From: Ampullaceana balthica | Lineage: Eukaryota > Mollusca > Gastropoda > Lymnaeidae | Assembly (NCBI GenBank): GCA_944989445.1 | Contig: CALYLW010001073.1 | Span: 124,001-188,000, forward strand | DNA: 64,000 bases | Reading direction: 5' to 3' | Shown: one piece after another, positions 1-64,000 of the stretch | Layout of the letters: each line of letters starts with the position of its first letter | Numbering within the stretch: the stretch's first letter is position 1 | Notes under the pieces: generated by a model | Databases searched by the model: none | What the model was told of the DNA's origin: nothing | Seen by the model: only the letters and a program-made list of their open reading frames with translations | Made by a program: the position numbers and the translations under genes

Positions 1-183
1 AGACTACGTACAATCATTTATTTGTGTAAGGGTGGGGGCAGGAGGTCTTGTAATAAGAAACCAATGTAATCAAACGTCACAATTACCAAATATCACAAGT
101 ACATTTTTGTGTAAAAGTCAAAGGCTGCAATTATTACAGCTAAAGTCAAAAGTCACAATAACAATACAAGTTAGCAAAAAATT

Positions 184-197
184 AGACGAACTTATCT

Positions 198-228
<31 letters not shown>

Positions 229-345
229 GTACAGACGCTCCTTCTATACAGAAGATTATTGCGTAAACGCTTATCCATGGTGTATGTTTAGTTTTGCATT
301 TTTACTAGAGTTTTAAATGTTGATAGAGGGTTGGTTTTACTGGTT
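184..345 (-). mobile_element. 3' end of a non-LTR retrotransposon (LINE), truncated
   Basis: Read on the minus strand this is about 115 bp of LINE 3' untranslated region followed by a tail of about seven ATAAG units (seen on the plus strand as TATCT units at about 190-228). The same 3' region lies downstream of the reverse transcriptase fragment at 58925-60003, which identifies the family. Four copies in the window have the same orientation. Severe 5' truncation is normal for LINEs. Confidence 0.7.
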
Positions 346-2805
346 TGAGCAGACTATACTTAAATCATACAGTTATCAAGCTGCACCCGTTATCGACCGC
401 GAATGACTTCAAAATGCCAATAAACGTTTGCTCGTTTGCCACCTAACAGCCCACCATTTCTTTCGCGCCAAAACTTGGTGCCGGCCGCCCACCCGCAGGG
501 GTTCTACACGGGTCTGAATGGATTGACCTCCCACGATATTGTACCGGGCTGGTCTCAGATTGGATAAACATGTTAGACTGCCATCCAGTAAGTATAGGGC
601 TGGAATTTTGGTGACTTTTCAGTAATATAGCTACAGACATTTCAAAAACATGGAATTTATGTATTAAGGTAGAAAAGTGTATTTTTTTGTTATTATTTGA
701 ATTCCACAGTTTAAAAAAAATGCTATCCAAATAAACCAAGATTTAAATTTAGTTAGGTGAAATTATATGATTCCAGTAAGATAATAGTATCATTGTTGGA
801 TGTTGATTTTGCAGCGTACGTTTGCATTTTTCTGCCAACCCCTCATATTCAGAGGCCTCATTTATCAAAGGTATCATTACACATTAATAAAAGCTTATTT
901 AACGAGCTGAAATAAATTCAACCATTTAGCTCTACGTCGAAAATTCTGCCTATAACGAATGTCCTAATAATTCAAATGCTTCGTAACTAGTGAGTGGTAA
1001 AGCATAATGAATTATATATATTTAAAATATTTAAACTACATATTCACTGGTTTCCATATCCACGAGTCTATGTCTGCTTTGTGTATTATAAATTTCATAA
1101 AAAGGAACTGTAGACAAATGGGAACAAATATTTTTCACTGAACATGGATATGTCAATAAATTCAAGGATCGTTTCATTGAAATTTTCTGTATAATTTATA
1201 TCACTGTCATTGTCCTACAAATGTCATCTTGTAGTGTGTTTGCAACAAAGCTCTTTTACATGGATACTCAGGTGTTTGCACAAATTGCCAAGTTCTTCTA
1301 AGAAAATATGTAATGTCAGATTTATTGAGTAAGGATTTAAAGCCAGTCATAAAATTTCTGTCGCCTTATCCGTTTAATTTTCTAAGTTAAATTGCAATTT
1401 AAAATTTAAAAGAAAAGAAAGAACACAATAAAAAATACTCCCAAGTAAATTTTACTTTAAACATTTTAAAATAAAATGGATGGCCAGGTTCCGTTGCTAG
1501 CTATATAGGCAAATGGATACTGGCAATCAGGACCATTTCAGGTAAAAGTTAAGAGTTTAAGGATTATTTAGAATTTTGCCACTCCCTCCCTTTAGTTTGA
1601 CGCCTCGTCACAAACCACCACACGCCTTTCTCCTTTCAAAACCTTTTTGTCACTCTCTCTGGCATCTATAGATTAAATTAATGTTCAAATAGTTAAGGCA
1701 GAGTAACACTGTATTAGTCTAAACATTATAATTACTATTCGATATATATAGACAAAGATTGCAAACATGAATGAATAGATAAGTAATCAAGAGAATATAG
1801 GATTTTGACAGCAGATTATGTCACAAGCTTTGGTTTTATCTTATCGGTTACAAACTCTCCTTCTAGACTAGACAGAAGATTATTGCTTCAACATAAATAA
1901 TTATTTTAAAAAATATACTATTCGAACTGTCTTTATTGAGTTATGACATTATGTTCTGTCGATGAGTGTGAGTAAAAGAAAAAAAAAGAAGAAACGTTTT
2001 GAACTTGTCATGATTTAAATGCTGCACCTGAACCTGAACATGAACCTGAACATGAATTTACCCCCGTGTCATCTGCTACACTTTCCGGAAAACTTTTAAT
2101 TTGTTTTGTTATGGTGACGCCGAAGGTGTTACTCTTTCAAAAAGGGCAGCCCTGTCCGCTCAATATTTCGTTACTAGTTTTCTAATCCTTTATTTCCGCA
2201 ACGAACTAGTTTACTCCCAACTCTTCAGAGAAAATGGATTAGTGCTGGACACATCTACGGCCAGACCCGATGGTCATTGTGTTATGTAACGTCGCATCGT
2301 GGAGGAACGAACATGATTCGAGGACTTAGGAGGTACGAAATATGCAGACATTACAATTGAAAAGAAAATCTAAATAATTTAACATTGGAACTACTAAATT
2401 TAAGGAACATAGTATCCAGGAAGTCTCCGCCCATGTACAGATCTCCACTTATTTTAAACATGGAATTTATACTTAAAGTTCATCACAGCGTATTGTGTTC
2501 CCTAAGTTACCAAGAAAATTCAAGTACGGTCTTTTTAAATTACATTGTTTGCCAGATCCGCTCACGGGACTTAAGTGTCTTGACCCATTGTTATAAGCCA
2601 TAAGCTGTATACCGGTACATAAATTATGAAAATATTTGCCTGTTGATGAATCTTAGCCATACTTTTTAGATACCTTTATAAACCTATCTGAAACAGTATC
2701 ACACAGGAAAATGTGATTAATTTTTAAAAATTAAAATAGGTATTTCAATGGGAAAAAGGATCCCATCTGTAGCTGGATCTTATTAATATATTGGATACTA
2801 TAGGG
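346..2805. other. No gene seen; AT-rich intergenic DNA
   Basis: No ORF has recognisable protein features and no long repeat stands out. The only identifiable piece is a short LINE tail remnant near 1838-1895. The small ORFs at 443-739 and 2101-2289 have no recognisable domain or codon pattern. Confidence 0.5.
1838..1895 (-). mobile_element. Decayed LINE 3' tail
   Basis: TTATCTTATC followed by a diverged form of the sequence CTCCTTCTATACAGAAGATT found in the other copies of this LINE tail (184-345, 18700-18775, 58930-59050). Confidence 0.5.
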
Positions 2806-3006
2806 CAGTGGGGGGGCGAACCTTTTTGGGGCCGCGTTCCCAAAATTCAACCAAAACCCATTTATTTATAGCAACGTGCCAACACTCCAATGAAACCCGA
2901 AAATAGGGATTTGGCTTGATTAAGGAAGTAATATTTTAGTCACGTGCCGGCTGATGAGGCTCTGCGTGCCGGCTGTGGCACGCGAGCCCTAGGTTCGCCA
3001 TCACTG
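2806..3006. mobile_element. hAT-type miniature element (201 bp)
   Basis: Termini are CAGTGGGGGGGCGAACCT and the near inverse AGGTTCGCCATCACTG. Eight-bp flanks CTATAGGG and TTATAGGG form a target duplication with one mismatch, as expected for hAT elements. It is the same family as 31955-32152 and 41860-42239. Confidence 0.8.
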
Positions 3007-3057
3007 TTATAGGGGATGTGTACCATGCCAGGGTATACGATTTTTCTAGTAAATTTG

Positions 3058-3255
3058 ATCTTACCTGGGGTTCCACAAAGAACCGGATCTCTTTGTCAAC
3101 GAGATAACTTTGGGTTACGGGGAAAATGGGATCGTGCCGGGGAAAGTGATCTTACCTGGGAACAGTATTCCACAAAGAACCGCATCTCTTTGTCAACGAG
3201 ATAACTTTGGGTTACGGGAAAAATGGGATCGTGTCGGGGAAAGTGATCTTACCTG
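3058..3255. repeat. 97-bp tandem duplication
   Basis: Two adjacent copies, period about 97 bp, each containing TTCCACAAAGAACCG and ATAACTTTGGGTTACGG. A third copy begins at 3242 and stops at once. Confidence 0.75.
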
Positions 3256-3602
3256 TTAACGCAAAATTTAATATGCCATATATGAGAATATCTTTTGAAA
3301 TGTAGTCATTTGAATTATTTTTTTTTATAAACCTGGCCTTTAAGTTACATTTAAAGTAAATGGCTTCATGTGTATGTGTGTGTTTTTCAAATACCTTCCT
3401 GTCTGCACAGGGTATATTGGCTTTATATTAATTATCATCCCAGAGAAATAATTGTTTATTTCCATAGATCTCTATACCTTACTTTGAATGTTCCCGCTAT
3501 CAGAGAATTACCCTTTTCATATGTATACTTATGACCCACTGTACGTTGTCTGGTCAAGAGTAAATTCAGTGCAAATCTTGGCATTTTTAAAGATTTATCT
3601 AA

Positions 3603-6297
3603 GGGGCCGTCCATAAATGACGTCACGCTATTTTGGCCGTTCCCCCCCTTCCCCCCACCCCGTCGTCATGCGTCGTCACAAAAAGTTATACCCCCCTCCA
3701 AAAATAAGTCACAAAGCTTTGACGAAAAATAAATAAATAAATAAATAAAAACATCAAAAAACAACCTTATTTTCTATTTGAAAATAAGTATGTTTCAAAT
3801 CACTTTTTTTGTCATTTAAGAATTTATTAAGTGTAGGTCTGCATTGTAATATCGTAACACACGTGAAGCTATGTAAAAGGTCATTTTAATAAATTGTAAG
3901 CCAGTGCTTCTCAAACTTTTTCTCATTAGACGACCGCAGGAATTTTTCCATTTCACCAGGTACCGTGCATTCTTTTCCAGTTTTGACGTGATTTTCCTTG
4001 TACTGACGTGATAGCAAAATGAGCCCCTAGATGGCTTAAAGCTTGTTTTATATAATAATTTTTAAAAAAAATTTGTTTAGTTGCCAAGGCATATCAAGAC
4101 AGCTAACGAACAATGCAGCGGTAATGTCAAAAACCCTTTGATGTGATTAACCTTCAAGCTCGCGAGTGTGACTATTGATATTGCAAGGATCATTTCATTG
4201 TTGATAGACCTAGAATATATAAATACGGGACAAATTGATTTCGATCTCATAATATCAGTTTTCCTTTTAAGTATATGCACGTCAAAGGTATTTGATATAA
4301 AATTACAACATTAATATCAAATCTCATGTTTTTTTTAAATTATTTGGTATGCGCTGGAAGAGGAATATGGCGAGTACTGTACGAACCCCATATTTGTGCA
4401 GGAAAGTAGGGCGTCATATTGTGCGTCACAAAATACAGTAATTCATGCAAGTTGAAGACTGAAAAATACTCTGACATTAATAAAATATACAATAGTATCA
4501 TAACTTTTTACTCCGAATCACACGAGTTTTTTTGGTGCTTTTTGTGGTTGTTGCGTTGTTGTTGTTGTTTTTTTCACCATTTTTTTCACGATTTCAAGTG
4601 CGTCACACAAGAGCTGTAAATATAATGCCACCAATGGACGAGGCGTGTTTAAATTGTTGCATTCTCTTGTGGAGTTTATAAACTAATGAAAAATGCACGG
4701 CTACCGCTATCGGGCGGTTTAACCGAGGGGTCGGTGAACAGCGGTGTATCATCTCATTTGGTGTAAAAAGGGAACTCTTGGGGGGTAATGCTGAATCATT
4801 GTGGGCATATAATTTCGCTAGAATCCGCTCCTTTTGGGTTATTAATTATATTAACATAAACTTTTATAATTTTAATTTTTAGGTATCCGATTGAACCTGT
4901 CCGTTTTTTAAAAAACGTTTAACCGGCCTTCAAAAAACGAACCGTGTTAACATCCTTAGACTATATTTTATTTTAATGCATACAAATTAAACATTGACTT
5001 TTAACCATCACGGTTAACTTCTAGTTTAAAAAATATATATTTAAAAATAATATTTTTAAAATGTATTTTTTAAAAATCCCTCAATTGACTGTCGGGTATC
5101 CCGTAAGAAAGAGGTCGGCGAACAGGGGTAAATTACCTCATCTGGGGTCAAATTGAATTCTTGGGGATAATGCAGACTCATTTGGGACATATAACATGCA
5201 CTACAATCCACTAGATATATTAAAATACGTCATGTGTACCGTAATTTATACGTGTACGCTTCGAACATATGCCCACTATTGAACCGGTTCCATCCAGAAA
5301 ATGAATTTTTTAAATTTGACAACTATGTAGATTTCTTACCTACGTACTATACGAAGACACCTAAATCCACCCTACTTTCATTTATATTGACACGAGTGAC
5401 AATAATATTAATCCACATGACTTGACTGTATCAAGTATCCTTTCTGTAATATTTTAAAATTAATGCCCTGAAAACTGAGCTAAGAAGAAAAGTTGTTTTG
5501 TGCTAATCTCGAATTGTGATGTCAAGAATTTGATGCATTCAATAAAGTTAATGAATACTATTATATCTAGAATGGCCAGGGGCGTTAGACCAAAAACCAA
5601 TCGAAAAATTATATCAAACTTATAAAGTTTATAATTCTATCAAATAGATCCCCCACCCCCACCTCCCAAAATGGATATTCCGCGTCTTTTTGACTTAATA
5701 TCTACACATAATCCTATTCATATCATTTTTAGACACTCATCATACTTGTAAAACTCACCAGTTGCTTTTTCGTTATGACGCACCCACAAATCCCCACCCG
5801 ATTCATGTGGGCAGGACCTCGAGTCTGGGGGGGGTAACGCACACATAAACTTGTATATTTTGGGGTAAAGGGCAAAAAAGTTTGCCGACTCCTACCGTAA
5901 GAGAACCAAACGGAGCTGGGGTTACATCACAAATGCTTTGATGTCAACATCAAACGACGCTGGGTAACAATTTTATACGTTCTCTTGTGGGTTCTCAAAC
6001 TTAAGGATTATAACTAGATTTAATTTTCATTTCTTGATAACTTACGCCAACCGGCGTCTGATCGCCTACGGACCAGCACTTTGAGAAGCACTGATGGTTT
6101 TTAAAAAAAATATTTAAAAAATCATTAAATTAATTGTAAGCGACCAAATATTACAGTGGAAATTTTATTTAAAGTTACCCTTTTGATGTGACGTCACATT
6201 TCTTCAACACCCTCCCTCCCCCTCGTCACGCATCGTCACAAAAGTGTGACCCCCCCTCCCCCCGCCTAGATGCGTGACGTCATTTATGGACGGCTCC
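3603..6297. mobile_element. TIR DNA transposon relic, TAA target duplication
   Basis: The ends are inverted repeats of about 25 bp: GGGGCCGTCCATAAATGACG at the left, and at the right a sequence whose reverse complement is the same with one mismatch. A TAA lies directly outside each end (3600-3602 and 6298-6300). A 3-bp TAA duplication fits PIF/Harbinger-like elements, but no transposase is visible, so the superfamily is unproven. A second element (3902-6093) is nested inside and accounts for most of the length. Related copies are at 8779-9531 and 15169-15978. Confidence 0.75.
3902..6093. mobile_element. hAT-like element nested in the TIR element
   Basis: Begins CAGTGCTTCTCAAAC and ends TTTGAGAAGCACTG, a hAT-style inverted terminus. 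TTGTAAGC precedes the left end (3894-3901) and recurs at 6134-6141, 40 bp beyond the right terminus. That is consistent with a target duplication if the true right boundary is 6133. No transposase ORF is seen. Two internal segments (about 4700-4830 and 5080-5220) repeat each other around TCGGCGAACAG, and a third copy is at 58690-58850 in the other orientation. Confidence 0.55.
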
Positions 6298-7479
6298 TAA
6301 AGCGAACAAAAATAAAACGTAAATATTTCCCTCTATTTAATTTGATTTAGTTTAGTATAAAGAGCTACCCCTTGTTCAGTGCAGTCCTTTTATTATATAG
6401 GATTATTGTCATTATAAAGATAAGAAATAGTTTGAAATATTTTCTTTATTCCACTTATTATCTGTAAAAACGCGCTAATTCATCTAAAAACTTTAAAAGG
6501 AAATAAAATAAAGCAGTAAAAAACCAAGTTTTTGACTATAAATCCTTTATGTACTAGACGTAACTAAAAAAATGTTCATTATAATACGCAGCGCAAGACC
6601 ATCCAAAAATACAAAATTGCAGTTGTGTCGTAAAACATGTTTAACACAATGCGCACCGCTCAGGAACAGTGGCGTCACTAGGGGGGGGGGCGGGGGGGGG
6701 CGGGCCGCCCCGGGTGAAACCCATCAGGGGGTGACACCCGAGCCTAAAATTTTACTGTGTACGATTTTATGTGAGAAAAAAAGATGACAATTTTTTTAAT
6801 CTAGAAAGAAATTAAGAAATACAATGAAATACGTTAAACGCGAAAACTCTTATTAAAAAAAAATCAGTTAACTTGCAATAATAAAACAGTCCAAACACAC
6901 AAACAATATTAAAACAAAATAGGAAAAAAGAAAAGAAACATTCGCAGCAAGGGGAGATCTTTAAAAAAACGGCTGCAATGAAAGAGGCAGTATGTTGTGT
7001 TTTAAAAGATATAAAGCCATTTGGGCTTGGACACACCGACAGCATGGACAAATCCCACCTCACAACTCCCTCCACCACAGTTGGGTGGGGGATACGATTT
7101 TTATCCCCAACACCAAAAGATGGGTTTTCTTTGTTGATGTTTTTCTTGAGGAAAATTATGATTTCAATGTCTTTGAGTTAATATTTTGTTAAATATATAT
7201 TTATTAAAGGCGTGAAAGCATAGATATGCATGTTTATATACAGGTATTCCTCCGGTTACGACGGTCCCATCCCGAATTACGCTGTTTCGTGGCTACGAAC
7301 GCACCCCCATAAAGAATAATATTACGCGTTATTCCGTATTTTAAAATATTTTTAAAAAGCAATTTTTCACGAGGTAACGAATTTTTTTCTCTAATTGAAA
7401 TAAAAAAAAATTATTGAAAAAATATGTATGATTATTATTTCAACCTATAAATTTCGTTTAAGAATTTTTCAAATGGTGA

Positions 7480-8720
7480 AGTTTTCAATCAAGTCAATAA
7501 AGCTGAGTAAGCTTACAAGTTCCTTTTCAATGCTCATTAGAGAAGAGAGAGCATATTCAGTCTTTTTTTCACCATGCAAATTCAAACTCATTATATATTC
7601 TTTTCAACTTTGAAAAGGATCGCTCTCAGCTGCAGTTTGATGTCATCATTGAAAGATAGATGTGAAGTGCGATGTGTACATTTGTAAAGGACTGTGTGAA
7701 ATATAGCTCATTCAAAATCAGCAAAAATTTTAGCTCTGTGCACGTTTTTTTTTGAGTTTCGCTTTGTGCTACTTCCTTTTCCTTACCCTGAGCCTGGGGC
7801 TGGACAATAACTTTTTTAAGAGTTCTGAAAATTGGACTAATTCTGAAGGTAAGCAGTCTTCGATATCACTTGAATGTTCTTCCATTAACTTGGCTGCTGC
7901 CCATCGGGTGGCGAAATTGCTGAGCTCAGTTAAGTCTGCATAAGACAGCCAAATTTCTCATGGATGTCTTTATATGCGCCTAACCGATATTGTAGGGCTT
8001 AAGAAAGTTTGTCAATGATGACCAGAAATACCTCAATCTTGAATTTTTGTCTCGAGGAGAGTACTGTTTTGTTGATGTCCCTTTATCAAACTGACGCTTT
8101 CTTTTTTGTTTGATAGTATTGAAGATTGTTTACACTATTTTTACCACGGACTTTTCCTTTCTTTTGTCTTCATAGGAATCACATTAAGAATGCTATCTTT
8201 TAACAAACTTAATGAGATACTTCCTTTCTAAAATTGTTTCCCAAATTTCAAGCAAAATGGCGACTTCCAGTTGTTCAATTTCCTTTAGAAATCCTTCTTC
8301 TTCAAGTCGAAAGTCACGTGGCTGATTTTCATTTGTTGCTAATTCTTACAGTGCTGCGAAATTCTCATGGTATGAGTTATTAATAGTCCTTACAGCATCA
8401 TGTCAGGCTGACCATCTTGTGTCAGACAAGGCTTTGTTAGCATGTATCAATTTCATGTTTTTGAAGTTATGTCAACGATGAGTAGATGCAACAAGCCGGG
8501 TATAAAGATTTTGCAGAAGACAAAAAAACTGACCGTAGCAGGACAACATGCTGCTCTTTTCCCAACCAAATTAAAGGAATGAGCTACAATGAACTTCTCA
8601 CGAAGAATAGCCTGGTTTCCGTTATTCTTCCTACTCATTTGCAGGATTGCTGCATGACTGTCCAAGGCATTTTCAGGGATTCGTACAAACATAATAGCCT
8701 GCATCTTTATAGTTTGGGGT
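7480..8720 (-). pseudogene. Degenerate hAT transposase (ZMYM1-like)
   Basis: Minus-strand reading in shifting frames gives hAT transposase landmarks in the right order. Near 8600 is HSFNLVGKRAACCP; near 8430-8450 is LSDTRWSA, a hallmark of this family; next comes a stretch rich in acidic residues ending FLKEIEQLEVAILLEIWE; near 8000 is VFLVIIDKLS; near 7530 is a C-terminal dimerisation-type segment with MSIEKELVS. Many stops and frameshifts interrupt it, so it is dead. In live members this protein cuts and joins the element ends. The family assignment is from motif recognition, not a search. Confidence 0.75.
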
Positions 8721-8778
8721 CCTTAAATTATTGGGGGCTTTAGCCCGTTCAGCACCCCCCTTTTAATCCGCCATAGGG

Positions 8779-9531
8779 GGAGTGTCACGCATCTGTGACG
8801 ATGTGGTACGAGGAGGGGGGTGTTTGAGAAATGTGACGTCACATCAAAAACGCGCAACTTTAAATAAAAGTTCCATTTAAATATTTGATTGTTTACCATT
8901 TATTTAATTACGTTTTCAATGACTTCACGCGTGTTACGATATTAGAGTGCAGACTTACCCTAAATACATATTTAAATGAATTTTTTTTAAAAAAAACGTA
9001 AAAAAACAAGTTTTTGACTATAAATCCTTTATGTACGAGACTTAACTAAAAGAATATTCATTATAATAAGCAGCTCAATACCATTCAAAAGTACAAAATT
9101 GCAGTTGTGTCGTAAAACATGTTTAATATAATGCGCACCGATCAATAATATGTTTCAATACGGTACATGTGATCGATCTGAAATTTTGATACATTGTTTT
9201 TATCATCGTTACGAAACTGCCTTCAAAATTTCAGCTCGCTAGCTTACGAGGAAACGGGTTAAAAATTGATCCAAAGTTTTGGCGACAAGCAAGGGCGCAA
9301 GGGTGCAAGCAAGCAACCAGACACCACGAGTTAATATAAAGGATTTAAAAATAATTTGCAACATGCTAATTTTTATTGAGAAAATACGGCTTGGGGGGGG
9401 GGAGGTTCAAAGCTTTGTGACGTCATATCGTAAAAAAGGGGTGGGGTCTAAATTTTTGTGACAAAGTATGACGCTGGGGTAGGGTGGGGTAAAAATCGGC
9501 AACCTCGCGTGACGTCATTTATGGACGGTCC
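8779..9531. mobile_element. TIR element, second copy, carrying an R540 repeat
   Basis: The right end reads GTGACGTCATTTATGGACGG and matches the ends of 3603-6297. The left end is partly lost: the outermost 20 bp or so do not match, and homology starts around GTCACGCATCTGTGACGATG. It is nested inside the hAT relic and contains an R540 copy at the same internal position as the copy at 15169-15978. Confidence 0.65.
8996..9347 (-). repeat. R540 copy inside the TIR element
   Basis: Starts AAGTTTTTGACTATAAATCC and ends ATATAAAGGATTT, belonging to the same diverged subfamily as 6520-9960. It contains the conserved core with GATCGATCTGAAATTTTGAT. Confidence 0.6.
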
Positions 9532-10061
9532 CTTCAGTCATGAAGGGGTGACACCATGAGCTACCGCCCCGGGTGACACCAACCCTAGTGACGCCTCTGA
9601 TCAGGAATATGTTTATAAAAAGTGTTGTCAATAAAATACGCACCTTATTACGCGACAGAAAGGTTGTTCAATATAATACCCACCGCGACACTCTATCTCA
9701 AAAAATAACATGATACATAGGAATAAATAAAATAATCTAAAAATGCAATAATTTAATTACAGTACATGCGATCGATCTTAATTTTGATACATAGTTTTTA
9801 TCATCGCCATGAGTCTGCCTGCTAAATTTCAACTCGCTAGCATACGAGGAAGTGGGTTAAAAATCGATCCAAAGTTTTGGCGACCGACAATCAAGCAAGC
9901 AATCAAGGGTTCAAACAAACAGACACCACGAGTTAATATAAAGGATTTAAAAACAAAAAATGTGCTGATCTGTGAAGATTGTTTCGGCCTCCCAATTGTT
10001 ATTTTCTAAACTCCGACTCCACTTAAAAATTGGATTATATTTTGATTATTTTTCCATCGAT

Positions 10062-10546
10062 GATTTTTTAATCCCTTATATTAACTTCGCGGCCGTCTCT
10101 CTCTGTCTTGGGCTCGGCGGGCGGGCGGGCGGAAAAACAGAAGTCAAAAATGACCCACTTCCCATGATCCGATCGAACTGAAATTTGGCACACGGACCCG
10201 TCTGACCTAACAATGCATCGTATCAAAATTTCAGATCGATCGAACGTACCGTAATTAAATTAATGCATTTTTAGTTTATCCATATATGAGTTATGTAATT
10301 CAAAATTCACTGTTTGTTATTGTTTTTCTTCTGCCAGTTTCACGTGAGTTTGAGTTGACGCCGACCGTCGTGTTGACGCCGACCGTCGTGCCGACACCCC
10401 CTCACATCCCACCCCCATTTATTAAAGACAAGGGACATCACTCGGTGTCAGTCTGTAAATGTTTGAAAATAATCAATACTGTTAGTTATGTCTCATATAT
10501 AAGGGATTTATAGTCAAAAACTTTGTTTTTACGGGTTTGTTTTATT
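10062..10546 (+). repeat. R540 repeat, single copy
   Basis: Begins AATCCCTTATATTAACTTC, then CTCTCTCTGTC and a GGGCGGGC run, the core ATTTCAGATCGATCGAAC, and ends near TATAAGGGATTTATAGTC plus TTTTTACGGGTTTG. No coding potential is seen. See 22399-24021 for the family description. Confidence 0.75.
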
Positions 10547-12190
10547 GGAAAGGTTGTCACCACTCGTAGGCTAGAGAGAATTGTCTAAAACTTTTGGGAT
10601 AAATCACACGTTACAGAATAGGTGGAGGGAAGAATGCAATCGTGGTCCTCTCTCCATGCACGCGGCCAACGCAGTGATCAATAGGACAGTTCGATCAGGA
10701 GGAGGCTAATGATGGATTGATTGCCTCCCCTGATTGAGATGTCGTGTAGGCCCTCTACCGTTTTGGCAGGCTCTAATGGTCTCAAGAGTAGCCGTTTTTT
10801 CCCTCATATTTTATTACATACCGCTTCACGTTTCCAATTAATATCGTCATTGTGGGGGTGGTGTGACTCAGCACAAATCACACACGTTTTTGCTAACTTT
10901 TCCACGTCCGTAAACCAAGTAAAATTAACGTTCTTATTAATAGTTTAATGGGGTATTGTATACATGAAACTGAAGGGTCACATTAAATCAAAGCCACAAA
11001 GGTTTTAATAAAATATATGGTGGTAAATGTGTAACTTTATTTGAAAACAAAGGGAGAACACCAACTCGCTTGACCATGTTACATCTTAGAGTTCTTTTAG
11101 AATCAATATCTATTTTAGGTTAGCTCATATTTGATGTGTTGCCTGCTTAATTAATAGCATGCCGAATATTATAATCTTTATTGCCACGTTTAACCAAAAT
11201 TGTGTCATCTAAGACCTAAGAGATTACCTTTCAACGCGTCATTTCTGAGGCCTTCACAATATTTGTGGCACAGATTTAACTATCAGTCGATTCTATAAAA
11301 TATTAACATGAAATCCCCACGCCCCCAACCCCTTTTTCTTCAGGTCTCGGAAATCCATAAAAATGAACAAGAAAGTCACCAAGACATCGTCAGAAGGCTA
11401 GTTGCGTTAATCAGCAAAGATTACACCAATATTTTTGTGTCACGTTATTCATCTTTGAGTCAGAGAACAACATCTCTATAGCGTTTACCTGAATTCTTGT
11501 ATCAGCTCATACAGCACGACCAGAGATCATGGAATCTCCATAACATCCACTTAACGTTGGAGATGGAGCGGCATCTTTACCGTAATAACTTGGTGTAAAC
11601 ACGGAATACGATTTCCTTCTCTTTATTTTCATAGCCTGTAACTTTTACCGTTCTCTCAAGTTAATTATAAACATTTTTCAACACATTTTGTTGAACTAAA
11701 ATGTCACGTAAGGAGGTGAAGACAACTCTTTATTGCTTGCTCCGTATGCCTCAGGTATATAAAAAAAACAATGATCAAATTTATAAATTCAGATCTATTA
11801 TTTTAAATTTCGTAGGAGTGCTCTAACTTTTAATTGTGTGAGATATGTTTAAGGCTTGAAATATCGATGTGATTCTATTTCATGAACACTTTCTTCGTCC
11901 TCATTTATAAAGGCGGTAAATGACTATAACAAAATTTGAATGCTATTATAATAACATAGCCCATAAATATCACAAATTGAAATTAAGCTGGCCACACTAT
12001 TTTAACACACTGTGTGCTCTTTGTAACCATCAGGCCTGCTGAGAAGCTTCTATTGCCACTTAGGTAGCCAAGGGTTAACAACTCTCATGGTGTATGTAAT
12101 AAAATTCATACTATGAGGATGAATAGGGGTAAAGGAATTCTGTGGATCAATAAATAAGAAACACCAGCGCACCCAGGAGGTAGCAGTTCG
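10547..12190. other. No gene seen upstream of the SLC46-like gene
   Basis: Unique-looking AT-rich DNA. It should contain the promoter and any 5' untranslated exon of the transporter gene, but I can point to no convincing TATA box or exon. An 11-base string AGTTCGAACCT at about 12184-12196 resembles a tRNA B box. Confidence 0.4.
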
Positions 12191-12205
12191 AACCTCGCCA
12201 ACAAC

Positions 12206-12459
12206 ATGTTCGGTCAGTCATGCATCCTGGGTGGCTGTCTGGCCGAGATCGTCTTCTTCCTGTACAAGACAGGGGAGGCGATGTTGGACGCCGCGGTGCG
12301 ACCTTTCGTCATCAATGCCGTCTGCCACGACCTGACCCGTGACATGGTCATCGTGTCACATGACTGGACGCCCCGACAGGTGTCGTTCATGAATGGCACC
12401 CTGGATCCTTGTGATTATCTGGATGAGCTCCCTGGGATCGAGGCACCTGTACAAGCGAG
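12206..12459 (+). CDS. SLC46-like exon 1 (or first coding exon seen)
   Basis: Encodes helix 1 (LAEIVFFLYKTGEAML) and the first outer loop with MNGT (N-glycosylation site) and a CDYLDE segment, ending ...EAPVQA plus two bases. The phase 2 donor is GCGAG followed by GTAGGT. The methionine at 12206 is the first in frame; a TAA lies about 48 bases upstream in frame, and the stretch between could instead be reached by splicing. The last 20 bases of the exon are the founder of the 41-bp array that follows. Confidence 0.75.
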
Positions 12460-14118
12460 GTAGGTCTGGCGAGAATATCTGAGGCACCTGTACAAGCGAG
12501 GTAGGTCTGGCGAGAATATCTGAGGCACCTGTACAATTTAGGTAGGTCTGGCGAGAATATCTGAGGCACCTGTACAAGCGAGGTAGGTCTGGCGAGAATA
12601 TCTGAGGCACCTGTACAAGCGAGGTAGGTCTGGCGAGAATATCTGAGGCACCTGTACAAGCGAGGTAGGTCTGGCGAGAATATCTGAGGCACCTGTACAA
12701 GCGAGGTAGGTCTGGCGAGAATATCTGAGGCACCTGTACAAGCGAGGTAGGTCTGGCGAGAATATCTGAGGCACCTGTACAAGCGAGGTAAGTCTGGCGA
12801 GAATATCTGAGGCACCTGTACAAGCGAGGTAAGTCTGGCGAGAATATCTGAGGCACCTGTACAAGCGAGGTAAGTCTGGCGAGAATATCTGAGGCACCTG
12901 TACAAGCGAGGTAAGTCTGGCGAGAATATCTGAGGCACCTGTACAAGCGAGGTAAGTCTGGCGAGAATATCTGAGGCACCTGTACAAGCGAGGTAAGTCT
13001 GGCGAGAATATCTGAGGCACCTGTACAAGCGAGGTAAGTCTGGCGAGAATATCTGAGGCACCTGTACAAGCGAGGTAAGTCTGGCGAGAATATCTGAGGC
13101 ACCTGTACAAGCGAGGTAAGTCTGGCGAGAATATCTGAGGCACCTGTACAAGCGAGGTAAGTCTGGCGAGAATATCTGAGGCACCTGTACAAGCGAGGTA
13201 AGTCTGGCGAGAATATCTGAGGCACCTGTACAATTGAGGTAAGTCTGGCGAGAATATCTGAGGCACCTGTACAATTGAGGTAAGTCTGGCGAGAATATCT
13301 GAGGCACCTGTACAAGCGAGGTAGGTCTGGCGAGAATATCTGAGGCACCTGTACAAGCGAGGTAGGTCTGGCGAGAATATCTGAGGCACCTGTACAATTG
13401 AGGTAGGTCTGGCGAGAATATCTGAGGCACATGTACAAGCGAGGTAGGTCTGGCGAGAATAGCTGAGGCACCTGTACAATTGAGGTAAGTCTGGTGAGAA
13501 TATCTGAGGCAACTGTACAATTTAGGTAGGTCTGGCGAGAATATCTGAGGCACATGTACACGCGAGGTAAGTCTGGCGAGAATATCTGAGGCACATGTAC
13601 AAGCGAGGTAGGTCTGGCGAGAATATCTGAGGCACCTGTACAAGCGAGGTAGGTCTGGCGAGAATATCTGAGGCGCCTGTACAATTGAGGTAAGTCTGGT
13701 GAGAATATCTGAGGCACCTGTACAATTGAGGTAAATCTGGTGAGAATATCTGAGGCACCTGTACAATTGAGGTAGGTCTGGCGAGAATATCTGAGACACC
13801 TGTACAATTGAGGTAAGTCTGGCGAGAATATCTGATGCACCTGTACAATTGAGGTAAGTCTGGCGAGAATATCTGATGCACTTGTACAATTGAGGTAGGT
13901 CTGGCGAGAATATCTGAGGCACCTGTACAAGCGAGGTAAGTCTGGTGAGAATGTTTAGCTGACAGCAGATGTCATGTTTCCCTGCGAGTTTATCCCCCAC
14001 CCCCACCTCAAACAAGTTAAAATGATTTTAAAAAAAATATTTTGGAAAGTATTTTTTAAATATATTTTAACAATTCGTAGTAAGTCTGTCTGGGTCTGGT
14101 ACTTAAACAAAAAAAGAG

Positions 14119-14150
<32 letters not shown>

Positions 14151-17100
14151 TGAGAGGGAGTGAGAGAGAGAGTGAGAGAGAGAGGGAGAGGGAGAGAGAG
14201 TAAGAGAGTGTGAGAGAGAGTGAGAGAGAGAGAGAAAGAGAGAGAGAGTGAGAGAGCGTGAGAGAGAGAGAGTGAGAGAGAAAGAGAGAGTGCGGGAGAG
14301 AGTGAGAGAGCGAAAGAGAGAGAGATAGATGGGGTTAGATTATAAAATTAGCTTCTCTGGTAAAATTATTTACATTAATAATTTAGAAACTAGTAAAACA
14401 GTTGGTCGCCTCACAAGCTCAGGTGCGTGGAATCTGGCCCACGTTAAGCCACAGTAAACATATTTATAAATGACTATTGCTAAAAAGTTCAACGCTGACT
14501 TGGAGAGGGATGGGCGCCGCCAAGTCTACCATGCCCCGATAAAGTTCTAATGGAAACATTAAAACCCCCTACGGCAGTCTCCCCCATAAATATCACTTAT
14601 TTTTCTTTCAGCTGTCTTCACACGCATTAACGACTGGTAATAATCTTCTATTTCAGAGCTGCAACATTTCTGATAATTTACCGCATTCTTGTTAACGTAC
14701 CCGCCGTCTTTCTTGGCTTGTTCTGTGGGGCATGGAGTGACCAGACTGGTAGAAAGCTGCCTATGATGATACCAAGTTTAGGTAGTATTCTAGCCGTACT
14801 GTTATACATGCTTGGCCTCGTTCTGGTGGAACATACTCTTATGATCATCATGCTGGGAGCCCTTATTCAGGTGTGTGTGTGTATTCCAGTGGATTGTTGC
14901 AAAAACTCATACAGTTAAACTTTGTTTTAATTAAGATCTTATATAGTAAATATTTTAAAAAACATTTAATATTCATGCTTTAGTTTTCAAAATGGTATTC
15001 AGACAAGACCCTTAATTTAAAATAAGTAAATTATTAGTTGTAATTTTGGCTCATGCGTGTCCCAACAGTGAACAGATCTATATTTTAAAAAAATACTATG
15101 GCTTTCTTTAATATAAGCAAAATTAAATATTTTGATTTAAAAAAAAATCATAATTTTATCTTCCATAAGGGGCAGTCCATTTACGCCGTCACGCGATTTT
15201 GGCCGATTTTCCACCCCCCCCTCGTCATGAAAACTTAGACCCCCTCAGATATGACGTCACAAAGCTTTGACACCCCCCCCCTCATAAAAGCTATATTTTC
15301 TATTTGAAAAAAGAGCACGTTTGAAAACACATTCTTTTTTAAATCCCTTATGTTAATTAGCTTCACCGTCTTGTCTCTCTGTCGTGGACGCGCCCGCCCG
15401 CCCGTTCGTGGAAAAACAAACGTAAAAAATAATCCCTTTCCCGTGATTAGCACATAGACTTTTGTCACCTAACAATGTATTTTATCAAAATTTCAGATCA
15501 ATCGAATGTTCCGTAATTAAATTAATGAATTTGTTTAGATTATCTCTGTGTATCTATATTTAGCATGTAAATGTTTGCGCTAGAGCAGCTAGATAGACTG
15601 TCGCGCGGTGCGTATTATATTGAACATACTTTTTAAAATATTTTCCTGTCGCGCGGTGCGGTGATTATTATATTGAACATACTTTTATAATATTTTCCCG
15701 ATCTGTAAATGTTTATGCTAGTCTGTCGCACGGTGCGTATTATATTGAACATAATCAATACTTTTAGTTATGTCTCATATGTAAGGGATTTATAGTCAAA
15801 AACTTTGGTTTTACAGGTTGTTTGATTTGTCATTTAAGTATGTATTTAGTGTAAGTTTGCAATATCGTAACACACTTGAAGCCATGTAAGAAATCAAATA
15901 CTTTTATTTAAAGTTGCGAGTGTGGACCCCCCCCCCGTTTTCCCCCCTAGGTGCGTGACGTCATTTATGGACGGCCCATAACCACTTGAACAGGAAAAAA
16001 TAATAATCATGAAATTTAAAGCTTGAGAATAAGTGAAAAGAAAGTTCTCCAACTAATATGTTGGTACCTGTTGCTTCCGATAGTTTACACAAAGATTTTG
16101 TTGCCTTATCAAGGGAATAAGTCTGTGTTTTAATATATATTATTATATTAAACAATATAATTTGCAATTGTCACGCAAGTAGTGTCTGTCGTCCTGACGC
16201 TACTAATTTTAGAAAGCAGGGAAAACCAAATTACTGCACCAAAGCATCAAAAGGTGTGCAAATTAAATATGCGCTGTAAAAAAATATTATATGACGTCAT
16301 TGTTTTCGCTCATATTTTAATTTTGGAAAAGGGATCAATGTAAAAAGAGGATTTGATGATGGTTAATTATAAACTAAAAAAAACAAAAAGGGGGCCGTAG
16401 CGCCGCACCCCTATTATAAAATACTTTGTGTACACTTAAGAAAGTTTAATATTTCGTATTTATCAAACAAGGACAAGTTAGTTGGGCTTTTGAAAAAGGT
16501 CGGCGCCGTAGGCGCCCTAAAAAAAGTGCAATTTTTAATAAAATAAATAGATTTCACCTGAAAACTCACGTCATTTTTGACGGGTGATACGCTAGTTAAA
16601 CAATATAATTTGCAATTGTCACGCAATTACTGTCTGTCAGTCAGTCCTGACGCTACTAATTTTAGAAAGCAGGGAAAACCAAATTACTGCACCAATGCAT
16701 CAAAAGGTGTGTAAATTAAATATGCGCTGTACAAAAAATAGTATATGACGTCATTGTTTTCGCTGATATTTTAATTTTAGAAAAGGGATCAATGTAAAAA
16801 GAGGATTTGATGATGGTTAATTATAAAATAAAAAAAACCAAAAGGGGCGCCCATTATAAAATACTTTGTGTACACTTAAGAAAGTTTAATATTTCGTATT
16901 TATCAAACAAGGACAAGTTAGTTGGGCTTTTGAAAAAGGTCAGCGCCGTAGGCGCCCTAAAAAAAGTGCATTTTTAATAAAATAAATAGATTTCAGCTGA
17001 AAACTTCCGTCATTTTTGACGGGTGTACGCTAGTAATAATAATAATCGGCATCCTTCCATCTCGCGAGACGATGGTGCATCACCGTAGGGTTGTGTTGCA

Positions 17101-20100
17101 TTTCCTCGAGTGGCTGTGCAGTCCTATCATTTCTTGGTGCAGGGCTTTATGGCCCACTTGTTGAGTGGAACTCTAATATCCACGCACCCAGTGGAGAAGG
17201 AAGGCCGTGACGGGATAGCACCTATTTGTCTGGGGGCTGCCAAGATTGAGGCAGGCGGTGGCTGTCCAGTGAGATTTTGGTATTCTCTCCCACCGTCGGT
17301 AACTGCTGCTTCCCGTGTTTTGTCGACATCCAGAGGTGATGCAAGCCTGGGCGGGTATTATGGAGAATTAGCTGCTGCCCATACAGCATATCACCCCTCT
17401 CCACGTCAATGGTGTACCAAGTGAACGACTTGCGTCGATTGGTGTCGCAGGAGCTGCTGGAATGTACTTTTATGTATAGACCGCCTGTAGGTGCTCCATT
17501 TCCTGTTTTTCTGTCAGGGTTTACTCCCTTAGCCTTTCCCGAGTAGTGGGTGTGGCCGCAGGGCAGCTGAGGTTTGAAATCGAGTTTCCTTCTCCTAGAT
17601 GAACTACCAGCCAAGGTTAACGAGCATCATCTACCCTTAGGGAGCTGAGTAAACTCGAGGCCAGCACCAGGAATCGACCCCGTGACCGATTTTTTAAAGA
17701 GTCTCGGTACCACAGCGCATTATCACTTAGACCACCATATAATTATATATATATATATACATATACAGACACATACACATATATATTAGGGCTGGTACTT
17801 ATTTTTTGTTCGATTAATCGGAAAACGATGTAATCGATTAATTTCGATTAATTATATTTTTATTACGCATATATAGATCCCGTTAAGTCGTGATTAATTT
17901 TTTGTGTGTGCGTGAAATCGGTTAAGTCACGGTTATTTCATGGCTCCCAAATTTTCTGACGTAACACAGCAAATTCTTTCTGCTATGCAAGAAATAAGGA
18001 AGAAAAACCTTTTTGTTTACGTATGTTCGTCTAAATAAATAATAATAATACGAAGGAAAAGTATGGAAGTAACAAAGAACATAAATTATTACTAAATTGG
18101 AAGAAAGAAAAAAAGAAATATTTTCTTAAATTTTAAACGAATTTTAATCGATCAAATTAATTTTAATCGATTAAATTTTTAACGATTAATCGATTAATTA
18201 ATCGTTAAATTATATATGAAAGTAAAATAAACCATCAACTTTCCATAGGGAATTCTTGGTAAAAGCTCCGTCATCACAATGGCGGTCAACAGTTACGTCA
18301 GTGACACGACATTTAAGGAGGACCGGACCAGGAAGTTGGGCAAACTCCTGGCCATGAACTTCTTTGGTCTATTCGTAGGTGGGTCTCTGTCAGTCTAGTA
18401 GGTGGGTCTCTGTCAGTCTAGTAGGTGGGTGGGTCGCTGTCAGTCTAGTAGTGGGTCTCTGACAGTCTAGCAGGTGGGTCTTTGTCAGTCTAGTGGGTGG
18501 GTCTCTGTCAGTCTGGTAGTTAGGTCTCTGTCAGTCTAGTAGGTGGGTCTCTGTCGGTCTAGTAGGTGGGACGCTGTCAGTCTAGTAGGTGGGTCTCTAC
18601 CAGTCCCAACTTTCACCAACCAGTCATTTCGTTTTATCATCTAGTCTCATTTAATAGCTCTTCAATTTCTATGTGGTTAGTTGGTCTACTGATGTGGTAT
18701 AAATATCTTATCTTATCCTATCTATACAGACGCTCCTTCTATGCAGATGATAATTGCGTCCACAAACCATGAAAGATGATTTATTTTCTTAAGCTATGTT
18801 TTAAGCGCTTTATTCAGAGAATATGTATCATATCCTATACTTTAATTACCTGCATTTTACTAATATGTAATAATATCATGTAGTTTAACTACTGTTGTTC
18901 GATGATGAATATATAATTATATTTTAAGTTAAATTCTTGTATGAGTAGAGAAGCATACAATATAATATAATAAAAAATAAAATCCAATAGTTTAAGTTGA
19001 TTGAGTGCACAGTTAAACCCAGTTTTTACAGTGCTCCTATGAGTAAATATACATTCCCCAAAAGGTTCTTTACTTGCCGGCGCCCTACAGGACATCGCCA
19101 ACCTCCAGACCACATTTGTTGTGGTCAGTGCATTCCACGCGGCGTCCGTGCTCACAGTCGTCATGTGCATGGACGAAAGCGTCCACGACAAGATGCCCAG
19201 TGAGGAGGGGTTTGATACCAACTACCACGTGACACCTGGTTTATTCAGGTAACCAACGACGATCACAGTATTTCATCAAAGTATTTTAACAGAATGTGAT
19301 TGGTTCAAATTTACAAAACATCGCTGTAGAGCTTTCTTGTAAGATTTACGTTAAAATTAACTTGCCCTGGCTTTCATCAATTGACCTGAAACTTTCACCT
19401 TAAATCAACCATTTATTTAATGATATAGGCGATATGTTAGTAAACATTATGTCAATGTTAAGGAAATAAAATCCAATACTACTCGAGCGTCTTTTGTGGT
19501 CAAAGAGCCCAAGAGTTAAATCTTGATAAACGGCTTTAAAATTAGATGGATATTTTATTTACAGTTTTGATAATGCTACTAGTAATAATTATGCACATTT
19601 TTGTGGAGAAAATGTATGAACTCGTCAATTACAAAACTCTCTTGATAAAACGTTAATTTAGAATATCAAATTATTGCTACAGTCTGTGGCTTTCATACTA
19701 CGTGACAATAGATTTCAGGGTTAAATCTATTTTTAGATATCTAGAGCATGATAAATGTAAGAAGTCGCAAATTTCCAGATCGATAGCGAAGTTATAGTTT
19801 TACAGAAATATTTTTGCTTAAGTTTATTTATTTTTTGGACAAGCTTATCGTTACATACAGAATTGAAATTTCCCATTATAAAATCATCTTTGCCACCGTT
19901 CAAATCAATTGTTGCTATAACATAACCGTGTCTACAACAGCTCGAGGGGTCTCAAAGACTCGGTGTGGGCCCTGGTCAAACCTCGAGAAGAAGGGAAGAG
20001 AACTCTGGTGGTGGTGGCCTTCATGGCCATGTTCCTCAACCAGACGTGCAAGGTTGGCGAGCAAGACGTCACTGTCCTCTTTGTCCAGGTAATACAATGA

Positions 20101-23100
20101 CGCTCACTACTTCTCATCTCCCGAAATATCTCTGTGACGTTGCCCTTTGTTACCATTGGTGAGTTAAGATCTCTGTAGCAAGCCAGTGCCTTTGACGCCA
20201 ATGGCCAGTAAGGGAATGCAGTTTGACTTAATGCCATTTTTAAAATCATGAATAATGTTTTAGATAGAAACACCATTCACTAAAGTGAGATGCCCATACA
20301 TTTAGAATGTCCCAACCAAAGTTTTCATCTACGGTTACCGTTAAAATGTCCTCATAAAAATGTCCAGTTAAAAAGTTAACCGAATATAACCGAATATATA
20401 ATTTTGACCAGAAACCACCATTGTCCTGGGACGCCTCGGGTTACGGCTATTTGTTGTCAGTGGACTACGCCGGCATGGGGATGTGTCTGCTGCTCTTACT
20501 TCCGGTCCTGTCCACATTCCTCCACATCAGCGACATCGCCATCATCCTGCTGGGCCTGAGCTGCAAGCTGGTCAGGACGGTCTGGGCGGGCTTCTGTACC
20601 CACACCTGGATGGTCTACGTCTCAGTTATCATTGGGTCAGCGGGTGGCATCGTTACGTCAGGGTTTGAGGTGAGTCTTTGTTGTCCAACCTTGACACCCA
20701 TTGAATAATAGAATCATGGGAAGAATTCATTCAGTAGATATTTTACAACTAATTCACGAATGCTATACTACAGTCGCTCTTTTCTTGTATGCTGGATTAC
20801 TTCCATATCGGTCCTGTATGTTCATCATGATAATCTTAGATCAATGTCATGTTTTAATACTTGGTATACTTCAATAGCCAAAAGATTGGCATGCAAGTGT
20901 TCATACCCCAAGCCCCCTCTCTCAGCAGTGGCTATGTCGGGACAGGTAGTTAGGGCAGAACAATTTTTGTTAAGTTTGTATAAACATGGATTCTTGTTTC
21001 GGTGGAATCTTAGAACTAAATTGTCACCTACTTCGCGTTGCTCCATTCCCCTTGAAATATGACACACTTAAATACCTATGAGTAAAATAAATGTTGGCAA
21101 TAAAATTACACTAAATTGATTGGATTAAACACAAATCTTGCAGATCAATTCTCAGCAAAGCTGTCAGTGACGACGAGACGGGTAAAATATTCGCCCTGGC
21201 ATCCAGTGCCGAGACCGCTGCCAAGTTGATCGGTTCCCTCGTGTTTGTCAACATCTACGCCGCTACGTTGGACATTTGGGCGGGGCTGGCCTACATCTCA
21301 GCGGCACTCGTCACCCTGGTACTCATTGTTCTGATGGTGAGTTGATTAGATCCAAGCATGTTATGTTGGTCGGAACCAAGTATAGAAGCAATCATTGCTG
21401 CTCTAATGATAAGTTGATTAGATCCAAGCATGTTATGTTGGTTGGAACCAAGTATAGAAGCAATCATTGCTCTAATGATAAGTTGATTAGATCCAAGCAT
21501 GTTATGTTGGTTGGAACCAAGTATAGAAGCAATCATTGCTCTAATGATAAGTTGATTAGATCCAAGCATGTTATGTTGGTTGGAACCAAGTATAGAAGCA
21601 ATCATTGCTCTAACGATAAGTTGATTAGATCCAAGCATGTTATGTTGGTGGGACCAAGTATAGAAGCAATCATTGCTATAATGATAAGTTGATTAGGTTT
21701 TGTGTTACCCTAGAAAGACAGAAACTACCAGACGATGGTGTGGTTTGTATTGGGGGAGAGGGAGCTTGGGAGAGCCGGTTAAATAAAACGTATATTAAAT
21801 TTGTGCAAGACATGTGCAAAAGCTGTGGTAAAGACTGTCACTCAATGATAGGACTGCACAGCCACACAAGAAAGTGCAACCAGAACCAACGGTGATGCAG
21901 CATCGTCTGCGAGACGGAAGGATGCCGACTATATTAAATTTAGAAAACCATGATCTCAGTCAGTGCTTTTATTGTTATCTGATTCAAAGAATATTTTTTT
22001 GGTATTGTGTGTGTTTTTTTAAAGTCGCGAGTAACGATTTATGTCATTGATCAATGTAAGAAGACAATCCAAACTTGCGTATATCAACATTGCTTTTTGG
22101 TATCCAAAGCTGAAATCAAATATTTGTTCAATTCTCGCCATCCATCAATATCGTGATAAACGCGGGCGGTGATCGTGAGGGCTGCTCATGAAACTCAGCT
22201 TCAGATGGTCGTCTGGATAATTATTGGATTAATCTCTTCCCAGCAGCGTAGCGTGGGTATGCCCTCCCTCGCTACGCCATGTCTCTTACCGCGGTAATAA
22301 TGCGTCTAGAAAAATGTGGGGTTTATTTATTAAATAGTGATTTTTGTGTGTAATATCATGTTTAACCAGAGGCACAGGGTCTAAAAAAATTCATTTTTAA
22401 ATCCCTTATATTAACTTCGCGGCCGTCTCATCATCTCATCATCTCATGGGCTGGGCGGGCGGAAAAAGAAAAGTCGAAAATGACCCACTTCCCGTGATTC
22501 GATCGAGCTGAAATTTGGCACACGGACCCGTCTGACCTAACAATGCATCGTATCAAAATTTCAGATCGATCGAACGTACCGTAATTAAATTAATGCATTT
22601 TTAGTTTATCCTAATATGAGGTATGTAATTTAAATTCACGGTTTGTTATTGTTTTTTTGCCACGTGAAAGTTTGAGCTGACGCATTGAGGCGACCCAACG
22701 AAGCGACGGGGTGCTTTTGTTTACATTTTACGTGTCACGCTGAGCTCAGTCAAGCGAATCGGTGACCAGACTTTTCCCCTCTCCCCCCTCCCACCCACCC
22801 CTCCCCCCCTAGGGTTATGAAGCAAACTTGAGTTAAGACAGATTCAGTCTGTAAATGTTTGAAAATAATCAATACTGTTAGTTATGTCTCATATATAAGG
22901 GATTTATAGTCAAAAACTTTGTTTTTACGGGTTTGTTTTATTAAATCCCTTATATTAACTTCACCGGCGTCTCTCTCTCTCGCTCTCTGTCTCTGGGCGG
23001 GCGGAAAAACAGAAGTAAAAAATGACCCACTTCCCATGATCCGATCGAACTGAAATTTGGCACACGGACCCGTCTAACCTAACAATGCATCGTATCAAAA

Positions 23101-24425
23101 TTTCAGATCGATCGAACGTACCGTAATTAAATTAATGCATTTTTAGTTTATCCTTATATGAGGTATGTAATTTAAATTCACGGTTTGTTATTGTTTTTTT
23201 CCCACGTGAAATTTTGAGCTGAGCATTGAGGCGACCCAACGAAGCGACGGGCGCTTTTGTTTACATTTTACGTGTCACTCTGAGCTCGGTCAAGCGAATC
23301 GGTGACCAGACTTTTCCCCTCTCCCCCTCCCACCCACCCCTCCCCCCCTAGGGTTATGAAGCAAACTTGAGTTAAGACAGATTCAGTCTGTAAATGTTTG
23401 AAAATAATCAATACTGTTAGTTATGTCTCATATATAAGGGATTTATAGTCAAAAACTTTGTTTTTACGAGTTTGTTTTATTAAATCCCTTATATTAACTT
23501 CACCGGCGTCTCTCTCTCTCTCTCTGTCTTGGGCGGGCGGAAAAACAGAAGTCAAAAAATGACCCAACTTCCCATGATCCGATCGAACAGAAATTTGGCA
23601 CACGGACCCGTCTAACCTAACAATGCATCGTATCAAAATTTCAGATCGATCGAACGTACCGTAATTAAATTAATGCATTTTTAGTTTATCCTTATATGAG
23701 GTATGTAATTTAAATTCACGGTTTGTTATTGTTTTTTTCCCACGTGAAATTTTGAGCTGATGCATTGAGGCGACCCAACGAAGCGACGGGGCGCTTTTGT
23801 TTACATTTTACGTGTCACTCTGAGCTCGGTCAAGCGAATCAGTGACCAGACTTTTCCCCTCTCCCCCTCCCACCCACCCCTCCCCCCCTAGGGTTATGAA
23901 GCAAACTTGAGTTAAGACAGATTCAGTCTGTAAATGTTTGAAAATAATCAATACTGTTAGTTATGTCTCATACATAAGGGATTTATAGTCAAAAACTTTG
24001 TTTTTACGGGTTTGTTTTATTACAAATAGTGTCTGAAGGGAGATCATGACCTACATTGATGCCCTAGAATAAACGTATTCTTATTTATAAGGCGGTCTCC
24101 ACTGCGCCCTACAATACTACAATATGTTGTCCCACACCAAAATGTACCTCATTAAAATCAATGTTGTTGCACCGTTATTCGTTGCTGTCTTCTTCGTAAG
24201 GTCTGGCTGTACAAGGAGCAACAGTTGGTCTGCAACCACAGCTTCATTACCGGCTACAACAGCATCACCGGCTCCTGGGACGGACATGGCGCCCCGGCCA
24301 ACAACTACCCCACCATCTGCGAGCCCGACAAGAGCCCGGACGAGAAGGAGTCGCAGTCCCTTTTACCCCTCAGCTCCAGCTCTGCCAGCCTGATAGCCAT
24401 CCCTGCCTCGAGTCCGTGTGAATAG
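12206..24425 (+). CDS. SLC46-type major facilitator transporter, eight exons
   Basis: Exons are 12206-12459, 14657-14870, 18249-18378, 19065-19248, 19941-20088, 20412-20669 (or to 20662), 21144-21336 and 24201-24425. All introns are GT-AG. The product is about 530 residues with roughly 12 membrane helices. After helix 2 comes the MFS motif GAWSDQTGRK. The first extracellular loop has an N-G-T glycosylation site and a cysteine. YVSDTT, a GSLLAG-type helix 5 and SKAVSDDETGKIFAL are typical of the SLC46 family, which moves folates or related small molecules with protons at the cell surface or lysosome. The tail contains ESQSLL, an acidic dileucine-type sorting signal suggesting endosome or lysosome. 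The substrate cannot be told. Three introns start with arrays copying the donor, and the exon 6/7 junction has a frame problem. The 5' start is uncertain: an in-frame stop lies a little upstream, so either this methionine or a spliced upstream exon is possible. Confidence 0.85.
12440..13950. repeat. 41-bp minisatellite spanning the exon 1 donor, about 37 copies
   Basis: Each unit is a copy of the last 20 bases of exon 1 joined to the first 21 bases of intron 1, so each unit carries a splice donor. Early units read GAG then GTAGGT; about half of the units, including a nearly identical run from about 12769 to 13290, read GAG then GTAAGT, a stronger match to U1. The distal part is more diverged (GTGAGAAT, ACAATTGAG variants). 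Since 41 is not a multiple of three, all three minus-strand frames stay open by chance, giving spurious ORFs up to 542 codons. Confidence 0.95.
14113..14335. repeat. AGAT/AGAG microsatellite in intron 1
   Basis: Four or five GATA units followed by about 200 bp of imperfect GA repeat with interspersed TGAGAG and GGGAGA. Confidence 0.9.
14657..14870 (+). CDS. SLC46-like exon 2
   Basis: Acceptor TTTCAG. One base completes the arginine codon from exon 1. Encodes helix 2, the MFS loop motif GAWSDQTGRK, helix 3 and part of helix 4, ending GALIQ in phase 0. The donor is CAG followed by six GT units, so a dinucleotide run begins exactly at the splice site. Confidence 0.9.
15169..15978. mobile_element. 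TIR element, third copy, with R540 inside (intron 2)
   Basis: Left end GGGGCAGTCCATTTACGCCG and right end TGACGTCATTTATGGACGGC are inverted repeats. TAA flanks both sides (15166-15168, 15979-15981). R540 occupies 15335-15826, between a T run and GTCATTTAAG. The copy at 3603-6297 lacks R540 at this place and gives the empty-site form. Confidence 0.8.
15335..15826 (+). repeat. R540 copy within the TIR element
   Basis: Runs from AAATCCCTTATGTTAATTAG to AAGGGATTTATAGTCAAAAA plus about 25 bp. Internally it holds a GCCCGCCCGCCC run, the core TTTCAGATCAATCGAATG, and a short CGCGGTGCGTATTATATTGA motif present three times. Confidence 0.65.
16150..16595 (+). mobile_element. Helitron-like non-autonomous element, copy 1 (intron 2)
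   Basis: The 3' end has a small hairpin (CGTCA, T loop, TGACG), then GGTGATACG and CTAG, followed by T. This is the layout of a Helitron 3' terminus (hairpin, short spacer, CTRR, T of the target). The 5' end is unresolved. Internal landmarks are TGCACCAAAGCATCAAAAGG, ATGACGTCATTG and GGCGCCGTAGGCGCC. Confidence 0.5.
16598..17033 (+). mobile_element. Helitron-like element, copy 2, directly after copy 1
   Basis: About 436 bp, closely similar to copy 1 and in the same orientation, with CCGTCA/TGACGG hairpin and terminal GTGTACGCTAG then T. Head-to-tail arrangement of two copies is as seen here; whether it arose by insertion or unequal crossing-over is not known. Confidence 0.5.
17034..17740 (-). 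mobile_element. Long tRNA-derived SINE with a LINE-derived 3' tail
   Basis: On the minus strand the head has box-A-like TGGTCTAAGTGATAATGCGC and box-B-like GGTCGATTCCT, internal RNA polymerase III promoter elements. About 500 bp of body follow, then a tail ending in an ATT repeat. The last 100 bp match the end of the LINE fragment at 21693-21935, including ATGATAGGACTGCACAGCC and GGAAGGATGCCGA. Sharing a partner LINE's 3' end is how SINEs borrow its reverse transcriptase. The body has open stretches (17222-17614 minus), but I treat them as non-coding. It lies in intron 2. Confidence 0.75.
17787..18215. repeat. AT-rich repeat with many ATTAATCG/CGATTAAT motifs
   Basis: Starts TAGGGCTGGTACTTATT, a typical start of miniature hAT-type elements, and has clusters of ATTAATCGATTAAT at both ends that could pair. 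No clear target duplication, so the element type is not established. Confidence 0.4.
18249..18378 (+). CDS. SLC46-like exon 3
   Basis: Acceptor TTCCATAG. Encodes the helix 4 end and the loop with NSYVSDTTFKEDRTRKLG, a segment typical of SLC46 proteins, and the start of helix 5 (MNFFGLFV). It ends one base into a codon; the donor is GTAG followed by GTGGGT, the start of a 23-bp array. Confidence 0.9.
18379..18608. repeat. 23-bp minisatellite starting at the exon 3 donor, about 10 copies
   Basis: Unit GTGGGTCTCTGTCAGTCTAG plus TAG. The first unit begins at the first base of intron 3. Each unit ends TAG, so each boundary recreates TAG followed by GTGGGT, matching the real donor. Copies differ by a few substitutions and small indels. 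Confidence 0.9.
18700..18775 (-). mobile_element. LINE 3' tail fragment (intron 3)
   Basis: ATCTTATCTTATCC followed by ACAGACGCTCCTTCTATGCA; same family and orientation as 184-345. Confidence 0.6.
19065..19248 (+). CDS. SLC46-like exon 4
   Basis: Acceptor CCCCAAAAG. Begins GT to complete a glycine codon, then SLLAGALQDIANLQTTFVVV (helix 5 end, loop, helix 6) and the central loop DESVHDKMPSEEGFD. Ends ...LF plus AG, phase 2; donor GTAACC. Confidence 0.9.
19941..20088 (+). CDS. SLC46-like exon 5
   Basis: Acceptor CTACAACAG. Encodes SRGLKDSVWALVKPREEGKR, the central cytosolic segment, then helix 7 ending GEQDVTVLFVQ. Phase 0 at the end; donor GTAATA. Confidence 0.9.
20412..20669 (+). CDS. SLC46-like exon 6
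   Basis: Acceptor TTTTGACCAG. Encodes KPPLSWDASGYGYL, helices 8 and 9 and the start of helix 10 (SVIIGSAGGIVTSGFE). The strongest donor is GAG followed by GTGAGT at 20670, which leaves phase 0, but exon 7 needs phase 2. An end at 20662 (GG followed by GTTTGA, a weak donor) would restore the frame. Confidence 0.85.
21144..21336 (+). CDS. SLC46-like exon 7
   Basis: Acceptor ATCTTGCAG, the only AG in the preceding 60 bases. Coding frame starts after one base: SILSKAVSDDETGKIFALAS, then helices 11 and 12 (LVTLVLIVLM). Ends ATG followed by GTGAGT. The last 13 bases of the exon are copied in the 69-bp array that follows. Confidence 0.88.
21337..21692. repeat. 69-bp minisatellite spanning the exon 7 donor, about 5 copies
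   Basis: The genuine junction CATTGTTCTGATG/GTGAGTTGATTAG is copied in each unit as CATTGCTCTAATG/ATAAGTTGATTAG, 22 of 26 bases the same. In the copies the donor GT has become AT, so they should not be used. Period 72, 69, 69, 69, 68 bp. A period of three times 23 keeps chance ORFs open on both strands. Confidence 0.9.
21693..21935 (+). mobile_element. LINE 3' fragment: end of ORF2 plus 3' UTR
   Basis: Reading frame to a stop at 21895 ends with CKSCGKDCHSMIGLHSHTRK, a cysteine-histidine finger placed at the C-terminus of several mollusc and other invertebrate LINE polymerases. The 3' UTR has CATCGTCTGCGAGACGGAAG. The SINE at 17034-17740 shares this end. The 5' end is truncated against the 69-bp array. 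Confidence 0.65.
22399..24021 (+). repeat. R540 family: three tandem copies of about 540 bp (intron 7)
   Basis: Units start at 22399, 22943 and 23482. Each begins AAATCCCTTATATTAACTTC, then a CT-rich run and GGGCGGGCGG, a core TTTCAGATCGATCGAACG, a C-rich run (CCCCTCCCCCTCCCACCC), and near its end ATATAAGGGATTT, the inverse of its start, plus 36 bp ending TTTACGGGTTTGTTTTATT. No ORF. The near-identity of units 2 and 3 suggests recent duplication. It is the most abundant family in the window, with single, tandem and inverted copies. The class is unknown to me. Confidence 0.85.
24201..24425 (+). CDS. SLC46-like exon 8, C-terminus and stop
   Basis: Acceptor TTCTTCGTAAG, phase 0. Begins VWLYKEQQLVCN after helix 12 and continues as a 74-residue polar tail ending TAG at 24423. 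It has two or three cysteines, an ESQSLLPL segment (acidic dileucine type) and a serine-rich run. Polyadenylation signal follows at 24453. Confidence 0.9.
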   Translation, partial: VWLYKEQQLVCNHSFITGYNSITGSWDGHGAPANNYPTICEPDKSPDEKESQSLLPLSSSSASLIAIPASSPCE

Positions 24426-24452
24426 TGAATAGAAGTTTGCCAAGAGATATTA

Positions 24453-24458
24453 AATAAA
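24453..24458 (+). promoter_or_regulatory. Polyadenylation signal AATAAA
   Basis: AATAAA 28 bases after the SLC46-like stop codon, in TTAAATAAATTATATT. Short 3' UTR if used. Confidence 0.65.
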
Positions 24459-24459
24459 T

Positions 24460-25514
<1,055 letters not shown>

Positions 25515-25569
25515 TGGAGTCTCTCTCTCTCTCTCGCTTGCTCACACTCACACTTACAGCTTCTAAAAA

Positions 25570-27117
25570 TATTTTTTAAAAACCTCATAAAACCTTTATA
25601 AAATACCGGATATAAGTGGATAATAAGACTAATGTTAAATGCACATTCTGACAACAAATTGTTGTAAAACTTCAAAACTTGTTCCACATAATTTTATTGA
25701 TAACGGAGATCTTGAAAAAATTTAAACTAAGATTTTTCTATATCGACTTTTATGAAGTGAATAATATGACTACTGTTATAAATGCACAGTGTGACAAGTA
25801 ATGAAGTGAAACTTTAAAAAGTTTTCCAAATAAAATAATTGAATGATATCTGATTTCTAGCCAAAAAATCAAATAATACGCTCACGTTGAAATTAATATA
25901 ATAATAAAAATAATAAAGTTGTATATATACATTAACATAATATAAATTTGTATAATATAAATTTGCAACATATAAATTCAGTTACCGCTTATCACCACAC
26001 TGGCGTAGCAACAAACTCAGACTTTACTCATGAGTAAAACAATAGTGTTGCTTCATTCTTTTTAAAATTGTATTTTTACGTTACTCTATAAGGACAATGA
26101 AATACGGGCCCGGGATATAAAAGTAGTGGATTTAGAAGTTCAATTTCATATTGTATTTTAATTAAGTCATACAAGTTTTGTGTACCAAGGTCTATATCCA
26201 TTCATTCACCCTGTAGCCTATGTCCAATTAAAATACTTATAATGGTTTAAATCAGAATAAACGATATTTTGGTGCATTACGGAAATTTCAGAAATCTATG
26301 GATTTCAATCTCTAGATTCGTTTGGTCGAAGTACATAAATCCGAGTTAAGACAAAACCACGCCGCTACAATCAAATCCACTTTGGTATTATATGCATAAG
26401 TATAAATATATTTTTAAAAATTATAAAAACAACAAAACAAAGTTTATTTTTTTCATTCGTTCTCATTCTCACGTTTAATAAACAGTCCACATTTTACAAT
26501 TTTCGAGTAATTATTTTAAAGTAAATTATAATAATTATTTCTTACATTTTAGTGCGTTAAAATTCATTTTTGATATACTTGTAATTTTAAAATATAAAAC
26601 AATACATTTTGAAAAAAATAAGATGAACCCTGAAGTAACTGCTTGCTACCGTCTTCTTCTAAGGCCTTATGGAAAAAAAATTTCCGTTAACTTTTATAAA
26701 TAAATAGCACAATGACAAAATCAATAATTTTGTACAGACACATGACAACTTTGTTATATTTGATGTACAGTGTTTTAATTAAGTCACACGGGTTTTGTGT
26801 ACCAAGTTTGGTCTATATCCATTCATTTACCCGGTAGCCTAGCGTCCTTTGCAGTTACTTTTGATCGAATTTTCCTTTCGAGTTTATGTTTATTTAAACT
26901 AATATGTAGGGAACACCCCCCACCCCCATTTAATCTTCCTCCCTTCAAGAAAATTTAACGCCAGGCCGCTACGATCAACTGACCGCCGTCTCTTGGAATT
27001 TGACGAACGTCGTTTTACTGGACAGGCTGACCAAACTGGACTCAGCGTTACGGTCATCTGGTCATAAACGAGACAGTACAGTTGATGGGGTAGGACAGGG
27101 AACTGCTTCTGGGGATA
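25570..27117. other. No gene; a 60-bp direct repeat pair
   Basis: AT-rich. Segments 26155-26222 and 26772-26842 are similar, both with TTTTAATTAAGTCA, TTTTGTGTACCAAG and CTATATCCATTCATT. They may mark ends of an element of about 690 bp, but termini are not clear. Confidence 0.4.
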
Positions 27118-27650
27118 ATTGGAACATCGGGTAATTACCCTACCGACAACTGCTATGTATTTATTGGTAAATGTATAACATATAAACAGGGTATTAGTTA
27201 GCCTGACAGGACGTAACACAGCAGTGAACTCTTACACCACATGGGATTAATGTTGTGTTTGCACTGACAACCTGATTGATTGACCCACATCCACCCTCTC
27301 TTTTCCTATATAAGCTCTTACTTTTCTCTCCTTACTTTATCTCTACTGGACTACTTGGATTTCACCGAAACTAAGTGTTTTTATTCTTTCGTTATATTCG
27401 TTTTATTTGTGTACTATTTGTCCGTTGAGGAAGGCTCTTTGCCTTAACGTTCACTGTTGTGTTACGTCCTGTCAGGCTAACTAATACCCTGTTTATATGT
27501 TATACATTTACTAATTTAAAAGCCTGATTGCAGTCTCACCCCTATTACTTTATGTATTTATAGGAACATCGGGTAATTACTCTACGAACTACTGCTATGT
27601 ATTTATTGGAACATCGGGTAATTACTCTAAGAACTACTGCTATGTATAAC
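27118..27650. repeat. 44-bp short array interrupted by an inverted-repeat element
   Basis: Copies of GGAACATCGGGTAATTAC at 27121, 27563 and 27608. Between the first and second lies 27166-27516, whose ends are about 68-bp inverted repeats (TAAATGTATAACATATAAAC outward to AACACAGCAGTGAAC). The spacer holds CCTATATAAGCTC and a small hairpin AAGGCTCTTTGCCTT. The class is uncertain; an inverted pair of Penelope-like terminal repeats is one idea. Confidence 0.55.
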
Positions 27651-28194
27651 ACACAGATTTGGAGACAACTCGGTACTTCGATACATTTTTAGCTATTTTT
27701 TAAATAAAAACCACAGCTATAAAAAGTACACCAAACAAACCTAAAAACACTGTGTAGCAGGTAGATTTATTTGTACAGCACATCACACAGGCAAACAACT
27801 ATAAAGTAACATGATCAAAGTAAAGTTGATGTTGTTAGTAACCAAACAGAAAGAAGTAGGGCTTTAGGGTGAGTGGGGGTGGGGGTGGGGTTACTCCTTG
27901 TACTGAATGTATTTGAAGGTTGGTGTTCTCCTTCTGGCTGTGGGCTTGTGATCTAAAAGTTGAGAACCCCTTAATTTAGAAAAAAAACACGAAATAGACA
28001 CTAATACAATAGATTTAACCAACCAAAAATAAAAACAACCACCAACTTTTTCAAATTAAGAATAGTAGACAGTTGAGATAAATTTAGATGATTCAGCACT
28101 TATAATTGATATGATTTTTATGATTTATTTCTCTGAGTTTAAGTTTAATCATGTAATTTAAACTTGAAAAATTCAATTTAGGATATTCAAAGTA

Positions 28195-28522
28195 GGGCAC
28201 TTGACTAGACCTTCCTATGTAGGACATTTGACTAGACCTTCCTCTGTAGGACATTTGATTAGACCTTACTCTGTAGGACATTTGACTAGACCTTCCTCTG
28301 TAGGACATTTGACTATACCTTCCTCTGTAGGGCACTTGATTAGACCTTCCTCTGTAGGACATTTGACTAGACCTTCCTCTGTAGGGCACTTGACTAGACC
28401 TTCCTCTGTAGGGCATTTGACTAGACCTTCCTCTGTAGGTCATTTGACTATACCTTCCTCTGTAGGGCACTTGATTAGACCTTCCTCTGTAGAGCATTTG
28501 ACTAGACCTTCCTCTGTACTTT
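28195..28522. repeat. 27-bp minisatellite, about 12 copies
   Basis: Unit GACTAGACCTTCCTCTGTAG plus GGCATTT. The period is a multiple of three, so both strands show long false ORFs (repeats of nine residues). Confidence 0.92.
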
Positions 28523-28559
28523 TCTATAACTTTGTTTTTCACATGCCTACAGTTAGGTT

Positions 28560-28980
28560 GCCCCATTCTACTACGCCTATGCTGCCCCACTACTCAACAG
28601 CTATGTTATCTCATTAATCTTCTGCTATGTTGCCCGATTACTCTTCTGCTATGCTGCCCCATTAATCTTCTGCTATGTTACCCCTTAATCTTCTGCTATG
28701 TTATCTCATTAATCTTCTGCTATGTCACTCCATTAATCTTTTGCTATATTATCCCATTAATCTTCTGCTATGTTATGCCCCATTACTCTTCTGCTATGAT
28801 GCCCCATTAATCTTATGCTATGTTACCCCTTAATCTTCTGCTATGTTATCTCATTAATCTTCTGCTATGTCACTCCATTAATCTTTTGCTATATTATCCG
28901 ATTAATCTTCTGCTATGCTGCCCCATTAATCTTCTGCTATGTTGCCTCACAACTCTTCGGCTATTGTGCCGCACCATTCT
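28560..28980. repeat. 23-24-bp minisatellite, about 17 copies
   Basis: Unit built on CATTAATCTTCTGCTATGTT with CCCC or CTCA variants; includes a longer repeated block (28675-28765 and 28825-28900). Confidence 0.88.
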
Positions 28981-29924
28981 ACAGCATGTCTGAATTCATA
29001 GTATTCATCCATAGTTCATTTCTTTCCTAATTCCTTTCATTATTCGAAATCGCTTTGATTTATTTCCTCTGCTCCTACTGAAGACCCCTGAAGCCATAAT
29101 TTCACTTTTTACAATTAATCAAAGGAAGATATAGACGTGTGTCAAAGTTCGGTGGAGTCAGAAGGTATTCATTTATTATCCTGAAGTATTTTGTCATCTA
29201 AATTCTGAAGGAAAAAAACCCAAAGGAACAAAATGTATGTTCTTCTATTGCATCAATTTAAAAGAAACAACTGTACAAAGGCACTGGTCGGTTACATCTT
29301 TCCACCTGACAACACCCAGCCTGTGTGTTCCAGTAATCAGTTTTGTCAAATTTTGGTGTTCTCAGCTAACAGCGCTATTTATTATTATTATTATTATTTT
29401 TATTTTTTTAAATAAGACTGAAAACGAACAAGATACCCTGTCCCGCAACCTATAAAAATAAATTAAAAATATGAATTGTACTTTGTTTCGTTATTAAATT
29501 TAAGCACCAGGAATATTTCATTGATGCAGTAACTTGAGATCAATATACTGTTTTAATGGCAAATTTTTAACTCTAAAAAAATCTGTATCGGCTTTTAATC
29601 GAAATATATTTCGTTTAGTCTTAGAGACCTGAAAGCTTTTCTGTGTTAACTCAGCTGAGGTACGAAATTCATGCATGCACAGATGGAACCATGATACTGG
29701 AGCTCTAAGCTATGGAGGGAGCTATTTTTACCAGACTGGCCTGCCAGATATGTTGCTCCACTTTTCTACTTGCAAGGTTGCTCCCTCCACTCTAATAGCG
29801 GTTGCTGCTCCACTTTTCCACAACTATGATGGTCTACTGCTAGCTATGTTAAACTTTGTAATATATATATATATATATATCTTTATATATATATATGTTT
29901 CCGTTCTCTCTTCTGCAACTATGA
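28981..29924. other. No gene; AT-rich with a TA run
   Basis: Contains ATT repeats (29380-29400) and a TA run at 29862-29896. Nothing coding seen. Confidence 0.5.
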
Positions 29925-30345
29925 TGCCCTAGTCGTCATCAGCTATGACTGCCCTAGTCGTCATTAGCTATGACTGCCCTAGTCGTCATCAGCTATGTTT
30001 GCCCTTGTCGTCATCAGCTATGATTGCCCTAGTCGTCATCAGCTATGACTGCCCTAGTCGTCATCAGCTATGATTGCCCTAGTCGTCATCAGCTATGACT
30101 GCCCTAGTCGTCATCAGCTATGACTGCCCTAGTCGTCATCAGCTATGATTGCCCTAGTCGGCATCAGCTATGATTGCCCTAGTCGTCGTCAGCTATGACT
30201 GCCCTAGTCGTCGTCAGCTATGACTGCCCTAGTCGTCGTCAGCTATGACTGTCCTAGTCGTCGTCAGCTATGACTGCCCTAGTCGTCGTCAGCTATGACT
30301 GCCCTAGTCGTCATCAGCTATGACTGCCCTAGTAGCAATCTTCTG
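29925..30345. repeat. 25-bp minisatellite, about 16 copies
   Basis: Unit AGCTATGACTGCCCTAGTCG plus TCATC, with GATT/GACT and CATC/CGTC variants clustered in blocks, a sign of local duplication. Confidence 0.92.
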
Positions 30346-30648
30346 CAACTAGTCATCAGCTATCATTTCCCAATATTTGAACAATTTCAAAACTAACAGG
30401 GCACTCTGCCAATAGAAAATAAATTAAACTTTCTTCAATTGCGAAACTTAGAGATAAAGTGTGCAGAAACTATTCTTAGAAAAATGTCTCATAATGGAAA
30501 AACATAATCATAATAAACTTTTATATTCATTTAATTTAAATATGTTTTTTACATTAAGTTATCGTCTGTGGATGACTTCCGTGATACTTTCCTTTTCTTA
30601 ATGCATTAAACACCATTTAAATTAATTCATTTTTTATTCGCTCTAGAT

Positions 30649-31681
<1,033 letters not shown>

Positions 31682-31689
31682 TTCTAGAT

Positions 31690-31954
31690 CTAAATTTGTA
31701 AAATAATTTATTGACTAAAAAAATGAAATTGAAAGAGTGGAGCTCAAGCAAAACGTCGGAAGGGAACTCTGCCAAAACAGTCAGGATTGACAGCACGAAT
31801 GATCTCCCTTTCATGTCTTACTGAATAGGTTCATTAGCGACACACAACGGGGGTCCTATTGGCCTGGTCACGTGATCCGCCCAAGGGTTGCCCCGCTAGT
31901 GTGTGAAAATGTGGGTGGGTTTGTGTGGCGGTCTGGGTTGGGAAGGCTGTAGGG
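31690..31954. other. No gene seen
   Basis: Short unique stretch between two hAT elements. Confidence 0.4.
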
Positions 31955-32152
31955 CAGTGGTGGTGAACCTTTTTGGGGGCAGCAGGCAAAAAATGTAACC
32001 AAAACCCACATACTTATAGCAAAGTGCCAACACTCCAACGAAACCCGACAACTTTACTGGTTCAGTTAAGGATGTAATATTTTAGTCGCGTGTCGACTGA
32101 TGAGGCTCAACGTGCCGACTGTGGCACGCGTGCCATAGGTTGACCATCGCTG
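31955..32152. mobile_element. hAT miniature element (198 bp)
   Basis: CAGTGGTGGTGAACCT at the left and AGGTTGACCATCGCTG at the right; flanks CTGTAGGG and GGGTAGGG match 6 of 8. Same family as 2806-3006. Confidence 0.7.
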
Positions 32153-33230
32153 GGGTAGGGGATACTTTATGTGTCGACACTTTCTGTAACTTCTACTTAC
32201 TGTACTGTAAGGATTTGGCAAATAGACGCAACAATTAAAATCTGCCCCAATATCTGTAGACGGCTTCGTCAAAGTTTTATGGCAATTTTGCCAACATCCT
32301 AGATCGTCCGAACTCCGATTCTAAGCCTGGACGGCACATTCGCCCTGAATTCTGTGACGTGACAGTAAAACTCATGAGAGTTAAGGTCAGGATTTCTCAT
32401 GGTTTGGAGGGGGGGGGGTTTAAAGCCATTAAAAAGAGGGGAGGGGTATGAAAACTTTTTGTGGACAAATGTCAGATATTCACCATTTGAACGTTCGCGA
32501 CGATTATAAGTAGACCACACAGTGTGTAGGGTCAACATAAATAAACAGTTTAAAAAAAACACACCCATGCGTACGCGATCGCTAATGTAAGACTCTTAGA
32601 ACGTCTGCACCACAGAGCACCACCGCTGAGAGATGACGCTAAGCCGACATGTCTGGTGACGCACCAATCATCCACACAGTGGACGTCAAAGGTCCTGAGC
32701 CCCCATCAGACCTCGTTTCATGACGAGAACTCTTCAAGCTAATGGAGTATTTTCAGTCCATCGTCTCGTGCTCTTTTCAGCTTTTTTTTCTCTTTCAAAC
32801 GACGGTGTGTTGTTGATGTTACGTTTCAGTAACGGTAAGATTGCCCGCCGATCTCGGCGCGTCAACATCATTTGATGAAGACGGGTGGCGTTTTATAGAT
32901 TTGATTGAGAATAAAGCAACATACGCACACGCATACAAACACGCATACAAGCACACAAACACGCATACAAACACAAAAGGTAACTTTTTTTAAAGCAACA
33001 TGGTAATATTTGAATGTTTCAAGATGATTAAACAATTTTGTAGCTGGTTTTAACTGATGTTGCATTTGTGTTGTTGTTGAAGAGGAGTACGTGGTAGAAT
33101 TTTTGGCCTGTGTTGACAATGCATTAAAATCTATATTTTATTATCTGTGTTTAAATCCAACTTATTTCAATTTGGCTCACGTTCAAAGGGACAAGTGGTG
33201 AAGCTGTAAAAAAACAACCCAATGAGTGAG
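32153..33230. other. No gene seen
   Basis: Unique-looking DNA. Small ACGCATACAAACAC repeats at 32922-32970. No supported ORF. Confidence 0.45.
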
Positions 33231-33472
33231 ACCAAATTACTGCACCAATGCATCAAAAGGTGTGCAAATTAAAGATGCGCTGTAAAAAAATTTATCTGAC
33301 GTCATTGTTTTCGCTCATATAAGTTTAATATTTCTTATTTATCAAACAAGGACAAGTTAGTTGGGCTTTTGAAAAAGGTCAGCGCCGTAGGCGCCCTAAA
33401 AAAAGTGCATTTTTTATAAAATAAATAGATTTCAGTTGAAAACTTCCGTCATTTTTGACGGGTGTACGCTAG
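33231..33472 (+). mobile_element. Helitron-like element, copy 3, 5'-truncated
   Basis: Begins inside the family at ACCAAATTACTGCACC and lacks a middle segment. It ends with the CCGTCA/TGACGG hairpin and GTGTACGCTAG then T. Confidence 0.55.
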
Positions 33473-33576
33473 TAATAATAATAAAAATCCAGGACACCGA
33501 ACACAAGCAAGAGGCCAAACATAATCCTAAAATTAACTAGTCTTTGCCCTAAAATTTGGACATTGAAGTCCCCCCC

Positions 33577-33880
33577 TGTCACATGTGATTAACATAATTT
33601 TGTGACGTAAGGTCACGTGTACAAGAAACGCGGGAAGAAAGGAGCATTGTTATTGGTTGAAAGTGTTGGGCGAACAGTTGTGTGTAGATTTCCGTCGAGG
33701 AAAGATGTATGGTGTATACCTCAAGATTTCCACGTTATATTACCTCAAATGATATCTGTGTGTACATAATATATATATTAAAGTTGTTTTGGATAAACGA
33801 ATTCTTCAGTGAATTATTGTGCACAAGATTATTTACTGTGAGAACGCCTACATAAAGAGTTACATATAGCTATCGTTACA
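33577..33880 (+). repeat. 5' LTR
   Basis: TGTCACATGTGATTAACATA to CTATCGTTACA. TATA-like AATATATATATTAAAG at about 33767-33783 would be the promoter and first transcribed region. Confidence 0.93.
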
Positions 33881-33899
33881 TTGGTGCAGAAGTAAAAGT
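33881..33899 (+). other. Primer binding site
   Basis: TTGGTGCAGAAGTAAAAG directly after the LTR; TGG matches the CCA end of a tRNA. The primer tRNA was not identified. Confidence 0.6.
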
Positions 33900-34737
33900 T
33901 CTATGTGAACACTGTACAAGAGATTTTAAGAAGGATGTTTCGTGGAAATAAGTATTGGATATTTCCAAAAAGGAAAGTATTCATTAAAATAAGAAATATT
34001 AACAGCTATCGTATTTTTTGAATATTCAAGTTCGTAAGAAGCTGTGAATAAACTTTTGTGGTTCAATGAAAATACAAGTATATTTCAAAATGGCGGCATA
34101 CAGGCACATGGTCACGGCGTGTGGTATATACAACTAGGTCGCCTAGTTTGTTCTACGTCACAGTCGACGACAGTACAAGCATACTACACAGTGCTGGAAT
34201 CTGCGTCGTGTAGGCTTACTGAATGGTCACACGGTGAACATATATAGGTCGTGACGTCAACAAGCTCAATGCTAGTTGATTCCAGGAAATATTTGTAAAC
34301 ATAACCTGGAACTTGGAAGGCTATGGACTATTAATTATGAAGTGTGAATTATAAATAAAGGAAAGGAATTTTTATCCATTCATTGTGTGAAGAGTTTGAT
34401 AATTGCAATTTTGGATTAATGGAGTGAACTAAATTGTTTAAAAACTACTCGAATATTGAAATTTTAACCAAGTGAATTTTATTCAAAACGATTGGACCAT
34501 TAGATATATTTTGTCAATCTGAGGGAGCGTATATATAAAGTATACTAAAGATCCCGTGTGAGGATTCTTTTGTTGTCTCATCTTGTCAATACTAGATTTC
34601 ATGGTTTAGACGTGTCACTTATTTGAACTTAACATTTTGAATTCAAGATTTTTCATTTGGAAGATTTATAACTTTATCAACATATACCTAAATTCCTTAC
34701 CAAATTGCTTAACTCATATTATTCAATCAAACAAAAC

Positions 34738-35946
34738 ATGGATTACTACAAGGAATTCACTGCCATAGCTAAAGAGATCGGACTAAAGGGAAAAGAAATG
34801 AGAGATTTCATTGAAGAAAAAGTAAGCATTGCTGAAGAAAAAGCAAGAATTGCTGAAGAAAAGGAACAGCTAAGAAAAGCTGAAGAAAAAGAAAATCAAA
34901 GAATTGCTGAAGAAAAAGAGAAGCAAAAGCAAAAAGAAGCTCAAGAAAAAGAACAGCTAAGAAAAGCTGAAGAAAAAGAAAATCAAAGAGAGGCTGAAGA
35001 AAAAGAAAGGCAAAAACTCATAATTGAAAGAAAAGACAGAGCGGAAAAGAAAGAACTTGAACAACTTGCAATTGATAAGTTAAAACTACAACTTGATTTA
35101 GATAGTAGAGGCCAAAATCCTGGTAATGAAACAAATAGAAGGTCAGCACCAAGGGATACTATCAGAGTAAGAAAATATGATAGCCAGAAAGAAAAAATGG
35201 ATGTTTATCTAGATTATTTCGAATCCATAATGGCTATGAAAGGCTATAATGAAGAAGATTGGCCAGCACAATTGATGACTCAACTAACTGGAGAAGCATT
35301 TGAAGCTTATAACAGTATAGCCAAAGAAGACAAAAGCATATATAAGAATGTCAAAAAGGCACTTCTATGTCATTTTGGAAAGTCAGAAAATGATTATAGA
35401 AGAGAATTTCATGAAATGAGAATCAAGATGGACAAAGATCCACAGATCATAGTACATGAAGCACAAGTCAAACTAACAAAATGGCTGGAACTGACAGCAA
35501 TAGATACGAGCAATCCAAAGGCCATACTAGACATGGTGTTAATTGACAAGTTTTTAGAAAATGCAACACCAACTCTATTCACATATTTAACTGACAAGAA
35601 AGTTCGTACTCAAGCAGAGCTAACAAATGCATTACGAACATTCAAAGACTCTCATCCGAATGTGGAAATGGATAAGAGACAAGACATATTTGCAGCAATA
35701 CAAATTAAAAGTCAAGAAAAAAGGCAAGGTATGAGAAACCAGAGTCTGCCAAACCAAGGCAACAGACAGTCTATTTGCTGGTACTGTAACAAGCCAGGAC
35801 ATATGGCGAAGCAGTGTTACCACAATAAAGGACAACCAAATAGGGTGTCACCTAATGGCAGCCCTATAAGAAAGAAAACAGAAGAAAGATCAAGACAAGG
35901 TCATTTTGAAAGCAAAGGTAGAAGATCATGGGAGAGGCAGATATAA
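34738..35946 (+). CDS. Retrotransposon gag
   Basis: About 402 residues from the methionine at 34738 (MDYYKEFTAIA); an earlier in-frame ATG at 34705 is less likely. Residues about 25-115 are a highly charged coiled coil of repeated AEEKEN and RKAEEKE blocks. A capsid-like region follows with DWPAQLMTQLTGEAFEAYNS. Near the end is a zinc knuckle, CWYCNKPGHMAKQC (C-x2-C-x4-H-x4-C), which binds the RNA genome. Ends by stop; the next frame overlaps by 41 bases, so pol could be reached by a programmed shift. The coiled-coil repeats look like recent internal duplications. Confidence 0.9.
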   Translation: MDYYKEFTAIAKEIGLKGKEMRDFIEEKVSIAEEKARIAEEKEQLRKAEEKENQRIAEEKEKQKQKEAQEKEQLRKAEEKENQREAEEKERQKLIIERKDRAEKKELEQLAIDKLKLQLDLDSRGQNPGNETNRRSAPRDTIRVRKYDSQKEKMDVYLDYFESIMAMKGYNEEDWPAQLMTQLTGEAFEAYNSIAKEDKSIYKNVKKALLCHFGKSENDYRREFHEMRIKMDKDPQIIVHEAQVKLTKWLELTAIDTSNPKAILDMVLIDKFLENATPTLFTYLTDKKVRTQAELTNALRTFKDSHPNVEMDKRQDIFAAIQIKSQEKRQGMRNQSLPNQGNRQSICWYCNKPGHMAKQCYHNKGQPNRVSPNGSPIRKKTEERSRQGHFESKGRRSWERQI

Positions 35947-36754
35947 TCATGACTCCAGATACAGAAATCATGATCAGCCCTGGAGAAGGAATGACTACCA
36001 AGAGGGAGATAATAAAGGAAAAATGAAACAAGAAGAATCACAATCTAGTAATACTGTGGCCACCATAAAGGATCATGGTCCACTGAAATTTTACCCAGTG
36101 TACATCAATGATCGAAAGTGTATGTGCCTTCGTGACACTGGATGCACAACAATTGTGGTACATGAGAGGATGGTGAAAGAAGAAGAGTATGATGGGAAAA
36201 AAGACACACTGATAATGGCGGATGGCACAAAGAGAGAGTGTCCAACTGCAATTTTCACCATCAACTCACCCTGGCTTCAAAGGGAAGTTAGAGCCAGAGT
36301 CTTACAAGAGGCCATTTGTGATCTCATCATAGGGAACATTGAAGGTGTGGTGGACAATACTGATGAAGTATTCAAAGCTTGGCATGACAACAGCCATCAA
36401 TTATGTGCTACTGCACAAACAAGAGCCACCACAAAAAGAAAAGAGAACATAGACATTGAAGTTGATGAGAAACTTGAAATAGGAAGCCAACTGATGTCCA
36501 AACAAGAGTTCAAACAACTACAAGAAGAAGATAACACAATCAGGGAAATAAAAATGAAACTTATCAAAGACAATGAAACAGGCCACAACAAAAATTACAA
36601 GCTAGATAAAGGCATATTAATAAACATTGCACAGGAAGGTACGTGCAAAAGAGTGGTTCTTCCCAAAAAGTTACAGGAAACCATTATTAAAATGACACAT
36701 GACAGCCCTTTAGGGTGGGACATATGGGCGCCAAGAAAACAATTGCTACAATAG
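35906..36754 (+). CDS. Retrotransposon protease and start of integrase (frame broken at its end)
   Basis: Overlaps the gag end in another frame. A basic linker precedes the aspartic protease with LRDTGCTTIVVHE (catalytic D-T-G) and ICDLIIGN, a partner of the active-site fold. A linker with KQEFKQLQEEDNTIREIK leads to the H2C2 zinc domain of integrase, beginning at THDSPLG. One base too many near 36715 shifts the frame, and the ORF runs on to a false end. Confidence 0.88.
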   Translation: MKAKVEDHGRGRYNHDSRYRNHDQPWRRNDYQEGDNKGKMKQEESQSSNTVATIKDHGPLKFYPVYINDRKCMCLRDTGCTTIVVHERMVKEEEYDGKKDTLIMADGTKRECPTAIFTINSPWLQREVRARVLQEAICDLIIGNIEGVVDNTDEVFKAWHDNSHQLCATAQTRATTKRKENIDIEVDEKLEIGSQLMSKQEFKQLQEEDNTIREIKMKLIKDNETGHNKNYKLDKGILINIAQEGTCKRVVLPKKLQETIIKMTHDSPLGWDIWAPRKQLLQ

Positions 36755-38103
36755 CAGAAAACCTTTACTGGCCTAAAATGGCAAGGCAGATAAAAGAATA
36801 CATCAAGGCTTGTACAGTGTGTCTACGACATAATCCCAAAGATGGGAGGCACACAGCACCCATACAATCATCTGACAAGGCAAACTTTTTATTCGAGAAA
36901 ATCGCTATAGACCTGATAGGACCATTCAAAAAGATGTCAAAGAAGAAACATATGTATGCTCTAACCATAGTGGATATAGCCACCAGATGGGGTGAAGCTA
37001 TCCCACTGAAGCGAATAGATGCAGAAAATATATGCAACGCATTACTCAATGTTTTTAGCAGATATGGTTTCCCTCAAACACTTCTGTCGGACAATGGCAG
37101 CCAATTCAAGGGTCAGATGACACAAGCCATTATGAAAATGTTAAACATTACACAAGTACACAGCACAGTGTACCATCCACAGTCAAATGGAGTGATTGAA
37201 AGACTAAACAAAACCATCAAGAATATGCTATTAAAGGTGACAGTGGACCATGAGGACAGATGGCATGAATATTTACCCTTAGTACTATTTGCATACAACA
37301 GCAGCAAACATGAAAGCACTGGCTTTAGTCCTTTTGAGTTAATGTTTGGCCAAAACCCTGCAAGTCCCTTAAAGAATTTCAAAGAAAGGCTCATAAGCAA
37401 ACAAGATGCCATACAGGACAGATATCAGCTGATGTCAGACACTAGAGATAAAATACTTTACAGTATTGAAGCAGCAAAACAAAGACTAATCAAGCAAAGT
37501 ACAAGACATAGAGAAATCAAAAATAGACACAGACATTTGAGAACATTTGAGCCTCAACAACAAGTCCTAGTATGCTTACCAAACACAAAGAATGAAATCA
37601 CATGGGAAGGTCCATACAATATTGAAGAGAAACTTAGTGATGTCACATATAGTGTCAATATCAAAGGGACATGTAAAAAATTACATATTGACAACCTAAG
37701 AGCATATGATGACAATAAAGAAGGAAAGCAAACTGTTAATGTCATCATCAAGGTAAATGATGAAAATGACAATGCAATGAAAATGAACAATCTTGACAGA
37801 GAAAAAATATCATCTGACATACCAGATAATATGAAACACAGAGTGATAAAATGTTTTCAAAAATACAAAGGTGTCATAACAAAAGAAACAGGAAACACAA
37901 AAACTGTGACTCACAAGACACAAGTATTGGAACATGAACCCTTCAAGACCAAAGTATACCCTATTCCAATGGCATATAGAGACACAGTAAGGCAAGAAAT
38001 TGACTACAAAGAAAACAAAATAAGACAAGCAGTTGAAGCTAACTATACCTCACCAACTGTCATAGTAAAAAAAGAAGAATGGAAGGATTCGACTGTGCTG
38101 TGA
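36715..38103 (+). CDS. Retrotransposon integrase and linker to reverse transcriptase
   Basis: Continues the zinc domain (HMGAKKT, CTVC) and then the catalytic core with D (AIDLIGPF), D (LSDNGSQF) and E (NGVIERLNK); 35 residues separate the last two, the classic D-D-35-E. A C-terminal chromatin or DNA-binding-like part has FEPQQQVLVCLP and WEGPYNIEEKL. The frame then continues through a linker into the reverse transcriptase N-terminus (YPIPMAYRDTVRQEID, TVIVKKEE) and is broken near 38090. Integrase upstream of reverse transcriptase is the unusual order. Confidence 0.9.
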   Translation: MGHMGAKKTIATIAENLYWPKMARQIKEYIKACTVCLRHNPKDGRHTAPIQSSDKANFLFEKIAIDLIGPFKKMSKKKHMYALTIVDIATRWGEAIPLKRIDAENICNALLNVFSRYGFPQTLLSDNGSQFKGQMTQAIMKMLNITQVHSTVYHPQSNGVIERLNKTIKNMLLKVTVDHEDRWHEYLPLVLFAYNSSKHESTGFSPFELMFGQNPASPLKNFKERLISKQDAIQDRYQLMSDTRDKILYSIEAAKQRLIKQSTRHREIKNRHRHLRTFEPQQQVLVCLPNTKNEITWEGPYNIEEKLSDVTYSVNIKGTCKKLHIDNLRAYDDNKEGKQTVNVIIKVNDENDNAMKMNNLDREKISSDIPDNMKHRVIKCFQKYKGVITKETGNTKTVTHKTQVLEHEPFKTKVYPIPMAYRDTVRQEIDYKENKIRQAVEANYTSPTVIVKKEEWKDSTVL

Positions 38104-38113
38104 CTACAGACAG

Positions 38114-39022
38114 TTGAATAATATTACAAAATTGGACCATGAACCTATTGGAGACCCAAGAGACATTATAGACATAATTGGTACTTCCAGAATATTCACT
38201 ACATTTGACTTAAACAGAGGTTTTTGGCAGATTAACATGGATCCTGATTCTATAAAATACACTGCATTCATAGCCATGGATGAGGTGTATGAATGGTTAG
38301 TAATGCCATTTGGACTGGTCAACAGTACAGCCACTTTTAGCAGATTTATGAAAGTGATGCTAAAAGGAATTCCAAATGTGGTACATTATGTCGACAACAT
38401 ATGTATCCACACTAAAGATTGGGAATCACATATTCATACACTTGAAGCTGTACTGGATAGACTCAAGAAACATAATGTGACAATCTCACCAGAAAAGATC
38501 AACATTGGAAAGAAGTATATAGATTTTTTGGGATACAGAATAGGAGGTGGTGCAGTCACTCCTACTGCAGAAAATGAACACAAGATATTCAATCTGTCAG
38601 TCCCAAAATCTAAGAAACAAGTGCAAGCCCTGCTGGGACTATGTAACTTTTACAGACCTTTTATTGCAAATTATGCAGAAATTGTTCACCCACTAACAGA
38701 AGTCACAAAAACCAAAGATATTCGAAAATTTCAGTTTCCAGGAGATTGCCTCAAAGCATTAGAGAACATTCAGGAGGAATTTAGGAAGAAACCCATCTTA
38801 GTTACACCTCAATGGGACAAACCTTTCATTGTTTCTACTGATGCATCGTCCATTGCATTAGGAGCGTGCCTCATGCAAGAACATGATGGTATCCTACATC
38901 CTATACAGTATCTTAGCAGAAACTTGACCAAAACAGAGTGTAACTACAGCACCATAGAGAGAGAGAGAATGTCTAGCCATAGTGTGGGCTCTACAAAAAC
39001 TTCAAAAATACCTTCTAGGTAG
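38114..39022 (+). CDS. Retrotransposon reverse transcriptase and start of RNase H
   Basis: Starts in LNNITKLDHEP right after DYRQ in the preceding bases. Motifs: FTTFDLNRGFWQI (first catalytic D), MPFGLVNSTATFSRFM, then YVDNICIHT, where the usual Y-x-D-D is Y-V-D-N, so a metal-binding aspartate is lost. FLGYRIGGG and the connection follow, then RNase H with STDASSIALGACLMQ. A GA-repeat slip near 38960 shifts the frame. Confidence 0.9.
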   Translation: MNNITKLDHEPIGDPRDIIDIIGTSRIFTTFDLNRGFWQINMDPDSIKYTAFIAMDEVYEWLVMPFGLVNSTATFSRFMKVMLKGIPNVVHYVDNICIHTKDWESHIHTLEAVLDRLKKHNVTISPEKINIGKKYIDFLGYRIGGGAVTPTAENEHKIFNLSVPKSKKQVQALLGLCNFYRPFIANYAEIVHPLTEVTKTKDIRKFQFPGDCLKALENIQEEFRKKPILVTPQWDKPFIVSTDASSIALGACLMQEHDGILHPIQYLSRNLTKTECNYSTIERERMSSHSVGSTKTSKIPSR

Positions 39023-39212
39023 AACATTCACTCTTCTAACAGACCACAAACCACTTGTGGCATTCAACAAGAAGAAGATCAGCAATGCCAAAGTGAATCG
39101 TTGGGCTATGCTATTAGCCGACTACAAATTTGACATTAAACCTGTGAAGGGAAAGGACAATGTGGTTGCAGTCATATTAAGTAGAATGACAATAAATAAA
39201 GACATTCTGTGA
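38982..39212 (+). CDS. Retrotransposon RNase H C-terminal part
   Basis: Frame after the slip: VWALQKLQKYLLG, LTDHKPLVAFNKKK (catalytic D) and WAMLLADYKFDIKPVKGKDN, ending at a stop at 39212. No integrase or envelope follows, which confirms the domain order. Confidence 0.88.
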   Translation: MWALQKLQKYLLGRTFTLLTDHKPLVAFNKKKISNAKVNRWAMLLADYKFDIKPVKGKDNVVAVILSRMTINKDIL

Positions 39213-39724
39213 ATTCCTAACTGATAAAACCAGAGACTGTATTAAAAAGACATTCTGTGAATTACTAAATGATAAAATAAGAGACTATATTAACATTAGT
39301 CTGTGAATTCCTAAAGGAAACAAAAAGAGACTGTAATTATATTAATATTTTTATTTGTTGAACAATGGACAAGGAGCAGTGTTTGAATTCCACTGGATTA
39401 TTAGTTAATTTTAATAATATTGAGTGTTTAAATATTTTAATTACACAAAATTACAGACGTGTTTAAAGTTCCATTTTCATTTTTTCAGCACAGGTAGACT
39501 GTTGCAGTCCTACAGATTTTTTCTCATTATTTCTTATGTTTAGACTGTTGCAGTCCTACAGATTTTTTCTTATTGATTCTATATCCAGAAGTTGTATGTA
39601 AGAAAATGAATGTTCATTGATGATAAATATTTGAAATTTGAATATAGATATAGATTGATTTGATTTTATGAAGACCAAAAATGTTGTATTTCATAAACAT
39701 TTTTTTTTGAAGGATGGGGGTGAA
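39213..39724 (+). other. Retrotransposon 3' untranslated region and polypurine tract
   Basis: Holds three copies of a short AAGACATTCTGTGAATT-type repeat (39214-39320) and two copies of TAGACTGTTGCAGTCCTACA (39495-39565). The purine-rich GAAGGATGGGGGTGAA at 39709-39724, directly before the 3' LTR, is the plus-strand primer tract. Confidence 0.65.
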
Positions 39725-40028
39725 TGTCACATGTGATTAACATAATTTTGTGACGTAAGGTCACGTGTACAAGAAACGCGGGAAGAAAGGAGCATTGCTT
39801 TTGGTTGAAAGTGTTGGGCGAACAGTTGTGTGTAGATTTCCGTCGAGGAAAGATGTATGGTGTATACCTCAAGATTTCCACGTTATATTACCTCAAATGA
39901 TATCTGTGTGTACATAATATATATATTAAAGTTGTTTTGGATAAACGAATTCTTCAGTGAATTGTTGTGCACAAGATTATTTACTGTGAGAACGCCTACA
40001 TAAAGAGTTACATATAGTTATAGTTACA
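39725..40028 (+). repeat. 3' LTR
   Basis: Same length as the 5' LTR with five substitutions; followed by a C run that forms the CCCCC target duplication. Confidence 0.93.
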
Positions 40029-40214
40029 CCCCCCCCGGCCCATCAAATTACGTTACCTATATCACGAAGAGACGTACAGTTTATACAAATATATTGATCC
40101 TCCATTATTTGTATATAACAAATTGCTGCAATGGTAAATCTAGAAAATACTAAGTGCAATGACCTTACGTTACCACTTGGTTCAGAGTTTACAAGTTATT
40201 TTACACATAGGTAT

Positions 40215-40490
40215 AACGTCATCATAGATAATGTCTTCAATAGTTTATATTGATGTCAGTATGAAATATGTCTTCAATAGTTTATATTGATGTCAGTATG
40301 AAATATGTCTTCAATAGTTTATATTGATGTCAGTATGAAATATGTCTTCAATAGTCTATATTGATGTCAGTATGAAATATGTCTTCATAGTCTATATTGA
40401 TGTCAGTATGAAATATGTCTTCATAGTCTATATTGATGTCAGTATGAAATACGTTTTCATAGTCTATATTTATATCAGCAAGCATGAAAT
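40215..40490. repeat. 37-bp minisatellite, about 7 copies
   Basis: Unit with TTCAATAGTTTATATTGATG and TCAGTATGAAATATGTC; later copies lose AA. Confidence 0.9.
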
Positions 40491-40499
40491 ATGTCTACA

Positions 40500-40690
40500 C
40501 TAGTGTATCACCCGTCAAAAATGACGGAAGTTTTCAAAATAAATACACATCAGATTAAAAATTAACGTAATACAGAGCTTTCATTTATTATATATATATT
40601 TTTTTATTCATTTATCTCCCTATTGAACAATTTTATACGGCCGTTCCAAAAGAGTTCTTTTTTGGTGCAGTAATTTGGTGCGCTGCTTTC
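40500..40690 (-). mobile_element. Helitron-like element, copy 4, fragment
   Basis: On the minus strand it ends with the TGACG hairpin, GGTGATACACTAG then T. A diverged body extends to about TTTTGGTGCAGTAATTTGGT. Confidence 0.5.
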
Positions 40691-41459
40691 TAAAATCGAT
40701 CGCAGTGCCACCTAACTATAATTATATCCATACATACAGACAACGGGAATTATTTATATTGATAGTTGAAGTTCATTATTTGGGTTAATCGACCAATCCT
40801 CGAATCTCGTTCAACAATGGTTGGGATTCAGAGTGTAAATCTCAATTCTAATTAAAATTTCGATACTTTTCTTTTATCACTATTAAAAGCGGATATGCCA
40901 AGAAAAAAATCTATCATATGACAAGAACATAAGCATAATAATACAAAAAATGTTTTAAAACTAAATTTGTTAAAATTCAATAACCATAAAAAGATTGAAA
41001 AGTTGCAGTTCCATCCAGACCGGAAACTGAATCTGCTCCACGCTACTGCTCAGAAATGTCCCCACCAGACACTGGGCCATTCAGCCGCCATTATTTCTAA
41101 GGAAAAAAAAACACGCTTTTAAAGAAACTCCCTCTTGATCGGAATCCTAAGGCACAAATTTCTCCACGGTCTAAGAAGTCAAAGAACACCGGATATCTAA
41201 ATTAGGATCTTAAGAGGCGGAGCTTGAACAAATAGCCAAGGGAGAGAATGGATAAGGTCGTTGTTATTTTTTAAGGGATCTCTCTAAAACGTGACCACTT
41301 TGGGATAACACGAAAACAGAATGTTGTGGAATTGGGATGCGAAACAAACATAACTACCTAGAGCTGTGGCATAGAGGCTAAAGTTTGCCACATGAGTGAG
41401 CCGTGACGTACAGTGTAAGTTAGTGAACTGTGACACATGGAATACTCACAGCCCATCAC
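40691..41459. other. No gene seen
   Basis: Unique DNA without supported ORFs or repeats. Confidence 0.45.
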
Positions 41460-41462
41460 AAT

Positions 41463-41655
41463 AATGGGCATTCAATCTACAGTTTATCAAAGTAGAGAGC
41501 ATTCAATCTACAGTCTATCAAAGTAGAGAGCATTCAATCTACAGTCTATCAATCTACAGTCTATCAATCTACAGTCTATCAATCTACAGTCTATCAATCT
41601 ACAGTCTATCAATCTACAGTCTATCAATCTACAGACTATCAATCTACAGTCTATC
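41463..41655. repeat. 15-bp minisatellite (ATCTACAGTCTATCA)
   Basis: About nine units of 15 bp preceded by two longer 30-bp units that include AAGTAGAGAGCATTCA. Confidence 0.9.
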
Positions 41656-41859
41656 ATTTTGTGGAACGTACCATGTCAGTCTGAACCATCAACCTTCGTC
41701 AATTGTAACATCTTATCTATCTTATGACAGACGTCTTAATATCTTATTACAGACGTCTTATTACAGACGTTTTACTACAGACGTTGCATCTATTAAATAT
41801 ATTAAATGTTTTAGAATAAAGGCGCACAAGTCTATGGTAACAAAGTTTATACCCTATCA

Positions 41860-42239
41860 CAGTGATGGCGAACCTATGTCACGCGTGCCACAGTCGGCAC
41901 GCAGAGCCTGATCAGCCGGCACCCGACTAAAGTATTACTTCACAGTCGGCACGCAGAGCCTGATCAGCCGGCTCGCGACTAAATTATTACTTCACAGTCG
42001 GCACGCAGAGCCTCATCAGTCGGCATGCAGAGCCTCATCAGTCGGCACGCAGAGCCTCATCAGCCGGCAGGCAGAGCCTGATCAGCCGGCACACGACTAC
42101 AATATTACTTCCCTAATCAAACCAGCCCAGCCAAACCACCATTTTCGGGTTTCATGGGAGAGTTGGGACTTTGATATATAAATAATTGGGTTTTAGTTGA
42201 ATTTCAGGCACGTGACCTCAAAAAGGTTCACCATCACTG
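41860..42239. mobile_element. hAT miniature element enlarged by internal repeats (380 bp)
   Basis: Ends CAGTGATGGCGAACCT and AGGTTCACCATCACTG. Perfect 8-bp target duplication CCCTATCA (41852-41859, 42240-42247). The interior has several copies of CACGCAGAGCCTGATCAGCC, doubling its length relative to 2806-3006. Confidence 0.88.
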
Positions 42240-42269
42240 CCCTATCACATCCATGAAGCTTCTTGTTAG

Positions 42270-42408
42270 AGGCCTTGTCAATATATAGCACATTTGTGTA
42301 CATTCATTGTCAATATATAGCACATTTGTGTACATTCATTGTCAATATATAGCACATTTGTGTACATTCATTGTCAATATATAACACATTTGTGTACATT
42401 CATTGTAG
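42270..42408. repeat. 32-bp minisatellite, four copies
   Basis: Unit TTGTCAATATATAGCACATT plus TGTGTACATTCA. Confidence 0.9.
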
Positions 42409-42449
42409 CGATGAAGTCCACCCTCTGTGACACAAAGTATGCAGAGTAT

Positions 42450-43263
42450 CGGGTTGCCAGATACGTGGACTCCAAAAGGAGGACATAATAAAACAAATAG
42501 CAGGTCGACAAAGGAGGACATTTTGAATATTTCATTTGAGTCGTCCCGGATTAAACTCCTAGTCAGTACAATTTTATTGTAATAGCTGCCACTGTTCATG
42601 TCTTAAAAAAACAAGTCTTTATTTTTTGTCTTGTAAAAATGATTTAAGATTGAAGTATGGGTCAAACAATTGCATTACATCTACAATAATACCCTTCTCT
42701 TTCAGATACAATATGCATGCCAAAAGGTTATCAAATTTACAGCCCTTCTTTTTATCGTTGTACATCCAATTAAGGCATTGAAATTCATTGAATTTCTAAG
42801 TAGCCATTGCATGCTTCAACTTAAGTTTTGCAATAAAAATTTTATACTATTCTTCTCGACCACTTTCCTTAAGTCTTCTCAAAATCTCCCTGACTATCAG
42901 TGAAATAAATGTCTCCTCCAATCTATTTTTCAAAACTTCCAAGGTTGTGTGAAGACGGCTCATAACCTCCAATACTGATGTTTATTCTATTTCAATGACT
43001 GCAATATTTTTCAACCTAAATCTAGTTTTTTTCCCCGTCTTTGTCAAGGTTTCTAAGTTTTTTATTTTAAAAATAGCCATAATCTTAGTTTTTTAAAATT
43101 AAATGTACGATGTAATATTTGTAAAAACGATACATAAAAATTATAATATAAAATGTAAGAAAAGCCGGACATTTTAAACGATTTTAGCTTTGCCCGCCGG
43201 ACGGAGGACATTGCGCTAAAAAGGAAGACATGTCCTTTTGCCGAACGCCGTCTGGCAACCTTA
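42450..43263. mobile_element. Non-autonomous hAT-like element (814 bp)
   Basis: Inverted ends CGGGTTGCCAGAT and TCTGGCAACCTTA. GCAGAGTAT flanks both sides (42441-42449, 43264-43272). Inside, near each end, are GGAGGACAT motifs. No transposase ORF is recognised. Confidence 0.8.
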
Positions 43264-43434
43264 GCAGAGTATCACAGACCGAGCTGTGGTTGGGGTTCGG
43301 GGGTGGGTGGGGGGGGGTAAGGATCATTATCAAAGTGCCCGCCCGTCATTGTATTCAAAGGACCTCCCTCTTGTCAAACTAATAAATAGCCCACGATACA
43401 CAATGGGACAAACACACAATTTATGTTGAGCACA

Positions 43435-43910
43435 GCTGCTCCCGGGTTCGAGCGGTTGTAGAGCGGTAGCGCATTCGGCTGTCGTATCTAGAGTCACTGG
43501 TTCGATCCTCGGTTCTTCCAATCTCCCCGAGTTCCCCCAGCTTCGAATGGGAATCTGACATCCTCCTACCATAGACACGGCGTTAGGGCAGCTGTACATT
43601 GTACATCCTCCTACCATAGACACGGCGTTAGGGCAGCTGTACATCCTCCTACCATAGACACGGCGTTAGGGCAGCTGTACATCCTCCTACCATAGACACG
43701 GCGTTAGGGCAGCTGTACATCCTCCTACCATAGACACGGCGTTAGGGCAGCTGTACATCCTCCTACCATAGACACGGCGTTAGGGCAGCTGTACATCCTC
43801 CTACCATAGACACGGCGTTAGGGCAGCTGTTGTAAGGACGCCCTGACATCCTCCTACCATAGACACGGCGTTAGGGAAGCTGTTGTAAGGACGCCCTTGC
43901 TCTACAGTGT
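43435..43910 (+). mobile_element. tRNA-derived SINE with an internal 38-bp array
   Basis: Head with AGCGGTAGCGCATTCGGCTG (box A-like region) and GGTTCGATCC (box B), then a body ending CGAATGGGAATCTGACAT. The segment CATCCTCCTACCATAGACAC plus GGCGTTAGGGCAGCTGTA is then repeated eight times (43558-43880) before the SINE continues with TTGTAAGGACGCCCTTGCTC. Read as a SINE whose middle has expanded. Not a functional tRNA gene as far as I can tell. Confidence 0.7.
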
Positions 43911-43924
43911 TAAAAGTTTTACGT

Positions 43925-45935
43925 GGTGTGTCTTTACTGTATTATATTGTGATGTGGTGTGTCTTTACTGTATTATATTGTGATGTGGTGTGTCTTTATT
44001 GTAATTATATTGTGATGGTGTGTGTCTTGACTGTATTATATTGTGATGTGGTGTGTCTTTACTGTATTATATTGTGATGTGGTGTGTCTTTACTATATTA
44101 TATTGTGATGTGGTGTGTCTTTACTATATTATATTGTGATGTGGTGTGTCTTTACTGTCTTATATTGTGATGTGGTGTGTCTTTACTGTATTATATTGTG
44201 ATGTGGTGTGTCTTTACTGTATTATATTGTGATGTGGTGTGGGTTTACTGTATTATATTGTGATGTGGTGTGTCTTTACTGTATTATATTGTGATGTGGT
44301 GTGTCTTTACTATATTATATTGTGATGTGGTGTGTCTTTACTATATTATATTGTGATGTGGTGTGTCTTTACTGTATTATATTGTGATGTGGTGTGTCTT
44401 TACTGTATTATATTGTGATGTGGTGTGTCTTTACTATATTATATTGTGATGTGGTGTGTCTTTACTATATTATATTGTGATGTGGTGTGTCTTTACTGTA
44501 TTATATTGTGATGTGGTGTGTCTTTACTGTAATTATATTGTGATGTGGTGTGTCTTTACTGTAATTATATTGTGATGGTGTGTCTTTACTGTATGATATT
44601 GTGATGTGGTGTGTCTTTACTGTATTATATTGTGATGTGGTGTGTCTTTACTATATTATATTGTGATGTGGTGTGTCTTTACTGTATTATATTGTAATGT
44701 GGTGTGTCTTTACTGTATTATATTGTGATGTGGTGTGTCTTTACTGTAATTATATTGTGATGTGGTGTGTCTTTACTGTATTATATTGTTAGGTGGTGTG
44801 TGTCTTTACTGTCTTATATTGTGATGTGGTGTGTCTTTACTGTATTATATTGTGATGTGGTTTGTCTTTACTGTATTATATTGTGATGTGGTGTGTCTTT
44901 ACTGTATTATATTGTGATGTGGTGTGTCTTTACTGTATTATATTGTGATGTGGTGTGTCTTTACTATATTATATTGTGATGTGGTGTGTCTTTACTATAT
45001 TATATTGTGATGTGGTGTGTCTTTACTGTAATTATATTGTGATGTGGTGTGTCTTTACTGTATTATATTGTGATGTTGTGTGTCTTTACTATATTATATT
45101 GTGATGTGGTGTGTCTTTACTGTATTATATTGTGATGTGGTGTGTCTTTACTGTATTATATTGTGATGTGGTGTGGGTTTACTATATTATATTGTGATGG
45201 GGTGTGTCTTTACTGTATTATATTGTGATGTGGTGTGTCTTTACTATATTATATTGTGATGTGGTGTGTCTTTACTGTAATTATATTGTGATGTGGTGTG
45301 TCTTTACTGTAATTATATTGTGATGGTGTGTCTTTACAGTATGATATTGTGATGTGGTGTGTCTTTACTGTATTATATTGTGATGTGGTGTGTCTTTACT
45401 ATATTATATTGTGATGGGGTGTGTCTTTACTGTATTATATTGTAATGTGGTGTGTCTTTACTGTATTATATTGTGATGTGGTGTGTCTTTACTGTAATTA
45501 TATTGTGATGTGGTGTGTCTTTACTGTATTATATTGTTAGGTGGTGTGTGTCTTTACTGTCTTATATTGTGATGTGGTGTGTCTTTACTGTCTTATATTG
45601 TGATGTGGTGTGTCTTTACTGTCTTATATTGTGATGTGGTGTGTCTTTACTGTCTTATATTGTGATGTGGTGTGTCTTTACTGTCTTATATTGTGATGTG
45701 GTATGTCTTTACTGTCTTATATTGTGATGTGGTGTGTCTTTACTGTCTTATATTGTGATGTGGTGTGTCTTTACTGTCTTATATTGTGATGTGGTGTGTC
45801 TTTACTGTCTTATATTGTGATGTGGTGTGTCTTTACTGTCTTATATTGTGATGTGGTGTGTCTTTGCTGTCTTATATTGTGATGTGGTGTGTCTTTACTG
45901 TCTTATATTGTGATGATGTGTATTACAAGCTAAGT
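43925..45935. repeat. 31-bp minisatellite (about 64 copies) with 748-bp higher-order repeat
   Basis: Unit TGATGTGGTGTGTCTTTACT plus GTATTATATTG. Variant landmarks recur 748 bp apart: TATGATATT at 44592 and 45340, and TTAGGTGG at 44789 and 45537. After 45550 nearly all units carry GTCTTATATT, a homogenised block. Confidence 0.95.
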
Positions 45936-47080
45936 GTTATGTTTGTATTCCAAAGTCCCATTGTGAGAAATACTAGGGGGGGGGGCTTTTCCCATTTTCT
46001 GATGGTGCAGGTGTTTTGCCACGTTTCTTAGATCTCTGCGTGTGGGGGTGCGGGCCAGCCAACAGCACTCGATAACCATTGAACAACAAAAATATATATT
46101 TAAAAAAAAACTCTGCAGAACTAATCGAATGTGCGGAGTTTCTTCCCTTTGGCTCTACTTTGGTTCCAACATACACGGGCATTGCATTAGCCATTGAATG
46201 GTTCGGCGGATATTGGTTATTTGCTGGGGCAAACTCGCCGTTTTCATTGGCCCTTCCAAACGGACAGTTATTTAAATGAGACTGGCGTGAATGTATGTGT
46301 GTGTTGTAGGAGGGGGGTTGGGGTGGATGAAAACATGAGATGCAGGAGAGGGAGGGAGAGGTATGGAAATGGAGGAGAATACCTGTAAATGGCAGCCATG
46401 TGTTTTTATGGACTGAATGTATCAGGTGTTTGGCAAACTATTTTAAAAACTGTTATTTTTAAAATAACCAAATCCTTAAGAAGTTGCATCCCAGTTTGAG
46501 AGTGCCTGCAATCGAAACTCTCAATAAGATCCTCTGCCACAGTCCTTACTCAACTTGAGAGTCACTGTAACCCCCTGCTCCCATCCTTAACTTGAGAGTC
46601 GATGTATGCCTTGCCCCCCATCCTTACTCAACTTGAGAGTCACTGTAACCCCCTGCCCCCATCCTTACTCAACTTGAGAGTCTCTGTTCTGGACATAAGC
46701 ATGTCTGAATGAGCTCAAGAGCCGTCACTGACTTTAAGCTGACGTTTAATGAGAGTGCCTCCCCTTTAATGTAAGGCTTTCAATTACCTCCCCTTTCATC
46801 AACCCCCATCCCCAATCACACCCCCCCCCCTACTCCCTGAACCGCACATCAATCCAAACCTAGTTTCTATCTGCTGTTAGCAGTTAATTTTCTCTCAGAC
46901 CTTTTATCATTTCTCTTCATCCATTCACCACTTCCTCGTCCAATGAACATATTGAATGATTTCATTATCTATCCTGTTTAATCAAGGCTTGTCTCTCGTA
47001 AGTGGGGAGAAACTTGGGAACAAATATAATTCAACTGCATAAGTTCATTACAGAGAACAGTTAGAATGTTGCATTGCTAT
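45936..47080. other. No gene; a small direct repeat
   Basis: At 46540-46690 three copies of a unit with CTCAACTTGAGAGTCACTGT and CCCCATCCTTA. No supported ORF. Confidence 0.45.
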
Positions 47081-47317
47081 TAGGGCTGTACCGGAGTGAA
47101 ATCCGGCCGGAGCCGGAGTCGGAGCCGGATTTGTAAAAATGGCCGGATTCCAGTTTTGCCTGAGCCATTATAGATGTATATATATTAGGGCTCTACCGGC
47201 CAGCCTGATTTGGCCGGATTTATGAAGTGAAATCCGAGCGGAGCCGTTGCCGGAATTTTAAACATGGCCGGAATCCGGATTTGCCGGAGCCAGGTGCCAA
47301 AATCCGGTACACCCCTA
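47081..47317. mobile_element. hAT-type miniature element with CCGGA repeats (237 bp)
   Basis: Ends TAGGGCTGTACCGGA and CCGGTACACCCCTA. Flanks ATTGCTAT and ATTGCAAT, 7 of 8. The interior is rich in GGCCGGATT and GGAGCCGGA. An additional TAGGGCTCTACCGG start at 47187 suggests two copies fused or one inside the other. Confidence 0.75.
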
Positions 47318-47704
47318 ATTGCAATTCACAAGTCAGGGGCTAAACAAACTGTACATTGCTATGCACATTGCACATGTCATTATACTGGCCATAGCTCTTA
47401 ACAAAGTTTACCTTGCTATAGGCCTACACAGTCACATTGGTATGCATATGTTATATTCACAGTTCTATGGACATATTACAGTGCAGCACAGCCGTCATAC
47501 ATCTATAAAATGCCACAGTCACAGATATATGCTAAGGCCAATATCGCTAACAGCATTTACATGTCATGTTATTCCAAAGAAAGGCTATCATTATTAGATG
47601 GCTTGTTTATAAAAGTTGCGTGATGATCATGTATCTTCTAGACTACTACTCACGAGCTAATTTTATTTTTTAAAATAAAAGCAAATATTAGAAGTTGTAA
47701 GTAT

Positions 47705-48292
47705 TTAAAAAGACTCCAGATCCTCACTGATTCCGTAACGGATCAACTCCAGATCCTCACTGATTCCGTATCGGATCAACTCCAGATCCACACTGATTCC
47801 GTATCGGAACAACTCCAGATCCACACTGATTCCGTATCAGTCAACTCCAGATCCTCACTGATTCCGCATCGGATCAACTCCAGATCCACACTGATTCCGT
47901 ATCGGATCAACTCCAGGTCCACACTGATTCCGTATCGGGTCAACTCCAGGTCCACACTGATTTCGTATCGGATCAACTCCAGGTCCACACTGATTCCGTA
48001 TCGGATCAACTCCAGATCCACACTGATTCCGTATCGGATCAACTCCAGGTCCACACTGATTCCGTATCGGGTCAACTCCAGGTCCACACTGATTCGGTAT
48101 CGGGTCAACTCCAGATCCACACTGATTCCGTATCGGGTCAACTCCAGATCCTCACTGATTCCGTATCGGGTCAACTCCAGATCCTCACTGATTCCGTATC
48201 GGATCAACTCCAGGTCCACACTGATTCCGTATCGGGTCAACTCCATGTCCACACTGATTCCGTATCGGGTCAACTCCAGGTCCACACTGCTT
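47705..48292. repeat. 33-bp minisatellite, about 18 copies
   Basis: Unit TCCACACTGATTCCGTATCG plus GATCAACTCCAGG. The period is eleven codons, so the minus strand stays open for 201 codons. I do not regard this as a gene. Confidence 0.92.
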
Positions 48293-48756
48293 TCATGGTG
48301 GAGATTGAACCTTGACAGACTAGTAATTAAAGAGAATGGTGTAAACAAAAGTTGAAAACAAATAACATCCTGCGCTGTCATGTTAGCGTGTAAATATTTA
48401 AAGGAAGAGTCTTTGAGAGATTCCCATTTACAGCACCAAACGTATCTTTACCGTACTATTCGTGTTAAGTGTGTCACATAATTCAGCTTCCTCGCTTTAT
48501 TAGGGTCTTTAATCATGTGAGAGGTGGTACAGAGTATAGAGTCTCTGTAAGTACTTTAAGGATGGTGGTGACGGTATTATTTCTATTACACATTTTTTAA
48601 AATGGGAATACTTAGTGTTTATAATCACTTATAACGTTGCATAAGAATGGTGCTTGTTAAGTTAAATAAAGCTTGTGGAAATTAAGACGAATTATTGCTC
48701 TTCGGGTTTGCTAAAAAAACATGTGTTCAAGTTTTTTAAATATTTTATGAATGGGT

Positions 48757-48905
48757 AGAACAGACACATTAGAACAAGCTGAACTGCGTTAAAATAACAG
48801 ACACATTAGAACAAGCTGAACTGCGTTAAAATAACAGACACATTAGAACAAGCTCAACTGCGTTAAAATAACAGACACATTAGAACAAGCTCAACTGCGT
48901 TAAAA
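48757..48905. repeat. 37-bp minisatellite, four copies
   Basis: Unit CAGACACATTAGAACAAGCT plus GAACTGCGTTAAAATAA. Confidence 0.9.
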
Positions 48906-48962
48906 TTTTTCTACCACTAATTAAACAACGACTATGTTTATGAAGACAAAAGTGATGGGATA

Positions 48963-49418
48963 ATGAAACTGGGAATTTTTAAAATTTTGATTTTGTTTCT
49001 TTTGAATTTGCGGCCAGCCCAGAGCGATGTCACACAGGCTGACCAACTGACCTCAGCTCAGATTCTCAGCGTCAACAACAACAACCGCCCTTTCAAACCG
49101 ACATCCCGCGGGCTGCAAAACACTCCATCTCTACACGTCACCAACAAAACTTTTCATCCTCCAAGAATCGTAATGCCGTCCTCGTTAATTCCCAACTCCC
49201 TCCCCCCTTTCTCGTTGCCTCAGTGGCGGAGGGACAGATTCCTCCCCCACCCCATCCCTCCCCAACTCCTTCTATTCCAGCCAATCTTTGATGGAGGTTT
49301 ACCCCCCCCCCAAAACAAAAACAACAAAAAAACCCTCCTTGAGATCAATTTCTCATTACTTCCTCGGAACAAAGTCAGTCATTTGCAAGTTGGGCCCCAG
49401 CTCTATGAATATGATTAG
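48963..49418 (+). CDS. Putative small secreted protein (151 codons), unconfirmed
   Basis: Starts MKLGIFKILILFLLNL, a good signal peptide, with a likely cleavage after RPAQS. The rest is polar, rich in N, P and S, without cysteines and without a domain I know. It includes possible N-glycosylation site NKT and a proline-rich middle (PPFSLPQW). The part to about 49250 is more GC-rich than surrounding DNA; the end, with a poly-C and AAC run, looks less like coding. It may be a first exon that ends earlier than the ORF, or chance. No neighbouring gene supports it. Confidence 0.35.
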   Translation: MKLGIFKILILFLLNLRPAQSDVTQADQLTSAQILSVNNNNRPFKPTSRGLQNTPSLHVTNKTFHPPRIVMPSSLIPNSLPPFSLPQWRRDRFLPHPIPPQLLLFQPIFDGGLPPPQNKNNKKTLLEINFSLLPRNKVSHLQVGPQLYEYD

Positions 49419-49419
49419 T

Positions 49420-50261
49420 TGACCAGATTGAAGGGAGGAGGCCGAGTTCAGGAGGTCAATTTCACAATAAGAAAGGAACTGTCCTTTAATAACTCCCCCC
49501 CCTCTCCCCGCCCCCTTACCAAACACCTTTCCCCGAGCTCGTTATAAATGGGGCGTTTGTTGAGTTGGAGATCCCGAAGTTGTTTCGACCAGTTGAACAG
49601 ACGACCAGTTGACCAGATGACTGGGGTTGGGTCACCGGTAATCGAGTTCGTCACAGACGTCATAGGCCAACCCCTTCACCCCCCCCTCCACCCACTCCAC
49701 CCCTTCACCCCCCCCCTCCACCCACTCGAACCACAGTCTTTCACCCTCGTCATCACATCTATTCTGACGTCATGACATGTTAGCCAATAACACAATTTTT
49801 GGCAGTGTTTTAAAAAAATAGGTTAATGAAATCGTTTTCATTTCTTTCACAGCGTTTTTGTCTGTGCTGGTTTAGCGTGCTCAACGCGATTTCAAGTCAA
49901 ACGCTGTTTATAGGAAAAAAAATCTTTGCCAACAGATGCTAAATATCTAGACAGCCAAGAAATATTTGTTTTTTTTAAAACCAGATGTATTTGCTTGTTA
50001 TTCATTATTTTGTTGTTGATCTTTGTTTCAATCCTATTGATCCCATTTTCTTTCCATTTTTTTCTAAGAAGCGGTAGTTAAAACCATGGCACTCGTAAAT
50101 TTTTTGACGTATACAAATATTGAAGCTAATAGCAAAAAAAAATATATTAAAAAATTAAAATTTTATTTTATTTATAAACTACGACGAAATACTTTAACGA
50201 TAATTTGCCTCCCCCCTCACACACATCCCGTCCAGCAGCTTTATATACATTCTAGTTTTTA
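49420..50261. other. No gene seen
   Basis: C-rich direct repeat CCCCCCTCCACCCACTC twice at 49680-49730. Nothing else identifiable. Confidence 0.4.
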
Positions 50262-50490
50262 TTTACCACGTTTTTATTAACTCGCTTTCGTTCCTGTTTG
50301 TTGGTTTGTTGGTTTTTCCAAGATTTTTTCAAATATGCCAACGTAAAATTGAACCACTTCTGATGGTCCTAGAGATCTGAAAATTTTACCACAGATAGAT
50401 CTTGGATGACAATGCATTGTATCAAAATTTCAGATCGATCGATTGTACTGTTATTAAATTATTGAACTTTTTTAGTTTATCTATAGTCTA
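50262..50490. repeat. Interspersed repeat, copy 1
   Basis: Shared with 58112-58335: CACGTTTTTATTAACTCGCT, GGTCCTAGAGA, CCACAGATAGATCTTGGATG and TTTCAGATCGATCGA. The last motif with the following GTACNGTTATTAAATTA is also the core of R540, so the two families are distantly related or share a module. Confidence 0.65.
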
Positions 50491-50656
50491 TATATAAGCA
50501 TCTGTACCGTCTGCTTTTGTTGACATCCGTGTGTTCACCCCGTGACCACATCACAATGTTTTTAAAACGTTGGGCGGGCGCTGATGAGGTAAAATAAATA
50601 GAGGTAAATTTTTTTTATAAAAAAACCCAGGTTGTTATAAGTGGACTAAAAAGAAT

Positions 50657-51013
50657 AAAATAAATAGAAGTAAAAAAAAAGATTTTTAAAAACCACGTTT
50701 TTATAAGCGGACTAAAAAGAAGAAAATAAATTAAAACTTATTAGTTCAAGTACTTCGATTTAATATGACTAAAAACGTGGGGCGGGTGTTTGGTATAAAA
50801 ATTAAAGATTTCTAATTTAGAAGGCAAAAGAGAGATCTATAAGTGAGAGAATGAGTGAACCGCATATGTTAAACCTCATAAGCGCCCGCCCCACGTTTTT
50901 AGTCATATTAAATCGAAGTATTTGAACTAATAAGTTTTAACTTATTTTCTTCTTTTTGTCCGCTTATAAAGACGGGGTTTTTAAAAATCTTTTTTTTTAA
51001 CTTCTATTTATTT
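50657..51013. repeat. Large inverted repeat (arms about 130 bp)
   Basis: Left arm about 50657-50790 and right arm about 50882-51013 are inverse copies, each with AGTCATATTAAATCGAAGTA (or its inverse) and a CCCGCCCCACG block. The loop is about 90 bp. The transcript would form a long hairpin. Left part is preceded by another partial copy (50590-50655) of the arm end. Confidence 0.8.
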
Positions 51014-51304
51014 AAATCGTCAGAGAAACAGCTTAACAGAAGCATAACACTCCAAAACGCGCTGGCGCCACACAAGCTCATAGTGACAAATTGTTTCAGG
51101 GGTGTCAGCAACCAAAAAAGTCTACGCGAAGTTTGTTTGAGTTGAATTTTTTAGGGTTTAAATTGATGGCTGGATCATGTCGGGCTGTCGTGGCTCATCT
51201 TACACTGTATTCGTGAACACAAGTGATCAGTTGGGTCAACTGATGAGTTGAAGTCTTTCTTCACGTCTGATGCAAGCGTCAGTACCGTTATGGTAATCTT
51301 ATCT

Positions 51305-51641
51305 CAGGGGTCCCCAAACTGCGCTCCATGGGTCCGACCCACCTGGCCATCGTACGGGTGTCCGCTTGGTGACAATTTTGCGAGTGGACATTCATCGTAA
51401 GCTTCCCATAGGCTATCAATAATTGTATTTTAGTCCTTTAATGCTGCTCTATACTCTAAGTAAAATATTTTGACCTTTTTGTGAATTCAACTACGATTTA
51501 GATTCGTGCAACAACCACAGCTAGTCAATATTATTTGTTTCAAATTAAAGTCTGGGTCTGATCAGTGTCCAAGAAACATGGAACAAGTTTCTGAGGAACA
51601 GTGAACCGGTCCCCTGATGAGGAATTAGGTTGAGAACACCT
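51305..51641. mobile_element. Possible decayed hAT-type element
   Basis: CAGGGGTCCCCAAACTGCGC at the left and GGTTGAGAACACCTG at the right resemble hAT termini, but no target duplication is visible. Confidence 0.3.
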
Positions 51642-51983
51642 GTAGTAGAGGACGCTGGGGTCAGTCATCAGCTCACACGTCACCAAGTTGAGAGTAATTT
51701 ACGTCTGTGTTCTGTGGTATCACTACACTACACATGTGTCAACACAAAACATTCATTTCTTACACAGAGTCGATTGGAGGATTTTCCGACCCTTTCTCTC
51801 CCCCCAGTCACCACTAAACTATAGATAGATCTATGTATCCCCAGAAAGCCACACCGATCTGCAGAGACGTCACTAGGGTTAGTGTCATACTGTGCGGTAG
51901 CTCATGATGTCACCCCTCACAGACTGCCTCCGAGTTTGCCAGTGCAAATAACGGGACAATGGAGCATTTTACGTTTTGGTGTC

Positions 51984-52301
51984 TGTCACGTGTGAATCAC
52001 GAGTGTATCACGAGTTGGATGAAGGAGGGGTCATGTGAGTAAAAGCGCGGGAAGAAATGACGCAGAAGGTTCGAGATTATGATCAGTAGTGTCAGAGAAG
52101 TTCCGTGGTGTGATGGCGGATTTGTGTGGCTCAGTATTCCACGTTGTATAACATCAAATTATACGTTATGTGCATAGTGTAGATATTAAAGTTGTTTTAT
52201 TGAAACCAGTTCTTCAGAGGATTATTGTATGCAAGGTTATGTATGGAGAGAACGCCTACAAGATATATTAATAAGTAAAACATCAGAAAGAAGTGGTGAC
52301 A
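51984..52301 (+). mobile_element. Solo LTR (318 bp)
   Basis: Starts TGTCACGTGTGA and ends GTGGTGACA. GTGTC flanks both sides (51979-51983, 52302-52306), a 5-bp target duplication. It shares GCGCGGGAAGAAA, TATTAAAGTTGTTTT, TTCTTCAGAGGATTATTG and GAGAACGCCTACA with the LTRs at 33577 and 39725, so it is a related but distinct family. Left by recombination between two LTRs. Confidence 0.85.
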
Positions 52302-52306
52302 GTGTC

Positions 52307-53387
52307 CCCTCTCGTGATGGTGTCACCCGGTGTGGTCAACACCCCCGCACCCCCTAGTGACACACCTTCCGATCTGGTCACGTGGATTACTCTCTAGGAA
52401 ATAATTGTTTCACGAAAGCCACCGTGTGTCCTCTCCCCGTTCGGCTAATATATCTTTTGGTGTATTGGAATTTAATGTCCACAATTTAGCATCTTTTTTA
52501 TATTAGGAAGCAAGCAAACAAATTTATAACAACTAAATAATTAAACACGCAACAAAATTATTTTTTTTTGTTGAGAAATTTGTTTTATTAATGTTTATTT
52601 TATTAAAGGTGTAAAGAGTTATTTGAGTTAATAACTGATTAAAAAAGAAGTTAAACTGCGTTGTTGTTTTTTTGCCGCAACAAAGTTAGTTCAATTAGCC
52701 GCAAGGTCCCTAAAACATGTGTTGGTTTTTTCAAAATTTAACCACGCACCTAATTCGTGCACACCTAAATGTCAGATACACAGCTTTAACGAGCGTAAAA
52801 ATTTCATCTGTGATCAAAGCACGGTATTTACTACCCCATCAGTTATAGCCATAGGTCGAAACATCACAGGGCTACTCGCTCTGTCCCCTTAGAGTGATCC
52901 CCCCTTCTGTGATACACCACAGATGGATTTTATGACCTTTGACTCCGGTACACAGAGAAGATGGCATTCAATTTATAGCCTCATTTTATTGAATCTGTAT
53001 TAAATTACCTTAGTCTCTTGACTTTTGTGTATACCTGCATTATGTCTCAAGCTCTTTGCATTTACGGTCAATTTTTTTATAAAAAAAAGTAAAGCAAATA
53101 CTGAGCAAAACTACCTATAAGACAAACTCACAGGGGCAGAAACACCTTGAGGGTGTTGTGAAACAATTGTCCTATATCAGTCATTTGTAAGCCTATGGTC
53201 CAAGAAAGCGAGCTGTTTCAAATTATAATTTTTTAAAATAAAAAATACGGGTTTTAAAAAATTAAGTTAAATCTCGATTATGGTTCACTTTGGAAAGCCA
53301 ATGCGGACTGTTAACAAAATAACTCAAGTCTGACTTGAATGACTTCAAATTCATTAAAACATTTATTCTTCTACATAGCATCTGTTC
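52307..53387. other. No gene seen
   Basis: AT-rich unique DNA; nothing supported. Confidence 0.45.
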
Positions 53388-53566
53388 CAGAGCCGTCTTT
53401 ACACCATTTTGGGCCCCCGGGCAAAGAAATAGTGTTGGGCCCTTCACCTGCAGGAATAAAAAATGAATATATATAATATATATAAATAAACATATTCCCA
53501 TGGGGCCCATATGCTCGTGGGCCCCCAGGCAAAGGCCCAACGGGCCTATGCGTTAAGACGGTCCCG
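53388..53566. mobile_element. hAT-type miniature element (179 bp)
   Basis: Ends CAGAGCCGTCTTTAC and the inverse-like GTTAAGACGGTCCCG. Perfect 8-bp target duplication ATCTGTTC. GGGCCC and GGGCCCCC blocks at both sides of the interior. Confidence 0.85.
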
Positions 53567-53670
53567 ATCTGTTCCTGTTTTACTTCACAATTTATGTCCC
53601 CTACAATCCATGTTCTTAAAACGCGTTACACTATTATTCTAATACCCGTTTATTAAGACAGAAACATTAA

Positions 53671-54748
53671 ATAAAACAAACCCGTAAAAACAAAGTTTTT
53701 GACTATAAATCCCTTATATATGAGACATAACTAACAGTATTGATTATTTTCAAACATTTACAGACTGAATCTGTCTTAACTCAAGTTTGCTTCATAACCC
53801 TAGGGGGGAGGGGTGGGTGGGAGGGGGAGAGGGGAAAAGTCTGGTCACTGATTCGCTTGACCGAGCTCAGAGTGACACGTAAAATGTAAACAAAAGCGCC
53901 CCGTCGCTTCGTTGGGTCGCCTCAATGCGTCAGCTCAAAATTTCACGTGGGAAAAAAACAATAACAAACAGTGAATTTTAATTACATACCTCATATAAGG
54001 ATAAACTAAAAATGCATTAATTTAATTACGGTACGTTCGATCGATCTGAAATTTTGATACAATGCATTGTTAGGTCAGACGGGTCAGTGTGCCAAATTTC
54101 AGCTCGATCGGATCACGGGAAGTGGGTCATTTTTCACTTCTAATTTTCCGCCCGCCCAAGACAGACAGAGAGAGAGACAGAGACGCCGGTGAAGTTAATA
54201 TAAGGGATTTAATAAAACAAACCCCTAAAAACAAAGTTTTTGACTATAAATCCCTTAAATATGAGACATAACTAACAGTATTGATTATTTTCAAACGTGA
54301 CAAACATTTACAGACTCAATTTGTCTTAACTCAACTTTACTTCATAACCCTGTGGGAGAGTTGGAAAAGTCTGGTCACCGATCGCTTGACCGAGCTCAGC
54401 GTGACACGTAAAATGTAAACAAAAGCACGCGGGTACTTCGATGGGTCGACGTCAAAACGTCAACTCAAACTCTCACGTGGATAAAAAAAAACAATAACAA
54501 ACCGTGAATTTGAATTACATACGTTATATTACGATAAACTAAAAATGCATTAATTTATTTATGGTACGTTCAATCGATCTGAAATTTTGATACGATGCAT
54601 TGTTAGGTGGGACGGGTCCGTGTGCCAAATTGCAGCTCGATCGGATCACAGGAAGTGGGGTCATTTTTGACTTTTGTTTTTCCGCCCGCCCAAGACAGAC
54701 AGACAGAGAGACAGAGACGCCGGTGAAGTTAATATAAGGGATTTAAAA
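53671..54748 (-). repeat. R540 family: two tandem copies, minus orientation
   Basis: Boundary at about 54210. Each unit has the same order of landmarks as 22399-24021 in reverse, ending AGTTAATATAAGGGATTT. The second unit lacks most of the C-rich run (GGTGGGTGGGAGGG in plus sense). Confidence 0.85.
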
Positions 54749-56255
54749 ATGAGCTCATCTTGTATTCTGATAACGGATCAAACGATATTGACATGCTTGT
54801 GTTTATTTATCACGCTCGTGCTATTTGCTGTTTATTTAAATGGATACAGGAAAACTTTTAGAAATTTCATAAATTTATGACAACATGACAGTTGACAGCA
54901 GAGCAAAGATTTCATGAGAAACTGCACCTGAAAATAAGGTCAGATTTCCTAGACCACATATAACTTTGAAGCTACCGTTTAACAAATTATGTGTGGAAAT
55001 GTTTTATGTGGTTTTAGTATTAAAAATTTGTGCAAAATAATTAACGAATTAAATAATTACCAAAACGCAAAGAAACGCCCCTGGGAAAAAGTAATATCTC
55101 ATTGAACATGACCCAAGAACATGAAATCCAGATTTAACTTTACAAAGCGTTAAATGTTTAGTTTAGGTGTAGTTTAATTTTTAGTTCAGTTCACTTTGTT
55201 TACGCCCTATTAAGAACTTTGTGATCACTATTCGATTTGTAATATCAGAAATTTATTATGAGAAATGTGTTTACTGTGATAAATTTATTATGAGAAATGT
55301 GTTTACTGTGATAAATTTATAGTGCAAATGTTTATTTTTACAAGTTTTTGTGACAAAGTGAATATCACAAAATTGTTGTAACTAAGCTAGTGTGGCAATG
55401 TTGCTGTAAACTAATTTACTTAGACAAAGTTACTGTAGTTTAGTGAGTATGACAACGTTACTGTGACAAACTCATGTTGTAAAGGTACTGATGTGGTCAA
55501 GTTACTGTAGTTTAGTGAGTAACTGATGTGGTCAAGTTACTGTAGTTTAGTGAGTAACTGATGTGGTCAAGTTACTGAAGTTAAGTGAGTAACTAATGTG
55601 GTCAAGTAAAAGTTGCTGGTGGGTAAAAGCCGACGAGTTGTTTTGTTTAAATTCACGTGTGTATTGTTAGATTGTTTGTTGTCAGCATCTCTGTTTTTGT
55701 GTCTCAGGGATTTCTGCTGAGCACTTTGAGATTTTGTTAACGAGGACGCCAATACGATTCTTAGAGGACGAAAACCAACACGTTATAAGCAGAAGAATTT
55801 AAACTTTTACTTTTCCCGCACGCCTACTTGATAAAATAGGCAAAGACATATGGAGTTAATCGCAAGGCATTAAGACGGTACACCAACATTACATAGCGGC
55901 ATTAAACAAACTTGACAAATTCAGCCCAGTTTAATCTACATTATTTATTGGGATACGGCGAGAACTTCCATCGACAACTCAACACATTCGGGGCAATATT
56001 TTCATTGTCGTCACTATAAACTTGCGTTGACGTGTTTTACGTTGTTACCCTGTAAATTGTCCGATCTCTCCAGTCTCCTCTCGTGTGCGATGTGTACGAT
56101 GGTCAACGACTCGAGCTGAAATCGACATTAATTCAACGTTTGAAAAAATTAGCTCATAAGGCAATTAATTGAAATAAGAAACCAGTGCCCCAGTGCCCCG
56201 GTGCCCCAGTGCCCCTAATATACAAGAGAGAGCTGTGGTGTAAGGAACAAACTCA
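54749..56255. other. No gene; short repeats; upstream of the 56256 exon
   Basis: A 31-bp duplicate around TTATTATGAGAAATGTGTTT (55252-55315) and three copies of GATGTGGTCAAGTTACTGTA (55490-55600). Four GTGCCCCA units at 56184-56216 lie in the presumed promoter or leader of the exon at 56256. Confidence 0.45.
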
Positions 56256-56686
56256 ATGAATTACCATTACACCAAACCGATAAAGTCAATCATGCGGTTA
56301 GGGAAAAGAATTGCAACGTTTATTGGGTTAAGTCTGGTACTTATGATCGTGATCAACTTCTTAGCTGAAGACAACAGCAGATACAGGTCACGCGCTTTCG
56401 TTTACCGTAGTCACGTGAATCCCGGAGAAATTATTCATTCGGTGACACCGTTGTTCATCGAGGGCGTCTTCCACTACGGTGGACAGGGACTGCAGCCGAT
56501 GGACCAGGTGACCACTGCCCAGTATAAGTCTCGAAATCCTATCCCGTTGCCATATCAGGAAAAGGAAGCCAAGGAAAAGGAGATAAATTTCGAGGACGCT
56601 AGCGAGGGTGGTGAAATGACAGTATTGGAGCGGAACAAGTTGATAGAATCTCCCTATATTTATGATGAATTAGCTGAAGAAATACG
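56256..56686 (+). CDS. First coding exon of a type II membrane protein (Golgi enzyme-like)
   Basis: MNYHYTKPIKSIMRLGKR is a short basic cytosolic tail, ATFIGLSLVLMIVINFLA a single membrane helix, and about 110 luminal residues follow, charged and without cysteines: the layout of Golgi glycosyltransferases and sulfotransferases (tail, anchor, stem). The exon ends at 56686 in phase 2, AAATACG followed by a consensus donor GTAAGT. No catalytic domain is in the window on the plus strand downstream, so the gene continues after 64000 or through exons I did not recognise. GC content and codon use are higher than in surrounding DNA, which supports real coding. The enzyme class is not identified. Confidence 0.6.
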
Positions 56687-57072
56687 GTAAGTAGAGTTTT
56701 CAAAGATAGAGATTTTTTTTTCAAAACATATCCTCCAAGATTAAATAAAATTCCCCATTTTGTTAAAGAATGTGGATATGCATATTTGATAAATATCCCA
56801 CTCAGATGGAAATAAAGCTTGGATGAGACACATTGCCAGGAATACTTGTCCCACGTCAGGGCATCACGTGGGTTAATGGAGACAGATCGCCACCAATAGA
56901 TAGCGAGAAAGTATTATATATATAAGAAAGACTAACAATTTCGACTTTAGTGTTCATGAGCTAACGGCTGTACGAGATAATAATTGGTGGTCTAAAAACA
57001 GACACGGTCTTACGACTTCATGTGTGCAGAGGGTGGGGGTGGGGGCGGGTAGCAGTTAATAAAAATATTTTT

Positions 57073-57180
57073 TCTGGGCTTTTCCATAAGTGACGTCACG
57101 CATGTTTTTTTTCTTCTTATTTTTACAACCTTCCTCCAACTTTCATAAATCGTCATAAAATCTAGCCACCCACTAAGAGA
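57073..57180. mobile_element. Fragment resembling the TGACGTCA TIR element end
   Basis: GGGCTTTTCCATAAGTGACG followed by TCACGCATG resembles the left end of 3603-6297. No matching right end was found. Confidence 0.4.
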
Positions 57181-57359
57181 CCCTAAAATTATCGCATCCC
57201 ATGGATCTCGAGTTACTGAAACTATGTCAGAGAGATTTCTCTTGAGTATAGGGTTCTTAAATAGGGGGGTCGGGACAAACATGTAAGTTGCGGAATTTCG
57301 CATAGGACTCAGAAAATCATTGTTTTTGCTTCATTTGTTCGTTGTTGATTCCTTTAAAT

Positions 57360-57554
57360 CAGGGGTCTCCAAACTTTTCTGCCGGAGGGCCACATTAACT
57401 GTCAAACAGCAGTTTGGGGGCCAACTACACACAGTTTTGTGGTAAAATATAGGTAAACATAGTATCTTTTTGGAGATTAAAAGGTCTCCAGGGGCCGGAT
57501 GACAGGGCCTCGCGGGCCGCATTTGGCCCGCGGGCCGTAGTTTGGAGACCCCTG
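57360..57554. mobile_element. hAT-type miniature element (195 bp)
   Basis: CAGGGGTCTCCAAAC and its exact inverse GTTTGGAGACCCCTG, with a perfect target duplication CTTTAAAT on both sides. Interior GGGCCGCATTTGGCCCGCGG. Lies in the first intron of the 56256 gene if that gene is real. Confidence 0.92.
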
Positions 57555-58111
57555 CTTTAAATCAATCAATTTTTAACAGCACGAAGAAATATTATTGGTG
57601 TGCCCCCCCCCACCCCACCACCACACGAATGTTATTTAAGCATTTCGCTCAAATTTCTTGAAGTTTATTTTTAAAGAGCTAACACAACATTTACTAAATG
57701 ATTTATCACTAGAAACCGATGTCAACTAGGCGGGGAATTTAATCTCTTCGTGGCACTTTTACTGTTTTCCGGGTGGTAGAAGGACGTTCATCAAATACAT
57801 GGGTGAAGACTTTCGGTAAAACTTTTATCTAATACTTCAATTCCTGTTATACATTATTTAACATGGAATATAGACACACAAACAATTTACATTGTTGAAT
57901 TAAATAGCACTTTCTTAGATTCAATAATTTAAAAAAATCACTCCGATTTTCAAACTTTCACAGGATATTTTTCTCCATAATTCAACTAAATCCCCCCCAA
58001 CAACGAACCCCAGTGGTAACAACTCTAGAAGTCAAATCCAATCCAAACTAAACCATTTTCCGTTCAATACTCTCGAAGCCGGTTGCGTTGAGAAGTACTC
58101 ATGGCGTCTTT

Positions 58112-58335
58112 TATACCACGTTTTTATTAACTCGCTTTCGTTCCTGTGGCATTGTTTGTTGGTTTGTCTGTCCGCAATTTTTCAAATCTGCCAACGTAAA
58201 ATTAAACCACTTCTGGTGGTCCTAGAGAGCTCAAAATTTTACCACAGATAGATCTTGGATGACGATGCATTGTATCATATTTTCAGATCGATCGAATGTA
58301 CCGTTATTAAATTATTGAACTTTTTAGTTTATCTA
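58112..58335. repeat. Interspersed repeat, copy 2
   Basis: Second copy of the repeat at 50262-50490, same orientation; see that entry for shared motifs. Confidence 0.65.
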
Positions 58336-58689
58336 TATTTTATAATTATTGAATTAACTTTAATAATTAAACTTATCAAAGTATTCATTACCCTTTTTGA
58401 ATACATCAATTCCTTGTCATCAATATTCGAGAGGAGCATAAAACAACACATCTTCTTCAATTGTTCGAAAACTTTTGTATTAAAAATGGCACCACTTAAG
58501 GGCACATACAATGAAAAATTATGCTATTAAATTGGTTTGAATTTAACAGGCACGTTACCTCAGTTTTTTAAGCATTATTTTAAATGTCACAGAGAGGATA
58601 TTGGATACAGTCAAATCACGTGAATTAACATTATAGATATCCAATTTAAAAATACGTTTTCTGAAGAAACCGCATCAATTTGGGAATTA

Positions 58690-58850
58690 TAGTCCATGCG
58701 TAAACGCACATCGGACGGATTTTAAATGTATCTAGTGGATTCTAGCGGATTTCATATGTCCCAAATGAGTCTGTATTACCCCAAAGAAGCCCCATTTTAC
58801 CCCAAATGGGTAATAATATACCCATGTTCGCCGAACGATGCCGTACTTCG
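58690..58850. repeat. Repeat shared with 4700-4830 and 5080-5220
   Basis: Inverse of those segments: TCTAGTGGATTCTAGCGGAT, CCCAAATGAGTCTGTATTAC and TGTTCGCCGAAC. Confidence 0.55.
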
Positions 58851-58924
58851 ACGGAGAGAGGAGGGGGAGGGAGAGTGAGAGGAAATGAGAACGAGAGAAA
58901 TATAGAGCGAAATAAGGGGAGATA

Positions 58925-60003
58925 AAAAATATCTTATCCTCTATCTTACAGTTACAGAAGTTCCTTCTATACAGAAGATTATTGCGTCCTACGCTTATCT
59001 ATGGTTTGTGTTTAGTCCTGCATTCTTATTAGAGTTTTAAATGTTGATAAAGTGTTGGTTTTCCTGGTTTCTTCAGGCAACCCATTCCACGCCCGAATTC
59101 CGGACGGGAAGAACGAAAACTTTGTATGTGTTTGTTCTTGCATACGGAATAAGAAAGGTGTTTTTATCCTTATGTCTATCTGAGGGTTGTATTAAGTTAT
59201 CTTTGTGTTGTATTTCTAAATTAGAATTAATTGCTTTATGTATGATTACTACTTTACTCTTGGTTCTTCTATCCTCTAGTGTTTCAAGGTTTAATGATTT
59301 AACTAATGGTGTTATTCTTGTCAGTTTTGAATATTCTCCAGTAATGAATCTGGCAGCTCTTTTTTGAATTTGTTCTAGTTTATTAATGTTTTCTTTGGTG
59401 GATGGGGTCCCATACAGAAGATGCATATTCTAGTACAGGTTTCACCAAAGTGAGGTAGCATTTTAGTATTATATCTCTATTACATTTGTAAAAGTTTATT
59501 TTTATAAAGTCTAAGGTTTTGTTTGATTTTTTAATAACTTCATTGACATGGGGATTCCATGATAGTTTCTCATTTATTAAGACTCCTAAGTATTTTGCAT
59601 CTTTAGTTTGGGTCAGTTCTTTTCCATGAATGTAATATTTTGAATTTATTTGTTTCTTTTTCTTTGTTACTCTTAACAGTTGACACTTTTCTGGGTTGGA
59701 AAGACATACTCCATTTAGTTTCCCATTTTATCAATTCATCTAAGTCTTTTTGTAAAATGTTGCTATCTTGTTATGATTTAAATGTTCTATATTATGCAAT
59801 CATCAGCAAATAACCTAACTTTCGTTCCGTGGGTAAATCATTTATATAAATTAAAAAGAGTAAGGGACCTAGCACAGTTCCTTGTGGAACTCCAGAGTCA
59901 ACCTTTATTGGTGCAGATTTAGATCCATTAATTATTACAGTTTGCTCCCTACCCAAAGGAAGTTTTGGATCCAGTGATGTAAGGGACCTGCGATTCCAAA
60001 GTA
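58925..60003 (-). mobile_element. LINE (jockey/CR1-like), 5'-truncated, with broken reverse transcriptase
   Basis: Minus strand. Reverse transcriptase core [20 protein letters not shown], then FADD-type active site after a frameshift, KDLDELIKWETKWSMSF, DAKYLGVLINEKLSWNPHV, and the C-terminal NKLEQIQKRAARFITGEYSK. Several frameshifts break it. The 3' UTR ends in an ATAAG tail near 58930-58950. This is the best copy of the family whose tails are at 184, 1838 and 18700. Confidence 0.85.
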
Positions 60004-60906
60004 GCTAAGATAGAAGGAGAGACACACGAATCAAGAAAGAGACAGTGAAAGTGAAAGAAGGAAATAAAGAAACGAACAGAGAGCAAGAAAGAAAGAGAGT
60101 TTTAAAAAAAGGCAATGAATCATTGCTGCGGTTTAGGCTACTGTACTTTCCAACCGATTGCAGAGTTATAAAGTTCGATCGGTTTGAGCTTTCAGGTCTG
60201 TTTGGCTCTTGAAACAAGAAAAATGACATTCATTGGTTTAGTTTCATTGAACATACAGATGAGCGTCTTTCAACATTCGGGTCGCGACCTGGTATTGACC
60301 AATAAAATCTGGGATACGAAGTCATCGTTAAAACAAGGAAAATACACAAAAATCTGAATCCAGGCGATTGTTGAAGGTTTAAAATGTAATTTATTACAAC
60401 AATGGAACTTTAAAATATTAGTTCGTTAAGTTGAATGTGGACTATGACGAAACAATATTATTATATCAACATAACTAGAACATTATATAAACAGAAGATG
60501 AAGATTTATTTTTTTTAAAAGTAATAATATTATATAAACGTAGCTAGTACATTATATCAACATAAAATGACAATTTTATCAATTAAGGAGAGCGCTATAT
60601 TTTATAATCTGAAAAGAACGTCTTTTTAACACAAGACAGAGAATGACATCAGCGAGACAAGGACATTAACATAACATGAAAACTTTATCAACATAACAAC
60701 ACAATTATGTGAACATTTAAAATTTATACAACCTAAAAATCTTGAGATATTTATTTTAAGATACACATTCTACTTCAAGCACAGAATGGATTTAAATCAT
60801 CATATAGAACCACGCATTCACGCATTAAAGCATTCACACATTCACGCATTCACACAGTCACACATTCACGCATTCACGCAGTCAAGATAAAATGAAACAT
60901 GCTTTT
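60004..60906. other. No gene seen
   Basis: AT-rich, with purine-rich AGAAAGAGA stretches (60010-60100) and CATTCACGCA repeats (60810-60885). Confidence 0.45.
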
Positions 60907-61263
<357 letters not shown>

Positions 61264-61299
61264 GCATCAGATCCTTAGTGGGGGGGGGGGGGGGGGTTG

Positions 61300-64000
61300 G
61301 GGTTATTTGACTTTTCTGTATTATGGCTTATCTGCGTTTAAAATCATCCGCTCGCTCTATTCTTGATTATCAATTTGTACCCTGTGGGAGGACTGCGAGT
61401 AGAACCGAGTCCCCATGGTTATGTTTTTCCCCCGTATGATTATTGAGTACAGTTTATACGGTTTATTGGGGTGACTCCTTTCGGGCTCAAGCGTAGCTTC
61501 TTCACTTCACTTTACGGGGTTTCTTGGGGGATGATCATGGCGCCTTTAATGTGTGGCCTTTTTCTACCATATTTATCTCCTCTATATGATGGAGTCTATG
61601 GGTATCTAGTGACTACTAATTGGCGGAAGTCGTGTGGCGGGTTTGGCAGGTTGCTTATGTAATGATATGTTTATTAAGTCATTGTGGCGCACGATTGTGT
61701 CGATAGCTATCTAATCCAGGTTCACGGATGGTCTGTGACTCAAAGTTAACCGTACAGTTCGGTTCGTAGGTAGGATCGTGGGTGCATTTGACGCTAGGTG
61801 TTGACCGACCTTTGACTCTATCGACTCGTGATGATTGATACAATCTCACTGTTCGCGCAAGTTCGACTCTTTTGCCGGTTGCCTGTACGTTTCGTCTCAT
61901 ACCATTCGTTTTCTGCATTTAGTAGTTTCCGGGTGTTTGGAATGCCGCGTCCTTTGCACTGTGTCACTTTCAATTTGCTCGTCTTTTCTCAGTGACCCGA
62001 TTGCTTGACGGTGCATCGTTACGTTACCTGGGCCTCTGGTGTTGCCATTTTTTGCGCGGGGCGTGCCATATAGTTTCCTCCGCCCTCCGCTCGGGTCTTG
62101 ATGTGCGAGGTTTCTTAGTTGCGTGACTAACCCCTGTCCCGTGGACCCCTCCAGTTCCGATCTTGGTTCGCGCCCGATTGAGAGGGGCTTAGGAACGTTT
62201 GACTCGGCTATTTGTAGCCCTGGGCCCAGCAGGGTGACATACGGCTGTTCCTTAGACACTGAGTTCCTCCAACCCGGTCGTTGTTTTGTGGGGTTTATTT
62301 TGTTCACGTCCCGGGTATTTGCTTGAAGGAGCAGGCCGCCGTTTAGGGCTCCGTAGTGCATGCACTTGCATGCGCACCGAGGCGTGTTACCAAAATGTAT
62401 TTATGCGTGTGGTCGACTCGTTGTCTTGGGTCAATCAAGCGCCTCTAGGCGACGTAGTTGTCCTCTGGTTTACTGGTCCGCCGTCGGATACGATATCCGC
62501 CGGAACATACCCTGCGTCGGGTTTATGTGAAGGGCTCTAGATCTGTTGAATAGGGGGTGCATTACTGTTGGGGGACGTTTTTGATGTGCGAAAGGACCTC
62601 GTGAGCTATCTGCTCATTGTCACGCGTGCCTGAAGTCATAGCTCTGGTACTTGCATGTTGCCTTCCGAGCTTCATAAATTAACTGGGCCTACTCACAATA
62701 GCGCGTATCTTGTTAGTGCGTCGCCTCCTTTTACAGGTGTTCTCTGATTGCCTTATTACTGCAGTGCGACATCGTTGTACTCTGACGCATAGGTTGTTGT
62801 CTGCATCTCCGTGGAACTTGGTTCCTTGCGATTCTCCTTCTGGGGCTTTGCTATCTTGTTAGCTGTGTTGTCACATCGCAACGTGGGTCTGTGGCTGATT
62901 CATTTCTTCCGCCACTCTTATCGGTCGGCGGTCACCATTTGCCTTTGTCCATCCAGTGAACCGTGATCGCTTGGGTGCTTCATGCTGCACGTCCCACGTA
63001 TAGGTTTTTGATCATGCTTGCATCGTACTCCATGGCTCCACTCGCCATCGTTGGGTGCTTAGATCATTCTATCTTTTACGTACGGCTAGCTGACAACGGC
63101 CACGCGTCTTGCATGTTCTGCTGGGCGGCTTGACCGATTCGGTCTGTCTGATGGCGTGTGATCTGTGGTCTTGTGCTCTCGTCAAGGGGGCTTTCGATAA
63201 GCTTTGATCTTCGCGTCATCCCGTATTGCGTGCGGCCCACGGTTGGGTATTGGCCCACATGCGGATCGTCCACCGACGGCTTTTCCCCGTCACAATTTCT
63301 TGTATGGAGTACATTCGTGGATGGTGTGTCTGAAGGGTCTTCATGCATGTTGGACTATTCCTGGGTGAAACTGCGCCCCGTGGCGTGATTACAAACAGGG
63401 TTACAAAAAGTTTTGGGCCTCGTGGCTCTGGCTGTTCGTTGTTAGGGTTATGTTTCTGGTGGCTGCTCTCGCAGTAATCCAGTACTGCGGCGTGGAGTGC
63501 CGTTACAACACTGAGATGCGGGAGGGGTGTGAGCAACTGTTAGATTCATACTTTTCTAGTCATACCTGCCTAGTGGATGTTATATTCGGTTATACCTTTT
63601 ATCGCGTGTTGAGTTTTCCACCCGGTCCCGAATGTTTGCGTGGGTACTTCTTTATTTTCTACCTGCATGCTCGAACATCGGTGCTTGATGCTTTCTATGT
63701 CTCTCGTCTCAACGCTATGGTCTGGAGTGTTTGCGGGTTATACTGGTTTTTTTGTGTTCCTTTTACCGTTGTGGCCAACCCTTTTCAGTATTGCGGTGCA
63801 GGTTGGAAACTGTGTTCAGTGCGGGTTGATGGTATGGTCGAGTGGTAGTCCCAGCATGTTGACCCTGAGCGTCAAAGCTAATTCTCCTTAGTCGTTGATT
63901 ATGCTCGGTCTGGGGTATATCTTCTGCTATGTTGGGGTTATAAGCTCTATCATGTTGTCGTTTCGTTTTTTTTATTATTGCCTTCGAGGTTGAATGCTGT
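61300..64000. other. Compositionally distinct block, nature unknown
   Basis: Starts after an 18-base G run at about 61279-61297. Hand counts of several 60-base lines give T about 30-40 % and A about 10-18 % with GC near 50 %, unlike the AT-rich, T=A sequence before it. CpG is common. No repeats, microsatellites or known families are seen. ORFs up to 154 codons exist on both strands (for example 61897-62361 minus, 63450-63848 plus) but none resembles a known protein to me. Confidence 0.6.

Follow-up and report, generated by a model that had tools for sequence, protein, structure and literature searches.

The window, that is, the whole analyzed stretch of 64,000 nucleotides from the snail Ampullaceana balthica, contains at positions 12206-24425 an SLC46/PCFT-like transporter gene with eight exons and seven introns. 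Its product matches the Pfam family MFS_1 (4.5e-17) and the PDB structure 7bc6 of the proton-coupled folate transporter (4.4e-13), and the closest protein, with exons 1-6 as the query, is from Lymnaea stagnalis (96% identity). The exons and all seven introns were set by tblastn with this L. stagnalis protein, P0001:

12206 to 12459, plus strand: exon 1 (94% identity to P0001)
14657 to 14870, plus strand: exon 2
18249 to 18378, plus strand: exon 3
19065 to 19248, plus strand: exon 4
19941 to 20088, plus strand: exon 5
20412 to 20669, plus strand: exon 6
21144 to 21336, plus strand: exon 7
24201 to 24425, plus strand: exon 8, stop codon included (86% identity to P0001 residues 461-534)

Intron 7 thus extends to 24200. 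An apparent frame slip relative to the intact L. stagnalis protein is seen near the end of exon 6, at its joint with exon 7. The search for a second close copy of the gene gave none; four matches on another contig are 25-41% alike. In region 48000-63000 of the window, a Pfam scan of two of the three plus-strand frames gave one match, far below the cut-off (Apolipoprotein, 23.7 bits versus 90).

Three introns of this gene start with tandem arrays that include the splice donor, and a fourth starts with a simple run:

12440 to 13952, plus strand: donor array of intron 1, 37 copies of 41 bp
14871 to 14882, plus strand: (GT)6 run at the donor of intron 2
18375 to 18605, plus strand: donor array of intron 3, 9.9 copies of 23 bp
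21323 to 21696, plus strand: donor array of intron 7, 5.4 copies of 69 bp

A sequence-only reading of the window had already noticed all four features, and each of them is present. It had placed the three arrays within 18379-21692, a span that omits the intron 1 array, and had described them as starting in register with the donor, whereas their first 20, 4, and 14 nt, for introns 1, 3, and 7, respectively, belong to the exon. The GT run at intron 2 is outside the list of the repeat finder and was counted as trivial.

The intron 1 unit joins the final 20 nt of exon 1 to the initial 21 nt of the intron. All 37 copies have GT directly after the exon end, and nearly all of them carry GAG/GTRAGT (the slash marks the exon end). 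Such a row of donors might be retained for a function, namely holding U1 snRNP, protecting the transcript, or tuning splicing, and the strong donor in most copies of intron 1 would fit this. However, the other two arrays do not follow the same pattern. The intron 3 unit contains the last 4 nt of exon 3 together with the donor (GTAG/GTGGGT at the junction), and the GT signal is mixed among its copies. In intron 7, where the first copy takes in the final 14 nt of exon 7, the junction GT is found in one of six copies, namely the first, and is missing from copies 2-6. Moreover, homogenisation within an array can conserve donors without selection. We regard functional retention as very unlikely.

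The exon bases within the three units are coding, and the exon ends align to the L. stagnalis protein. For instance, the end of exon 1 encodes VQ-x-R, which is present in four of the six relatives shown with this region (P0001, P0002, P0003, and P0007) and absent from P0005 and P0011. Because the exon bases in the units are coding, the junction is the likely source of the arrays, which would have grown from it into the intron. In intron 1, copies 1-19 together have 14 sites that deviate from the first copy, and copies 20-37 have 50, so the exon-side end of the array, being more uniform, is probably younger. Translation continued beyond the first donor runs into an in-frame stop in each case, at 12461 in intron 1, 18396 in intron 3, and 21343 in intron 7; of these donors, it is therefore the first that agrees with the protein.

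The three units share no sequence relationship. Together with the lack of a second close gene copy in our search and the presence of such arrays in other genes (see below), this supports the earlier proposal that the same process acted independently at several junctions. Introners are a family of mobile introns, and arrays at several donors of one genome could in principle reflect introner-like elements or satellite copies inserted at donors. This explanation was rejected as highly improbable: the units carry the end of their own exon and are unrelated between the sites examined, each being specific to its locus, and among the 40 of 1018 candidates scored, with simple repeats skipped, the intron 3 array had no match outside its own locus.

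Within the gene, junction-spanning arrays are found at donors only, with no acceptor cases. Among the 18 arrays of the window with a period of at least 15 and at least 2.5 copies, a donor of roughly 4 bits or higher occurs in the consensus unit of just two, those of introns 1 and 3. When four arrays of these unit sizes were placed at random into the gene in 200,000 trials, at least three spanned donors in 8e-5 of the trials (5.4e-4 with acceptors included). Adding a fifth, 540-bp array raised the values to 1.3e-3 for donors and 6.4e-3 for any junction. All these values are too small, because the gene was picked for its pattern, and they are only suggestive.

Tandem arrays are abundant in this genome. 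Twenty random 10-kb stretches of the 1.097-Gb assembly, taken 10-100 kb from contig starts (197.5 kb without N), have 19.7% of their bases in arrays, at a density of 585 per Mb, and random seeding at this level predicts that about 1.4% of junctions are spanned by an array. Donors were scored with a general donor weight matrix. The array units of the sample show no donor enrichment, as 4 of 73 reach at least 4 bits (null 2.65) and none of 73 reaches at least 6 bits (null 0.52), although a sample of this size has little power at about three donor arrays per Mb. As far as this sample shows, array growth is mostly unrelated to donors. Arrays may then arise at random with no preference for donors, the junction cases occurring by chance and those in exons being selected out, and three in one gene would be luck combined with our choice of that gene. 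We consider this a real possibility, if somewhat short of an even chance. The random placement speaks against it, as do some of the counts that follow.

The sequence-only reading had further proposed that array growth seeded at donors could be a general way by which this genome lengthens introns. We searched for three AGGTRAGT motifs at 20-50 bp spacing and compared them with reversed and permuted motifs. Genome-wide, AGGTRAGT gave 16842 raw matches, the reversed motif 11514, the permuted motif GAGTRATG 10583, and its reverse 11608 (the last two without single-site normalisation), that is, a 1.45-1.6 fold excess of raw matches for AGGTRAGT; single sites number 74614 for AGGTRAGT and 87646 for the reversed motif. 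The acceptor motif TTTNCAGG showed no such excess (3568 raw matches versus 6420 reversed, without single-site normalisation).

Raw matches overcount long arrays, and therefore arrays on contig C1 were counted among the first 100 matches listed for each motif. AGGTRAGT has 10 arrays in the first 3.55 Mb, nine of them in the first 2.917 Mb. The reversed motif has three in 2.917 Mb, one of which is a 19-kb satellite, and GAGTRATG has six in 8.82 Mb and none in the first 3.55 Mb, its count being for C1 only, with arrays on C2-C4 left out. Among the matches listed, the density of AGGTRAGT arrays on C1 is thus 2.7 and 4.1 times that of the two permuted motifs, although an array is cut at the end of the span counted for AGGTRAGT and of that for the reversed motif, and both densities are slightly raised as a result. 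From array density and motif frequency, 1.1-1.5 AGGTRAGT arrays and 1.5-1.7 reversed-motif arrays are expected in 2.917 Mb. The share of AGGTRAGT among the arrays listed in this span (9 of 12) has P 0.04, and its 10 arrays in 3.55 Mb against the six of GAGTRATG in 8.82 Mb have P 0.005, again among the matches listed. These counts argue against the absence of any donor preference. The proposal of a general route stands in part: AGGTRAGT arrays are denser than those of permuted motifs on one contig. A rough extrapolation from that contig (10 per 3.55 Mb) gives about 3,100 AGGTRAGT arrays genome-wide, not all of them at exons.

The motif excess, the lack of an excess for the acceptor motif in raw matches, and the three donors hit in one gene would also fit hot spots, where something at the junction starts tandem duplication more often than elsewhere. 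Transcription-linked damage, R-loops, U1-bound nascent RNA, and a G/T-rich strand are candidate causes. However, the array counts come from the matches listed on one contig, with AGGTRAGT and the reversed motif slightly favoured; AGGTRAGT sites must be gene-richer, and introns may simply be array-richer.

All 10 AGGTRAGT arrays listed on C1 were opened, and eight upstream peptides were scanned with Pfam. Four of the 10 arrays lie downstream of an exon with a match above the cut-off: Homeodomain at L042 (1.7e-11, profile positions 1-45 of 57), where the final 20 nt of this exon recur in the array unit, Glyco_transf_7N at L046 (3.1e-18), Glyco_transf_7C at L047 (3.1e-14), and Sad1_UNC at L050 (2.3e-5). 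We take the exon with the Homeodomain match to belong to a LIM-homeodomain gene and those with the Glyco_transf_7N and Glyco_transf_7C matches to a beta-4-galactosyltransferase. The matches at L049 (EB, 0.0074) and L048 (MTP_lip_bd, 0.054) are below the cut-off only; the open frame of 43 codons at L043 and the short one at L045 have no Pfam match, and the peptides at L041 and L044 are too short for a scan. In a set of 11 arrays, including three C1 arrays that lack Pfam support, between 4 and 27 nt of exon sequence are part of the unit, in no constant register, and the position of the donor within the unit shows no significant departure from a uniform distribution (KS P 0.31). The latter is as expected without donor preference, and the variable register speaks against a cut at the donor itself.

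A set of exons chosen blind to arrays was obtained from the first 20 stop-free myosin-head matches by E-value, with about 350 bp on each side; donors were called by a script and found in 17 of 20. A donor-spanning array is present in one of the 20 exons (L054, 8.1 copies of 32 bp), and acceptor-spanning arrays in two, L064 and L065, which belong to closely related gene copies and carry 2.1 and 4.0 copies, respectively, of a 78-bp unit, perhaps from one event. Six more arrays of at least 2.5 copies and two of about two copies lie near these exons and do not span the junction. At the 1.4% rate, at least one of 20 donors has P 0.25, in agreement with chance seeding, whereas at least three of 40 junctions has P 0.019, although two of the three are probably a single event.

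One related copy of a myosin exon allows the age of an array to be considered. L056 is alignable with L054 up to the donor (586 identities, 27 mismatches, and 4 gaps). The two share the exon end and the donor, yet L056 carries no array. After the donor, its intron aligns to the L054 sequence past the array (score 86 versus a maximum of 30 in 300 shuffles). Since L056 lacks the array and its intron resumes where the L054 array ends, the array either arose after the two copies had split or was lost from one of them; we favour gain. Between the C208 and C719 gene copies, which are alleles or recent duplicates, the numbers of array copies are 8 versus 0, 4.0 versus 2.1, and about 4 versus 1.

The acceptor arrays bear on the donor hot spots as well. 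Growth seeded at donors, as first proposed, is possible, but acceptors are also hit in myosin exons, the sampled units have no donor excess, and the place of the donor in the unit is variable. We consider donor hot spots a tentative idea that is rather unlikely as it stands.

With good confidence, we suggest that the arrays belong to the same kind of exon-intron-junction minisatellites as the mirages of amphioxus, found here in a mollusc, and that duplication of the junction is tolerated via use of the outermost site. A short segment across the splice donor would be tandemly duplicated by a slip in replication or repair, and the array would then expand by unequal exchange or slippage. If the first donor is still spliced, the old mRNA would be unchanged, and the new copies would become intron and be tolerated, which may explain why the arrays persist. 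Comparison of the sequences with the L. stagnalis protein fits the use of the first donor in the SLC46/PCFT-like gene. The occurrence of junction-spanning arrays at other genes suggests that such duplication recurs in this genome.

According to the amphioxus papers (PMC3087553, PMC3902484), mirages are tandem repeats across an exon-intron border, at its 5' or 3' boundary, in Adh, the globins BflGb6 and BflGb9, TnC, and PGBD5; AG/GT signals are found in many but not all copies, and haplotypes differ in copy number. The snail arrays are similar in spanning the border (introns 1, 3, and 7, and L054, L064, and L065), in having splice signals in some copies, from all in intron 1 through a mixture in intron 3 to the first alone in intron 7, and in affecting both boundaries, the donor in L054 and the acceptor in L064 and L065. 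They differ in their host, a gastropod mollusc, in the 37 copies of intron 1, in the involvement of three donors of one gene, and in the signs of genome-wide recurrence. Regular splicing is suggested by RT-PCR in the amphioxus globin paper, whereas in the snail it is predicted from sequence. Among the entries listed in our search of open-licence papers, none named junction-spanning arrays outside amphioxus. A related process is intron gain by tandem duplication, where, according to the description of the potato RdRp case (PMC4974935), duplication of an intron-exon boundary supplies splice signals. The likeness lies in this supply of splice signals by a duplicated boundary; the difference is that the snail case concerns the lengthening of an existing intron, without any claim of intron gain, and that the protein agrees with its L. 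stagnalis counterpart.

If the proposed reading is true, junction-spanning minisatellites would be a recurring mode of intron growth rather than an amphioxus oddity. A natural test of how splice sites are chosen is provided by intron 1, with 37 near-identical donors of which only the first precedes the in-frame stop. Donor arrays could be scored in any long-read genome, so that the growth or creation of introns by tandem duplication would become directly countable. A bolder and rather doubtful extension is that splice donors are birthplaces of minisatellites, through duplication that is tied to transcription or splicing and starts at exon ends, and that thousands of introns of this snail, if the extrapolation from one contig holds, may open with arrays of donors that look functional and lengthen from their 5' end.

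The SLC46/PCFT-like transporter gene (window 12206-24425, plus strand, eight exons) contains two further repeats. Intron 2 carries a tandem duplication of 448 bp, the copies being 92% alike (window 16148-17046), and a unit of approximately 540 bp, with a period exceeding the limit of the repeat finder, is present in about three tandem copies, approximately 96% alike, in intron 7 (window 22394-24022). The joint of exons 6 and 7 (window 20664-21144) shows an apparent frame slip relative to the intact homologous protein of Lymnaea stagnalis, which may be an assembly error or real.

A 78-bp array spanning the acceptor, with about 40 nt of the coding exon inside the unit, was found in two copies of a myosin gene on different contigs (L064 on C719 and L065 on C208); the unit is present 2.1 times in L064 and 4.0 times in L065. 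In another pair of closely related gene copies (L059 and L060), a 44-bp intronic unit is single in one and repeated about fourfold in the other. The search with the control pattern, that is, three sites of the reversed AGGTRAGT motif spaced 20-50 bp, also brought up a 27-bp unit repeated in tandem over 19 kb (contig C1, 2878537-2897812).

Elsewhere in the window, long open frames at 34672-39022 resemble a Ty3-type retrotransposon, with motifs of a zinc knuckle, an integrase, and a reverse transcriptase recognized by eye. An array of 64 copies of a 31-bp unit, with one strand strongly G/T, occupies positions 43923-45915. Finally, a 97-bp unit is repeated in 1.9 copies at positions 3071-3255; the unit has CAG|GTAAGA on its minus strand, and this repeat is possibly another duplication spanning an exon-intron junction.
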